Shown here in pieces: positions 1-51,441 of a stretch of DNA of 51,441 nucleotides. This DNA is from a gamma proteobacterium symbiont of Ctena orbiculata (GTDB taxonomy: Bacteria; Pseudomonadota; Gammaproteobacteria; Chromatiales; Chromatiaceae). Numbering within the stretch: position 1 is the stretch's first letter; the number at the start of each line of letters is the position of its first letter. The stretch is taken from NCBI GenBank assembly GCA_003094555.1, contig NATW01000124.1:1-51441 (forward strand), given 5' to 3'. The position numbers were made by a program, and so were the translations under genes. The notes beneath the pieces are model-generated. The model was given only the letters and a program-made list of their open reading frames with translations, was not told the origin of the DNA and did not search any database.

Positions 1-795
1 GTTGAAATCATTCACCGCCACGATCATGTAGATATCCAGGTCATATTCGCGTCCGTAGCGCTCTTCATCCCAGGCCATGGCCTTTTTCAATGAGCTCATG
101 GCATGAGCGCATTTATCGATGTTCTCCGGCTCCACGTAGATTCGCAGGTCGACCTCCCGGCCAGAGAGGGTGGTAAAACTATCCTGCTGAAAGCGCAAAT
201 TACCGGCGACCATGGCAAACAGATAGCAGGGCTTGGGAAAGGGATCTTTCCAGCACACCAGATGGCGACCACCCACCAGCTCCCTCTCCTCGACACAATT
301 TCCATTTGCCAGCATGACAGGATTATCAGCCTTACTGGCGCTGATGGTGGTTGCAAAACGCGCCATCACATCCGGGCGATCGAGATAGTAGGTGATACGC
401 CTGAAGCCCTCGGCCTCGCACTGGGTGCAATACAGTCCCCCTGACCGATAGAGCCCTTCAAGGGCGGTATTTTTTTGCGGATAGATCACAACCTGTGTAG
501 TCAGGACAAAACGATCCGGTACATTGGGTACGCTCAGAGTCCGCTCATCGACCTGGTAGGCCTCATCAGGGAGAGGCTGATCATCCAGCGCTACAGTCTG
601 CAACTGCAACCCTTCACCATCCAGCTTCAAGGCGGGATTCAACGCTCCACTGGCCGGGTTTTTCCGAATATGCAAACGGCTGGTGACCTGGGCTGACTCA
701 TCCAGCAGGTCAATAAACAGTTCTACATCATCAATCAGGTATTCAGGAGGACGATAGTCCTTCAAATGGATGGTTTTGGCGTTTTTTGTTCGCAT
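1..795 (-). CDS. pepN: Aminopeptidase N (M1 family), N-terminal part, cut by window edge
   Basis: Reading the minus strand from the ATG at 795 gives 265 uninterrupted codons that run off the left edge, so only the N-terminal third of a protein of about 880 residues is present. The sequence shows the N-terminal beta-sandwich of gammaproteobacterial PepN, including NTALEGLYRSGGLYCTQCEAE, then FRRITYYLDRPDVMARF, and close to the edge the DEERYGREYDLDIYMIVAV block that leads into the GAMEN and zinc motifs, which lie outside the window. PepN is a cytoplasmic zinc metallo-aminopeptidase that trims N-terminal residues from peptides. No strong ribosome site is visible before the ATG. Confidence 0.93.
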   Translation of the reverse strand, partial: MRTKNAKTIHLKDYRPPEYLIDDVELFIDLLDESAQVTSRLHIRKNPASGALNPALKLDGEGLQLQTVALDDQPLPDEAYQVDERTLSVPNVPDRFVLTTQVVIYPQKNTALEGLYRSGGLYCTQCEAEGFRRITYYLDRPDVMARFATTISASKADNPVMLANGNCVEERELVGGRHLVCWKDPFPKPCYLFAMVAGNLRFQQDSFTTLSGREVDLRIYVEPENIDKCAHAMSSLKKAMAWDEERYGREYDLDIYMIVAVNDFN

Positions 796-1194
796 CGGTT
801 GTTTTTACCAGTTATCTGTAGGCTACGGAATATAGGGATGGTTGCTGAGAATCCATCTTGCTACAAAAATCTCTGCTGATAAACGTTGAGTAATTGCCCA
901 AATAGTGGCAGCCGGGGGGCTTGCCTGAAATCCTGGGGAGTAAATTGCAGCGGATTTGACCTATTGCCCGACAGCTCCTATATGAGTATAGGATTGTCAT
1001 CTCTTGCAGATATACTTACCTGCTAAATCTGTATGGTTAAAGGGATTGAAACAAGATTCGATCGACCTCAGCGTGGAACTCGTATTCTTCTCCTGCTAGG
1101 ATAGACGGGATAGAAAAAATATTTCTATTTATCCTTCTTTTACAATTAGTTAGATATATTATACTTACAATCTGCTGCCGAGGAACGCCCTTTT
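796..1194. other. Intergenic region between pepN and grxC
   Basis: This 399-base stretch separates the divergent pepN and grxC genes. I see no convincing coding sequence; a short minus-strand frame at 812-1000 has no family resemblance or ribosome site. The right end is AT-rich and holds a weak sigma70-like pair, TTTACA at 1139-1144 and TATACT at 1160-1165 (15 bp spacing), which could drive grxC-hslR. Confidence 0.5.
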
Positions 1195-1458
1195 ATGCCA
1201 AATGTTGTCATGTATTCAACCGCAATCTGTCCGTATTGCGTTCGTGCCAAGCATCTGCTGGAAAATAAAGGTGTGGCTTTTGAGGAGATTCGTATTGACC
1301 ACAATCATGAAGTGATGCAGGAAATGATGCGTCGCAGCAACCGACACACCGTTCCCCAGATATTCATCGATGACTATCATGTAGGTGGCTACGATGACCT
1401 AGCCTCACTTGAAATGTCGGGCCAACTCGATCACTTGCTGGGTAGATCAGAGCTGTGA
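1195..1458 (+). CDS. grxC: Glutaredoxin 3 (monocluster dithiol glutaredoxin)
   Basis: An 87-residue thioredoxin-fold protein with the dithiol active site C12-P-Y-C15, the cis-proline motif TVP at 52-54 and the glutathione-binding GGYDD at 64-68, all at the positions expected for GrxC. It reduces protein disulfides and glutathione mixed disulfides in the cytoplasm using glutathione. It starts with ATG at 1195 after a GAGGAA ribosome site and its stop codon overlaps the GTG start of hslR by four bases (GTGA), so the two genes are translationally coupled. Confidence 0.95.
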   Translation: MPNVVMYSTAICPYCVRAKHLLENKGVAFEEIRIDHNHEVMQEMMRRSNRHTVPQIFIDDYHVGGYDDLASLEMSGQLDHLLGRSEL

Positions 1459-1865
1459 ATCAACCGCTGGACAAGACGCCGCAAAAAGTCCGCTTGGATA
1501 AGTGGTTGTGGGCTGCGCGCTTTTTCAAGACTCGCCAGATTGCCTCAGAGGCCATAAACGGTGGTAAGGTACATCTCAATGGCCAGCGGACAAAACCCGG
1601 CAAGGAGATAAAAACAGGGTCGCAACTGCGCATCCACAAAGGGGCCTTGGAGTGGGATATCACCGTGCGGGTGTTGGCAACCAAGAGAAGACCGGCTGCA
1701 GAGGCGCGCGGTTTTTATGATGAGACAGCCGAAAGCATCGAGCGCCGTGAAAAAATGAGTGATACATTGCGACTCGAACGATCGATGTCGCCCAGATTGG
1801 ATCATGGTAAACCCAATAAGAGAGAGAGACGCATGATTCACCGATTCACTGGAAAGTCCAGCTGA
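1455..1865 (+). CDS. hslR: Heat-shock protein Hsp15, ribosome-associated S4-domain protein
   Basis: A 136-residue protein with an S4 RNA-binding domain near the N-terminus (RLDKWLWAARFFKTR followed by the GGKVHLNGQRTKPG turn) and a basic, Arg/Lys-rich tail, as in Hsp15. In E. coli Hsp15 binds free 50S subunits that carry a nascent chain and helps recycle stalled ribosomes. The start is GTG at 1455, overlapping the end of grxC by four bases; no alternative start fits the conserved N-terminus better. Length matches the family (about 133). Confidence 0.92.
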   Translation: MNQPLDKTPQKVRLDKWLWAARFFKTRQIASEAINGGKVHLNGQRTKPGKEIKTGSQLRIHKGALEWDITVRVLATKRRPAAEARGFYDETAESIERREKMSDTLRLERSMSPRLDHGKPNKRERRMIHRFTGKSS

Positions 1866-1884
1866 ATAGGCCCTAGGACTGACA

Positions 1885-2337
1885 ATGGACCAGGATGCTT
1901 TCCGCAGAACCTATCGAGAGATGAATGAGCGTATCTGCGCTTATGAAAAAAGCATCCTCTCTTCTCACTGTGGTTGTTCCCAGTCGAAAAAGCTCTGTAT
2001 CGCGGAACGTGAGGGCGTACATTGTGTTTCCGATGAAGCACTGCAACAGTGCTTGGAACTGCTGGAGACACTCCGTCAACAGGCCCGCTTTGCCCTGAAG
2101 TCAAACGATGACAAAGGGGTTCTACCCCATGCAAAGGCGATGCGGCTCCAGGTGGGCGGATTGCGCGGCCTCTTCTCCGCTCTCCATCCCGATCGTCCCA
2201 TACCGGAACTGATCGATGATGTCTTTACATTGATCAACAGTGCCACTGATGTCTATGGAAGGTTGGAGAATCTACCCTACCAGACCCTCATACAACAGGT
2301 ATCCGCCTATAAAGGCAGACAGCGTGAAAAAAAATAA
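1885..2337 (+). CDS. Unknown protein with a cysteine cluster, convergent to dsrS
   Basis: A 150-residue protein that I do not recognise. The N-terminal third holds cysteines at 18, 29, 31, 38 and 47 in the pattern C-x10-C-x-C-x6-C-x8-C with neighbouring histidines (28, 46), which could bind a metal or Fe-S cluster. The rest is predicted mostly helical and has no signal peptide, so it is probably cytoplasmic. An AGGAC ribosome site lies 6 bases before the ATG. It follows hslR by 19 bases and may be co-transcribed with grxC-hslR. It converges on dsrS with a two-base gap. Function is open. Confidence 0.75.
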   Translation: MDQDAFRRTYREMNERICAYEKSILSSHCGCSQSKKLCIAEREGVHCVSDEALQQCLELLETLRQQARFALKSNDDKGVLPHAKAMRLQVGGLRGLFSALHPDRPIPELIDDVFTLINSATDVYGRLENLPYQTLIQQVSAYKGRQREKK

Positions 2338-2339
2338 CG

Positions 2340-3446
2340 CTAGCCAGTATGTAATTGCTTGAAGAGTCCTTTCAACGGTTCGAATATCGGCGTCAACTTC
2401 TTCCGCATCAATGAACCGATTGCATCCGTGTTACACAACACCGGTCTGACAACTCCAAACCCAAGACCGGACATCAGATAGAGTATGCGCAATTCGGCTT
2501 CCCGCTGACCGGCAATTTCACAACACTCCCGAAAGGCCTGAGTGGACAAGCCATCCGCTTCAGCCTGCAGCGCTTCCAGGGTCAGATCAGGATCGCCTGT
2601 TGGGCGTAACGAATGCAGATAGTCACGAATCACATCAAGCAGTGTCGTGACCACATCCTGATTGGCCGGTTTCTCCATGACTTGCAACGCGGTTGTAATG
2701 AAGCCTTGTCCTGCTGACGAGTGAATTCGCAACAGCTGAACAGCAAATGGATTATCCTGTTCAGACAACGGACGCAATCCTGCCAGCTCCTCATCAGACA
2801 GAGTATCTGGTGCAGACCGCACAGGCAGATCGTCGGGCAAGGCGGCAAGAAAGCCAAGATAGTAGGTCGGCTTGCGTTGACAGCGGTTCCATAGGCGGAT
2901 CTTCTCCTCTTCACTGATCAGGCCGGGCTGCAATACCAGGCGCAGGCTCTCTATGATCACCATCGGTTCAGTTTCAAAGGGGAGATATTCCACCAGAAAG
3001 CTGGCCAGTTCCGGTCCCATACTGCCAGCTGCGATCTGCGGGTTATTCAGCATCCGGCGGGCATTGTCAGGATCCTGACTGATCCACCAGGCACGTCTTG
3101 CCAGTTCGTCGGTTATACCCTTGGCACAGGTAAAGGCCACCACTGCCTCCGGCTCACCCAGCAGCAGCAACTGTTCCAGATTCTCATCCCGGGTCTGCCC
3201 CATGCGATTCCAGCGTTTGAGATAGACCGGATAACCACCTGGAGAACCCTGCACATGACCGGAGAGTACCTCACGCACTCTACGCAGATAGATGTCATCA
3301 CGACAATTGGGATTGAGGGTGATCCTGGACTCACCCTGTTCAGTCAAACCAAACAGAGTCATACTCGATTCGTCGATGCGTATCGCCTGTGGCTTGTTTG
3401 CCAATAGTACATTCAAGCGCAACGAATCTTCGTTCGTCAGCTCCAT
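2340..3446 (-). CDS. dsrS: Sulfur oxidation protein DsrS
   Basis: The last gene of the dsr operon, about 368 residues, placed exactly where dsrS lies in Allochromatium vinosum (dsrNRS end). It is a soluble protein without signal peptide, membrane segment or catalytic motif that I can name; the middle is helical and rich in charged pairs. In A. vinosum DsrS is a cytoplasmic protein conserved in dsr-type sulfur oxidisers and needed for full operon function, but its biochemical role is unknown. The start is taken as ATG 3446; an in-frame TTG at 3458 is possible. Identity rests on position plus length. Confidence 0.82.
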   Translation of the reverse strand: MELTNEDSLRLNVLLANKPQAIRIDESSMTLFGLTEQGESRITLNPNCRDDIYLRRVREVLSGHVQGSPGGYPVYLKRWNRMGQTRDENLEQLLLLGEPEAVVAFTCAKGITDELARRAWWISQDPDNARRMLNNPQIAAGSMGPELASFLVEYLPFETEPMVIIESLRLVLQPGLISEEEKIRLWNRCQRKPTYYLGFLAALPDDLPVRSAPDTLSDEELAGLRPLSEQDNPFAVQLLRIHSSAGQGFITTALQVMEKPANQDVVTTLLDVIRDYLHSLRPTGDPDLTLEALQAEADGLSTQAFRECCEIAGQREAELRILYLMSGLGFGVVRPVLCNTDAIGSLMRKKLTPIFEPLKGLFKQLHTG

Positions 3447-3523
3447 ATCAGACAGCAATCCCTGGTTCTTTGCGGGCGAACAGGAGATTCATTCCACGCA
3501 TCATCGGACTGAGGTCGTCAGTT

Positions 3524-3844
3524 CTATTGAACCGGCTCTTTCGGTGGCGTGTAGTTGCTGTCTTTTGGGTTGATGAAAATGAATTGGCTTTCGCCATCAT
3601 CCAATTCAGTGAAATCCATGGTTGTCTCATCGAGCAGGGAGAAAAACTCAGGCTCCATGATCACACTGACCCCTTCGGAATCGAACTGGATATCATCGTC
3701 CTTGGCGTCATCGAAACCCATTAGATAGTCAAAAGTACCATCCTCTTTCTTTTGTGCGGCAAAACGCAAAGCCATACCTTCCGTGCCACCCATCTTGGCC
3801 GCTTGTTGAATCTGTTGCGCTGCCCGCGGTGTTATCTTAAACAT
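3524..3844 (-). CDS. dsrR: DsrR, cysteine-less A-type scaffold-like protein
   Basis: A 106-residue protein with the A-type carrier (IscA/ErpA) fold signature: it begins FKITPRAAQQIQ and continues through the GMALRFAA and DYLMGFDD strands. The three cysteines that A-type carriers use to hold Fe-S clusters are absent; the protein has no cysteine at all, which is the known hallmark of DsrR. In A. vinosum DsrR acts post-transcriptionally on dsr expression rather than as an Fe-S carrier. Its ATG lies inside the end of dsrN (13-base overlap), so translation is probably coupled. Confidence 0.93.
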   Translation of the reverse strand: MFKITPRAAQQIQQAAKMGGTEGMALRFAAQKKEDGTFDYLMGFDDAKDDDIQFDSEGVSVIMEPEFFSLLDETTMDFTELDDGESQFIFINPKDSNYTPPKEPVQ

Positions 3845-5232
3845 CTGTCACCTTTTAACCCATCCACATGCGCCACAAAACGCTGAACCCAGTTGTTACC
3901 GCCTACATTTCTCATGTGCGTATAGCTCGCCAGCAGGTTTTTGTAGAGATAACCGTCAAATTCGCCATCGATACCAGTGCCGCGTTCCACCCTGTAAACG
4001 AAATCTTCCTCATCGCACTCAAGTGACTCCAGGGATGAATAGTGAAACTCGTGGGCATGGACCACCGGATTCGATGCTTTATTCGGGAGTCGGGGCCAAG
4101 GCCCCCTGCCGGTATCCCGCAAACGTACATACCCTCTACCCTGTGGCTTTTCATGCATCCGGGTATCAGCCGGAATCACTCCGACCATTCTACATTTTTT
4201 AGCGCCCCAGGTAAGGCTCCTGGTTAGATAGATCAAACCACCACACTCTGCGTAGACCGGTCCGTCCTGCTCCACATAATCGGCAATTGCATGGCGCATG
4301 GATCGATTCGCCTCAAGCGCCTCCATGGCCATTTCCGGGAATCCTCCACCTAGAAAAAGCCCATCAATTTCAGGCAGTTTCTTGTCATTCAAGGTATCGA
4401 TTTCTACTATTTCCACACCCAGGGCGCGAAACATATCCAAATCGTCCGGATAGTAAAATCCGAACGCACGATCCCGTGCAATGGCGATTCTAAGTGGATT
4501 CTTTGGCAGAGAATAGGGCGAAGAACCTGTGGTTTTGGCGGGGGGTGACGAGGCATTCCCTGCAATTTCAATTAATTTTTCGATGTCGATCTGTTGCTCG
4601 ACGGTAGCTGCCAACAGCTGAATAATCTGTTCTGATAAATCACTCTCATTGCTTGGAATCAACCCCAGGTGTCGCTCGTCGATCTGCAGCCGGCTATCTG
4701 CCTGAATCGCACCTAAAACAGGGATATCCGTATAGTGTTCGACGACCTGGACCAGCTTGGACTGATGCCTGGCCCCCCCAACCTGATTCAGGATCAGGCC
4801 AGCTATGTGGATGTTGTGATCAAATGCCTGATAGCCCAGCAGCAGGGGGGCGATGCCTCTCGTCATGCCACGACAGTTGATCACCAGAACCACCGGTGTA
4901 TCCAGAAAGGCTGCCATGGCCGCATTGCTGTTTGAACCCTCGATGTCCACTCCGTCGAAAAGCCCCTTGTTTCCCTCAATCAGCGCCATCTCCATGCCAT
5001 CCATATAGGTGGCGTATTTTTGTGATATCTCCTCTCTGCTCTGAGTATAAAAGTCGAGGTTGTAGCAATCCCTGCCCGCGGCAGCGGAGAGCCACAGGGG
5101 ATCGATATAGTCAGGCCCTTTCTTGAAAGGCTGGAGTGCGATACCGCGTTTCACCAGGACCCTGGCAAGTCCTATGGCCAGGGTCGTCTTACCTGAGGAT
5201 TTATGGGCGGCTGATAGGTATATCGCTGACAC
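3832..5232 (-). CDS. dsrN: Sirohaem amidase DsrN (CbiA/CobB-like glutamine amidotransferase)
   Basis: A 466-residue protein of the cobyrinic acid a,c-diamide synthase family. The N-terminal ATP-binding domain has the P-loop HKSSGKTT at 10-17; the C-terminal class I-like glutaminase domain has the nucleophile in AECGGLIYL (Cys330) and a histidine-rich motif at 392-397 (HAHEFH). In dsr operons the enzyme uses ATP and glutamine to amidate sirohaem, giving the sirohaem amide of DsrAB. It lies 111 bases downstream of dsrP, behind a terminator-like hairpin, and overlaps dsrR by 13 bases. Confidence 0.93.
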   Translation of the reverse strand: MSAIYLSAAHKSSGKTTLAIGLARVLVKRGIALQPFKKGPDYIDPLWLSAAAGRDCYNLDFYTQSREEISQKYATYMDGMEMALIEGNKGLFDGVDIEGSNSNAAMAAFLDTPVVLVINCRGMTRGIAPLLLGYQAFDHNIHIAGLILNQVGGARHQSKLVQVVEHYTDIPVLGAIQADSRLQIDERHLGLIPSNESDLSEQIIQLLAATVEQQIDIEKLIEIAGNASSPPAKTTGSSPYSLPKNPLRIAIARDRAFGFYYPDDLDMFRALGVEIVEIDTLNDKKLPEIDGLFLGGGFPEMAMEALEANRSMRHAIADYVEQDGPVYAECGGLIYLTRSLTWGAKKCRMVGVIPADTRMHEKPQGRGYVRLRDTGRGPWPRLPNKASNPVVHAHEFHYSSLESLECDEEDFVYRVERGTGIDGEFDGYLYKNLLASYTHMRNVGGNNWVQRFVAHVDGLKGDRCLR

Positions 5233-5284
5233 AGGAAACCATCAATGAGGATCAGGTATTAAGAATTCTATCCTACCTGGTAAA

Positions 5285-5317
5285 CAAAAAATCCACCAAC
5301 GCAGAGCGGTGATGGAT
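5285..5317 (-). terminator. Terminator-like hairpin between dsrP and dsrN
   Basis: On the transcribed (minus) strand two 12-base arms, 5306-5317 and 5291-5302, can pair with one mismatch and one G-U pair around a three-base loop, and the 3' arm runs straight into six T residues (5286-5291). This is the layout of a Rho-independent terminator, but it lies inside the operon, so it probably attenuates rather than stops transcription into dsrNRS. Confidence 0.6.
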
Positions 5318-5343
5318 CTTTAATCGTGAATAGGCAGTGTTGC

Positions 5344-6531
5344 TCAGTCTTCGAGGGTTTCGGGGAATACCTTGATTACCCGTGCACCAATCGCCACCAA
5401 TGCCAGGGATACCGCCATACCTGCAACACCGAGAGCAGCTTCTGGAAAGGTTGGGACATAGTGTGCAACCTGGCCATCGAAGAAGCCCGTTTCGATGACC
5501 TCTTTTCCCGGAAACATATTCATTGGATAGGCCTGTCCACCGATTACGATGACATAGATCTGAAAGAAACCGCCGATAAGCACGGCTATGGATGCCGCCG
5601 CAATTGCCCAACGGGACTTTTCAAAAGCAGGTGAATAGATCAAAAAGAGAGGAAGAATACTGCCGACGAGAATCTGTCCAATCCAAAACATCGTCGTGTA
5701 GATACCCCCACCCAACAGGATGAAGTGCTCGATACCGTGATGCTGTGTTATATAGAGATTAGTCAGATTATATGCCAGGACAAAATAGAGAACCGCCCCA
5801 ACAAACACACCAAGCAGATTTTTCAATTTCGTCAGGCGCAGATCGCCTATCTCTCTATCACCCCACATGTAGGCGGTAATGAGTGTAATGATGAAGAAAG
5901 CCAGGCCATAGCTAAACGACATGATGACGAACATCGGCGCCATGATTGCCGCGTCGTAGGCCTCACGCGCCACCAGGAAACCGAAGATGGACCCAGTACC
6001 GGTGGTCAGTGCGATACGCCAGAAGAATGCCGCAAAACCCAGGGGACGTTTGAATTTCGCCACGCTGCGATCGATCATTGTCCACAGATAGACCGCGACA
6101 ATGGCAATAAATCCGCTATAGAGAATGACGTTCCAGGCAAAGATCGATTTGAAATTGTACTCGGTCATGGCAACGATCAATCGATCCGGCCGACCAAGAT
6201 CGAGCACCAGAACCATCAAACCACCAACCAGCAATCCGATCGCCAACAGGCCTGAAAAGCGTCCCAACGGCTTATACAGAGGGCCACCGAAGACCGAACC
6301 TATGGATGCTACATTCAACGCCCCCGATGCGGCGACGATAAGAAAGATCGCAAATACATGGGGCAATCCCCATACGATCTGATTGGACATGCCGGTCACC
6401 CAGTGACCATTGTGTTCCATATAGTAGGCAGCACCCAGACCGATAGCTATCAACGTGCCAAGCAGTGTCAGTCCCATCCAGAAGCGGACGGGTGAGCCAC
6501 AATAGAGCTCGCGGTAGTACATCTTACTCAT
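5344..6531 (-). CDS. dsrP: DsrP, NrfD-family quinone-interacting membrane subunit
   Basis: A 395-residue integral membrane protein with about ten hydrophobic segments, beginning with WMGLTLLGTLIAIGLGAAYY; this is the NrfD/PsrC family. It forms the second membrane module of the DsrMKJOP complex and exchanges electrons between the quinone pool and the periplasmic iron-sulfur protein DsrO. The ATG at 6531 lies 22 bases after dsrO. Downstream a hairpin separates it from dsrN. Confidence 0.93.
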   Translation of the reverse strand: MSKMYYRELYCGSPVRFWMGLTLLGTLIAIGLGAAYYMEHNGHWVTGMSNQIVWGLPHVFAIFLIVAASGALNVASIGSVFGGPLYKPLGRFSGLLAIGLLVGGLMVLVLDLGRPDRLIVAMTEYNFKSIFAWNVILYSGFIAIVAVYLWTMIDRSVAKFKRPLGFAAFFWRIALTTGTGSIFGFLVAREAYDAAIMAPMFVIMSFSYGLAFFIITLITAYMWGDREIGDLRLTKLKNLLGVFVGAVLYFVLAYNLTNLYITQHHGIEHFILLGGGIYTTMFWIGQILVGSILPLFLIYSPAFEKSRWAIAAASIAVLIGGFFQIYVIVIGGQAYPMNMFPGKEVIETGFFDGQVAHYVPTFPEAALGVAGMAVSLALVAIGARVIKVFPETLED

Positions 6532-6553
6532 ATGTTTCCAAGCTCCCTACAGA

Positions 6554-7306
6554 TCACAGGTTGAGGTAACGCACGCCGGTGTTCAACTCGAGGTCGGCCC
6601 GGATCTGTACTGAGTTGTGGGATTTGAGAACCCGGCTGATTTCGCTGTTCGGATCCTTCATATCACCAAATAGAATCGCACCATGCCCCTCCTTGGTACA
6701 GGCCTCCTGACAGGCTGTCTGCATCTCACCGGCATCTATCCTATGCACGCAAAGGGTGCAGGATTCGACACATCCCTTACCCCGCGGTGCATTCACAGAT
6801 TGACCCGATAGGGCTTCATGCACAAAGGAACGGGCCTTATAGGGACAGGCCATCATACAGTAGCGACAACCGATACAACGGTGGCGATCGACCAGTACCA
6901 CACCGTCTATGCGTTTGAATGATGCATTGGTGGGGCAGACATCGACACAGGGAGGATGCTCACAGTGCTGACACATCATCACCAGGCGATTGACGTGGCC
7001 GGTCTGCTTGTCCTTGAGTTTGACCGGACGAATCCAGACCGCATCGGTCTCAGGCCTGTCATGACCGGTCAGGCCGTGCTCACTGTTACAGGCATCGACA
7101 CAGCTACTGCATCCCTCGGCGCATTTATTGGAATCGATCAGCATCCCCCAGCGATGTTTGCCGGTTGCACCCGAATCTGCATCATCACTGCCGCTTGCAG
7201 CGTGCAATATTACACCGGGTGCCAGGGTCAACGCCCCAGCAGCTGCCAAGGTACCGCCGATGAACTGGCGGCGTTCTACGCTCGGCTGGTCACTTTTATC
7301 GCTCAT
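6554..7306 (-). CDS. dsrO: DsrO, Tat-exported ferredoxin-like iron-sulfur subunit
   Basis: A 250-residue periplasmic protein. The N-terminus carries a twin-arginine signal (ERRQFIGG followed by a hydrophobic Ala/Gly/Leu stretch to about residue 35). Sixteen-cysteine binding pattern for several [4Fe-4S] clusters is visible as CAEGCSSCVDAC, CQHCEHPPCVDVCP, CIGCRYCMMACP and CVESCTLC plus CQEAC. It passes electrons between DsrJ and DsrP. The start is the ATG at 7306, two bases after the dsrJ stop; an upstream in-frame extension inside dsrJ would bury the Tat signal and is rejected. Confidence 0.94.
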   Translation of the reverse strand: MSDKSDQPSVERRQFIGGTLAAAGALTLAPGVILHAASGSDDADSGATGKHRWGMLIDSNKCAEGCSSCVDACNSEHGLTGHDRPETDAVWIRPVKLKDKQTGHVNRLVMMCQHCEHPPCVDVCPTNASFKRIDGVVLVDRHRCIGCRYCMMACPYKARSFVHEALSGQSVNAPRGKGCVESCTLCVHRIDAGEMQTACQEACTKEGHGAILFGDMKDPNSEISRVLKSHNSVQIRADLELNTGVRYLNL

Positions 7307-7308
7307 GA

Positions 7309-7779
7309 TCAGTCTCTCTGTCTGCCAGCAGGCTGTTGCATATCCAAGGCATGGGTATGCACCTCCAAATGGTAACCAAGCGAGCTTCCGCTGCCGCTCT
7401 CCATGGGTGTAGTACGATGACACTGAAAGCAGGCCGGACTCACAGCAACGTAATCATGACAAGCCTGACAAAACTCGCCTTCGCTGGTAACCGATATACC
7501 TTGTCCGCTAGAATCCCTGGAGGCGTGGCAATCGATACACTCGGATAGACTGTATTTCAGTCCACGAATCCCATCCCTGACCGTATCGTCCCTACCATGT
7601 TGGAGGAAATCCATATGGTTGCGACGCATCACATCGGTGGGAGCGACACAGCTGTCCACTGAGGCTGCCTTTGAATTTTCGGTCACATATCGACTCTCAC
7701 CCATGGCCTGCATAGCGGGTAACAACAGACCTGCCAGCAGGATAATGAGGAGTCGCTTGCTGATGAGAGAACTACGCAT
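7309..7779 (-). CDS. dsrJ: DsrJ, triheme cytochrome c
   Basis: A 156-residue membrane-anchored periplasmic protein with an uncleaved signal-like helix (about residues 7-25) and three haem c motifs: C81-IDC-H85, C104-QAC-H108 and C117-FQC-H121. Cys44 lies in a conserved SCVAP segment upstream; in A. vinosum the equivalent cysteine is the unusual distal ligand that gives one haem His/Cys coordination. The start is the ATG at 7779, which puts the signal helix at the N-terminus; the open frame upstream overlaps dsrL and lacks similarity. It belongs to the DsrMKJOP complex. Confidence 0.93.
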   Translation of the reverse strand: MRSSLISKRLLIILLAGLLLPAMQAMGESRYVTENSKAASVDSCVAPTDVMRRNHMDFLQHGRDDTVRDGIRGLKYSLSECIDCHASRDSSGQGISVTSEGEFCQACHDYVAVSPACFQCHRTTPMESGSGSSLGYHLEVHTHALDMQQPAGRQRD

Positions 7780-7787
7780 CTCAGCTC

Positions 7788-9734
7788 CTATTCTCCTAAC
7801 CCCATCTGGATATATCCCGTAGGGCACACATCGGTACAAACATGGCAACCGATACACTTGTTGTAGTCGGTATCGACATATCGACCGGTGGTCGATTCCG
7901 TTTTCTTGACCCGGAATACCGCATCTTGAGGGCAGAACACGACACAGTTGTCGCACTCGAAACACATGCCGCAACTCATGCAGCGCTTGGCTTCGTCTTG
8001 AACCTGTTCCTGGTTCAAGCCGTTCATACGCTCCTTGAAGTGGTGCAGCACCTGATCCGCCGTAGGCACATCCTCCGAACGCAGCAGACGCGGTGTGAAA
8101 GAGAAGTGCCCCAGGTACAGATCGCCAGCAGGAATCACCTCGTGATATGAGCGATCCTCATAGTTGTGTACAGCAAACTTTGCGGTGTTGGTGCCACGCA
8201 GGTCATCCTCGTTCTTATCGAAAACTTCCGGCGACATATCTGTCTCTTCCAGCTTGTCTAGCAGATCGAAATGGTGCACATCCACCTTTGGACGTTTCGC
8301 CAGATCTTTTTTATTCAGATAGGCATCGATGCTTTCACAGGCGATTGAGGCCTGGCCGATGGCGGTGGTCAACAGATGCGGACGAATGATATCACCGGCC
8401 ACGAAATGACCTTCCTTGCCAGGTACCTGATAGAACTTATCCGCGTCCATCAGGTTTTTATCGTTGGCCATCTCTTCAAGCCCTTCCATATCGGCACTCT
8501 GACCGATGGCGGAGACGATGAGATCGGCTTCCAATACGCGTTCTGTACCCTCGGTGGGAATCGGGGTCATGCCATCCATGGTGCAGTCACATACCCTGAG
8601 GCCGGTGGCGCGACCGTTGTCACCAAGGATCACTTCCAGCGGCATCACACCGTCCAGGATCTCACACCCCTCATGCAGGGCATCGTGAATCTCGTGCTGC
8701 GCGGCAAACATCTTGTCCTTGGTGAACAAGGAGGTCAGGGTGGCGGCGGCAGGCTCTGCCCCATCGGCCAGGGCATCATCCTGGTTCATGCTGGTATCGA
8801 GTACCACCTCTTCGGGTTTACCGGCTGCGCTGTTAGTGCCCAGGCGTCTGGCCACAGAGATCACGTCGATAGAAGTATCACCACCACCGATACAGACAAC
8901 ATTCTTGGCGGTTACCTTCATGCGGCCTTCGTTGAAGGCCTTGAGGAAGGCCACACCGGAGACACAGTTGGGGGTACCGACCCAGCCATCCACCGGCAGA
9001 TCACGACCATTCTGGCAACCGAGGGCCCAGAGAATCGCATCGTGCTCTTTCTCGATATCGGCAACAGGCACATCGGCACCAATCTTGACACCGGTGCGGG
9101 TCTCGACACCCATGTCGAGAATGCGTTGGATCTCAGCCTGCAGCTTGTCGCGGGGGATACGATAGTTGGGAATGCCGTAACGCATCATACCGCCGAGCTC
9201 GGGATCCTTCTCGAAAACGGTCACCCCATGACCCATCTTGCGTAGCTGGAAGGCAGCCGCCATACCCGCGGGACCACCACCGATGACCGCCACCTTCTTA
9301 CCGGTATCGGTACCGGGGGTGAACTTGAAACCCTTCTCGATGGCAGTATCGCCGATGTACTGTTCCACCGCGTTGATACCGACGAAGTCTTCTACCTCGT
9401 TGCGGTTACAGCCATCCTGACAAGGTGCCGGACAGACTCTACCCATCATGGAAGGAAAGGGATTGGCCTCTACCGCACGCTCGAAGGCATACTGCTCCCA
9501 TTCCATACCCTCGGAAGGCTTCTCCTGCTCACGTACGATTGCCAACCAACCACGGATATCGTGACCAGACGGGCAGCTGCCCTGGCATGGGGGTGTACGA
9601 TTGATATAAGTGGGGCACTTGTAGGAGGTATCTTCAAGGAAGATTTTATCACCCCAATCATCCCATTCGGTTTCGCCGTCTTCAAAGCGGCGCCAAGTAA
9701 TCGGTTTTTTCATCTCTTCGCTAGGAGTTGCCAT
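7788..9734 (-). CDS. dsrL: DsrL, NAD(P)-dependent iron-sulfur flavoprotein oxidoreductase
   Basis: A 648-residue protein related to the small subunit of glutamate synthase. It has an N-terminal Fe-S region (C40, C50, C54, C101, C105, C109), an FAD dinucleotide fold (VAVIGGGPAG, about 148-157), a second nucleotide-binding fold (VVCIGGGDTSID) and a C-terminal domain with two [4Fe-4S] ferredoxin motifs (CMSCGMCFEC...CP, CIGCHVCTDVCP). In sulfur oxidisers DsrL is the electron acceptor of DsrAB and reduces NAD(P)+. A GAGGAG ribosome site precedes the ATG by seven bases. It lies 78 bases after dsrK. Confidence 0.95.
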   Translation of the reverse strand: MATPSEEMKKPITWRRFEDGETEWDDWGDKIFLEDTSYKCPTYINRTPPCQGSCPSGHDIRGWLAIVREQEKPSEGMEWEQYAFERAVEANPFPSMMGRVCPAPCQDGCNRNEVEDFVGINAVEQYIGDTAIEKGFKFTPGTDTGKKVAVIGGGPAGMAAAFQLRKMGHGVTVFEKDPELGGMMRYGIPNYRIPRDKLQAEIQRILDMGVETRTGVKIGADVPVADIEKEHDAILWALGCQNGRDLPVDGWVGTPNCVSGVAFLKAFNEGRMKVTAKNVVCIGGGDTSIDVISVARRLGTNSAAGKPEEVVLDTSMNQDDALADGAEPAAATLTSLFTKDKMFAAQHEIHDALHEGCEILDGVMPLEVILGDNGRATGLRVCDCTMDGMTPIPTEGTERVLEADLIVSAIGQSADMEGLEEMANDKNLMDADKFYQVPGKEGHFVAGDIIRPHLLTTAIGQASIACESIDAYLNKKDLAKRPKVDVHHFDLLDKLEETDMSPEVFDKNEDDLRGTNTAKFAVHNYEDRSYHEVIPAGDLYLGHFSFTPRLLRSEDVPTADQVLHHFKERMNGLNQEQVQDEAKRCMSCGMCFECDNCVVFCPQDAVFRVKKTESTTGRYVDTDYNKCIGCHVCTDVCPTGYIQMGLGE

Positions 9735-9812
9735 TCTCAGTCTCCTCTTGGAACTTGTCTTGGTCGTACCCTACCCTTGGTAGGAATCGTAGTTTGCGCT
9801 AGTTATCGTGTA

Positions 9813-11357
9813 CTATTCGTCATCATCGTCTTCGCCGTAGCCGGGGGCTTCCTCAGGCGGCGTCTTCCTGTTCAACACAATCGCGTTGCTTACCAGTTGA
9901 TGGACGCTGACGATCTGGAACATATCCATCCCGTAGTAGGGGAACACCTTGGTGAACTGGCTCTTACAGATCGCGCAGATCGCCGCCAGGTGGGTTACCC
10001 CCTTCTCCTCCATTACGTTCTTGAAAGCCGTCATGCGCGGCTTGGCGCCTTTGACGCGAACCTCCATCAGATCATCGGTCAGCAGACCGCCGCCACCACC
10101 ACAGCAAAAAGTGCGTTCATGGATAGTATCCCACTCCATGTCGTGGTAGTTGTTGACCACTGCCTTGATCACCTGGCGCGGGATCTCGAACTGCCCGCCC
10201 GGCTTGTCGCCCATGCGCGAGGCGCGGGCCACGTTGCAGGAGTCGTGGAAGGTGATCGACATCTCGTCGTTCTCCGACTTGTCGAACTCCAGGGTGCCCT
10301 TCTCGATCTCATTCAGGGTGAACTCGCAGATATGCTGCGGCACCGGATAGTCGGGATCGAGGAAATCGAAGGGACCGGCCAGGGTATTCAAAAAGCTGTA
10401 GGCGATACGCCAGGCGTGACCGCACTCGCCGAAGACGATGCGTTTAACGCCCAGCTCCAGGGCCGCCTCACGGATACGCAGGGAGACCCGGCGCATGTTC
10501 TCGTAGCTGCCGATGAACATACCGAAGTTACCCGCCTCGGATGCCTTGGTGCTCAGGGTCCAGCTGACACCGGCCTCGTGAAAGACCTTGCCGTAACCGA
10601 TCAGGCCGTCCACATGGGGCTCGGCGAAGAAGTCGGCGGAGGGGGTAACCAGCAGGATGTCGGCGCCCTTCACGTCGAGGGGATATTTCACCGCCACTTC
10701 GTCCTCATCCCAGACATCCTCTTCCAGACCTTCGAGGGTATCCAATATGGCGGGGCCCGGCAGGCCGAGGTTGTTACCGATCTTGTGCACCTTGCCGATG
10801 ATCTCGTTGCAGTACTTCTGGCCCACACCGATGGAGTCGAGGATCTCCCTCGCCGCCATGGAGATCTCGGCGGTATCGATGCCGTAGGGACAGAAGACCG
10901 AACAGCGACGGCACTGGGAACACTGGTGGAAGTAGCTGTACCACTCGTCGATCACCTCGTCGGTGAGATCGGCGGCGCCCACCAGCTTAGGAAAGTACTT
11001 ACCCGCAAAAGTGAAGTAGCGGCGATAGACCTTACGCAGCAGATCCTGGCGACCCACCGGCATGTTCTTCGGATCCTTGGTGCCGATGTAGTAGTGGCAT
11101 TTATCGGTACAGGAGCCGCACTTCACGCAGGCATCCATGAATACCTGCAGCCCACGATAGCGGCTCAGCAGATCACCCATCTTATCGATGGCGACCTCTT
11201 TCCAGTTCTCGAGTTTCTCTCCCGGAAAGCCCAAGTCGGTATTGTGCTCAGGCTTGGCCACGAAGCAGGTTACATGCTTCATGGTATCTTCAACCAGGTT
11301 TGGAACCTCGATAAATTCCGTCAGTTCCGGTGTTTCGAATTCAGCTGCTTTAGCCAT
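9813..11357 (-). CDS. dsrK: DsrK, HdrD-like catalytic iron-sulfur subunit
   Basis: A 514-residue cytoplasmic protein with two N-terminal [4Fe-4S] ferredoxin motifs (CVKCGSCTDKCHYYIG and CSQCRRCSVFCPYGID) and C-terminal CCG-type cysteine motifs (FGECGHAWR, HDSCNVAR, FCCGGGGGLL, CAICKSQF) that in heterodisulfide reductase HdrD bind the catalytic non-cubane cluster. DsrK is thought to act on the DsrC disulfide/trisulfide and feed electrons to DsrM. The C-terminus is strongly acidic (GEDDDDE). Confidence 0.95.
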   Translation of the reverse strand: MAKAAEFETPELTEFIEVPNLVEDTMKHVTCFVAKPEHNTDLGFPGEKLENWKEVAIDKMGDLLSRYRGLQVFMDACVKCGSCTDKCHYYIGTKDPKNMPVGRQDLLRKVYRRYFTFAGKYFPKLVGAADLTDEVIDEWYSYFHQCSQCRRCSVFCPYGIDTAEISMAAREILDSIGVGQKYCNEIIGKVHKIGNNLGLPGPAILDTLEGLEEDVWDEDEVAVKYPLDVKGADILLVTPSADFFAEPHVDGLIGYGKVFHEAGVSWTLSTKASEAGNFGMFIGSYENMRRVSLRIREAALELGVKRIVFGECGHAWRIAYSFLNTLAGPFDFLDPDYPVPQHICEFTLNEIEKGTLEFDKSENDEMSITFHDSCNVARASRMGDKPGGQFEIPRQVIKAVVNNYHDMEWDTIHERTFCCGGGGGLLTDDLMEVRVKGAKPRMTAFKNVMEEKGVTHLAAICAICKSQFTKVFPYYGMDMFQIVSVHQLVSNAIVLNRKTPPEEAPGYGEDDDDE

Positions 11358-11386
11358 TTGTTGCCCTCATCGGCCAAGCGATAAAT

Positions 11387-12109
11387 TTAAGAATCTTCAA
11401 GTTTTCTCGCCCACTCCACCAGGTGTCGCCTCTCTCGGGGATTGTCCACCTGGTTACGGGTCGGGCTGAAAAAGACACCTGGTATATGCAGCAGTTTGCT
11501 GAACGGCAGAAGCAGCATCAGCACTGCGACCAGGGTCAGATGGAGCAACAGGATGGGATCCATAGGCAGATCACCACCGCTGAAGGTCCAGAATCCGGTA
11601 AAAAACTTTTTAACAGCGACCACATCGGTGTGTACGACGAAGGTCATCATGGCGCCGCTCATACCGATCACGATCAGCAGTAGCAACCACAGATAGTCGG
11701 AGGGTGCGGAGATATAGCGAACGCGATCGACGAAGATTCTTCGGATCAGCAGTCCAGCGAGGCCAGCCAGCATGGCAAAGGCCGCATATTTACCAAACGG
11801 CTGAATCAGCTGAATTGGCAACCATACGGGATCGATAAAGTAGCGGACATGTCGCGCAAGTACCAGGAACAGGCCCATGTGGAACATCCAGGAAAATATC
11901 CAGGTCCACTTGGTGCTCTTGAAAAGGCTCTCAAAAAACACAACTTCGCGAAACATGCGCAACACGACACCGGTCTGATTCACAGGCGCCGGTGTGGTGG
12001 GAATCTTTAATGGAGCAGGCGTCTTGGCATACTGGACAATCTTTCTGGCCAGCCCAAGCACGAGCACTAAGGTCGCTACGATAAACAGCAACGCGTAGAC
12101 AGATGACAT
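11387..12109 (-). CDS. dsrM: DsrM, cytochrome b-type quinone-interacting membrane subunit
   Basis: A 240-residue integral membrane protein with five hydrophobic segments and several histidines placed in them (for example HMGLFLVLARH and LLHLTLVAV), as in the NarI-like DsrM family that carries haem b. It anchors DsrK and exchanges electrons with the quinone pool. The start is the ATG at 12109, which begins the first membrane helix (MSSVYALLF); a longer frame to 12169 would run into the dsrC/dsrM hairpin and is rejected. It ends 29 bases before dsrK. Confidence 0.93.
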   Translation of the reverse strand: MSSVYALLFIVATLVLVLGLARKIVQYAKTPAPLKIPTTPAPVNQTGVVLRMFREVVFFESLFKSTKWTWIFSWMFHMGLFLVLARHVRYFIDPVWLPIQLIQPFGKYAAFAMLAGLAGLLIRRIFVDRVRYISAPSDYLWLLLLIVIGMSGAMMTFVVHTDVVAVKKFFTGFWTFSGGDLPMDPILLLHLTLVAVLMLLLPFSKLLHIPGVFFSPTRNQVDNPRERRHLVEWARKLEDS

Positions 12110-12141
12110 GATCCTGCTTTCCTCAAATAGTGAACGGGCGA

Positions 12142-12169
12142 GTGGTGGATGGCCAAGGCCATCCACCAC
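12142..12169 (-). other. Perfect 13-bp hairpin between dsrC and dsrM
   Basis: The arms at 12142-12154 and 12157-12169 are perfectly complementary over 13 bases with a two-base spacer, giving a very stable RNA stem directly 3' of dsrC in the operon transcript. No T-run follows on the minus strand, so it is not a classical terminator. A stem of this kind would protect the dsrABEFHC part of the mRNA from 3' exonucleases and raise DsrC relative to the downstream membrane complex. Confidence 0.75.
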
Positions 12170-12181
12170 ATCTGCAGCTGT

Positions 12182-12514
12182 TTAGATACAGCCAGTAGGC
12201 TTGGGCAGGCCGGCGAAGCGGCAGGCCTGTTTACCAGGACCGTAAGGGAACAGTGCATACAGGTACTTGGAGTTACCTTTGTCCTTACCCAGTTTCTTAC
12301 CAACAGCCTTGGTCAGAACACGTACAGCAGGAGCGATCTGGTACTCTTCATAGTACTCACGCAGGAAGTTGATGATCTCCCAGTGCTCGTCGGTCAGAGG
12401 CAGATCATCCTCAGCAGCCATTGCCTCGGCAACAGCGGGTTCCCAATCAGCCAGATTGGTGAGGTAACCCTCTTCATCAGTTTCGAAGGTTTTGCCGTTA
12501 GCTTCGATAGCCAT
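12182..12514 (-). CDS. dsrC: DsrC, sulfur carrier and substrate protein of DsrAB
   Basis: A 110-residue DsrC/TusE family protein with the two strictly conserved C-terminal cysteines of true DsrC: Cys98 and Cys109 (penultimate residue), spaced C-x10-C, in the flexible arm QACRFAGLPKPTGCI. The persulfide on the penultimate cysteine is oxidised by DsrAB, and the resulting DsrC trisulfide or disulfide form is processed by DsrMKJOP. It follows dsrH by 44 bases and has an AGAGAA ribosome site. A second, cysteine-free copy lies at 18309. Confidence 0.97.
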   Translation of the reverse strand: MAIEANGKTFETDEEGYLTNLADWEPAVAEAMAAEDDLPLTDEHWEIINFLREYYEEYQIAPAVRVLTKAVGKKLGKDKGNSKYLYALFPYGPGKQACRFAGLPKPTGCI

Positions 12515-12558
12515 ATTTTCTCTCCCAGATAGAGTTGAAATTTATTCAGTTAAAACAA

Positions 12559-12864
12559 TCAGACCCAAGCCTGTACCTTGTCATTCTCGGCAGCGAGAGA
12601 GACAAACTTGGCGTAGTCCACTATTTCAATGCCATCAGCGACCTTTTCTTCGCTTACACCGCGAGCCTTGAGGTCGGGGCCCAGCACATAGAAATTAACA
12701 CCGTCTTTGGCGGCAATCTTCTGTGTACAGTCAGTGCCCTTGATCGCACCATAAATGCCGTCTTCGTACATAAGGACCGAACTGCCTGCCTTGGCGTAGG
12801 CCAGACAGCTATCCATTGAAGACTTTTCAAAAGGTGATTTGTTAACAGTATGTAGGGTACTCAT
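12559..12864 (-). CDS. dsrH: DsrH, subunit of the DsrEFH sulfurtransferase
   Basis: A 101-residue TusB/DsrH family protein; starts MSTLHTVNKSPF as typical for the family and contains the conserved Cys20 (MDSC). With DsrE and DsrF it forms a cytoplasmic alpha2-beta2-gamma2 hexamer that passes sulfur to DsrC. It lies 15 bases after dsrF. Length and order (E-F-H-C) are canonical. Confidence 0.95.
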   Translation of the reverse strand: MSTLHTVNKSPFEKSSMDSCLAYAKAGSSVLMYEDGIYGAIKGTDCTQKIAAKDGVNFYVLGPDLKARGVSEEKVADGIEIVDYAKFVSLAAENDKVQAWV

Positions 12865-12879
12865 TAAATCGTCTCCGCC

Positions 12880-13290
12880 TTAGAAGCTGAACATGACATC
12901 TTGTTCTTCCATGATGTCCGCCATTTCCGCACGACTGACCACACGGATAGAGTCCTTCTCTGCCCAGTCGTCATCCTCATCCTCGTAGGTGAGAGGCATC
13001 AGGTCTTCCAAGGTCAGCCCCCGCTCCTCCAGTGACTCTTTCTCTACATACAGTTTGGTAACATCGTAATCACCAAGCGCCTGATAGGTGGGCGAGAAGT
13101 TCTTCATATCCACCCCGGCTGTATCCTGCCCTTTGACCAACTGATAGACACCGTCATCCAGAAAAGCCAGACTGACATCCTGGTCGAACGCAGCGCCGAT
13201 CAATACAACCTCCAGAGACTCCCAGGCGTAGATGGTGCCGTAGGGGGCCCGACGGTTGAGGTACATGAATTTTTTAATATCTTCAGACAT
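12880..13290 (-). CDS. dsrF: DsrF, subunit of the DsrEFH sulfurtransferase
   Basis: A 136-residue TusC/DsrF family protein with the RRAPYGTIYAWESLEVVLI N-terminal strand-helix typical of the family and no cysteine, in keeping with its structural role in the DsrEFH hexamer. The start is taken as the ATG at 13290, six bases after an AGGGG ribosome site; a second ATG sits immediately upstream at 13293 and would add one residue. Confidence 0.94.
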   Translation of the reverse strand: MSEDIKKFMYLNRRAPYGTIYAWESLEVVLIGAAFDQDVSLAFLDDGVYQLVKGQDTAGVDMKNFSPTYQALGDYDVTKLYVEKESLEERGLTLEDLMPLTYEDEDDDWAEKDSIRVVSRAEMADIMEEQDVMFSF

Positions 13291-13305
13291 CATCAACCCC
13301 TATGC

Positions 13306-13698
13306 TCAATCACCGAATACCATAAGACGTTCCGACTGGATGCCTGCCTCGACCAACTGACCGAGACCGGAGATGCGAAATCCTTCAGCGATGTTCTGCG
13401 CATCCTTGCCGTTGCGCTGCATCTCACCCTCGTCGACGATACCCCGTCGCTGGGCGGCTGCTACGCAGACCACCAGATCGAGATCGTGTTGTTTACCCAG
13501 TTCGGACCAACGCTTGACGATATTACGATCGTCCTGTGGAGGCGTGGTCAGATTGGTGCCATTGTTGACACCGTCGTGATAGAAGAAGACACGCATGATC
13601 TCGTGTCCAGCTTCCAATGCAGCCTTGGTGAACTGGTATGCGGAGTCCGTGGCTTGATGCTGATAGGGACCCTCATTAACCTGAATCGCGAATTTCAT
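13306..13698 (-). CDS. dsrE: DsrE, catalytic subunit of the DsrEFH sulfurtransferase
   Basis: A 130-residue TusD/DsrE protein with the active cysteine Cys78 in DLVVCVAAAQRRG, the residue that carries persulfide sulfur and hands it to DsrC in A. vinosum. The N-terminal KFAIQVNEGPYQHQATDSAYQF block is typical. It lies 26 bases after dsrB and has a GGAAGG ribosome site a few bases before its ATG. Confidence 0.96.
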   Translation of the reverse strand: MKFAIQVNEGPYQHQATDSAYQFTKAALEAGHEIMRVFFYHDGVNNGTNLTTPPQDDRNIVKRWSELGKQHDLDLVVCVAAAQRRGIVDEGEMQRNGKDAQNIAEGFRISGLGQLVEAGIQSERLMVFGD

Positions 13699-13724
13699 CA
13701 GTAGACCTTCCTGTTATTACCGAA

Positions 13725-14795
13725 TTAGAAACGGATATGCGCAGAGGCATTCAGGTTGTTACGACTGCCACGCCAGTTATCGATGTGATACTTGGTGAAC
13801 GGCAGACCGGTCTTCTCGAAGAATTTCGGCCAACCGATACGCTCAGCCCACTCACCGATACGCTCCCAATCCTTGGCATCCTCTTTGTAGGCGCCGAGAA
13901 TCTGTTTGACGACGGTGGAAACCTCCGGCCAACGGGGCGGATTGTTCGGCACACCGGCGGCAACCAGCTTGTGGAAGGTCGGCTTGGAACGGGCATTGGA
14001 GTTCTTTCCACCTACCCAGATAGCGAACTTGGAGTGCTCCGGATCATTGATCTGCATCGGCGGACAAGGTGGGAAGCAGGCACCGCAGCAGATGCACTTC
14101 TTCTCGTCCACTTCCAACGAGGGTTTGCCGTTGACCATCGCAGGACGGATAGCGGCCACCGGGCAGCGCGCCACAACCGAAGGACGCTCACAGACATTGG
14201 CGACCTGGGTATGGTCGATCTTCGGTGGCTTGGTGTGCTGGATATTGATCGCGATATCACCCTGGCCGCCACAGTTGATCTGGCAGCAGGAGGTGGTAAT
14301 GCGCACCCGGTTGGGCATCTCTTCCTTGGTGAACTCATCGTAGAGATCATCCATCAGGGCCTTCACCGCACCAGAGGCGTCGGTACCGGGGATATCACAA
14401 TGCAGCCAACCTTGAGTATGGGAGATCATGGAGACCGAAGGACCGGTACCGCCGATGGGAAAGCCTTCTGATTCCAGCTTGTCGATCAGCGGTTGAACCT
14501 TGGACTCATCGCTGACCATATACTCGATATTTGAGCGAATGGTGAAGCGGACATAGCCTTCGGCAAATTCGTCGGCGATATCCATCAGCTTGCGGATGGT
14601 ATAGACATCCATCTGGCGCTGGGTACCGGCACGCACGGTCCAGACACTGTCACCGCTCTTGGCGACATGCACCAGCACGCCGGGACGCGGGCGCTCATGA
14701 TAAGCCCACTGGCCGTAGTTTTTCTTCAACACGGGGTGTAAGTAGGGCTCCATCTCCGGGACGCCACTCTCAATCGGCATACGAACTTCCGACAT
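13725..14795 (-). CDS. dsrB: Reverse dissimilatory sulfite reductase, beta subunit
   Basis: A 356-residue protein of the dissimilatory sulfite reductase family. Cluster-binding cysteines are visible at 133, 170/171 and 175 (TTSCCQINCGGQGD), and a ferredoxin insertion has CERPSVVARCP (211) plus C234, C237, C240, C244 (CICCGACFPPCPP). With DsrA it forms the alpha2-beta2 enzyme that oxidises DsrC-bound sulfur to sulfite in the cytoplasm. The start is ATG 14795 behind a strong GGAGGT site; an in-frame start four codons earlier overlaps that site. A hairpin lies in the 101-base gap to dsrA. Confidence 0.97.
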   Translation of the reverse strand: MSEVRMPIESGVPEMEPYLHPVLKKNYGQWAYHERPRPGVLVHVAKSGDSVWTVRAGTQRQMDVYTIRKLMDIADEFAEGYVRFTIRSNIEYMVSDESKVQPLIDKLESEGFPIGGTGPSVSMISHTQGWLHCDIPGTDASGAVKALMDDLYDEFTKEEMPNRVRITTSCCQINCGGQGDIAINIQHTKPPKIDHTQVANVCERPSVVARCPVAAIRPAMVNGKPSLEVDEKKCICCGACFPPCPPMQINDPEHSKFAIWVGGKNSNARSKPTFHKLVAAGVPNNPPRWPEVSTVVKQILGAYKEDAKDWERIGEWAERIGWPKFFEKTGLPFTKYHIDNWRGSRNNLNASAHIRF

Positions 14796-14834
14796 ACCTA
14801 CCTCCAAAAAAATAGGGTAATTGATTCGTTTTAA

Positions 14835-14862
14835 GGGGCAATCGGGCGAACCCGTTGCCCCC
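14835..14862 (-). other. Stable hairpin between dsrA and dsrB
   Basis: In the dsrA-dsrB gap the arms GGGGCAA-CGGG (14835-14846, one bulged base) and CCCG-TTGCCCC (14851-14861) pair around a four-base loop that reads TTCG on the transcribed strand. There is no T-run. It may be an RNA-processing or stability element controlling the ratio of the two subunits. Confidence 0.6.
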
Positions 14863-14896
14863 CTTACAATTTGCTATCAGTCAGCAGCGGAATGGA

Positions 14897-16141
14897 TTAT
14901 TGAGCCGCCTTTTGCTCAGCCCACTTGGCTGCCTCTTCCTCCCATCCATCCATACGGACATAGGGATTCATTCGCGGACGCTCGATCATGTTGGGATCGA
15001 TCTCGAGGCCGACACCTTCCAGGAAGTTGACCAGACCGATACGCTCGATCATCTCACCGGTACGCTCGTGCTCGAGGGCGTTCTCGGCAAAGAAGTCGAG
15101 GATCTCGGTCGCCAGCTCTTCCAGCCATTCGAAGTCGTCGTCGGTCTCCAGCTTGTGGAAAGGCACGATCACTGTACCCATCAGATCACCGATCTTGAGA
15201 GTACGCTTACCGCCGCAGAGCAGGGTGATACCCTTGTCGTCGCCGGGAGAGAGCGCCTTGTTCATGACGTTGATGCAGTGCATGCAACGGACACAGGAGG
15301 GGTTGTCCACCGCCAGGGTATCATCGTCGTTCAGCGACAGGGCCTGGGTCGGGCAACGGGTGATGACATTGTCGATAACATACTTACGGCCTTTCTCGGT
15401 CACGAACTTCTTGACCTCATCCTGGTCGACCTTCATGTCGTCGCGCCAGGTACCGATGGTAGCCAGGTCGGCACGCTGCACGGAGTTCATGCAGTCGTTG
15501 GGGCAACCTGAAACCTTATACTTGAATTTGTAGGGCAGTGCGGGACGATGCATGTCGTCGAGGGCGTTGTTGACCAGCATGCGCATGGTACGGCCCTCGT
15601 CGAAGCAGGAGTTCTCGCAGCGAGCTGCACCAACACAGGACATACCGGTACGCACTGCGGGACCGGCGCCACCGAGATCGAAGCCCATCTCGTTGATCTC
15701 ATCGAAAGCGGGCTGGACATTGTCGGTGGAACAGCCCTGGAACATGATGTCGCCGGACTGGCCGTGGAAGGCGATCAGGCCGGAGCCATACTTCTCCCAG
15801 ATGTCGCAGAATTTGCGAATGGTGTTGGTGTCATAGTGCATGCCTGGAGGGGGCATGACGCGAAGCGTGTGGAACTCGGCCGCCGCGGGGAACAGGGCCT
15901 CTCCGTCGTCATTCTTGAGTTCGGTAAAGCGGGGGATGATACCGCCACCATAACCGAGCACGCCAACTGTACCGCCCTTCCAGTAACCCTTGCGTGTCTC
16001 GTATGAGGTCTCCAGCTGACCCAGCAGGTCAACCATCATGTCGTTATCTTTGGCGAGGCGCTTGAGGCCGGTGACAAACGAGGGCCAGGGGCCGCTCTCC
16101 AGCTGGTCAAGCATGGGGGTATCATGCATCTGTTTTGCCAT
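14897..16141 (-). CDS. dsrA: Reverse dissimilatory sulfite reductase, alpha subunit
   Basis: A 414-residue protein with the sirohaem-[4Fe-4S] binding pattern C169-x5-C175 ... C213-x3-C217 and a ferredoxin domain with C263, C283, C286 and C289, all as in DsrA of oxidative (reverse) type. With DsrB it carries out the six-electron oxidation of DsrC-bound sulfur to sulfite. It is the first gene of a fifteen-gene operon. The start is the ATG at 16141, eight bases after GGGAG; an upstream in-frame GTG/ATG extension of five codons would overlap that site and is not favoured. Confidence 0.97.
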   Translation of the reverse strand: MAKQMHDTPMLDQLESGPWPSFVTGLKRLAKDNDMMVDLLGQLETSYETRKGYWKGGTVGVLGYGGGIIPRFTELKNDDGEALFPAAAEFHTLRVMPPPGMHYDTNTIRKFCDIWEKYGSGLIAFHGQSGDIMFQGCSTDNVQPAFDEINEMGFDLGGAGPAVRTGMSCVGAARCENSCFDEGRTMRMLVNNALDDMHRPALPYKFKYKVSGCPNDCMNSVQRADLATIGTWRDDMKVDQDEVKKFVTEKGRKYVIDNVITRCPTQALSLNDDDTLAVDNPSCVRCMHCINVMNKALSPGDDKGITLLCGGKRTLKIGDLMGTVIVPFHKLETDDDFEWLEELATEILDFFAENALEHERTGEMIERIGLVNFLEGVGLEIDPNMIERPRMNPYVRMDGWEEEAAKWAEQKAAQ

Positions 16142-16318
16142 CACTCTTTCTCCCAATGGTCGTTTTCTTTCAGGTCTTCTGCTGATTCTTCGCCTGATGT
16201 TTTAGCTGCGCCAAACACCCTGACAGAAAAAACCGGCCACCGACCTGCAATCCGAAACCGTTACAGGCAACCGGCCTGTTTCTACTGGTGCGAATTTTAG
16301 GGATGTCTAATGCTGACC

Positions 16319-16376
16319 AATATCCTTCCGATGGGGGGGAAAGGGATATTTATGACTATCCCATTTGGGATATATT
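16319..16376. promoter_or_regulatory. GGGATAT palindrome cluster, candidate operator
   Basis: Positions 16357-16372 read TATCCCA-TT-TGGGATA, a perfect 7-bp inverted repeat. Just to its left the same half site occurs again as an imperfect pair, AATATCC near 16319 and AAGGGATATT near 16340. Four GGGATAT-type half sites within about 60 bp, roughly 180-230 bp before dsrA, suggest binding of a dimeric regulator. Confidence 0.5.
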
Positions 16377-16497
16377 TTCACGAAAATCGGGGTAAAAAGG
16401 CTCAAAAATGAACAAAGTTTATTTTTATATACAACAACTTAAAGTCCATAATTCATTTCTAATATTCAATATAGTCCCTTACTTTCACCAGGGTAGG

Positions 16498-16521
16498 TTT
16501 TACCGATAAACTTGGGTAAAA
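16498..16521. promoter_or_regulatory. Inverted repeat TTTTACC-N10-GGTAAAA
   Basis: Perfect 7-bp arms (16498-16504 and 16515-16521) separated by 10 bp lie about 100 bp upstream of the first possible start codon of the plus-strand cassette. Spacing and symmetry fit an operator for a helix-turn-helix dimer. No T-run follows the arms in either direction. Confidence 0.4.
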
Positions 16522-16623
16522 GACCCTTGATCATACATCGCACATGCGGTTCAATATGAATAACCGAGTATTTTACTGCGATTTTGCCGCGGCAGTCGCC
16601 AGACCACATGGATTAAATCAAAG

Positions 16624-16800
16624 ATGCTGTATTTGAGTGAGTTAATGATGCAACACCCAGAGGTCGACAACTTCGACAGACTGCTGGAGGTGGTGAAAGA
16701 GCGTTCAAAGACCGAGATGTTCTTTCGCATCGATGTCAAACCCCCCTTCAGCGACACCCCCGACAACTGGGAAGACCGCCTCGAAGCGACTTTCACCTAG
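16624..16800 (+). CDS. Possible small protein at the head of the Cas6-like cassette
   Basis: An open frame of 58 codons from ATG 16624, or 51 from ATG 16645, ending with TAG at 16800, 40 bases before the next gene. The longer tail reads as a plausible protein (VDNFDRLLEVVKERSKTEMF and then FRIDVKPPFSDTPDNWEDRL) with GC-rich third positions like its neighbours. A GAGTGAG sequence precedes the second ATG. No family recognised. The case rests on codon character and on its place at the front of the cassette. Confidence 0.45.
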   Translation: MLYLSELMMQHPEVDNFDRLLEVVKERSKTEMFFRIDVKPPFSDTPDNWEDRLEATFT

Positions 16801-16840
16801 GGGCTGTTGACAGACCCCAGTAGCAACCGGGAATACCATT

Positions 16841-17557
16841 GTGAAGTACCTAGAATCTGAAGCCTTTATCGGTGACAACGACAGTTCGGAAGACGCCATA
16901 AAGTCGAGCAAGCTGCTGCAGCTAAAACTCGATGAAAAATGTGAGGCCTTGTCTGCCCTGCCTGAGGACGCCTCCCACGACAAGCGATTCGAACTGCAAC
17001 TTGAATCCGCCTATATCCTGCTCGACCTGGACAGGCAGCAGGAGGCCTGGGAGATTGCCAAGGGTGTGCTGGAGCAGGCCCTCGACCAGGAGCTGTGGCT
17101 GAGGGCCGTGGAGGCCTGTGACATCCTATACCAATCCGAACGAGCGGACGCGGTAAAGGCGCTGGCTCATGGTATTTGGCTGGGTGTCACCTTCCCCATC
17201 GATCCTGAACTGAGTGTGGCCATCCTGCAGCATCTCATCGACGAGACCCCCGACAACTCGGATGGGGCCGCAGTGGCCGCTGCGACGGCCTGCTATGTGG
17301 TGGATATCCGTGCCCAGGGAGAGGAGCGTGAGGATCTCAAATTCTTTACCAACCAGCTACTGGGCCAGGTCGCCAGGCGCCACAGTCAGGTGGAGGAGCA
17401 GGAGATTTTCGATTTCTGGGTGGAACGCATGGAGCTGGACGATCCGGGCAAGTTTCTACCCAGGCTGGCCAAAGTACTCGAGGTCATCGTCGAGGACGAC
17501 TGGTGGTTCGATCGGGATGCCCTGCGGGGGAAAATCCCAGCCGACGAGGTGCATTGA
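16841..17557 (+). CDS. Helical protein of unknown function upstream of Cas6-like gene
   Basis: A 238-residue acidic, almost entirely helical protein without signal peptide or membrane segment. Helix pairs such as AYILLDLDRQQEAWEIAKGV and LWLRAVEACDILYQS resemble TPR-like repeats, which usually mediate protein contacts, but I cannot assign a family. The start is GTG at 16841. Its TGA stop is followed directly by the ATG of the Cas6-like gene, so the two are surely one transcription unit and may be stoichiometric partners. Confidence 0.8.
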   Translation: MKYLESEAFIGDNDSSEDAIKSSKLLQLKLDEKCEALSALPEDASHDKRFELQLESAYILLDLDRQQEAWEIAKGVLEQALDQELWLRAVEACDILYQSERADAVKALAHGIWLGVTFPIDPELSVAILQHLIDETPDNSDGAAVAAATACYVVDIRAQGEEREDLKFFTNQLLGQVARRHSQVEEQEIFDFWVERMELDDPGKFLPRLAKVLEVIVEDDWWFDRDALRGKIPADEVH

Positions 17558-18226
17558 ATGAATGCGATGTTCTGGCAGGAAGATACGGATGAGGCACAGT
17601 TTGTGGTGCCCGATAATGTGGTTGACCTGATCTTCAAGATCAACTGTCCCACCCTACCCGTCGACCATGCCTGGCCCCTCTCCGACGCGATACATCAAGC
17701 GCTGCCCTGGTTTGCCGAAGAGCCCCAGGCCGGACTCCATCTGGTATATGGCGCCGATTCCGGGAACGGCTGGGAACGGCCCAGCCAAGCCTCAGAGACC
17801 CTCTATCTCTCCCGTCGCACCCCCCTGATCCTGCGCTTGCCAAAACAGCGGCTCGAGGATGCCGCCGAACTCTCCGGCAAAACCCTGCAGATCGACGGCA
17901 ACAGGATGGAGATCGGGGCTGCCCATAGCCGGTTTCTCGCCATGACCACAACCCTCTACTGTCGCCATCTCATCTGCGAAGCGGATCAGAGTGAGGACGA
18001 TTTCATGCAGTCCGCGGTGGAATCCTTGCGCTCACTCAACCTGAGGTTTAAGAAAGTGTTGTGCGGTAAAGGCGCCTCCTTCACCACACCCCAAACACCT
18101 GCCACGACCCGCAGCCTGATGGTCTCAGGCATGTCGCTGGAGGATGCGGTCACCCTGCAGGAGTATGGTATCGGACCTCACCGCAATCGCGGTTTTGGCT
18201 TGTTTGTTCCACACAAGACTGTATAA
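17558..18226 (+). CDS. Cas6/Cmx6-like RAMP-fold protein, no CRISPR array nearby
   Basis: A 222-residue protein resembling the Cas6 family of the MYXAN subtype (Cmx6). The N-terminus VVPDNVVDLIFKINC...LPVDHAWPLSDAIHQALPW and the C-terminal glycine-rich loop GIGPHRNRGFGLFVPH (204-219) are typical of that RAMP family; the loop normally contacts crRNA repeat RNA. Conserved histidines (37, 46, 208, 219) could serve in RNA cleavage, though I cannot say which. No other cas gene and no repeat-spacer array is visible in the window. It starts right after the helical protein gene and lies 82 bases before the DsrC paralogue, divergent from dsr. Confidence 0.75.
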   Translation: MNAMFWQEDTDEAQFVVPDNVVDLIFKINCPTLPVDHAWPLSDAIHQALPWFAEEPQAGLHLVYGADSGNGWERPSQASETLYLSRRTPLILRLPKQRLEDAAELSGKTLQIDGNRMEIGAAHSRFLAMTTTLYCRHLICEADQSEDDFMQSAVESLRSLNLRFKKVLCGKGASFTTPQTPATTRSLMVSGMSLEDAVTLQEYGIGPHRNRGFGLFVPHKTV

Positions 18227-18308
18227 GATACTGCGCCAGGAAATACATTAACCCCTATCTAGACGGGCACTGACCCCGCTTGTTGTATCTGTTTGAAAGG
18301 AGAGATCA

Positions 18309-18653
18309 ATGGCATATGAAGTAAACGGTAAAACCATCGAGGCCGACGCCAACGGCTACCTGGCCGATCACACTGACTGGAGTGAGGATGTGGCCAAGGC
18401 CATCGCCGCGAGCGAGGGTCTCGAGCTGAGCGAAAAGGCCTGGGAGATCATCAACTACCTGCGCGACGAGTATTTCAATAACGGTGGCAACCAACCCAAT
18501 GAACGCCACATGGTCAAACATTTCAAGGGAGCCTGGACCGACGAGGGCAAAGTGGATGCAAAATCCCTCTATATTCACTTTCCCAAGGGCCCGGCGAAGC
18601 AGGCGAGCAAGGTTGCCGGTCTGCCTGAGACCAAGCGCAAGGGTGGTTACTGA
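18309..18653 (+). CDS. DsrC/TusE-like paralogue lacking both cysteines
   Basis: A 114-residue DsrC fold protein: VNGKTIEADANGYLADHTDW, then EKAWEIINYLRDEYF, then the C-terminal arm KGPAKQASKVAGLP align with the true DsrC at 12182. Both functional cysteines are gone: Ser100 stands where DsrC has Cys98, and the tail ends KRKGGY without the penultimate cysteine. The protein has no cysteine at all, so it cannot carry sulfur. Cys-less DsrC homologues have been proposed to have a regulatory role (RspA type). A strong AAAGGAGAG ribosome site precedes the ATG, indicating good expression. Confidence 0.9.
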   Translation: MAYEVNGKTIEADANGYLADHTDWSEDVAKAIAASEGLELSEKAWEIINYLRDEYFNNGGNQPNERHMVKHFKGAWTDEGKVDAKSLYIHFPKGPAKQASKVAGLPETKRKGGY

Positions 18654-18686
18654 TCCCTTACCGGTTCAGTAAAACTGCTCCCCTGT

Positions 18687-18732
18687 GGTAGCACCCTACC
18701 CTGTACCTACGCTTGCAGGGTACGGGGCTACC
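18687..18732. repeat. Long imperfect hairpin between converging genes
   Basis: Two 17-base arms (18687-18703 and 18716-18732) pair with two mismatches around a 12-base loop. The element lies between the convergent DsrC-like gene and the SYLF gene, so it may end transcription from both sides, but no T-run follows. A smaller palindrome with a similar core occurs at 38406-38431. Confidence 0.5.
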
Positions 18733-18784
18733 GCAGCAACTCACTGAAACGACCTGCCGAATCCAGCTAAAAAGACAGCTATTG

Positions 18785-19351
18785 TCATTTCGGGGTGTAC
18801 TCGAACTTCTGGCCGCCAAGTGAGGCCTCCACCATCAGCCCTCCCTTGGCTATGGTGAAAACAGCCATACCTTTGTAATACCGGCCAACGTTGTCTGCAT
18901 CATGTTGACCACCGCTGGTCCCCGCGGAACTGCCGGTGGTGGTCGCCGTGGCGGAAGCGCCTGCGGTAATCGCCACTGCCGTGGCCTGGGCGCCGAACTC
19001 GAAGTTGCTGCCGATGAACTCATTAAAGGCGCGCTGATCCTGGAAAAAGATAATCTGGCTGAATGTCTGCCCCCCCAATTGCAATCCAAGGGTAAGCTGG
19101 GTCATCTTTACATCCCCCGTGTGAGTCCCCTGGGCATAGACCCTGCCTGTGCCATAGGCGCCACCCACAATCAGACCACCCTTACCCACATCGGGAAACA
19201 CCGCGTATCCATAGGCGGTATCGAAGAAGCGGCTGCTTTCACCCGCCTGACTGAAGAGATCGATGGTCGCCTGAAATTCATCCGCCCAGGCCTGGGAGAT
19301 TGGCAGCAACAGGATCAGCATCAGCCATACGCTCGAGACTATTCTCTTCAT
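18785..19351 (-). CDS. Secreted SYLF (Ysc84-like) lipid-binding domain protein
   Basis: A 188-residue protein with a cleavable signal peptide (residues 1-23, ending SQAWA) and the SYLF/Ysc84 domain: FFDTAYGYAVFPDVGKGG, LIVGGAYGTGRVY, LGLQLGGQTFSQIIFF and the C-terminal GMAVFTIAKGGLMVEASLGG. SYLF domains bind phospholipid, and bacterial members are periplasmic or outer-membrane associated. A low-complexity Ala/Thr/Ser/Gly loop interrupts the middle. The start is ATG 19351 after a GAGGAG site. Confidence 0.9.
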   Translation of the reverse strand: MKRIVSSVWLMLILLLPISQAWADEFQATIDLFSQAGESSRFFDTAYGYAVFPDVGKGGLIVGGAYGTGRVYAQGTHTGDVKMTQLTLGLQLGGQTFSQIIFFQDQRAFNEFIGSNFEFGAQATAVAITAGASATATTTGSSAGTSGGQHDADNVGRYYKGMAVFTIAKGGLMVEASLGGQKFEYTPK

Positions 19352-19394
19352 CAAAAACTCCTCACATTGTTGTTATGAAAATAACCAGACAGGA

Positions 19395-19418
19395 CCAGGG
19401 CCTGTTGACAGGCCCTGG
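19395..19418. repeat. Perfect palindrome of the GGGCCTGTTGACA repeat family
   Basis: CCAGGGCCTGT and its exact complement flank a two-base spacer (11-bp arms). The core GGGCCTGTTGACA recurs at 39461-39477, and in degenerate form at 16800-16818, each time next to a gene end. It behaves like a small REP-type intergenic repeat. Confidence 0.5.
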
Positions 19419-19465
19419 ATTACCTGGCGCTTGTGACAGGCGGACGATAAAGTGGTTCCCCCACA

Positions 19466-19930
19466 TCATTGGCGAAACAGCTCAATCACATGGTTTCGTT
19501 TGTCGTTGCTGCGCCAAATCATGTAGTCCCGATCGACGACTTCGTAGGTACCCGAGCTGTTCGCGTCCTGATAGAGGTTTTCACCGATCTCCACATAGTG
19601 CACCCCTTTACCCCTTCCTACAGGAATTACATAGTAACCGTCGTAGGATTTCTGGAAGCGGTTGACCTTACCACTGCGCATGCCCCAACTCCCGCTGATA
19701 TTATAGATAACCGGCTGTTCTTCGTAGTATCCCGTCTGTTGATATCCAGCCTCGTGGTACGCCTCTTCTCGACCACCTTGTCGACTGCCAGCGTAATCTG
19801 CCTGCTGCTGGGCGGCCACTTGGGCGATTGCGCTGAACAGGGCCTTAAAGGCGCTGCCGGTGTCACCGGCGTGGGCTGAAAAAGAGACCAGGATAAGAGC
19901 GGCGGCGGCGGTGTATTTGATAGATTTCAT
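19466..19930 (-). CDS. Small secreted protein of unknown function, WRSNDKRN family member 1
   Basis: A 154-residue protein with a signal peptide (MKSIKYTAAAALILVSFSAHA). The mature part has a Gln/Tyr-rich middle and a C-terminal domain with IYNISGSWGMRSG, YDGYYVIPVGRG and DYMIWRSNDKRNHVIELFRQ. The lipoprotein at 20243 shares this domain (YDG-IVTP, WRSNDKRNKVIKL), so the two divergently transcribed genes are paralogues. The start is ATG 19930 after GGAG. A CCGAAC-N17-CGCTTT promoter-like element lies 62 bases upstream. No function is known to me. Confidence 0.8.
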   Translation of the reverse strand: MKSIKYTAAAALILVSFSAHAGDTGSAFKALFSAIAQVAAQQQADYAGSRQGGREEAYHEAGYQQTGYYEEQPVIYNISGSWGMRSGKVNRFQKSYDGYYVIPVGRGKGVHYVEIGENLYQDANSSGTYEVVDRDYMIWRSNDKRNHVIELFRQ

Positions 19931-19991
19931 GGCTGTTCTCCAATAAGAATTTGTAATCTTGGCGGTAGCGAAACCGCTACCCTCACTGATC

Positions 19992-20020
19992 AAAGCGCCA
20001 GTTCAATGGAGATCGTTCGG
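19992..20020 (-). promoter_or_regulatory. ECF-type promoter candidate, CCGAAC-N17-CGCTTT
   Basis: On the minus strand CCGAAC (20020-20015), 17 bases, then CGCTTT (19997-19992), 62 bases before the ATG of the secreted protein at 19930. Spacing and the GAAC core fit a -35/-10 pair for an ECF sigma factor. The identical arrangement precedes two other secreted-protein genes in this island. Confidence 0.6.
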
Positions 20021-20149
20021 AGAAATCTCATTTTTTACCCATCCATCTCCTCCCTACCCGGTCAGACTCCACGAAATACGCGAGCAGCCCTGACAACCGA
20101 TTATGCTTATTGTTGATATTCCTGGAGTTTTTGTTTTATTCATTTTTTT

Positions 20150-20178
20150 CCGAACAGATCAGCCCTAAAGCTCGCTTT
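20150..20178 (+). promoter_or_regulatory. ECF-type promoter candidate, CCGAAC-N17-CGCTTT
   Basis: CCGAAC (20150-20155), 17 bases, then CGCTTT (20173-20178), 64 bases before the lipoprotein ATG at 20243. Both hexamers are identical to those of the minus-strand element at 19992-20020. A T-rich run precedes the -35 element. Confidence 0.6.
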
Positions 20179-20242
20179 AACCAGTAGAACCGCTCGAATC
20201 AGCGACGGGACGAATAAATACTGACCCTACTGGAGAAGACCC

Positions 20243-20680
20243 ATGAACAAACTGAACCTTGTATTTGTAACACTCTTATCAATCGCTTCCGCCGGATGCT
20301 CCACCATTGCCGCCAACCTGGAGCGTAACCTCAACGACCCGAATGTCCTGGCCAAGGTCCAGGAGATCTCCGACCGCTATAACAGGCGCGCCGAGGAGAG
20401 AGAGAGCGGGGTTTACGGCGACCCCTACGAGGAGATCGACCTGACCGGGGATTGGCAATTGGAGGGTTATAGCAATCGGGTCAACAGCATCCGCCATACC
20501 TACGACGGAATCATTGTGACCCCAAATAACGGCAAGCCTGTCATCTACAACCAGATAGGACCCAATCTTTACGAATCCAAGGGCATGACCTACGAGTTCA
20601 TCACCATTCACAACGGTGAATGGCGCAGCAACGACAAGCGTAACAAGGTGATCAAACTGCGCCGTCTGAGTTGGGGATAA
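20243..20680 (+). CDS. Small lipoprotein, WRSNDKRN family member 2
   Basis: A 145-residue protein with a lipoprotein signal: hydrophobic stretch followed by the lipobox SAGC (Cys19). The mature region has a charged helical part (LEAKVQEISDRYNRRAEERE-like composition) and a C-terminal domain shared with the secreted protein at 19466: LTGDWQLEGYSN, YDGIIVTPNNGKPVIYNQIG, and EWRSNDKRNKVIKLRRL. The start ATG follows GGAGAAGACCC. A CCGAAC-N17-CGCTTT element lies upstream and a strong terminator downstream, so it is a single-gene unit. Confidence 0.85.
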   Translation: MNKLNLVFVTLLSIASAGCSTIAANLERNLNDPNVLAKVQEISDRYNRRAEERESGVYGDPYEEIDLTGDWQLEGYSNRVNSIRHTYDGIIVTPNNGKPVIYNQIGPNLYESKGMTYEFITIHNGEWRSNDKRNKVIKLRRLSWG

Positions 20681-20717
20681 CACAGAAACCATTAAACAAC
20701 TATTTCATTCTCCATTT

Positions 20718-20742
20718 GGCGGCCTTGTGCCGCCTTTTTTTT
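20718..20742 (+). terminator. Rho-independent terminator after the lipoprotein gene
   Basis: GGCGGC at 20718-20723 and GCCGCC at 20729-20734 form a six-pair GC stem with a five-base loop, followed by eight T residues. Confidence 0.9.
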
Positions 20743-20789
20743 CACCCCGTGCCAGCAGATCCTGTAAGCTGACGACTGGTGAATGAGCC

Positions 20790-21854
20790 TTGAATGAGAC
20801 ATGGAATAGCTTTGTGGATAAACAACGTTGGCAATTCATACAGTCTATTTTTCGCCATCTGGCGGATAAAAGCCCCAGTCACCGACGCGATTACCTGGAC
20901 ATGGTGTGTGAGGAGGACCAGGAACTACGCCGGGAAATTGAGGCCTTGCTGGCGTCCCACGACAAACTCGAGCAAGGTGATCAGGACTTCATCACACCGG
21001 CCCTGATCACGCCGGCCCTGCAGGCCGTTAACCGGATTCAGCTCCCGCAATCTCTGGGCGAATACCGGATCCTCAAAGAGTTGGGTCGCGGTGGCATGGG
21101 GGTGGTCTACCTGGCGGAGCATCCGCAATATGACAAGGTTGCGCTGAAGCTGCTTCCCCGTTTCACCGTGGAGGCCGATGAGGCACAACATCGCTTCAGC
21201 CTGGAAGCCAGGATATTGTCAAACCTGGACCACCCTGGCCTGAGCCACATGTTTGAGTCCTTTACTACTGATGAATACGCCGCCATCGCCATGGAATTCA
21301 TTGATGGCAAAGGCCTCGATGAACTGATCAAACAAGGGCCCCTGCCCTTTGAGCAAGGCCTCAATATCATTCTTGACCTGTGCGAGGTTTTACACCTGGC
21401 GCACACTCAAGGTCTGGCACACCGGGATATCAAGTCCAACAATGTCTTGCTCGATCGGCAGGGACAGACCAAACTGATAGACTTCGGTATTGCCAAGTTT
21501 GCCGATACCAAACTGACCGCCACTGGCCAGATTCTGGGTACACCAAGCTACATGTCGCCGGAACAGTGGTGCGGCAGGGGTGTGGATTACCGGGCTGATC
21601 TCTGGTCTCTGGGTATATTGTTGTTTGAGTTGCTCACCGCACAAAAACCCTTTACCGCAGCAGATCGTTTTGCGGTGGCGAACAAAATATTGAACAAGCA
21701 AGCCCCACCTCTGCCTGCAACCAGCTGCGACGGAGAAGATCTTGTACCGGTTCAGGCCATCCTGGATCAGTTGCTGATAAAAGAGCCGAAAAATCGCCTG
21801 GGCTCTTGTATAGAGTTGAGTGCACAGCTCAGGGCATTGGTTAAAGTGGAGTAA
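20790..21854 (+). CDS. Cytoplasmic Ser/Thr protein kinase (Hanks type)
   Basis: A 354-residue protein. An N-terminal helical segment of about 80 residues (HRRDYLDMVCEEDQELRREI and following) is typical of kinases that accompany PF07638 ECF sigma factors. The kinase domain (about 90-350) has the Gly loop GRGGMGVVYLAEH, lysine in VALKLL, catalytic loop HRDIKSNN, DFGIAKF and the activation segment GTPSYMSPEQW, so it should be active. No membrane segment is seen. The start is TTG at 20790 since an in-frame stop lies just upstream. The likely target is the sigma factor at 23253, an inference from gene context. Confidence 0.9.
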   Translation: MNETWNSFVDKQRWQFIQSIFRHLADKSPSHRRDYLDMVCEEDQELRREIEALLASHDKLEQGDQDFITPALITPALQAVNRIQLPQSLGEYRILKELGRGGMGVVYLAEHPQYDKVALKLLPRFTVEADEAQHRFSLEARILSNLDHPGLSHMFESFTTDEYAAIAMEFIDGKGLDELIKQGPLPFEQGLNIILDLCEVLHLAHTQGLAHRDIKSNNVLLDRQGQTKLIDFGIAKFADTKLTATGQILGTPSYMSPEQWCGRGVDYRADLWSLGILLFELLTAQKPFTAADRFAVANKILNKQAPPLPATSCDGEDLVPVQAILDQLLIKEPKNRLGSCIELSAQLRALVKVE

Positions 21855-21950
21855 TCACGAACAGATATGACAGTTGCTGTTGGTTTATCTAGCGCTGACT
21901 TTCTACAAACAAAAAGCCGATCTTGCTGAAATTGGATCATATAGCGTGTT

Positions 21951-21980
21951 CGTCATTCCGGCGAATGCCGGAATCCAGGC
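21951..21980 (-). repeat. REP-like intergenic repeat, copy 1
   Basis: On the minus strand this reads CTGGATTCCGGC-ATTCGC-CGGAATGACG, an imperfect palindrome. A second copy with a few changes lies at 28411-28438. Repeats of this type are dispersed in many proteobacterial genomes. Confidence 0.65.
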
Positions 21981-22103
21981 ATCCCGGAACATGAGCCAAG
22001 TACCCAAAATTCTCTAGGTTGATAAGCGCATTCGACAGATAGAATATTCCGATCTGACACCCTCTGTCGTATTGAGTATGGAAAACTGCATTTTTTAAAG
22101 ACA

Positions 22104-22130
22104 CAAAAAAACCCGTGTACTGCACGGGTT
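22104..22130 (-). terminator. Rho-independent terminator of the basic secreted protein gene
   Basis: On the minus strand AACCCGTG (22130-22123) and CACGGGTT (22117-22110) form an eight-pair stem with a five-base loop, followed by a run of T residues (22110-22104). Confidence 0.9.
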
Positions 22131-22166
22131 CTTCTGCTCTCTTAAGCCTCGATACAGAGTGATCAA

Positions 22167-23096
22167 TCAACACTTTGCCCCAAACAACTTACCCACTGAG
22201 CAACTGGCTTTCTTGATCGACTTACCGGCCTTTTTCGCCCCCCTTTCCAGGTTCCTGCCCATTTTTTTCGGATTGGTCAGGGTGCGGCCCGCCTTGTTCA
22301 CGGTGCGCAGGGAGTCTCTGCCCAGTTTCTTGAAACGTCGCGGCGCCTGCTTGGGATCCTTGAAGGTAGCGTAGGTCCACTCCGCGGCATCCACCGCATC
22401 GGGGATATCCACCCCCAGGGCGGTCTCGGCCACCATTGTGCCACCGGCGATCACCACCCCACCCGCGGCCACCTTGCCCAGGGTACGCAGCTTCCTGCCC
22501 TTCTTGACTGTCTTCAGGGCGTTTTTGTTTTTCAGTATGCCCTTGGGTTTGGTGATTTTGTTGCGTGGTTTACTGGCACTGTAGCCCGCGCCCCGGGTAC
22601 GCTTGGTGTCATTGAACCTAACCCTGGTTGTGCGGGATTTTGTCGTACTTGTGCTGCCCGGACCACTCTTTACCCGTGCCTGCTTGGCCAGGTTACCGCG
22701 GCGGTCCATGTTGCGACGCACTTCCGGAGATAGCTGAGAGGTTGTGAAGCGGGCCTTCGGCTTTCTCGCCTGACGATTCAGGGTCGATTTGATCTGCCCG
22801 TTGTGGCGGGCATGGCGGGCCACATCACCGCGATGGCGCATGTTGCTGCGAACCTCCGAACCCAGTCGGCGGTTAAGGCGCCGTTCGCTTTTCACGGCCC
22901 GGTTGGCCTTACTCCCTTTCAGAATGCTTTTGGGTTGACCGACACGCCGGTCAACACGGGTATGGTTATAGCCGGCGCCCGCTCCGCGTGACTCCAGATT
23001 GAACTGCACATTACCCTGGGCCATGGTGGCCGAGCTCACAGCAGTGGTGGCAACGATCAGGGTTACTGAAGAGAGATAACTGGTTACTTTGTTCAT
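22167..23096 (-). CDS. Very basic secreted protein with internal duplication
   Basis: A 309-residue protein with a signal peptide (MNKVTSYLSSVTLIVATTAV..., cleaved near ATMAQ). The mature chain is extremely rich in Arg and Lys. Two units are repeated: RGAGAGYNHTR...PKSILKGSKANRAVK with RGAGYSASKPR...PKGILKNKNALKTVK, and SEVRSNMRHRGDVARHARHNG-like with PEVRRNMDRRGNLAKQARVKSG-like segments. A hydrophobic Gly/Val segment (about 210-230) and a lysine-rich C-terminus with two cysteines follow. I do not recognise a family. It has its own terminator and an ECF-type promoter element 60 bases upstream, and is divergent from the sigma factor gene. Confidence 0.8.
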   Translation of the reverse strand: MNKVTSYLSSVTLIVATTAVSSATMAQGNVQFNLESRGAGAGYNHTRVDRRVGQPKSILKGSKANRAVKSERRLNRRLGSEVRSNMRHRGDVARHARHNGQIKSTLNRQARKPKARFTTSQLSPEVRRNMDRRGNLAKQARVKSGPGSTSTTKSRTTRVRFNDTKRTRGAGYSASKPRNKITKPKGILKNKNALKTVKKGRKLRTLGKVAAGGVVIAGGTMVAETALGVDIPDAVDAAEWTYATFKDPKQAPRRFKKLGRDSLRTVNKAGRTLTNPKKMGRNLERGAKKAGKSIKKASCSVGKLFGAKC

Positions 23097-23156
23097 GACA
23101 CGATTTCCTCAATGGCTGTTGGGGTCCAAGTCAGGTTTATTGACCTGTTACTGGAT

Positions 23157-23185
23157 AGAGCGCCATTCGCGATCTGATCGTTCGG
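23157..23185 (-). promoter_or_regulatory. ECF-type promoter candidate, CCGAAC-N17-CGCTCT
   Basis: On the minus strand CCGAAC (23185-23180), 17 bases, then CGCTCT (23162-23157), 60 bases before the ATG of the basic secreted protein. The sequence from the T-rich flank through CCGAACGATC matches the element at 19992-20020 almost base for base, although the downstream genes are unrelated. Confidence 0.6.
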
Positions 23186-23252
23186 TGAAATATTTACCGA
23201 GCGGTGCGGCTCGAGTACTATCCAGGCAACCGGCAGCCTTCAGGGATAATAG

Positions 23253-23813
23253 ATGGCAGATAACGAAACAGAGGTGACACAACTACTGGCCGCGGTCAGA
23301 GAGGGCGACCAGGGGGCCCATGATCAGCTGTTGTCCCAGGTATATGATGAATTACGCCGCCTCGCCGCATCCCACATGCGTCGGGAGCGCGCCAACCACA
23401 CACTGCAGGCCACGGCCCTGGTCAACGAGGCCTATCTGCGCCTGGCGGGTGCGGAGGCGAAGGCCCAGGACCGGGTACACTTCTTTGCCCTAGCCGCACA
23501 GACCATGCGGCGCATCCTGGTGGATCACGCCCGGGCTAAACAGAGGGGAAAACGGGGTGGGGGCTTGAAGCAGACAACCCTGGACGGTTCGGTCTACGTG
23601 GGAGACGACAACCAGGACAGCGTCATCGAACTGGATGATGCCCTGCAGCGATTGGCCGAGTTCGACGAGCGCGGCGCCAAGGCCGTTGAGCTGATGTTTT
23701 TCGGCGGCCTGACCTACGACGAGGCGGGGGAGGTCCTGGGGGTATCAAAGACCACCCTGTTTGAAGACATCAAACTCGCCAAGGCCTGGCTCGCAAAGGA
23801 GATGGGGGATTGA
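23253..23813 (+). CDS. ECF sigma factor of the PF07638 / kinase-linked type
   Basis: A 186-residue sigma factor: N-terminal region 2 (about 10-95, LLAAVREGDQGAHDQLL, VYDELRRLAA, RRILVDHARAKQRG) and C-terminal region 4 (about 130-182, AVELMFFGGLTYDEAGEVLG with HTH and SKTTLFEDIKLAKAWL). In region 2.2 it reads LQATALVNEAYLRLA instead of the acidic DAED-type motif; sigma factors of this type (ECF43-like) are known to be switched on by phosphorylation by a Ser/Thr kinase, with threonine in this part. An AGGGA site lies six bases before the ATG. There is no anti-sigma gene; two kinase genes flank it. Confidence 0.92.
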   Translation: MADNETEVTQLLAAVREGDQGAHDQLLSQVYDELRRLAASHMRRERANHTLQATALVNEAYLRLAGAEAKAQDRVHFFALAAQTMRRILVDHARAKQRGKRGGGLKQTTLDGSVYVGDDNQDSVIELDDALQRLAEFDERGAKAVELMFFGGLTYDEAGEVLGVSKTTLFEDIKLAKAWLAKEMGD

Positions 23814-23814
23814 G

Positions 23815-24585
23815 TCATTGAAACAGATAGACGACCCCCACATTGAAGAAGGTGAGTTTCTGATCCGCTGAAAATGTCTCACCCTCGAACCTGATCTCCT
23901 GATCGTAATCGTTGATCTTGAAAGTGGTATTGATATAGAGCCTGTCGTTCACCGGCACCAGCCAGTTGACCCCATAACTCCAGCCATCCGCATCCCCCGA
24001 GTGGCGACCGCTGAGATCATCGAATTCAGTGGCTTCGGGCTCGTCGTCATCGTCATCATCTTCCTCATCCGCCCTGAACCGATCATCCGTTTTCAAATCC
24101 ACATAACCCAGGTTGAAACTCAAAGTACCTGCGGATTTGAGGGGGATATTGTAAGTAGCGCCGGCGAACCAACCGTCCTTGCGATAGAACTCCCTGCGTA
24201 AGGTTCCATCGTCACGGAGTTTAAAATCGATATCGGTTTCACTGTCCTTATAACCGACGAACAGATTCAACTGGTCGCTGATCCGATAACCCAGGGTCAG
24301 ATCCAGATCGCTGCGCCCCGCATCACCGGTATCCTCCTCTTCGGAGATCGTGGTATTGCCCACCGAGTCGGCATAGCTCAGATTCACGAAATAGTTATCG
24401 AACAACAAACCCCCGCTCAACACCAGGGATTGAAAGCTCGGTGAGGAATCGAGCTTGGCATCGAACTCCAGGTTCGTATAACCAAAGGCAATACCACCCA
24501 CATAGTCGATTCTCGAATCCACATCAGCCCAGGCCTCGGCCGACATAAACCATATCAAACCCGCCAACAACCAGCGCTTTTTCAT
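23815..24585 (-). CDS. Outer-membrane beta-barrel protein, unknown function
   Basis: A 256-residue protein with a signal peptide (KKRWLLAGLIWFMSAEAWA) and alternating amphipathic strands ending in Phe/Tyr-rich turns, with the C-terminal residue pattern VGVVYLFQ, as in small outer-membrane barrels. One loop is extremely acidic (about ten consecutive Asp/Glu near residue 185) and could bind divalent cations. The start is ATG 24585 behind AGGGGGC. It converges on the sigma factor gene with one base between the stop codons. No specific porin family recognised. Confidence 0.82.
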   Translation of the reverse strand: MKKRWLLAGLIWFMSAEAWADVDSRIDYVGGIAFGYTNLEFDAKLDSSPSFQSLVLSGGLLFDNYFVNLSYADSVGNTTISEEEDTGDAGRSDLDLTLGYRISDQLNLFVGYKDSETDIDFKLRDDGTLRREFYRKDGWFAGATYNIPLKSAGTLSFNLGYVDLKTDDRFRADEEDDDDDDEPEATEFDDLSGRHSGDADGWSYGVNWLVPVNDRLYINTTFKINDYDQEIRFEGETFSADQKLTFFNVGVVYLFQ

Positions 24586-24719
24586 AATGCCCCCTATTGA
24601 TCTTGTCCGGCTGTATAACAGCAACAACTTCCGGTATTAATTGTGGTCGGTCGCATAGCCAAAATAGTCTATGCTTTGAAGCGTACACCATCCCGTTATT
24701 AGAATGCCCTCATCTTAGC

Positions 24720-26795
24720 ATGGCCACTCATACCTCCGGCACTCAGATTCCCGGTTACACCATGATCCGCAAGGTTGGATCGGGGGGCAGTGCCGATGTC
24801 TATCTGGCTGTTCAACAAAATCTCAATCGCCGTGTGGCACTCAAACTACTCAAGGGGGCACTCACCGCTGATGCAAAATTCGGCGAACGCTTCAAACGGG
24901 AGGGACGGATAATTGCGCAACTCAACCATCCCCATATCATCCCTGTCTACGATATCGGAGAACATGACGGCCACTACTACATGGCCATGGAATACCTGAA
25001 CGGTGGCGACCTAAGATCCCAGGCCGAGCGGCTTACGCTGAAAGATCTGCTGCAGACCATCCTGCAGGTGACAGATGCCCTGCAGGCTGCTCATGAGCGT
25101 GGTTTTATCCACCGTGACATCAAGCCTGCCAACATTCTGTTCCGCAATCCGCAACAGGCGGTACTCACCGACTTCGGTATCGCCCGCCAAACCGAGTCCC
25201 TCACCCAGATGACGGTAACCGGCGCCATGCTCGGCACCCCGGCCTATATGAGCCCGGAACAGATTGCCGGCAGACCCCTGGATGGCCGCACCGACCTCTA
25301 CTCCCTGGGTGTCACCCTGTTCGAATTGCTCACCGGCTACCAGCCCTATCGCGGCGACAGCATGATGAGCGTTGCCATACAACACCTGAAGGCGGAAATT
25401 CCAAGTCTGCCAAGGGCAACATCACCACTGCAAAGGCTCGTGCGCCAGCTGTTGGCCAAGGACCCGGAGCAGCGAATAGCCGATGCAGAGACTTTGGCCC
25501 AAGCGTTACAAGGCGTGATGGACCTGCCCGATATATCGGCAACGCCGCTAAACGCACTGTGGCCTGAAAAACCACCGGCAACAGACAGCGACGCGAGCAT
25601 TATAGAGGTCCCCGAACAGTCGAAAAAAAGCAAAACCACTAAATCCCGTATGACGACCGGCATCGCAGCCGTTGGCACCATTGCAGCGGTAGGCACGATT
25701 GCCTGGTACCTGAATAATACAGCCGGGATCAACGACAACAACCTGCCTGCCAGTCAAATCGATAGCAACACGGCAAGCGAAGCAACTCAAAACATAACCA
25801 ATGAGCAACCAATTCTTGAAGATCCGAAACTCGCAGCAACCACCCCCTGGCAGGAGACATTGACCAACGCGAACCGACTCTTCGAAGAGGGTCAACTGAT
25901 AACACCTGAAGACGGCAATGCCCTGGCCCTCTATCGGGAAGTGCTGACACAGGACAACGACAACATCATCGCGAAAAATGGCGAACAGAATGTTCTGCAG
26001 CGTTTGGTACTGGAGGTGGAGAGATTGATAGTGAATCAATCCCTTGATCTAGCCAGTCAACAACTGGAGGCGCTGAAAGCGTTGTGGCCAGAGGAGCAAC
26101 AACTCACACAACTGCAGGAACGAATCACCACATCACACCAACGTATCGAAGCACAAAACCGGGCAACGGCGGATGCTTCCAAGCAGCGGGAGATCGACCG
26201 ACATCTACAAACCGCCACTTCCGCATTGATTGCGGGCCGCTATTTAAAACCGCCACAGGAGAGCGCCCACTACCATTTCAATCAAGCCTTGGCACTCGAC
26301 CCGAAAAACCAATCGGCGAAGAACGGCCTGTCACAGATTGCAGAGATCTTGAAGACACAGATAGAGACTGCCACATCAAACAATGACTTCAACTTGGCGG
26401 AATCCCTGCTGAAGGATCTGCGCGGTCTCGATTCCAGGCACACTCAATTAGCGTCACTGACTGGCGCGATTACGGATGCAAAGGCAAGCCTTGCCCGGCA
26501 ACAGTTGGAAGTACAGCGGTTGGCAGAGTTTCAAGGACGACTCGATAGCCTGTTGGAGAGAAATGCCCAATGGCGACTCAGCAATGAGGACCTCGATGCG
26601 CAAGCCGACTATGGGAATCGATTGATCGCCGACATTTCGAACCTGTTTGAAAACCATCCCGACAACGACCAATTGCGCTCTCTGTATGAATCCGCCAATC
26701 AACACATCGAGAAGATTCAGGCTCGGCTACGCGATAATCAGAGTCAACAGGCGGATAAAAGCCAGCAGAGAAGACCGGTTATGGGAGGGTTTTGA
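24720..26795 (+). CDS. Membrane Ser/Thr protein kinase with periplasmic TPR/coiled-coil region
   Basis: A 691-residue protein. The kinase domain (about 10-270) is complete: GSGGSADVYLA, VALKLL, HRDIKPANILF, DFGIARQ and GTPAYMSPEQ. A single membrane helix follows near 320-340 (GIAAVGTIAAVGTIAWYL), then about 340 residues of Gln/Leu-rich helix repeats resembling TPR or coiled coil, which would lie in the periplasm. The start is ATG 24720 at the base of the Gly-loop domain; an upstream frame to 24597 has no kinase similarity. The C-terminus could sense envelope state and control the sigma factor; this is inference. Confidence 0.92.
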   Translation: MATHTSGTQIPGYTMIRKVGSGGSADVYLAVQQNLNRRVALKLLKGALTADAKFGERFKREGRIIAQLNHPHIIPVYDIGEHDGHYYMAMEYLNGGDLRSQAERLTLKDLLQTILQVTDALQAAHERGFIHRDIKPANILFRNPQQAVLTDFGIARQTESLTQMTVTGAMLGTPAYMSPEQIAGRPLDGRTDLYSLGVTLFELLTGYQPYRGDSMMSVAIQHLKAEIPSLPRATSPLQRLVRQLLAKDPEQRIADAETLAQALQGVMDLPDISATPLNALWPEKPPATDSDASIIEVPEQSKKSKTTKSRMTTGIAAVGTIAAVGTIAWYLNNTAGINDNNLPASQIDSNTASEATQNITNEQPILEDPKLAATTPWQETLTNANRLFEEGQLITPEDGNALALYREVLTQDNDNIIAKNGEQNVLQRLVLEVERLIVNQSLDLASQQLEALKALWPEEQQLTQLQERITTSHQRIEAQNRATADASKQREIDRHLQTATSALIAGRYLKPPQESAHYHFNQALALDPKNQSAKNGLSQIAEILKTQIETATSNNDFNLAESLLKDLRGLDSRHTQLASLTGAITDAKASLARQQLEVQRLAEFQGRLDSLLERNAQWRLSNEDLDAQADYGNRLIADISNLFENHPDNDQLRSLYESANQHIEKIQARLRDNQSQQADKSQQRRPVMGGF

Positions 26796-26835
26796 TCAGC
26801 TCTTAGCAATCAATTGACCATTGGACAACAGATAT

Positions 26836-27606
26836 ATGCTGCAACTATTACAAGCAATCAGCAAATGGGGTGTGATCATCTCATTTCTCCTGCTGTTGCT
26901 CTCACTTCTCTACAAAGATCGTCTTCCCGATCCGGACCACTTTGAGATCAAGCGCCTTGTCGATCCGGTACAAGAATCCACCTTTCGCTCTTCATTTTGG
27001 ATCGAGGCGGAGGGGGAGCGATACCAGATAAAGCCACTCTACGACTACACCCTGGAGGGCGTTGTAGTCAGCTTTCACGATGCCGACTCGTTCGGTGACA
27101 TCTGGCATCATAGCAGGTGGAAGGACTTCCTGAACGTGAGGGATCTGTGTGTCATATGGGGCGCCAATGTCAGTAACGGTGTTTACCAGGAGATGAGCTT
27201 CGATAACGACAGCTGGACCTGTTGGGCCTACTGGTCCGACGCGCAGACCGGGGCCAACTTCCACATGACCCAACTCTCCAACAACCACCTTCTGGTCGAT
27301 GACGACTATGTCAAAGAGGAACTGATGTCTGCCGAGCCCGGTGACCATATCCGTATCAGTGGGCATCTGGCCAGTTATGAAAACCCTTCCAACAACTTCA
27401 AACGCGGCAGCAGTACCCGCCGTGATGATGTGGGTAACGGGGCCTGCGAGACGATCTATGTGGAGAATTTCGAAATCGTCTCCAAGGCCAATGTTCGCTG
27501 GCGCGGTATTTATACTTTCTCTGGTTGGAGCCTGGGACTCTTTCTGACAGCTTTTATGGTCCTTTTTTTCATTACCCCTCCGGCGCGTAAACCCTCGATT
27601 TATTAG
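26836..27606 (+). CDS. Two-TM membrane protein with periplasmic domain, unknown
   Basis: A 256-residue protein with one membrane helix near the N-terminus (about 8-28) and one near the C-terminus (about 225-247), enclosing a periplasmic domain of about 190 residues rich in Trp, Tyr and Asp (DLCVIWGANVSNGVY, WTCWAYWSDA, GDHIRISGHLASYENP). It lies 40 bases after the membrane kinase gene in the same direction and is probably co-transcribed. The ATG at 26836 is preferred; an in-frame TTG lies five codons upstream. I do not recognise the family. Confidence 0.75.
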   Translation: MLQLLQAISKWGVIISFLLLLLSLLYKDRLPDPDHFEIKRLVDPVQESTFRSSFWIEAEGERYQIKPLYDYTLEGVVVSFHDADSFGDIWHHSRWKDFLNVRDLCVIWGANVSNGVYQEMSFDNDSWTCWAYWSDAQTGANFHMTQLSNNHLLVDDDYVKEELMSAEPGDHIRISGHLASYENPSNNFKRGSSTRRDDVGNGACETIYVENFEIVSKANVRWRGIYTFSGWSLGLFLTAFMVLFFITPPARKPSIY

Positions 27607-27664
27607 GGCCTGTAAAACTAATCCAATGCGCCCCAGAATACCGACACCATCAGCAAACCGGAAT

Positions 27665-27692
27665 GCGAACCAAATTGTGATAAATGCGTGAT
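27665..27692 (+). promoter_or_regulatory. ECF-type promoter candidate upstream of the second sigma gene
   Basis: GCGAAC (27665-27670), 16 bases, then CGTGAT (27687-27692), 64 bases before the ATG at 27757. A GAAC core with a 16-base spacer is usual for RpoE-like ECF promoters, so the gene may be autoregulated. It differs from the CCGAAC-N17-CGCTYT elements of the other sigma factor. Confidence 0.4.
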
Positions 27693-27756
27693 CTCCGCAA
27701 GAGATCTTCATTTTAAGCTGCGCCCATAGCTGAGGATCAATCCCCAGGAGGGTGCC

Positions 27757-28338
27757 ATGTCAGGCGTGAAGGTAATAGATGGCGAGAAGAATCAGAAAAG
27801 AGATCAAAGACTCAGAGAACTCCTCGTCGCCTGTGGGCTGAATGATCAAAAGGCCTTCGCACGCCTGTATCAAGTCGCGGCGCCAAAACTGTATGGCGTC
27901 GTATTGAATATGTTGAAGAGAGAGGCATGGGCGGAAGAGTGTCTGCAGGAAACCTTCGTTAAAATCTGGAACAACGCGGATAGCTATCGAAGCCACTTGG
28001 CGGCACCGATGACCTGGATGACGGCGATTGCACGCAACCAAGCGCTGGATCACTTGCGCCGCTATCGCCGGGAGACGTTGGAGTCTGACGGGACTTACAT
28101 CACGGAGGAGATCGACACAGATCCCTTACCGCTGGATAGACTTGCAGACAGTGAAGAGGGGTCCCGACTCAAAGCCTGCCTGGAACAATTGAATGAAAAA
28201 CAACGACAGGTGATCAGCTTGGCCTATTTCAGGGGACTTAGCCAGAGTGAGCTCGCCAACCAGATCGATATGCCACTGGGTACGGTTAAGACGCATATTC
28301 GTCGGGGGTTGGAGGAACTTAGGGGATGTTTGCAGTAG
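27757..28338 (+). CDS. RpoE-like ECF sigma factor without adjacent anti-sigma gene
   Basis: A 193-residue sigma factor with region 2 (FARLYQVAAPKLYGVVLNML, AEECLQETFVKIW, APMTWMTAIARNQALDHLRR) and region 4 (LNEKQRQVISLAYFRGLSQSELANQ, PLGTVKTHIRRGLEELR). The acidic EECLQE motif of region 2.2 is present, unlike in the sigma factor at 23253. SigK-like relatives are normally followed by a membrane or zinc anti-sigma gene; here the next gene is a LysR regulator on the opposite strand. A CGCCAGGAGGGTGCC sequence before the ATG provides the ribosome site. Confidence 0.93.
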   Translation: MSGVKVIDGEKNQKRDQRLRELLVACGLNDQKAFARLYQVAAPKLYGVVLNMLKREAWAEECLQETFVKIWNNADSYRSHLAAPMTWMTAIARNQALDHLRRYRRETLESDGTYITEEIDTDPLPLDRLADSEEGSRLKACLEQLNEKQRQVISLAYFRGLSQSELANQIDMPLGTVKTHIRRGLEELRGCLQ

Positions 28339-28410
28339 TCTGTAATTAAAACGTGTTTTTCATGCTTGAGTTTGTTTGCCTCTTGGCTCATACCCCTGTA
28401 CATCCAGATT

Positions 28411-28438
28411 CTGGATTCCGGCCTACGCAGGAATGACG
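28411..28438 (+). repeat. REP-like intergenic repeat, copy 2
   Basis: CTGGATTCCGGC-CTACGC-AGGAATGACG, matching copy 1 (21951-21980, minus strand) over most of its length. It lies in the gap between the convergent ECF sigma and LysR genes. Confidence 0.65.
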
Positions 28439-28460
28439 AACGTTTCTATTTGACCTGAAT

Positions 28461-29405
28461 TCATTCTGACGAAGATTCAGTCGATGCAGTATTCAAGTAT
28501 CTATTTTTTTTATTCTGAAACCACTCTAAGAGCTCATCCACCAGGAAATCAAACACGACTCTGACCCGTCGACTGGTCCTCAGTTCTTTATGCACGACCA
28601 GCCATAACGGCCCTGTAAACGGTTGTATATCTGGCAGCACCTTGTGAAATTGTGGTTCTGCAACCGCCAATTGGTCAGGCAATAGTGCTATCCCAAGCCC
28701 ACGTTTTACCAGTTCCCATTGTGTGATTACACTTTCTGACGTTATCGAAAAATTTCGTTGAGTCAGCTTAATACCGCATCCTGCCAGGACGTTTGTGACC
28801 ATCTCAGATTTATCACAGATAAAATTGGCATCGATAAGATCTTCCGTTGACTGAGGAACACCTATCTCCTCAAGATACTGTTCTGATGCGTACAGGTGAC
28901 CGCTGATGTCTCCGATCTTTCGTGCAATCAAATCCGCTTCCCCAGGATGCATCGCGCGTATCGCAATATCGGCCTCCCGGCGTTTTAGATCACTCATGGT
29001 ATTTGACACAATCAGCTCGACCGAGATATCAGGGTACAGACGCCTCAGCTTTTGCACCAGGACGGGCATGACAAAGTTCGCTACCAGGTCGGTGGCACTG
29101 ATACAGATGCTTCCTTCGATGGTCATTGATTGGCCAGCCGCAGTCAGTTTGAGATTTCCCGCAGCATCCCCCATGGCGCGTACCTGTTCGAGCAGTTCAG
29201 CACCACTTGGAGTGATTTCGAGTCCTCTGCCAACCCTTTCGAACAAGGCAACACCCAGCTCTTCTTCCAGGCCGGCAACCTGACGGCTCAAGGTTGGCTG
29301 CGTCAGTTCCAACGCCCTTGCGGCCGCAGACAGGGAGCCCTCTTCAGCAGTCACCAGGAATGCCCGGGCCAGATTCCAGTCAAATTGTACTGATCGCCAA
29401 TCCAT
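28461..29405 (-). CDS. LysR-family transcriptional regulator
   Basis: A 314-residue LysR protein: N-terminal winged HTH (about 10-70; FLVTAEEGSLSAAARALELT and QPTLSRQVAGLEEELGVALF) and a C-terminal effector-binding domain (about 95-300). It is transcribed away from the membrane-protein gene at 29507 with about 100 bases between them, the usual arrangement of a LysR regulator and its target. The intergenic region is AT-rich. The effector is unknown. Length and domain layout are normal. Confidence 0.93.
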   Translation of the reverse strand: MDWRSVQFDWNLARAFLVTAEEGSLSAAARALELTQPTLSRQVAGLEEELGVALFERVGRGLEITPSGAELLEQVRAMGDAAGNLKLTAAGQSMTIEGSICISATDLVANFVMPVLVQKLRRLYPDISVELIVSNTMSDLKRREADIAIRAMHPGEADLIARKIGDISGHLYASEQYLEEIGVPQSTEDLIDANFICDKSEMVTNVLAGCGIKLTQRNFSITSESVITQWELVKRGLGIALLPDQLAVAEPQFHKVLPDIQPFTGPLWLVVHKELRTSRRVRVVFDFLVDELLEWFQNKKNRYLNTASTESSSE

Positions 29406-29506
29406 ACGTAATTGTATATGACAAATGCATATTTTCGCGATTTATTAAATAAATGTATTGATTAATATAGCGGCATTGGTAACACAAATACAGGGTGGCA
29501 TTAAAA

Positions 29507-30202
29507 ATGAAAGAACTCGTCGTCTGGTTAATCCATTTTCCAACGGGCACGGTGGCTATATTGGCTGCGTTTGCCGCCTTCTATTACCCAAAAGGCTCGT
29601 CAAAACACAAAAAGGCCGGTCAGGTGTTCACGATCGCCATGCTGATTATGCTGATCAGTGGAGGAATTGCCGGTGTATTGAAGGGGACAGCCGAAGATGT
29701 GTTTCTCGCTGCACTAGTGTTCTATACCGTGTTTACAGCCTGGCTGACGGTTCGTAATCATCAACCCGTGATTGGCATTCTGGAATATCTCGCCCTGGGC
29801 TATATCGTCATTTTTGGGCTTGCTGCCCTGGCGATCAATCCCGAATGGGAAATGGTGAGAGAACCCGGTGTTTACACATTTGACGCGATTATGGCCCTCA
29901 TTTTTGCCGTTGGCGACATTCGAAATATTCTTTTGAAAGGCATGAGCCAAACACATCGACTGGCGCGTCATATCTGGCGGATATCCTTTTCCCTTGTCTG
30001 GGCGGCTTTGGCATTCAGTGACAAAATCATCAAGATGCTTGACTCGACGATCGAGCAAATGCCTTATCTAGTTGCTATTCCCGCCACTCTTGTTTTATGC
30101 ATTATGTTTTACTGGCTGTACAGGGTTTACAAAGGGAGGGCGATTCCAATGTCTTGGCATCCATTGATAGGGCACGTTAAGAAAGGTGCTGATTCATATT
30201 GA
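29507..30202 (+). CDS. DUF2306-like integral membrane protein
   Basis: A 231-residue protein with six to seven hydrophobic helices, beginning LVVWLIHFPTGTVAILAAFAAFYY, then HKKAGQVFTIAMLIMLISGG. The short histidine/lysine motif in the loop after helix 1 (GSSKHKKAGQ) is typical of the DUF2306 group of inner-membrane proteins of unknown function. The ATG at 29507 is chosen over an in-frame GTG four codons upstream since GGGTGG lies at a usable distance. Probably controlled by the divergent LysR protein. Confidence 0.8.
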   Translation: MKELVVWLIHFPTGTVAILAAFAAFYYPKGSSKHKKAGQVFTIAMLIMLISGGIAGVLKGTAEDVFLAALVFYTVFTAWLTVRNHQPVIGILEYLALGYIVIFGLAALAINPEWEMVREPGVYTFDAIMALIFAVGDIRNILLKGMSQTHRLARHIWRISFSLVWAALAFSDKIIKMLDSTIEQMPYLVAIPATLVLCIMFYWLYRVYKGRAIPMSWHPLIGHVKKGADSY

Positions 30203-30512
30203 AAGGGGATTTTTATGGGTGAAGCTCCCCTATTACCTCATTTAATAAACAGGCATGCGTGCCAAGGGGTGGGTAATAATCGAAATGTTCCTAAACAACT
30301 AAAAATATAAGTGATTTTGTCGATATATCTTACATACCGATTGAATTGGAGTTGATGTTTCTCTCATAAGCAACTGAATATACTGAACCGAGCCTTCCAT
30401 GGCGCCATTCTTGCACGTATTCAGACAGGAGATCATCGCAAGGAAGATAGGTAGTAAATGACTATAGCTTGGGTTAATTAATATCAGAGCCAAGCGATGA
30501 GGTAGTGAGATT
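30203..30512. other. AT-rich intergenic region
   Basis: Around 310 bases after the membrane-protein gene. Base composition is clearly more AT-rich than the rest of the window. I see no terminator with a T-run, no RNA gene and no convincing frame here. Confidence 0.5.
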
Positions 30513-30683
30513 ATGTTAGTCATGAATCTGTTTGGTGAATACAATCACGAAGCAGAACCTGAACAAGACGAGCCGGAATATCCCGATGAGGTGCTTGAAT
30601 CAGAGTGGAATCCGGTGTTGGAAGAGATTCACTCCAGAATTATATCCGATAAGAAGGGTAGTGATTCTGAGTCCGAGACGTAA
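30513..30683 (+). CDS. Possible small acidic protein
   Basis: An open frame of 56 codons, MLVMNLFGEYNHEAEPEQDE and onward to SESET, with strongly acidic composition and no signal peptide. A GAGG sequence lies 11 bases and a GTGAG four bases before the ATG. It stands alone between AT-rich non-coding stretches. I do not recognise it; it may be a genuine small gene or the remnant of a longer one. Confidence 0.4.
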   Translation: MLVMNLFGEYNHEAEPEQDEPEYPDEVLESEWNPVLEEIHSRIISDKKGSDSESET

Positions 30684-31690
30684 CAGGTTTTCAGCCCGAA
30701 CCCTAAGCGATAGATCCGTCGGCCTAAGCTTTCCCAGACGAAAGAGATTTGCTTTGGTTGGAGTCAACTAAAGCAAGCGAATCACTCATCTATTCATCTC
30801 CCCAAATCTAATTCCCGGCTTCGCTGAGATCACATCCGGTCAGTCGCTCTTCGACAGACAGGGATTCTGGTGATCTCTGCCTGCTGTTCAGGTGCTGATG
30901 GAGTCCTCTGAACCAGATGCTTCGATACTGGATCAGACCGAAGGATTCCCAACAGAAGAGATCAAGCCATGTCGGTATTCAACAACGGCGGGACTGGCGC
31001 CTTTCGCTGCATAGGCCTGTCCCATGGCGATGGATGCGGCAGCTTCTCTTCCGATAGGCCCGTAGAGAGACAGTTGAGGAATATACGGGACGTATTCTGA
31101 GAAATATATCTGTCTGAGTATACACCTTGACTTGATCGACACACCTAATACTGAGAATAAATAATTTTCAGAAACCTCTTCCATCATCATGTGGATAATA
31201 TGAGCAGTGATCAAAAGTAACAATGCAGAGGTGATAGCATTTTTATTGATGGGCGTTTAGTTATTCGGGTATCAAATAAACAAGAAATAAACTGAGTTAA
31301 ATCCGCGAGAGAATTTAGCGAAAATCAGATAGGATTATTAAAGCACCGCTTAATAAAACAGAAACCAGACTAAGCACGTATTGATTGTTTTGGCTAAACC
31401 AATATTTCATGACCTCCCTCATTGAATTTACATTTCCTGATGATATACATTGCTAGACTGGATTTTCACAATAACTAAAAGTGTTCACCAGCATAAGGAT
31501 TATTTTCTATTTCAGGTAGCTGACTGGATAGCAAATTAATCATTGTCCAGTTATTAAATATTTATTAGAGGATATCTCGGGTCGAGTAACAGCATTGTTA
31601 AAGTAATAGTTGGATTCATATTTTCTCTGCTTAAACGCATTAAAGGATCGCGTGAAATTGCAGTTACATGGAAATAAGGAGATTGAAGTA
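30684..31690. other. Gene-poor AT-rich region, possible decayed coding remnant
   Basis: About one kilobase without a convincing gene. An imperfect inverted repeat (arms near 30727-30741 and 30765-30783) is present at the left. On the minus strand at about 30940-31080 one frame has protein-like composition (PIGREAAASIAMGQAYAAKG), but it has no good start or ribosome site and may be the remnant of a lost gene. From 31240 to 31650 the DNA is very AT-rich and no feature stands out. Confidence 0.45.
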
Positions 31691-32599
31691 ATGAATATGA
31701 AAAAAGGCATTGCGATTTGGACCACGACACTCTTAGGTTTGGCCGTTGCACAAACCGGCATTGGATCGACTATTGAACACTCGGTGGATGCCTCGGTTCT
31801 CGGGGTCATCCCGGTGATCTATGGCGACCACACGATCAATTCCTCGTTGGCGTCGGCAAGCACGGGGAGTTACATATTTGAGGCGCAGGCGGGGGATGCG
31901 GTACGTGTAGTGGCTGCCGGTCACACAAACGACTTTGACTCAAGCATAGAGTTGCGTGATCCTTCGGGAGCTGTGGTTAACTCGACAAATTGCAGTGTAA
32001 ACCGGTATAGCGCTTGTAGCACACAGTTGAGCGAGTCACTCAGCATGACGGGCACCCACTACATCAATGTCACGGATGCCGGGGGGGACAATGCGGGTAG
32101 CTACACCATGCACCTGGATCTTTACCCGCCATCCGACCCAATGGGAAACAACTGGGACGGTCTGGGTTATTATAGCCTTGTCAACGATAGCCTCGGTCAT
32201 GCGGGGGATCACGATATCTTCGGTTTCTGGGGTGCCAACGGCTCAGGTGTCAGCGTCAGCGTGGATGGGTTATCCAATGATTTGGATTCAAGCCTACAGA
32301 TTTGGGGCCCCTCTGGGAATCCGGCTCTATTTGATAGTAATTGTTCCACCAACCGGTACAACTCATGCTCCGTAATTGCTAACCTCGATTTGGTTGAAGA
32401 CGGGCTTTACCTCATGGCGCTCTCGGACGCCGGGTTTAACAATATTGGCAGCTATAATCTTGAATTGGCTTGCACCTATGGCGATTGCCCAGTCGACCGG
32501 GCCGCACCCCCTGTTCCCGTCCCCGCCGCCGCCTGGCTGTTTGCATCAGCACTGGGTTTCACCGGTTTTTGGTTTAGAAAGAGAAAACCCACCACGTAA
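31691..32599 (+). CDS. Secreted two-repeat protein with VPxPA-CTERM sorting tail
   Basis: A 302-residue exported protein: signal peptide (KKGIAIWTTTLLGLAVAQTG), two homologous beta-rich domains (SIELRDPSGAVVNSTNCSVNRYS... and SLQIWGPSGNPALFDSNCSTNRYN..., each ending DAG-N-GSY), then the tail VPVPAAAWLFASALG followed by a basic RKRK cluster. The domains resemble bacterial pre-peptidase C-type domains; paired cysteines in each suggest disulfides. The tail is a PEP-CTERM-type signal for exosortase processing and surface display. The start is ATG 31691, nine bases after AAGGAG. Confidence 0.85.
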   Translation: MNMKKGIAIWTTTLLGLAVAQTGIGSTIEHSVDASVLGVIPVIYGDHTINSSLASASTGSYIFEAQAGDAVRVVAAGHTNDFDSSIELRDPSGAVVNSTNCSVNRYSACSTQLSESLSMTGTHYINVTDAGGDNAGSYTMHLDLYPPSDPMGNNWDGLGYYSLVNDSLGHAGDHDIFGFWGANGSGVSVSVDGLSNDLDSSLQIWGPSGNPALFDSNCSTNRYNSCSVIANLDLVEDGLYLMALSDAGFNNIGSYNLELACTYGDCPVDRAAPPVPVPAAAWLFASALGFTGFWFRKRKPTT

Positions 32600-32666
32600 A
32601 ACCTGATCGACAGTGAGTGGATCTCCCATTGCAGATGTTGTAAACATTCTGTGCTCCAGATGAAAG

Positions 32667-32695
32667 TGCCCGTCACGCAAGTGGCGGGCATTTTT
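32667..32695 (+). terminator. Rho-independent terminator of the CTERM protein gene
   Basis: TGCCCGTCAC (32667-32676) and GTGGCGGGCA (32681-32690) form a ten-pair stem with one G-U pair and a GCAA loop, followed by five T residues. Confidence 0.92.
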
Positions 32696-32765
32696 GTCCG
32701 ATATGCCCAGTCCAAGCGGGTACCCGCAACGAGCTGGGCTTCAATTCAATAATAAAATAATCTTG

Positions 32766-33440
32766 TTACACATCCCCCCACATCCGCAACAAATTGGCAT
32801 AAGACTTATCCACCAACCCGGTAGTCTCGGCCTCCGGTTCCGTCGCCAACAGATGCTCCCTGGCCAGATCCAATTCATACAGCAACTCCCGCCGCGCCGG
32901 ATCCCGCACGTAGCTCTGAATCCACGCCAGCGCCACCAGGCGTTCACCCTCGGTCACTTCCTCCACGTGATGCAGGCTGGATGAGGGATAGATCACCGCA
33001 CTCCCCGCCTTCAGTTTCACCCGCTTTTCACTGAAGGTGGTGCGGACCACCAACTCCCCTCCCTGATAGGTCTCGGGCTCACGTAGAAATATGGTCATCG
33101 ATACATCACTGCGAAAGCGCTGCCCGCTGAGCCCCATCAACGGGTCGTCCACATGGTCGCCGTAGGTCATGCCGGGTTGGTAGCGGGCGAAGATCGGATC
33201 GGCCATGCGGTAGGGGAGCACCGCGGAACGGAAGGTTGGGTTGTTGCCCATGGCGCTGGTGAGGATCCGGATCAGCAGTTCCATCTGTTTCTGTTCGCCC
33301 TTCAGTTCCTGATTGTTTTTCACCCGTTGCGCCGCCTTGCCGGCGGTGAGTTTGCCATCGACGAACTCGGCCTTGGCCAGCACCTCGTCGATCTTCTGCA
33401 GTTGGGGTTGTTGTAGCAGGCCTTCTATCTCAACCAACAT
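32766..33440 (-). CDS. PKHD-type Fe(II)/2-oxoglutarate dioxygenase (PiuC/YbiX)
   Basis: A 224-residue protein of the YbiX/PiuC family with the iron ligands His96-x-Asp98 (YGDHVDD) and His157 or 158 (SLHHVEE), plus an arginine (Arg167) for 2-oxoglutarate. The length matches E. coli YbiX (225). Family members are often linked to iron uptake, but the natural substrate is not settled. Its start overlaps the end of the receiver-like gene by 11 bases, so the two are co-translated. Confidence 0.92.
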   Translation of the reverse strand: MLVEIEGLLQQPQLQKIDEVLAKAEFVDGKLTAGKAAQRVKNNQELKGEQKQMELLIRILTSAMGNNPTFRSAVLPYRMADPIFARYQPGMTYGDHVDDPLMGLSGQRFRSDVSMTIFLREPETYQGGELVVRTTFSEKRVKLKAGSAVIYPSSSLHHVEEVTEGERLVALAWIQSYVRDPARRELLYELDLAREHLLATEPEAETTGLVDKSYANLLRMWGDV

Positions 33441-33816
33441 CTTGGATACCCTCCAAAGCTGCCTGCATGCTCATTGTCTCGATGGGAAAGGTCAACACGG
33501 CATGCACGGGGTAGCGCTGTTTTATTTTTTCCAGATTCTCCAGATACTTTTTATCGATCAGCACGATCACCTTCGCCGCCAGATCATAACGCTGCAGGGT
33601 GGCGAGGAGTGATTCCAGGTTGCTGATGCGATCGCGGAATTGGGGATCGGCGTAGTACTCCGCGACAACGACTTCGGGGTGGTGGCGTTTCAGCCAGGCC
33701 TGGGCCTTGCGTACCGAGTTGACCATCTCCACCCGGTAGCCGTTATGCTGATAGAGGGGCACGAAGTTGGGGTAGCCTCCCAGTTCGACCAGAGTGAGCA
33801 ATTCCCGATCTTCCAT
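33430..33816 (-). CDS. Degenerate response-regulator receiver-like protein
   Basis: A 128-residue protein with the alternating strand-helix pattern of a receiver domain (LVELGGYPNFVPLYQHNGYRV, then PEVVVAEYYAD, then AAKVIVLIDKKYLE with the switch lysine region near VHAVLTFPIE). The phospho-acceptor aspartate after strand 3 appears to be Ala/Glu, so it is probably not phosphorylated in the normal way. Upstream of and overlapping the dioxygenase gene. The fold assignment is by pattern only. Confidence 0.6.
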   Translation of the reverse strand: MEDRELLTLVELGGYPNFVPLYQHNGYRVEMVNSVRKAQAWLKRHHPEVVVAEYYADPQFRDRISNLESLLATLQRYDLAAKVIVLIDKKYLENLEKIKQRYPVHAVLTFPIETMSMQAALEGIQDVG

Positions 33817-33916
33817 ACGCTTGATTTTACCTCACTGGAGCCTGATCATACTCGTCGAAACTCTGCACGATGCAGAGTTTACCCGGTAAAAAATCACTAC
33901 AGCAGTATCTAGTATC

Positions 33917-34240
33917 ATGCAACTTAATCTGATTATCGACGACTGGTCAATGAACCTGGAGATCCCAGAGGGTTATCTGGATTCGATGCAGGCATCATTC
34001 GAGAAGATGGACAGGGATATGGACAGGGGGTGGCAGATCGGCCAAAGCTGGGTCAGAGATCCTAATGCCACCCAACGCTGCCAACTGGTTGCGGGCAAAC
34101 TGCTGACCGCGTTGGAGACCGACAATGAGCAGCTTGCCCTGATGATGGGGGGTTATATCCTGTCGCGTATGCCCGAGGTGAAGCGGGTGGTCATCGACAA
34201 CACCGGCTCACCCGAGGAGACCAGCTTCAGTCACAGTTAA
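33917..34240 (+). CDS. Small conserved-looking protein, unknown
   Basis: A 107-residue soluble protein starting MQLNLIIDDWSMNLEIPEGY, mixed helix, one cysteine, no signal peptide. A helix with QLVAGKLLTALETDNEQLAL and the tail ILSRMPEVKRVVIDNTG give it a compact, gene-like composition. No good ribosome site is visible and no family recognised. It converges on the next gene with three bases between stop codons. Confidence 0.65.
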   Translation: MQLNLIIDDWSMNLEIPEGYLDSMQASFEKMDRDMDRGWQIGQSWVRDPNATQRCQLVAGKLLTALETDNEQLALMMGGYILSRMPEVKRVVIDNTGSPEETSFSHS

Positions 34241-34243
34241 TCG

Positions 34244-35287
34244 CTAGAGCGGGTTGGCCTCAAGCAGCGACATGATCTCCACCCGGGCCCGGTCCGGCTG
34301 TTCACGGTAGAGTCTCAGCAACCCCATCGCCAATCGCTGCCAATGTTCCCTGCCCGCCTGGGCAGTGGTTATCAATGGCTCCCAATCCCCCTGCTTGTAC
34401 CAACTCTCATAGGCGCTGATCAGGCCGGGAAAGAGTTTTTTACGCATCCCGGTGATGCCGCCAACAAAGAAGTGGATCGAGGCGCGATCCTCCCGTTCGA
34501 TGAGACTCGGCAGGGTCACCTGGCAGTCGGCCAGGTGGTCACGCAGCGCACGCGCCATCAACTCTGCCGGCGAATGACCGAGATCGGAGAGCATCCGGTT
34601 CCAGTTCTCCCCCAGCACCCTGCCCGCCTGATACTCCCCCTGCTCGTGGAGCAGCACCACATCCAGCTCCTTCTCCACCATCTCATCGAGGGCCTGTTCA
34701 AGATTTTCCTCGAAATCGTAGTAGTTGAAGGCTCGGCCCATGGCGTTGTCCGGGCGGTGCCAGCGCCAGTTTTCCAGTCGCTCCCACAGCAGGCGCCGGA
34801 ACGACTCGCGGCGGATATAGATTCGATCCCCTTGACTCATCGCCGCCGGGGCCATCAGATCCCGCGCCAGCTCGCGCCCGGCAACCCAGACCGAGGCGCC
34901 ACCCGGCTCCTCCCGGCGCTCCAGGTGACCAAGAAAAAAGAGGGGCTTGCCCTTCAACCCATAACCGGCGCTGTAGACCAGGCCGTAGGGGTCGAGGAGT
35001 TGATTGACCCTATCCACATCGAAGGGATCGATGGAATCCCCCTCGAAAGGCAGGGGTGCGAAGTCGTCATCGCTGAGGGAGTCCCAGAGTCTCTCCCGTT
35101 CAGTCAGCCACTCGCCCACGGACTCGTTGGTCAGGGCAACCCCGTAGTCGAGACCGTTCTCCCAGCGGTAATACTCGCGCATCTTCAACAGGTAGGTGCA
35201 GAGGCCATAGTCGGCGCCATGGCGTGCATCGGAGATATGGCAATTCCTCTGCACGGTACAGCAGAGTTGGCGCAGCGAACCATTCAT
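34244..35287 (-). CDS. Conserved protein resembling the Sfum_1244 family
   Basis: A 347-residue cytoplasmic protein. The N-terminus MNGSLRQLCCTVQRNCHISDARHG contains a Cys-Cys and another Cys plus two histidines, then YGLCTYLLKMREYYRWE. This N-terminal block is what I recall from an uncharacterised family named after Syntrophobacter Sfum_1244; the function is unknown. The cysteine and histidine cluster could bind metal. The C-terminal third is helical. Start ATG 35287. Confidence 0.65.
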   Translation of the reverse strand: MNGSLRQLCCTVQRNCHISDARHGADYGLCTYLLKMREYYRWENGLDYGVALTNESVGEWLTERERLWDSLSDDDFAPLPFEGDSIDPFDVDRVNQLLDPYGLVYSAGYGLKGKPLFFLGHLERREEPGGASVWVAGRELARDLMAPAAMSQGDRIYIRRESFRRLLWERLENWRWHRPDNAMGRAFNYYDFEENLEQALDEMVEKELDVVLLHEQGEYQAGRVLGENWNRMLSDLGHSPAELMARALRDHLADCQVTLPSLIEREDRASIHFFVGGITGMRKKLFPGLISAYESWYKQGDWEPLITTAQAGREHWQRLAMGLLRLYREQPDRARVEIMSLLEANPL

Positions 35288-35473
35288 TGATCTGCCTCGC
35301 CAGGAAACGGCAGAGGTGTGACACTATTGGCGACTATCATAATCCTGCATCCTCACCCGTGGGGAAAAGCGTCGGGCATATGCTTAAATCCTATCCAGAC
35401 AGGACTCATTTACCACCCCCATTCTTCAGGGTATTCAAGCCGCCGCTTCGACTAGTCCAAGGCTGCAAATTGC

Positions 35474-36517
35474 TCAATACTCGATGATTTCTCTCAACAG
35501 TGCGGTAGCGAAACAGCCTGCAGGCAGAAAAAATCTCACTTCAAGGCAGCCATCCTCGGGAAAACCCCATATGAGATCCTGCAGGCGCACCCGTAGCGGT
35601 CTGCGCTCCTGCTCCAGGCCTACATGCTCGAGGCCATTGCGCCAGCTCTCGAATCCGGAAAGCACCCTGGCTTCCAGTTCACCGGCCAGGCCGTTGACCA
35701 GGGGGAGCCCCCGCCCCCAAAGAGGTCCGCTGGGATGGATATCCTGCAATCCACAGCGTCGCGAAAGCTCGGCATTCTCTGCCTGGTCATGGGCAAACCC
35801 CGAGCGACTGCCATCCAGGTTGAAGTAATCCCCCGCTAACGGCTGATTCCAGTTCCCCTGCCGGATACGCTCTGCCAGGACCTGATTGAAGAGTTGGGAC
35901 CGCACCGCGGATATCACCAGTCCGCGCAGCTGCCGCTTCATGGACGACCGGGGTTGGGAGAAGAGTTGCTCCGCCAAGGCAAGGTTCTGGTAGTCATGGC
36001 CGAAGCGCTGTTCACCGAAATAGTTGGGCATCCCTGAATCCCGCAATTGGATAAGACCCTGTTCCAGTTCCGTCCTGTCAGCGCTCAGATCCCGAATACG
36101 GATTTGAAATCGATTCCCCCGCAGGGCACCGCGACGCAGCTTGCGCCGGTGCCGCTGCACCTGCAGGACCTGAATAAGGTCGTTGTCCAGCTGACCCCAA
36201 TCCGGCTCGGGCCGTCCCGCCATGCGCAGGGAGAACCACTGGGTGGTCACCGCATGCCGGTCTTTCATGCCCGCATAACTGACATCCTTGGTCGGGATGC
36301 CCGCCAACCCGGCCAGCTGGCCGGCCAGCCAGTGGGTATTGGTCTGGCGCTTTTTGATATGCAACAGCAGATGTTCACCATCACCGTCCGCTTCGAAACC
36401 CAACACCTCATCGACCTGAAAATCCTCGGGGAATGCGCGGATCACCCCGCTCCCCGGCGTGTCACCGCAGACACGCGGCATGCTTTCCAGGGGTTGCCAG
36501 GGAGTATCAGTCGTCAA
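35474..36517 (-). CDS. truD: tRNA pseudouridine(13) synthase TruD
   Basis: A 347-residue TruD. The catalytic motif [12 protein letters not shown] (Asp in the KDRHA loop) and the conserved NYFGEQRFG and [13 protein letters not shown] blocks are present. The enzyme converts U13 of tRNA-Glu and others to pseudouridine. The TTG at 36517 is chosen as start: a GGAGG site lies ten bases upstream and the N-terminus then aligns with E. coli TruD; an ATG at 36481 is the alternative. It overlaps the end of ispF by 11 bases. Confidence 0.95.
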
Positions 36518-36992
36518 GCCCAGGCCCCTCCAGCAACACGGCCGCCAGGGCGGCAATCCCTTCTTCGCGCCCGGTGAAGCCCATGCCTTCGGTGGTGGTC
36601 GCCTTTATGTTGACTCGCTGCGCCTCCAGCCCCAGATCTTCGGCCAGGCAGTCACGCATGGCAGCGATATAGGGGGCCAGTTTTGGGCGCTGGGCAATAA
36701 TGGTCAGATCCGTATTGGACACCTGCAAGCCACTGCTATGGAGCAGCTGCATCACCCGGCGTAGCAACACCCTGCTGTCGATCCCCGCATAGGAGGCGTC
36801 ATCATCCGGGAAATGCCTGCCGATATCCCCAAGACCGGCCGCACCAAGCAGGGCATCGCACAGGGCGTGAATCACAACATCCCCGTCCGAATGGGCCTTC
36901 AAACCCTGATCATGGGGCACTGCGACACCCCCTAGCACCAGACGTTTGCCGGGTTCAAAACGGTGGGCGTCATAGCCCTGTCCTATACGCAT
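36507..36992 (-). CDS. ispF: 2-C-methyl-D-erythritol 2,4-cyclodiphosphate synthase
   Basis: A 161-residue protein starting [12 protein letters not shown], with the zinc ligands Asp8 and His10 and His42 in [11 protein letters not shown], and DIGRHFPD. It catalyses the cyclisation step of the MEP isoprenoid pathway. ATG 36992 gives the N-terminus seen in other IspF proteins; an ATG four codons upstream is possible. It is co-directional with ispD (38468) but separated from it by a plus-strand HDOD gene. Confidence 0.96.
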
Positions 36993-37098
36993 GGGAGTCA
37001 CCATTCTTTTAAAGAGTCAACCACTCGGGTCGATAATATGATCTAGGGCCTGATACCGCCAGTACAATTAATGGAACCCCACACTGAGCAACAAGAAC

Positions 37099-38352
37099 AT
37101 GATTCAAAGAGTAAGCGCAGTCACCAGCAGCAGTGTCAAAAGGATACCTCTACTCAGAAACCTGCCCAAGCGAGTATTGGACTATGTGTTATCCGAAACC
37201 CATGTGGAGCATCAAAATGCCGGGGGCGGAATAGCCACTGTTGGTGAACAGACCGAGCAGGTCTACTATCTGCTGCAGGGTCAAGTGGAGATAGTTTCAG
37301 AAGCGGGTGAACGGACCACCTGCCAGGCCGATCAGCCATGCAGTCTCACACCCCTGGCGGAGCAGTCTCCGAATCAGGATCACATAACCAGCGTCAGTGC
37401 GGTGGACCTGTTGTGTGTCCCCAGGGAGCTCTATAACGCGATCAAGCGTCTTCCCCCGATTGCCAACACCCGCACCAACCAGACCATAGAGCTGAAGGAT
37501 TCGGAAGAGCAGGTAGATACACTCTACTGGGAGTTCTACGAGGCGATCAAAAACGATACCCTGGAACTGCCAAGCATGCCGGATATCACCATGCGCATCG
37601 CACGGGTGATCAATGACAACAATACCGGCAGTGAAGATATCGCCCATGTGGTACAGGCGGACCCCACGGTCGCTGCGCGTATGATCAACGTGGTCAACAG
37701 CGCCGCTTACCGGGGGAAGCATCCGATCGACAATCTCCCAGACGCGGTTACCCGCCTGGGTCGCTCGGTCACCCACAACCTGGTCATCAGCTTCGCCCTG
37801 GGTAAGCTCTTCAACAGCCGTTCCAAGGCGTTGAAAAAGCGCATGCTCGATATCTGGAAGCACCTCAGCTACGTGGCCCCCATCTGCCACGAGCTGGCAA
37901 TTGTCACGCCCGGTCTGGAACCCGATCAGGCCCTTCTGTGCGGTTTACTCCACGATATTGGCGCACTCGCCATTCTCGGCGCGGCCACCAGTAGACCCGA
38001 GCTGGCGGAGAATCCAGAACTGCTCGACCAGGTGATTGACCGGTTGAAGGCGGAAGTGGGTGCCATGGTGTTACGCAAGTGGGAGTTTCCCGACTACTTC
38101 GTCCAGGCGGCCCTGCATGCGGAGGATTGGATGGAGGATATCAGCCATGAACCCGACTATGTGGACCTGGTGGTGATCGCCCAGCTGCACGCCCATATCG
38201 GCACCCCATTGATGCATACCCTTCCCCGGCTCGATCTGGTGCCCGCATTCCACAAACTGGCCCTGGGCAAACTGACCCCGAGGCACTCCATCGGCATCAT
38301 CGACAACGCCAAGGAACAGATACGCGAGTTGCGGGAGCTGTTGGCGATTTAG
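37099..38352 (+). CDS. HDOD-domain signalling protein with N-terminal cNMP-binding-like domain
   Basis: A 417-residue protein. Residues about 15-120 resemble a cyclic-nucleotide-binding fold (LPKRVLDYVLSETHVEHQNA, VYYLLQGQVEIVSEAGE), and about 150-360 form an HDOD domain (LPSMPDITMRIARVIND, VVQADPTVAARMINVVNS, LPDAVTRLGR, CGLLHDIGALAILG). HDOD proteins are usually regulatory and lack metal phosphodiesterase activity. It is transcribed against the surrounding isoprenoid and cell-division genes, so it looks like an insertion into that cluster. Confidence 0.9.
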   Translation: MIQRVSAVTSSSVKRIPLLRNLPKRVLDYVLSETHVEHQNAGGGIATVGEQTEQVYYLLQGQVEIVSEAGERTTCQADQPCSLTPLAEQSPNQDHITSVSAVDLLCVPRELYNAIKRLPPIANTRTNQTIELKDSEEQVDTLYWEFYEAIKNDTLELPSMPDITMRIARVINDNNTGSEDIAHVVQADPTVAARMINVVNSAAYRGKHPIDNLPDAVTRLGRSVTHNLVISFALGKLFNSRSKALKKRMLDIWKHLSYVAPICHELAIVTPGLEPDQALLCGLLHDIGALAILGAATSRPELAENPELLDQVIDRLKAEVGAMVLRKWEFPDYFVQAALHAEDWMEDISHEPDYVDLVVIAQLHAHIGTPLMHTLPRLDLVPAFHKLALGKLTPRHSIGIIDNAKEQIRELRELLAI

Positions 38353-38405
38353 AAAAGAAGAAGTTAGTCCGCAAATTAACGCTAATAAACGCAAATTTAT
38401 TTTCT

Positions 38406-38431
38406 CGTACCCACGCTGGAGCATGGGTACG
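38406..38431. repeat. Small palindrome CGTACCCA-N10-TGGGTACG
   Basis: Perfect 8-bp arms with a 10-base loop in the gap between the convergent HDOD and ispD genes. A similar core occurs in the longer hairpin at 18687-18732, also between convergent genes. Confidence 0.45.
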
Positions 38432-38467
38432 TGAGCCTTCTATATTCGCGATTATCGCTTTGCAAGA

Positions 38468-39169
38468 TCATTCACAACGGGAAAGATAATCCGCCGCCAA
38501 TTGTAGATCCTCCGGGCGGGTGATCTTGATATTGCTTGCATCCCCCTCCACCATCAATGGACGATGGCCAGCCAGTTCCATTGCACTGGCGTCATCGGTC
38601 ACCAATGCCTCTTTGGTGATGGCACTTGCAAGGGCCTGGTAGAGCGGGCCAAGGCGAAACATCTGTGGGGTCAAGGCATGCCAGAGGCCTTCCCGGGGGA
38701 CGGTGTGTGCCACACCGCCGTCGCTGTCCACCGCTTTCAGGGTATCGCGGACCGGTACGCCTAACAGGCCACCCACAGGGTGCTTCATCAAGGTATCGAT
38801 CAAACGATCAAGATCGATTCGGGAGAGACAGGGGCGCGCCGCATCGTGTACCAGCACCCAATCATCATCGGTGGCCTGTTGCCGTAGCGCTGCCAGGGCA
38901 TTCAGTACCGAGTGGCAGCGCTCCTCTCCGCCCTCGACCCTGACGATTCTCGGATCATCGGCGAAGTCGCACCCCCGCCACAGTTCATCCTCAGGGGAGA
39001 GCGCCAGGTAGACCCCTTCGATGCGGGGATGGCTCAGCAGCCTCTCCAGGCTATGATCGATAACCCGTCTACCCGCCAGGTCCAGGTACTGTTTGGGGAT
39101 CGCGGCACCCATGCGATGTCCCACACCCGCTGCCGGGACTACAGCCCAGCATCGCACCCTGCTACTCAT
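38468..39169 (-). CDS. ispD: 2-C-methyl-D-erythritol 4-phosphate cytidylyltransferase
   Basis: A 233-residue cytidylyltransferase with the CTP-binding loop PAAGVGHRMGAAIPKQYLDL, the VHDAARP motif and LVTDDASAMELAG near the C-terminus. It makes CDP-methylerythritol in the MEP pathway. The start is ATG 39169, overlapping the stop of ftsB by eight bases; a start four codons upstream is less likely. The ftsB-ispD pair is the usual gammaproteobacterial arrangement. Confidence 0.96.
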   Translation of the reverse strand: MSSRVRCWAVVPAAGVGHRMGAAIPKQYLDLAGRRVIDHSLERLLSHPRIEGVYLALSPEDELWRGCDFADDPRIVRVEGGEERCHSVLNALAALRQQATDDDWVLVHDAARPCLSRIDLDRLIDTLMKHPVGGLLGVPVRDTLKAVDSDGGVAHTVPREGLWHALTPQMFRLGPLYQALASAITKEALVTDDASAMELAGHRPLMVEGDASNIKITRPEDLQLAADYLSRCE

Positions 39170-39455
39170 CCCCTTTCTCATCGCTCGGTGCGATGACCTG
39201 ATAGAAGGTCTCCCCCTCCTTGATCATACCGAGCTCGCTGCGGGCCCGCTCTTCGATGGCGGTCTGACCGCTGCGCAGGTCCTCCACCTCCGCCTGCAGG
39301 GCGCGGTTGCGTTCCCGCAACCCCACCAACTCCTTCTGCAGTTGGCTGATCTCCTGTTTCAGATTGTTGACCTCAGCCAGGCTCCCCTCGCCCACCCACA
39401 GGCGGTACTGCAAAAAAAGCAGCAGTCCGACCAGTATGGCTATCACCACTCGCAC
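39162..39455 (-). CDS. ftsB: Cell division protein FtsB
   Basis: A 97-residue bitopic membrane protein: short cytoplasmic start, one membrane helix (about 3-20, VVIAILVGLLLFLQYRLW), then a periplasmic leucine-zipper-like coiled coil (VNNLKQEISQLQKELVGL...). It forms the FtsQLB complex of the divisome. The gene order eno-ftsB-ispD is conserved in gammaproteobacteria. Confidence 0.94.
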   Translation of the reverse strand: MRVVIAILVGLLLFLQYRLWVGEGSLAEVNNLKQEISQLQKELVGLRERNRALQAEVEDLRSGQTAIEERARSELGMIKEGETFYQVIAPSDEKGDE

Positions 39456-39460
39456 GGGCT

Positions 39461-39477
39461 AGGGCCTGTTGACACCG
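39461..39477. repeat. Copy of the GGGCCTGTTGACA repeat
   Basis: AGGGCCTGTTGACA followed by CCG, in the 25-base gap between eno and ftsB. It matches the left half of the palindrome at 19395-19418; the right arm is only partly kept. Confidence 0.4.
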
Positions 39478-39480
39478 GGA

Positions 39481-40788
<1,308 letters not shown>

Positions 40789-40854
40789 TCAGTAAATAAA
40801 TGTGGTGATATCAGTTAACCAAGATAGTGTTACAGCCAGGTGTATGTAACAGCC

Positions 40855-43665
<2,811 letters not shown>

Positions 43666-44025
43666 ATGATTAAATTTGCTAAGGTCCTGAGCGTCGCTGC
43701 TCTCGTTGCTGTCTCCACAACCGCATCAGCATGGTGGGGCGGTCCCGGCTACGGTAACCGTGGCTGGAACAACGATGGCTGGGGCGATGGCTGGGGCGAT
43801 GGTTCCGGCGACTTCAGCTTTGGTATGAGTGGCAGTGGGCGTGGTTCCGGCTATGGCCGTGGCAATAACTACTATCGCGACTACGGTGGCTACGGTCCTT
43901 ACGGCTATGGCGCGCCTTATGGCTATGGTGCCCCATATGGCGCCCCATATGGCGCACCATACGGTGCTGCACCTTATGGCTACCCACCTGCAGCTCCGGC
44001 TGCGCCTGCTGCACCCGCTAAATAA
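43666..44025 (+). CDS. Sulfur globule envelope protein (SgpA/SgpB-like)
   Basis: A 119-residue protein with a signal peptide ([22 protein letters not shown]) and a mature part built almost only of Gly, Tyr, Trp, Asn, Pro and Ala, including several [13 protein letters not shown] repeats and a Pro/Ala tail. This composition and layout are those of the CV1/CV2 sulfur globule proteins of Allochromatium, structural proteins of the envelope around periplasmic sulfur globules. A GAGGAAGAAAGC site precedes the ATG and a terminator follows, so it is a single-gene unit. Its presence fits sulfur storage and later oxidation by Dsr. Confidence 0.85.
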
Positions 44026-44042
44026 GCGATCAGTCAGGAGCA

Positions 44043-44077
44043 CAAAAAAAAGTCGGCCACATGGCCGGCTTTTTTTA
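44043..44077 (+). terminator. Rho-independent terminator after the sulfur globule gene
   Basis: AGTCGGCCA (44051-44059) and TGGCCGGCT (44062-44070) pair (one G-U) around a two-base loop, with A residues before and seven T residues after, so it could work in both directions. Confidence 0.92.
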
Positions 44078-44114
44078 TTGGATATGATCTAAGATAATAA
44101 AAATCCTAAAATTA

Positions 44115-44130
44115 CTTGATCCGGATCAAG
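44115..44130. promoter_or_regulatory. Perfect FNR box upstream of fnr
   Basis: CTTGATCCGGATCAAG is a perfect 16-bp palindrome containing TTGAT-N4-ATCAA, the consensus site of FNR/Anr. It lies 65 bases before the fnr start codon and 90 bases after the sulfur globule gene, which suggests autoregulation of fnr. Confidence 0.88.
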
Positions 44131-44194
44131 AACATCTGGAAAAATAGGAGGGGAGAAATCCCTAAAAGAGTGCACCTTGAGTTGGAGCGGTTCC

Positions 44195-44953
44195 TTGACG
44201 AATAGAAAAGTTGTTTCATTTGAAAATATCAAGGTCGCCTGCAAAAACTGCAGTCTTTCGACCCTTTGCCTCCCCATGGGACTCACCCCTGAAGACATAG
44301 AACGCCTGGACTCCATTATCAAGCGAGGTCGCCCCTATCATCGCGGTGATCATCTCTATCGGGGTGGCGACAAGTTCCATAGCCTCAGAGTCATCACCAG
44401 TGGCTCGGTCAAAACCTATTCACCCAATGAAGATGGCGGTGAACAGGTACTCGGGTTTCACCTGCCGGGGGAACTGATTGGTTTGGACGCCATTCAGGAC
44501 GACAACCATAACTGCTCTGCAATCGCCCTTGAGACCACCGCTGTCTGCGAGATCCCCTTCTCTCAACTGGAATCCCTGAGTTCCATCATGCCGAGCCTGC
44601 AACATCAGATGTATCGCCTGCTCAGCCGCGAGATCGGCCAGGAGACAGAGATGCTGACCCTGCTGGGCAAAAAGAGTGCAGAGGAGAGGCTCGCCACCTT
44701 CCTGCTCAGCTTTTCCGAACGTTTCAAACAGCGCGGATTCTCAGCCAGTGACTTTTTTCTCAGTATGTCACGCCACGAAATCGGCAACTATTTGGGGCTT
44801 GCGGTAGAGACAGTCAGCCGATTGTTCACCCGCTTCCAGGACGAGAGCCTGCTGCAGGTGGAGAGAAAGCATGTGCAACTGCTGGACATCCCCCGCCTGT
44901 ACGAGATCGTCCAGGGTACAGACCGGGCCAAGTCGACTCAGTCCCGAATCTAA
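44195..44953 (+). CDS. fnr: Fnr/Anr-type oxygen-sensing transcription regulator
   Basis: A 252-residue CRP/FNR regulator with the [4Fe-4S] cysteines Cys16, Cys19, Cys25 and Cys107 (FNR spacing), a cyclic-nucleotide-like sensor domain, a dimer helix and a C-terminal HTH whose recognition helix reads ETVSR, the FNR E--SR pattern. It controls genes in response to oxygen. The start is taken as TTG 44195, seven bases after GGAG; another TTG at 44177 is less likely. A perfect FNR box upstream implies autoregulation. It converges with dnaQ, their stop codons overlapping. Confidence 0.95.
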   Translation: MTNRKVVSFENIKVACKNCSLSTLCLPMGLTPEDIERLDSIIKRGRPYHRGDHLYRGGDKFHSLRVITSGSVKTYSPNEDGGEQVLGFHLPGELIGLDAIQDDNHNCSAIALETTAVCEIPFSQLESLSSIMPSLQHQMYRLLSREIGQETEMLTLLGKKSAEERLATFLLSFSERFKQRGFSASDFFLSMSRHEIGNYLGLAVETVSRLFTRFQDESLLQVERKHVQLLDIPRLYEIVQGTDRAKSTQSRI

Positions 44954-45651
44954 TGCTTTTTTAACCAGACACAAGACTCACCCATGGCATCCAACTGCAA
45001 CTGATGGGCTTCGAGTTCCTGCTGATTTGCATGAACGACCTTCAACGCCGGCCTGTTCGACGGCAAACGTTGGATAGTGTCAGCTGAGTTATCGCCAAAT
45101 TCATCGGCGGCAACACCATCCAATACCAGTGAAGCCTGCCCTCCTGTCATCATCAGGTAGACATCGGCCAGTATCTCGGCATCCAGAAGAGCGCCATGCA
45201 ACTCTCTGTGAGAGTTATCGATATCGTAGCGTTTGCACAGGGCGTCAAGACTGTTTCTCTGGCCCGGGTGCATCTTTTTCGCCATCATCAGGGTATCGGT
45301 GACTGCGCATAGACCGTCGATTCTCGCAGGGCTCTGCATAAGACCTAATTCATGGTCGAGAAAACCCACATCGAAGGGGGCATTATGGATGATCAGCTCC
45401 GCCCCACTCACGTAAGCGATGAAGTCCTGCGCCAGATCGGCGAACCTGGGCTTATCCTCCAGAAACTCGTTGGTTATGCCGTGCACCTCTATGGCTGCGG
45501 CATCGATCTCCCGTTCAGGCTGCAGATACTGATGGAAGTTATTCCCGGTCAACCTGCGATCAACCATCTCCACACAACCGATTTCGATGATCCTGTGGCC
45601 CTGCTCCGGTTCCAGTCCCGTGGTTTCCGTGTCCAGTACTATTTGTCGCAT
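44950..45651 (-). CDS. dnaQ: DNA polymerase III epsilon subunit (proofreading exonuclease)
   Basis: A 233-residue DEDDh exonuclease with the Exo I motif LDTETTG, Exo II HNAPFDVGF and Exo III HGALLDAEI. It gives the replicative polymerase its 3'-5' proofreading activity. It follows rnhA, overlapping by one base (TGATG). The rnhA-dnaQ neighbourhood with a methyltransferase and mltD matches E. coli. Confidence 0.96.
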   Translation of the reverse strand: MRQIVLDTETTGLEPEQGHRIIEIGCVEMVDRRLTGNNFHQYLQPEREIDAAAIEVHGITNEFLEDKPRFADLAQDFIAYVSGAELIIHNAPFDVGFLDHELGLMQSPARIDGLCAVTDTLMMAKKMHPGQRNSLDALCKRYDIDNSHRELHGALLDAEILADVYLMMTGGQASLVLDGVAADEFGDNSADTIQRLPSNRPALKVVHANQQELEAHQLQLDAMGESCVWLKKH

Positions 45652-46091
45652 CAGTTCAAAATTTCCTCGATCCCCCGGTTGGCCAGATCATCCGCCAGCT
45701 CATTCTCCGGATGGCCGGAGTGACCTTTGACCCAGGCCCACTCCACCTGATGGCGTTTCACCTCCGCATCCAGCATCTGCCACAGATCCGCATTCTTGAC
45801 CGGTTTTCTGGCCGTCGTTTTCCAACCATTCCGTTTCCAATTGTGGATCCATTGGGTGATGCCATTTTTGACATACTGGGAATCGGTGGTCACCCTCACC
45901 CGGCTTTTCTTCGTCAGGCTCTGCAAACCCCGGATGACGGCCAACAACTCCATGCGGTTGTTGGTGGTCTCAGGCTCACCGCCGAACAGCTGTTTTTCAT
46001 GTCGGCCATAGCGTAAGAAAACCCCCCAGCCCCCGGGACCGGGATTCCCGCGACAGGCGCCATCACTATATATTTCTACAACTTGAGCCAT
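45651..46091 (-). CDS. rnhA: Ribonuclease HI
   Basis: A 146-residue RNase HI with the catalytic residues Asp10 ([14 protein letters not shown]), Glu48 (NNRMELLAV), Asp70 (TTDSQYV) and Asp134 (ELADDLAN region). It removes RNA from RNA-DNA hybrids. The start lies inside the end of the methyltransferase gene (26-base overlap), so the three genes methyltransferase-rnhA-dnaQ form one transcription unit. Confidence 0.97.
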
Positions 46092-46848
46092 CTGAATTTC
46101 TCATCGTGGGTTCTGCGGCGGTGGGCAGGACCCGCTTTTTCACCCGCCATTTTGAGCGCAGCGGTGTCACGATAACCTCCCGCTTGACCGCGAGTATGAC
46201 ATATACACCAGCAAGCCTTGGATAGATCTTTTCCCCAATCCCCTCCATGAAGGCGAGTCTCTGCATAATAGGCAGGTGGGATACCGGGGGTCGGTAGTGA
46301 AGATAGACCACCTCTTCCAACTCAAAACCAAGCAATGAGAACCAGTCCTGGATCCGCTTCCCGCTGAAGAAGTGCCCGCACCAGGGAACAGAGGTGGAAC
46401 GCAGGTGCAACAGACGCCACAAGCCCCATTGACTCCAGGGATTGAAACCACTCAGCAGCACCTTACCCTGAGGGATCAACACCCGTTCCACCTCCCGCAG
46501 GACTTGATGGGGATCGGCAGCAAAATCGAGGGTATGGGGCAACACCATCCCATCCACACTGTCGCTGGCAAAGGGCAGGCGATGGCTGTGGGCTTGCAGA
46601 CCTACCCCCGAGCTATCCCCCCCGATCCCCATGACAACCCGGTTGCGGGCCGGACTCTGCTTGAGTAAATCCTGATTGTTATAGGGGAGCCCCAGCTGCA
46701 CCACATGGTAGCCAAACAGGGTGGCAACCCGGGAATCCAGACACTCTGCCTCCTGCTCAGCCAATAGCCTGCCCAAATCACTCGCAAACCAGTTTTGTAG
46801 CTGTTTCTGCTGACAAGATCCCAAATTCAACGACTTATTGTCTCTCAT
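46066..46848 (-). CDS. SAM-dependent methyltransferase (YafS-like)
   Basis: A 260-residue class I methyltransferase-fold protein with [44 protein letters not shown] and the C-terminal YVILAVKRE strand, as in the YafS family next to rnhA in E. coli. The typical GxGxG loop is less clear than in standard enzymes. The start is ATG 46848; an upstream frame without similarity extends to 46914. The substrate is unknown. Confidence 0.85.
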
Positions 46849-47038
46849 TGTTAAGGTATCTACTTTGCTACCGACACTACTGTCAGGTAATCTGTGCAGT
46901 CCGGTACGCCTCAATAGAGGCTTCAGGTTATCAGGTGGTATGCCCGAATGGCAGTCAGCTACGGGTTACCACGCAATATGGAGCACCAGCCATGGAAATG
47001 ATACGCGGCTCTGATACTATTTTCCTCCGATATAGAGT

Positions 47039-48724
47039 ATGTCTACACCAAGCCTTAACAATTCGATGCGGTATTTCAAAATTCCCCTGCGTATTATGAA
47101 CCTATTCGCCATCTGTCTCCTCGCTGCCTGTCAAAGCCTGCCCAACGGCGGCGCTACAAGTGCACTGCAGCAAGTAGAACTCACCCCGGCTGTGACGCAA
47201 ACGCTGCAGACACAGCCGAGCGCTCAAGAGAGTGCCATCACAAGTGAGCGGCTGCCGGATGTGGCCGAGGAGCTGCAGACTACTGTCACAGAACTGACAC
47301 TCCCGGAAGAGCCTGCCGATCTCTGGAGCCGGATGTTGGAGGGTTATCGACTGACCTTTCCCCACAATTCCAGAATCGAGCGGGAATTGAACTGGTACAG
47401 CAAGAATCCGGGGTATATTCAGCGTATCCAGGAACGCTCCCAACCCTATCTCCATTTTATTATGCAGGAGATTGAAAAGCGGGATATCCCCAGTGAGATT
47501 GCCCTGTTGCCAGCCGTTGAGAGCGCCTATCGGCCATTTGCCTACTCACCGGGCCGCGCTGCCGGTATGTGGCAGTTTATCCCCTCCACCGGCCGCTATT
47601 TTGGCTTGAAGCAGAACTGGTGGTATGACGGACGCCGGGATATCGTGGCGTCTACCCATGCCGCATTGGACTATCTGCAGTCCCTCAGCCGGCAGTTCGA
47701 CAATGACTGGGAACTGGCGCTTGCCGCCTACAACTCTGGGGCTGGAACGGTTCGCAGTGCGATTAGACGCAATAAAAAACGTGGCAAGCCAACCGATTAC
47801 TGGTCCCTGAAATTACCTGACGAGACCAGCGCCTATGTACCCCGCTTGCTGGCGTTGGCTGAGATTTTCAGAAATCCTCAGTACTATGCGATCACCCTGA
47901 CACCCATCGCTGATGAACCCTATTTCACCACCGTCGACATTCAATCTCAGCTCGATCTCGCCCTGGCGGCAGAGATGGCGGAGTTGTCCATTCAGGATCT
48001 CTATCTCCTCAACCCCGGCCTGAATCGATGGGCTACCGATCCGGATGGCCCCCACAAACTCAGTCTGCCGCTGGACAAGGTTGAAACCTTTCTCGAAAAG
48101 CTGGCGGCACTGCCCGTGGAAGAGCGACTGACATGGAAACGCTATAAGATCAAACAGGGTGATGCACTGAGCGTTATCGCTAGAAAACATGGCACCACCA
48201 CTAAAGTCCTGAGACAGATAAACAAACTCAAGGGCAACAGAATCCGTGCCGGGAAGCACCTGTTGATCCCAGTCTCCAGTAAAGGCCTCAGTCAATACAC
48301 CTTCAGCGCCGGGCAACGCAAGGCTGCAATCCAGAACAGATCCCGGAGTGGCAACAAACGAAGCTATATCGTGAAGCCGGGGGATAGTTTGTGGAAGATT
48401 GCCAAGGCCCACTCAGTCAATCATCGAAAACTCGCGGCATGGAATGGAATGGCCCCGGGGGACCCCCTGAAACCGGGGCAAAAACTTGTGATATGGGTAA
48501 AGAAAGCCCAATCTTCCGAGCTCTCCCTTCTCAATCTTCAGCCATCGGGTACCCAGAGCAGGCTGCACTATCGAGTCAGACGCGGTGACTCTCTATCCCG
48601 TATCGCTCAGCGTTTCAAGGTGTCTGTTGCCGACCTCAAACGCTGGAATACGCTTGATAGTAAATATCTCCAGCCTGGTCAAAGACTTAAACTCTATGTC
48701 GACGTGACAGAACAGACCCTCTAA
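47039..48724 (+). CDS. mltD: Membrane-bound lytic murein transglycosylase D
   Basis: A 561-residue lipoprotein with the lipobox LLAAC (cysteine near residue 31), a family 23 lytic transglycosylase domain (about 130-290; catalytic glutamate in LLPAVESAY, then GMWQFIPSTGRYFGL and AYNSGAGTV), and three LysM domains (about 385-430, 448-490 and 514-556) that bind peptidoglycan. It cleaves glycan strands to 1,6-anhydro muropeptides. Three in-frame ATGs (47039, 47066, 47096) are possible starts; the first is listed. Divergent from the rnhA unit, as in E. coli, but without gloB. Confidence 0.94.
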   Translation: MSTPSLNNSMRYFKIPLRIMNLFAICLLAACQSLPNGGATSALQQVELTPAVTQTLQTQPSAQESAITSERLPDVAEELQTTVTELTLPEEPADLWSRMLEGYRLTFPHNSRIERELNWYSKNPGYIQRIQERSQPYLHFIMQEIEKRDIPSEIALLPAVESAYRPFAYSPGRAAGMWQFIPSTGRYFGLKQNWWYDGRRDIVASTHAALDYLQSLSRQFDNDWELALAAYNSGAGTVRSAIRRNKKRGKPTDYWSLKLPDETSAYVPRLLALAEIFRNPQYYAITLTPIADEPYFTTVDIQSQLDLALAAEMAELSIQDLYLLNPGLNRWATDPDGPHKLSLPLDKVETFLEKLAALPVEERLTWKRYKIKQGDALSVIARKHGTTTKVLRQINKLKGNRIRAGKHLLIPVSSKGLSQYTFSAGQRKAAIQNRSRSGNKRSYIVKPGDSLWKIAKAHSVNHRKLAAWNGMAPGDPLKPGQKLVIWVKKAQSSELSLLNLQPSGTQSRLHYRVRRGDSLSRIAQRFKVSVADLKRWNTLDSKYLQPGQRLKLYVDVTEQTL

Positions 48725-48771
48725 GGATATCCGGCCGGGCCATCCCCAAACCTTGTGACAGCGGCCCCTGA

Positions 48772-48785
48772 TTGACCTACATCAA
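48772..48785. promoter_or_regulatory. FNR-like box upstream of a small gene
   Basis: TTGAC-CTAC-ATCAA matches the FNR consensus TTGAY-N4-ATCAA. It lies 81 bases before the small gene at 48867 and 47 bases after mltD. The position fits an activated promoter. Confidence 0.6.
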
Positions 48786-48866
48786 TAAACAGGCCTAATT
48801 TATTGACAGCCTACTGTCCCTATTCGAATATCCACAAAATAAGTAGTATTTTTTGAGGCGGGTTCA

Positions 48867-49055
48867 ATGAGTGATGAATGTCATTTAAGAGAAGGTGTTG
48901 AACTGAATCTGGCAGATGTGGAAAAGATTGCCATGGGGCTGAAATCACTGGCCAGCTATTCAATGCTCGCCTACGAGCACGATGACGATCCGGAAGACCT
49001 GGACGAGATCGTCCAAGAGGGGCTGGATGCCATCGATCGTTTGTTCAATTGCTGA
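48867..49055 (+). CDS. Small acidic protein behind an FNR-like site
   Basis: A 62-residue acidic, helical protein (MSDECHLREGVELNLADVEK ... DEIVQEGLDAIDRLFNC) with cysteines at position 5 and at the C-terminus. A GAGGCGG site precedes the ATG by six bases. No family is known to me. The FNR-like box upstream suggests it is used under low oxygen. Confidence 0.7.
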   Translation: MSDECHLREGVELNLADVEKIAMGLKSLASYSMLAYEHDDDPEDLDEIVQEGLDAIDRLFNC

Positions 49056-49119
49056 AATAATCTGATTCCGTTCGAACATTCATCCGCCACCGACGAGACA
49101 GCGGCGGCGGTCTGGCGTG

Positions 49120-49266
49120 TCAAAGGATAATCCAGGCTGCAACGCCTAGCCAAAGCATTCCCTTGGCAAGGAAGAACAGAAAACTGACTGCCGTCAACTG
49201 CCGCAGCCAATTCGGTAGCGTGTCAAGACGCTTTTGAATCGATCTCGTCAATTCACTGGTTGTCAC
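49120..49266 (-). CDS. Small single-TM membrane protein
   Basis: A 48-residue protein from GTG 49266 (TTSELTRSIQKRLDTLP, then a membrane helix AVSFLFFLAKGMLWLGVAAWII). A GGGAGAGAA ribosome site lies directly upstream of the GTG, which favours this short form over a longer frame to 49317. Function unknown. It converges with the small acidic gene. Confidence 0.55.
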   Translation of the reverse strand: MTTSELTRSIQKRLDTLPNWLRQLTAVSFLFFLAKGMLWLGVAAWIIL

Positions 49267-49655
49267 TCTTCTCTCCCGGGCTGATTCTGCAAAGGGGACG
49301 ATTTGATCCCATACCACTCTGTGATTCCTGTCCTAATTGTAGAAGCACTCTGGTGATTTGCATATTAGATTACACCAACCAACTTATTAGTTTTTATCTA
49401 TTAGCGGCAACCAGAGGTCAGCGACGACTTTCTGCTATCCGATGCTGCTCTTCTTCTGATTGAGATCATATACCGCCTGAACCCATAGATTTCGCATGGC
49501 ATCGCCGCCAATCACGATGTTAGTATCGGCACCAGTCAACCCGCAGATCATCGCACCTGCCAGCGATATACTGCATACCATGCCTTGATGATGAACAGGA
49601 ATAACAAACACAAAATATCGATAAGGGACTGAAGCAATACAGGGGAGATAACTTT
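49267..49655. other. Intergenic region before the aldolase fusion gene
   Basis: About 390 bases with no firm gene. On the minus strand 49435-49581 is an open frame of 48 codons (MVCSISLAGAMICGLTGADT, then NLWVQAVYDLNQKK) with protein-like character but no clear ribosome site. The right end supplies the AGGGGAG site of the next gene. Confidence 0.4.
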
Positions 49656-50834
49656 ATGCCTTTGGTCAACATGCGAGAGATGCTGCACCATGCCTATGGG
49701 AACGGCTATGCAGTCGGGGCCTTTGATCTGGTCAACCTCGATTTCCTGGAAGGTATACTGGATGCCGCCGAACGCTGTGCTTCACCGGTCATCCTAAGCC
49801 TGGCCGAATCCCATTTTAAGTATTTCGATTTTGAGCTTTTACTGTCCGCGGTTGAGAAGGCGGCGCGCAACGCCTCGGTACCGGTCGCGATCCATCTGGA
49901 CCATGGAGAGAGCTTGCAGTCTGCCATGAACGCCATCAACCATGGCTGCAATGGGGTGATGGTGGATGCTTCTCACAGGTCCCTGGACGATAACATCCGT
50001 ACGACCCGCTCGGTGGTCGAGATGGCTCACGGGTGCGGAGTGCCTGTGGAAGGTGAACTGGGTTATGTCCCAGGCGTCGAGGGTGAGGACGCAGAACGAC
50101 ACCCGGGAAAGGTCAGCTACACGACAACGGACCAGGCCATCCATTTCGTTGAGACTACGGGTATCGATTTCCTCGCAGTCTCCATAGGTACAGTGCATGG
50201 TCGCATGCGGGGCGAAGCGAAGCTCGATTTCCAACGATTACGGGATATCAACCAGGCGTTGGGCCTACCTTTGGTGATCCATGGTGGAACCGGCCTATCC
50301 GAGGACCAGTACCGACAATTGATCACCAACGGCGTGGTTAAAATCAACTACTATACCGCGCTGGCCGATGCGGCAGGCGCCGCCATCCGGAAAAATGTCG
50401 AGGCAACGGAGAATAACGCGTTTACCCAACTGACCCGGGGTGTAAAGGCTGCTGTCAGTGAGGAAGCCGAGCGTTGTATTCGGCTCTGGGGTTCTGCCGG
50501 GCGCGCTACCGAAGTGCTGACCCAATGCACACCCTGGCTTCCGGTGGAGCATCTCATCGTCTACAACGTCAATGGACTGGATGATGAGGGTGTCACAGAG
50601 ATGATGGCCAAAGGGCGGGATGTGCTGTCAAAAATACCCGGGGTGCGTGAGGTCGCAACCGGCAGCGCGGTCAAGACAGATGCCGCCTACCGCTACACCT
50701 GGCTGGTGCAGTTCTGCCACCCGGCGGTGATAGACAGCTACCGTGACCATGCGGACCATGTCGCCTTCGCCGATCAGCTTTTCCGCCCGGTTGCCGGGGA
50801 ACGTATCAGCATCGATTACGCATGGATTGAATAG
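49656..50834 (+). CDS. Class II aldolase fused to a C-terminal Dabb domain
   Basis: A 392-residue protein. Residues 1-285 form a class II (zinc) fructose-bisphosphate/tagatose-bisphosphate type aldolase: NMREMLHHAYGNGYAVGAF, HLDHGES with zinc-binding histidine, VMVDASHRSLDDNI, VEGELGYVPGVEGED, VSIGTVHGRM and VIHGGTGLSEDQ. Residues about 295-390 (LIVYNVNGLDDEG..., VLSKIPGVREVATGSA, DHADHVAFADQLFRPVAG) resemble a stress-responsive A/B barrel (Dabb) domain. An AGGGGAG site precedes the ATG. The enzyme could act in glycolysis or gluconeogenesis; the extra domain suggests a different role or oligomer. Confidence 0.88.
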   Translation: MPLVNMREMLHHAYGNGYAVGAFDLVNLDFLEGILDAAERCASPVILSLAESHFKYFDFELLLSAVEKAARNASVPVAIHLDHGESLQSAMNAINHGCNGVMVDASHRSLDDNIRTTRSVVEMAHGCGVPVEGELGYVPGVEGEDAERHPGKVSYTTTDQAIHFVETTGIDFLAVSIGTVHGRMRGEAKLDFQRLRDINQALGLPLVIHGGTGLSEDQYRQLITNGVVKINYYTALADAAGAAIRKNVEATENNAFTQLTRGVKAAVSEEAERCIRLWGSAGRATEVLTQCTPWLPVEHLIVYNVNGLDDEGVTEMMAKGRDVLSKIPGVREVATGSAVKTDAAYRYTWLVQFCHPAVIDSYRDHADHVAFADQLFRPVAGERISIDYAWIE

Positions 50835-50864
50835 TTAGCATCCCAATTTTTCCAAAAGCCTGTT

Positions 50865-51332
50865 TCAGAGCCCCAGTTCACTAAGTCCGGGGTGATCATC
50901 CGGTCGCCGCCCCAGCGGCCAATGAAAGAGACGGTCCGATTCCTTTATTGGCAGATCGTTGATGCTGGCGAATCGTCGCTGCATAAAGCCTTGTGCATTG
51001 AACTCCCAGTTTTCGTTGCCATAGCTGCGATACCACTGGCCCGAGTCGTCGTGGCATTCGTAGGCGAAGCGCACGGCGATACGGTTTGCCCCAAATGTCC
51101 AAAGCTCCTTGATCAGCCGATAGTCCAATTCACGCGCCCACTTGCGCTGTAGAAATTCCCTCACCTGTTCTCTGCCATGGGGAAATTCTGCCCGGTTTCG
51201 CCACTGCGTATCCTCTGTATAGACAAGCACGACACGCTCAGGGTCACGGGTGTTCCAGGCATCTTCCGCCATGCGAACCTTCTGCGTGGCGCGCTCTTGA
51301 TCAAAAGGTGGAACAGGTGGTTTTTCTTGCAT
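50865..51332 (-). CDS. NTF2-like (DUF1348/SnoaL-type) protein
   Basis: A 155-residue protein with the NTF2-like fold pattern of the DUF1348 family: [33 protein letters not shown], then [10 protein letters not shown] and [30 protein letters not shown]-like tail. Members are small cytoplasmic proteins, function unsettled. The start is ATG 51332, nine bases after GGAG; a longer frame to 51407 has no similarity. Nothing further is visible to the right end of the window. Confidence 0.88.
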
Positions 51333-51441
51333 CGTGGTTTCTCCAGAAAACGTGAATCCAAGTATGGTGACAAGTCTGTGTGAATAATTCACCATTTCAT
51401 TATTCATAATTCAACAATATTGCATCGTTCACTCATCTATC

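Follow-up and report, generated by a model that had tools for sequence, protein, structure and literature searches.

The rDsr pathway is one of the main routes by which bacteria oxidise sulfur. DsrC is a carrier that docks on other proteins, and relatives of it that lack cysteines are reportedly named in a review as regulatory proteins (RspA). The dsr genes of Allochromatium vinosum are described as a cluster dsrABEFHCMKLJOPNRS in the accessible text of one account (PMC3368242), and the available portion of another places a DsrC-like gene, THSYN_22565, near dsr genes and cites the binding of DsrC to DNA upstream of dsr (PMC5944118). Cas6 proteins of the Cmx6 type, for their part, belong to type I-MYXAN (I-B-like) CRISPR-Cas systems. 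The locus described here brings the two together: a non-CRISPR branch of Cas6, an arm-altered and mostly Cys-less DsrC (DSRC2), usually a small protein (SM), and one of two further proteins (HEL or P5) form what we hold with near certainty to be a conserved cassette linked to the oxidative dsr operon.

The window, that is the whole stretch of DNA analysed (51,441 nucleotides), comes from a genome in or near Candidatus Thiodiazotropha, the closest named relative listed having 80% identity; Candidatus Thiodiazotropha are symbionts of lucinid clams. An initial annotation had described a cassette of three genes, for a helical protein, a protein with a glycine-rich RAMP-type loop and a DsrC paralogue without cysteines, and all three are present at the place and on the strand claimed, divergent from dsrA (Table 1). 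The first is all-helical in its predicted model, the loop (GIGPHRNRGFGLF) is found in the 222-aa reading frame, and the third is a PF04358 protein with no Cys at all; a fourth gene in the same interval, SM, had been missed. The ATG of the Cas6 homologue directly abuts the stop codon of HEL. A search of positions 2000-20000 of the window against Rfam at gathering scores gave no match.

Table 1. Features of the cassette and of the adjoining dsr genes in the window
Feature	Position	Strand	Basis
SM, 58-aa conserved small protein, first gene of the cassette	16624..16800	+	ORF; name coined here
HEL, 238-aa helical-solenoid (TPR-like) protein, GTG start	16841..17557	+	AlphaFold2 model
Cas6 homologue, dsr-linked branch, 222 aa	17558..18226	+	PF09559, E 1.2e-52
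Residues of the Cas6 homologue: candidate catalytic His37; NGWERP insert 70-75; RAMP glycine loop 204-216			
DSRC2, DsrC paralogue without Cys, C-terminus RKGGY	18309..18653	+	PF04358, 112.4 bits
dsrA, first gene of the divergent dsr operon	14897..16156	-	TIGR02064 match 14909-16111, E 5.8e-166
Palindrome TATCCC-N4-GGGATA, dsrA/SM intergenic, candidate operator of the dsr promoter	16357..16372	.	sequence sites
Hairpin between dsrA and dsrB	14833..14863	-	folds in window; candidate substrate only
Hairpin between dsrC and dsrM, 12-bp stem	12142..12169	-	folding; candidate substrate only

In line with the Cas6/Cmx6-like character first given to it, the 222-residue protein passes PF09559 with 179.1 bits (cut-off 26.7) and is matched by six PADLOC Cas6 models, while falling slightly short of the equivalog cut-off of TIGR02807 (cas6_cmx6; 94.8 against 98.85 bits). 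Its predicted model (pLDDT 89.6, pTM 0.86, from 48 alignment rows) has as its best PDB match, at the level of predicted fold, the type I-B CAST Cas6 8fcu_B (TM 0.80), with Pyrococcus Cas6 at about 0.6, and a sequence-profile search of the PDB returned a single clear match, 8fcj_B (E 3.7e-25). Within the glycine loop, G204, G212 and G214 are invariant across the aligned dsr-linked proteins (81/81) and G206 is nearly so (80/81); the loop and Arg93 are common to the gammaproteobacterial (gamma), CRISPR and distant Cas6 rows. His37, which opens the first helix, is kept in 81/81 gamma dsr-linked rows, 5/5 cyanobacterial CRISPR rows, eight of the nine second copies and three of the four distant dsr-linked rows; other Cas6 proteins presumably keep their catalytic histidine around this position. 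Since it is replaced by Tyr in the remaining distant dsr-linked row and by Asn in the CAST Cas6 8fcj_B, this histidine, judged from the alignment, need not be catalytic. His61 occurs in 79/81 gamma rows and is not general elsewhere. The NGWERP insert is more restricted, with W72, R74 and P75 present in 80-81 of the 81 gamma rows, in none of the five CRISPR rows and in none of the four distant rows (Arg stands at 74 in one of nine second copies); the Cas6 of family f110 keeps W72, and R74 and P75 are not kept there. The Cas6 fold, the RAMP glycine loop and the histidine held in common with CRISPR Cmx6 are kept, and we infer that the protein still binds, and probably cuts, some RNA.

The claim that neither an array nor another cas gene lies here is borne out for the whole window, in which a k-mer scan and a tandem-repeat scan detected no CRISPR array and the Cas6 homologue has no cas neighbours. 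The initial annotation had counted an array and cas operon elsewhere, lacking their own cas6, as adverse to its reading; profile searches of this genome, which carries one PF09559 gene, gave no match for Cas1 or Csm1, and five Cas3-core matches all under cut-off (best 47.2 against 102.45 bits) in a search that also fires in 14/14 control genomes. A repeat-spacer scan of 198 sequences produced four signals only. One is at a cas1 locus (L032) and one on a cas-bearing cyanobacterial plasmid (L196); the other two, in L148 and L181, are repeats of three units that lie at least 6.7 kb from Cas6. In a tree of 51 Cas6 rows, the 32 gamma dsr-linked rows make up one side of a branch supported at 100/99, and these rows together with the four distant dsr-linked ones are split off by a 100/100 branch of length 1.02. 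Opposite them lie five cyanobacterial CRISPR Cmx6 proteins, a Gloeobacter row and nine second PF09559 copies. The five CRISPR comparators are those of six cyanobacterial plasmid-record Cas6 matches that have cas neighbours, the Gloeobacter plasmid record, with none annotated, being set apart from them; among the second copies, CRISPR context was found solely for the four that sit 6-9 kb from a Cas1 gene.

The distribution of this Cas6 branch follows that of dsrA. Of the 146 genomes sampled from the GTDB family, 131 carry PF09559, spanning 55 of 61 genera, and dsrA (TIGR02064) is matched in 139 at E <= 0.001, of which 121 are over cut-off. Taking as strong those 125 genomes with a best dsrA E of 1e-69 or better (the 121 over cut-off and four partial genes), Cas6 is present in 124, the exception being G039, and in seven of the 21 genomes without a strong dsrA. 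It lies 1,298-2,747 bases (median 1.74 kb) from dsrA in 108 of the 131 Cas6-bearing genomes and is divergent from it in every one of the 108; in the remaining 23 the contig with Cas6 gave no dsrA match, many of them lying near contig ends by coordinate. In one genome (G059) the cassette has truly been relocated away from dsrA, rather than parted from it by a contig cut.

Likewise, in a sample of 369 genomes of the class, Cas6 occurs in 118, dsrA (E <= 1e-60) in 117 and both in 110, which amounts to 110 of 117 dsrA-bearing genomes against 8 of 252 others (Fisher P 1.5e-74, a value that ignores phylogeny and is descriptive only). Where the two genes share a contig, 80 of 82 pairs are 0.66-4.5 kb apart, all 80 divergent, and the other two (family f110) are far apart. 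The seven class genomes with dsrA only comprise one that begins at a contig edge (G224), four loci cut near dsrA or with a cut SM or HEL (L229, L230, L231, L234), and two from which the cassette is missing, L232 with 10.7 kb of sequence ahead of dsrA and L233 with no more than 1.8 kb. Among the eight with Cas6 only, a dsrA fragment stands at the contig edge in L174 and L177, the contig ends within 1.3 kb of the cassette in L172, L173, L176, L178 and L179, and L175 has no contig-cut explanation. For the majority of these exceptions a contig cut is the apparent cause; L232, L233 and L175 have no such explanation. Across 398 genomes sampled from the phylum, PF09559 is present in five, the window's own included, all of them dsr-linked, and in the other four (L188-L191) Cas6 again diverges from the dsr cluster; all 24 other genomes listed in this sample are from the same class, so that it says little on other classes, and the rDsr of Alphaproteobacteria and Chlorobi lies outside the samples. 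Among 80 named loci, the best 80 of at least 570 related stretches, DsrA is matched in 60, strongly in 57, and all 57 of the latter are divergent. Five genomes of just 1.0-1.1 Mb (L167-L171) all retain SM, Cas6 and DSRC2, divergent from dsrA. Against the linkage, like G039 and L232, stand Beggiatoaceae-type genomes, which have SM and Cas6 without dsrA in the surrounding DNA examined. Viral carriage was considered and rejected, with no relative among viral contigs and phage records. The link to sulfur oxidation, originally drawn from gene context, is sustained by these family and class counts; a cassette poorly conserved in dsr genomes had been named as the contrary outcome, and the survey went the other way. 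Our data show that the rDsr pathway has a standing partner in a non-CRISPR branch of Cas6.

The proposed co-occurrence of three genes holds for Cas6, which tracks dsrA, and for DSRC2, found in 72 of the 80 named loci (best 80 of at least 570), but only in part for HEL, present in 47 of them. In the remaining loci of that best-80 set a different small protein of about 70 aa, P5, stands downstream of Cas6 in 24, and nine have neither; HEL and P5 occur together in 0/80. HEL and P5 replace each other, and the coupling part envisaged below is therefore not one single protein. HEL has no significant Pfam or NCBIfam family, an all-helical AlphaFold2 model (pLDDT 90.1) and no fold match in the PDB at E <= 0.001; P5 reaches a best E of 0.048 against Pfam. 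SM, too, has no Pfam family, and is conserved as a protein: its profile is found in 76 of the 80 named loci (best 80 of at least 570) and in 128 of the 146 family genomes, every one of which also has Cas6, with three genomes (G022, G048, G115) having a Cas6 match without an SM match. Since the distant loci L188-L191 give no SM or HEL match but do encode Cas6 together with a DsrC relative ending in GKGGY, the core common to all is Cas6 plus an arm-altered DsrC. The DSRC2 of the window is missing the conserved C-terminal-arm cysteines of functional DsrC. All 78 of its relatives examined end in RKGGY, 68 have no Cys anywhere and in five a Cys stands at another place among the final 25 residues; the invariant Cys-free end of the arm suggests docking without sulfur transfer. 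Median dN/dS values within the genus are 0.044 for SM, 0.073 for HEL, 0.136 for Cas6 and 0.049 for DSRC2, with 0.030, 0.025 and 0.069 for the comparators DsrA, DsrB and DsrC (10 sequences per gene; dS is near saturation, pairs with dS of at least 3 were dropped and 22-45 of 45 pairs used). All four cassette proteins are under purifying selection, Cas6 being the least constrained of the seven genes.

A. vinosum (G124, L217) has SM-HEL-Cas6 divergently beside dsr, and its RKGGY paralogue lies 306 kb from the dsr cluster, at 1,749,514. By the order of the five TusE/DsrC genes, rather than by annotation, this paralogue is Alvin_1508. The accessible part of a transcriptome study on pyrite reports a fall in Alvin_1508 (log2FC -2.92) along with dsrA (-4.72) and dsrB (-4.45), steeper than that of dsrC (-1.25), and a rise in three other paralogues (PMC11267869). 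As far as that source goes, the drop together with dsrAB adds support to the partnership, co-regulation in one data set being no mechanism.

Linkage, selection and the retained RAMP features therefore argue for a working rDsr partner, probably acting on RNA, and the cassette points to an undescribed helper of bacterial sulfur oxidation. Our tentative reading is that the Cas6 homologue would bind and probably cut RNA, with the cassette as an RNA-level regulator of the Dsr pathway; to the explanation as a whole, the linked cassette together with RNA-level regulation of Dsr, we assign a probability of roughly 0.4. In the mechanism envisaged, DSRC2 would dock at DsrC's site, where its RKGGY arm would be unable to carry sulfur, and once docked might signal the sulfur relay as busy or free. 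SM, with HEL or P5, would couple the state of the relay to the Cas6 homologue, which would then adjust the stability or processing of some target RNA. A more specific proposal is that of a ribonuclease sensing sulfur load, in which DSRC2, dead as a carrier, would sense how far the Dsr relay is occupied and, by way of SM and HEL or P5, would switch a nuclease of Cas6 origin, which in turn edits the pool of dsr (or sulfur-globule) transcripts. In this full form it is speculative and rather unlikely; if true, a primary energy pathway would have an RNA-processing enzyme of CRISPR type as a core regulator throughout the dsr-bearing Gammaproteobacteria, even in genomes as small as about 1 Mb.

The initial annotation had gone further on the target, proposing a domesticated Cas6 that processes dsr mRNA at its hairpins. 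A Cas6 homologue outside CRISPR tied to sulfur oxidation agrees with our results, but cutting at the hairpins after dsrA and dsrC does not find support and strikes us as improbable. Hairpins with z < -2 do follow dsrA in 40 of 68 loci and dsrC in 41 of 64, and dsrB in only 15 of 64, as this model would favour. Such hairpins are, however, also common stabilisers in operons, and their stem sequences differ among the loci listed; moreover G039, with dsr genes and no Cas6 match in its genome, keeps both hairpins (z -3.9 and -3.9) and the palindrome as well. Although a single genome makes for a weak test, it is a contrary one, and because hairpins and palindrome persist there without Cas6 the hairpin model was not adopted; a shared hairpin as the Cas6 substrate was rejected on the same evidence and on the unlike stems. 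The palindrome, of which the window holds the sole site in a genome of 4.07 Mb, was also rejected as an RNA substrate: 41 of 42 sites in the loci precede SM, on its dsrA side (the 42nd duplicates the window's own site), where they accompany conserved elements, and the distance to SM ranges between 154 and 1308 bases. As it tracks the dsrA-side elements while this distance varies, a role as a candidate DNA operator of dsr fits better.

Other alternatives set aside either the RNA or the dsr target. The Cas6 fold might act purely as a protein-binding scaffold which, with SM, HEL or P5 and the DsrC paralogue, assembles or gates DsrAB, DsrEFH or DsrMKJOP. The minimal pair of Cas6 and arm-altered DsrC, the docking role of DsrC and the absence of His37 from one distant dsr-linked row are all in keeping with such an RNA-free role, which we take seriously and yet consider unlikely, since a pure scaffold would need neither the His37 found throughout the gamma rows nor the glycine loop and Arg93, which gamma, CRISPR and distant rows have in common. 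Action on another RNA, for example a tRNA, in the sulfur-transfer branch of the DsrC relative TusE is highly improbable: TusE acts in tRNA thiolation and a TusE/DsrC/DsvC subfamily model also matches DSRC2, but the cassette is distributed with dsrA rather than with tRNA thiolation generally, and a relay would need the terminal Cys missing from DSRC2. Finally, it is barely credible that an ordinary crRNA-processing Cas6 here serves CRISPR arrays in trans. The protein is a member of the Cas6 family and is found in 92 of the 99 family genomes (of 146) that have Cas1, but it is also found in 39 of the 47 without (Fisher P 0.08; 76/81 and 55/65 under a stricter Cas1 call), its own genome has no Cas1 or Csm1 match, and it belongs to a clade separate from the second PF09559 copies, which the tree places with the CRISPR proteins, four of the nine lying 6-9 kb from Cas1.

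A literature search, with subscription journals mostly outside its reach, found no paper on a link between Cas6 and dsr. The accessible text of PMC10952691, PMC5944118, PMC10504309, PMC11267869, PMC13293266, PMC3368242, PMC4136832 and PMC7596348 makes no mention of it, and that of PMC11406059 gave no match for the search terms. Given its near-constant presence in dsr-bearing genomes of the family and class and its retention in the five genomes of 1.0-1.1 Mb, the divergent cassette is probably a missing working part of rDsr. It presents a clear case of a Cas6 employed outside CRISPR, and it suggests that many proteins named Cas6/Cmx6 in databases are not CRISPR proteins. A genetic system exists for A. 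vinosum, and the function of the cassette is directly testable there.

Compared with the described systems, the locus of A. vinosum shares the order dsrABEFHCMK with the published cluster, whose description, in the text available, begins at dsrA and does not name the cassette (PMC3368242), while SM-HEL-Cas6 adjoins it divergently and the RKGGY paralogue lies apart. With the DsrC/TusE/DsvC carriers (PF04358), DSRC2 has in common its profile, a similar length and a near-identical arm up to AGLP; it differs in that the arm then ends in RKGGY, in all relatives, where DsrC has a Cys-bearing end, most DSRC2 proteins being entirely without Cys. The Cas6 homologue resembles the Cas6/Cmx6 of type I-MYXAN CRISPR-Cas (PF09559/TIGR02807; solved relatives 8fcj and 8fcu) in profile, fold, glycine loop and the position of His37. 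Unlike the five cyanobacterial CRISPR Cmx6 comparators, the homologue in the window is without cas neighbours; beyond the 100/100 branch that separates the two clades, the dsr-linked proteins have their own N-terminal W6 and NGWERP insert, with W72 missing from the five CRISPR rows and the nine second copies, and their partners are SM, HEL or P5, and DSRC2.

The intergenic region separating dsrA from the gene for the 58-residue protein SM contains a palindrome, TATCCC-N4-GGGATA, which we regard as a candidate dedicated operator of dsr. It is present once in the symbiont's own 4.07 Mb genome and was found in 40 of 226 loci (some genomes being counted twice among these), with 41 of its 42 sites lying on the dsrA side, upstream of SM. 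The dsr-bearing genome G039, which has no Cas6 match, also possesses this palindrome. Within the dsr operon, the hairpins that follow dsrA and dsrC recur in position with differing stems across loci L084-L163, and occur both with the cassette and without it (G039).

Positions of the features
Feature	Location	Coordinates
Palindrome	window, dsrA/SM intergenic region	16357-16372
Hairpin	window, after dsrA	14833-14863
Hairpin	window, after dsrC, before dsrM	12142-12169
P5 family	L116	11252-11467
P5 family	L141	11231-11458
P5 family	44 other loci	
Gene annotated Cas6/Cmx6	L192 (NZ_CP063846.1), Gloeobacter plasmid	5977-6768

The cassette itself varies in composition. Loci that lack the helical solenoid protein HEL can instead carry, 3' of Cas6, a gene for P5, a family of short proteins (about 70 residues) with no clear match in Pfam; HEL and P5 are mutually exclusive in all 80 named loci, the best 80 of 570 related stretches.

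Other arrangements were also observed. SM and Cas6 stay paired in Beggiatoaceae-type genomes (Thiomargarita, Marithrix, Parabeggiatoa; L119, L123, L125, L127, L161), and no dsrA was found in the surrounding DNA examined there (only 5.6 kb at L161). In family f110 (L164, L165, L166), Cas6 lies away from dsrA, divergent from and adjoining a gene that, judged by a motif, looks RNase III-like. In genome G254 of this family, the DsrC paralogue ending in RKGGY is about 7.7 kb away. Finally, the neighbours of the Gloeobacter plasmid gene include one of the PAPS-reductase family, one for a cupin and several annotated as hypothetical; the annotation shows no cas gene nearby, and the plasmid gene possibly represents a further non-CRISPR use of Cas6.
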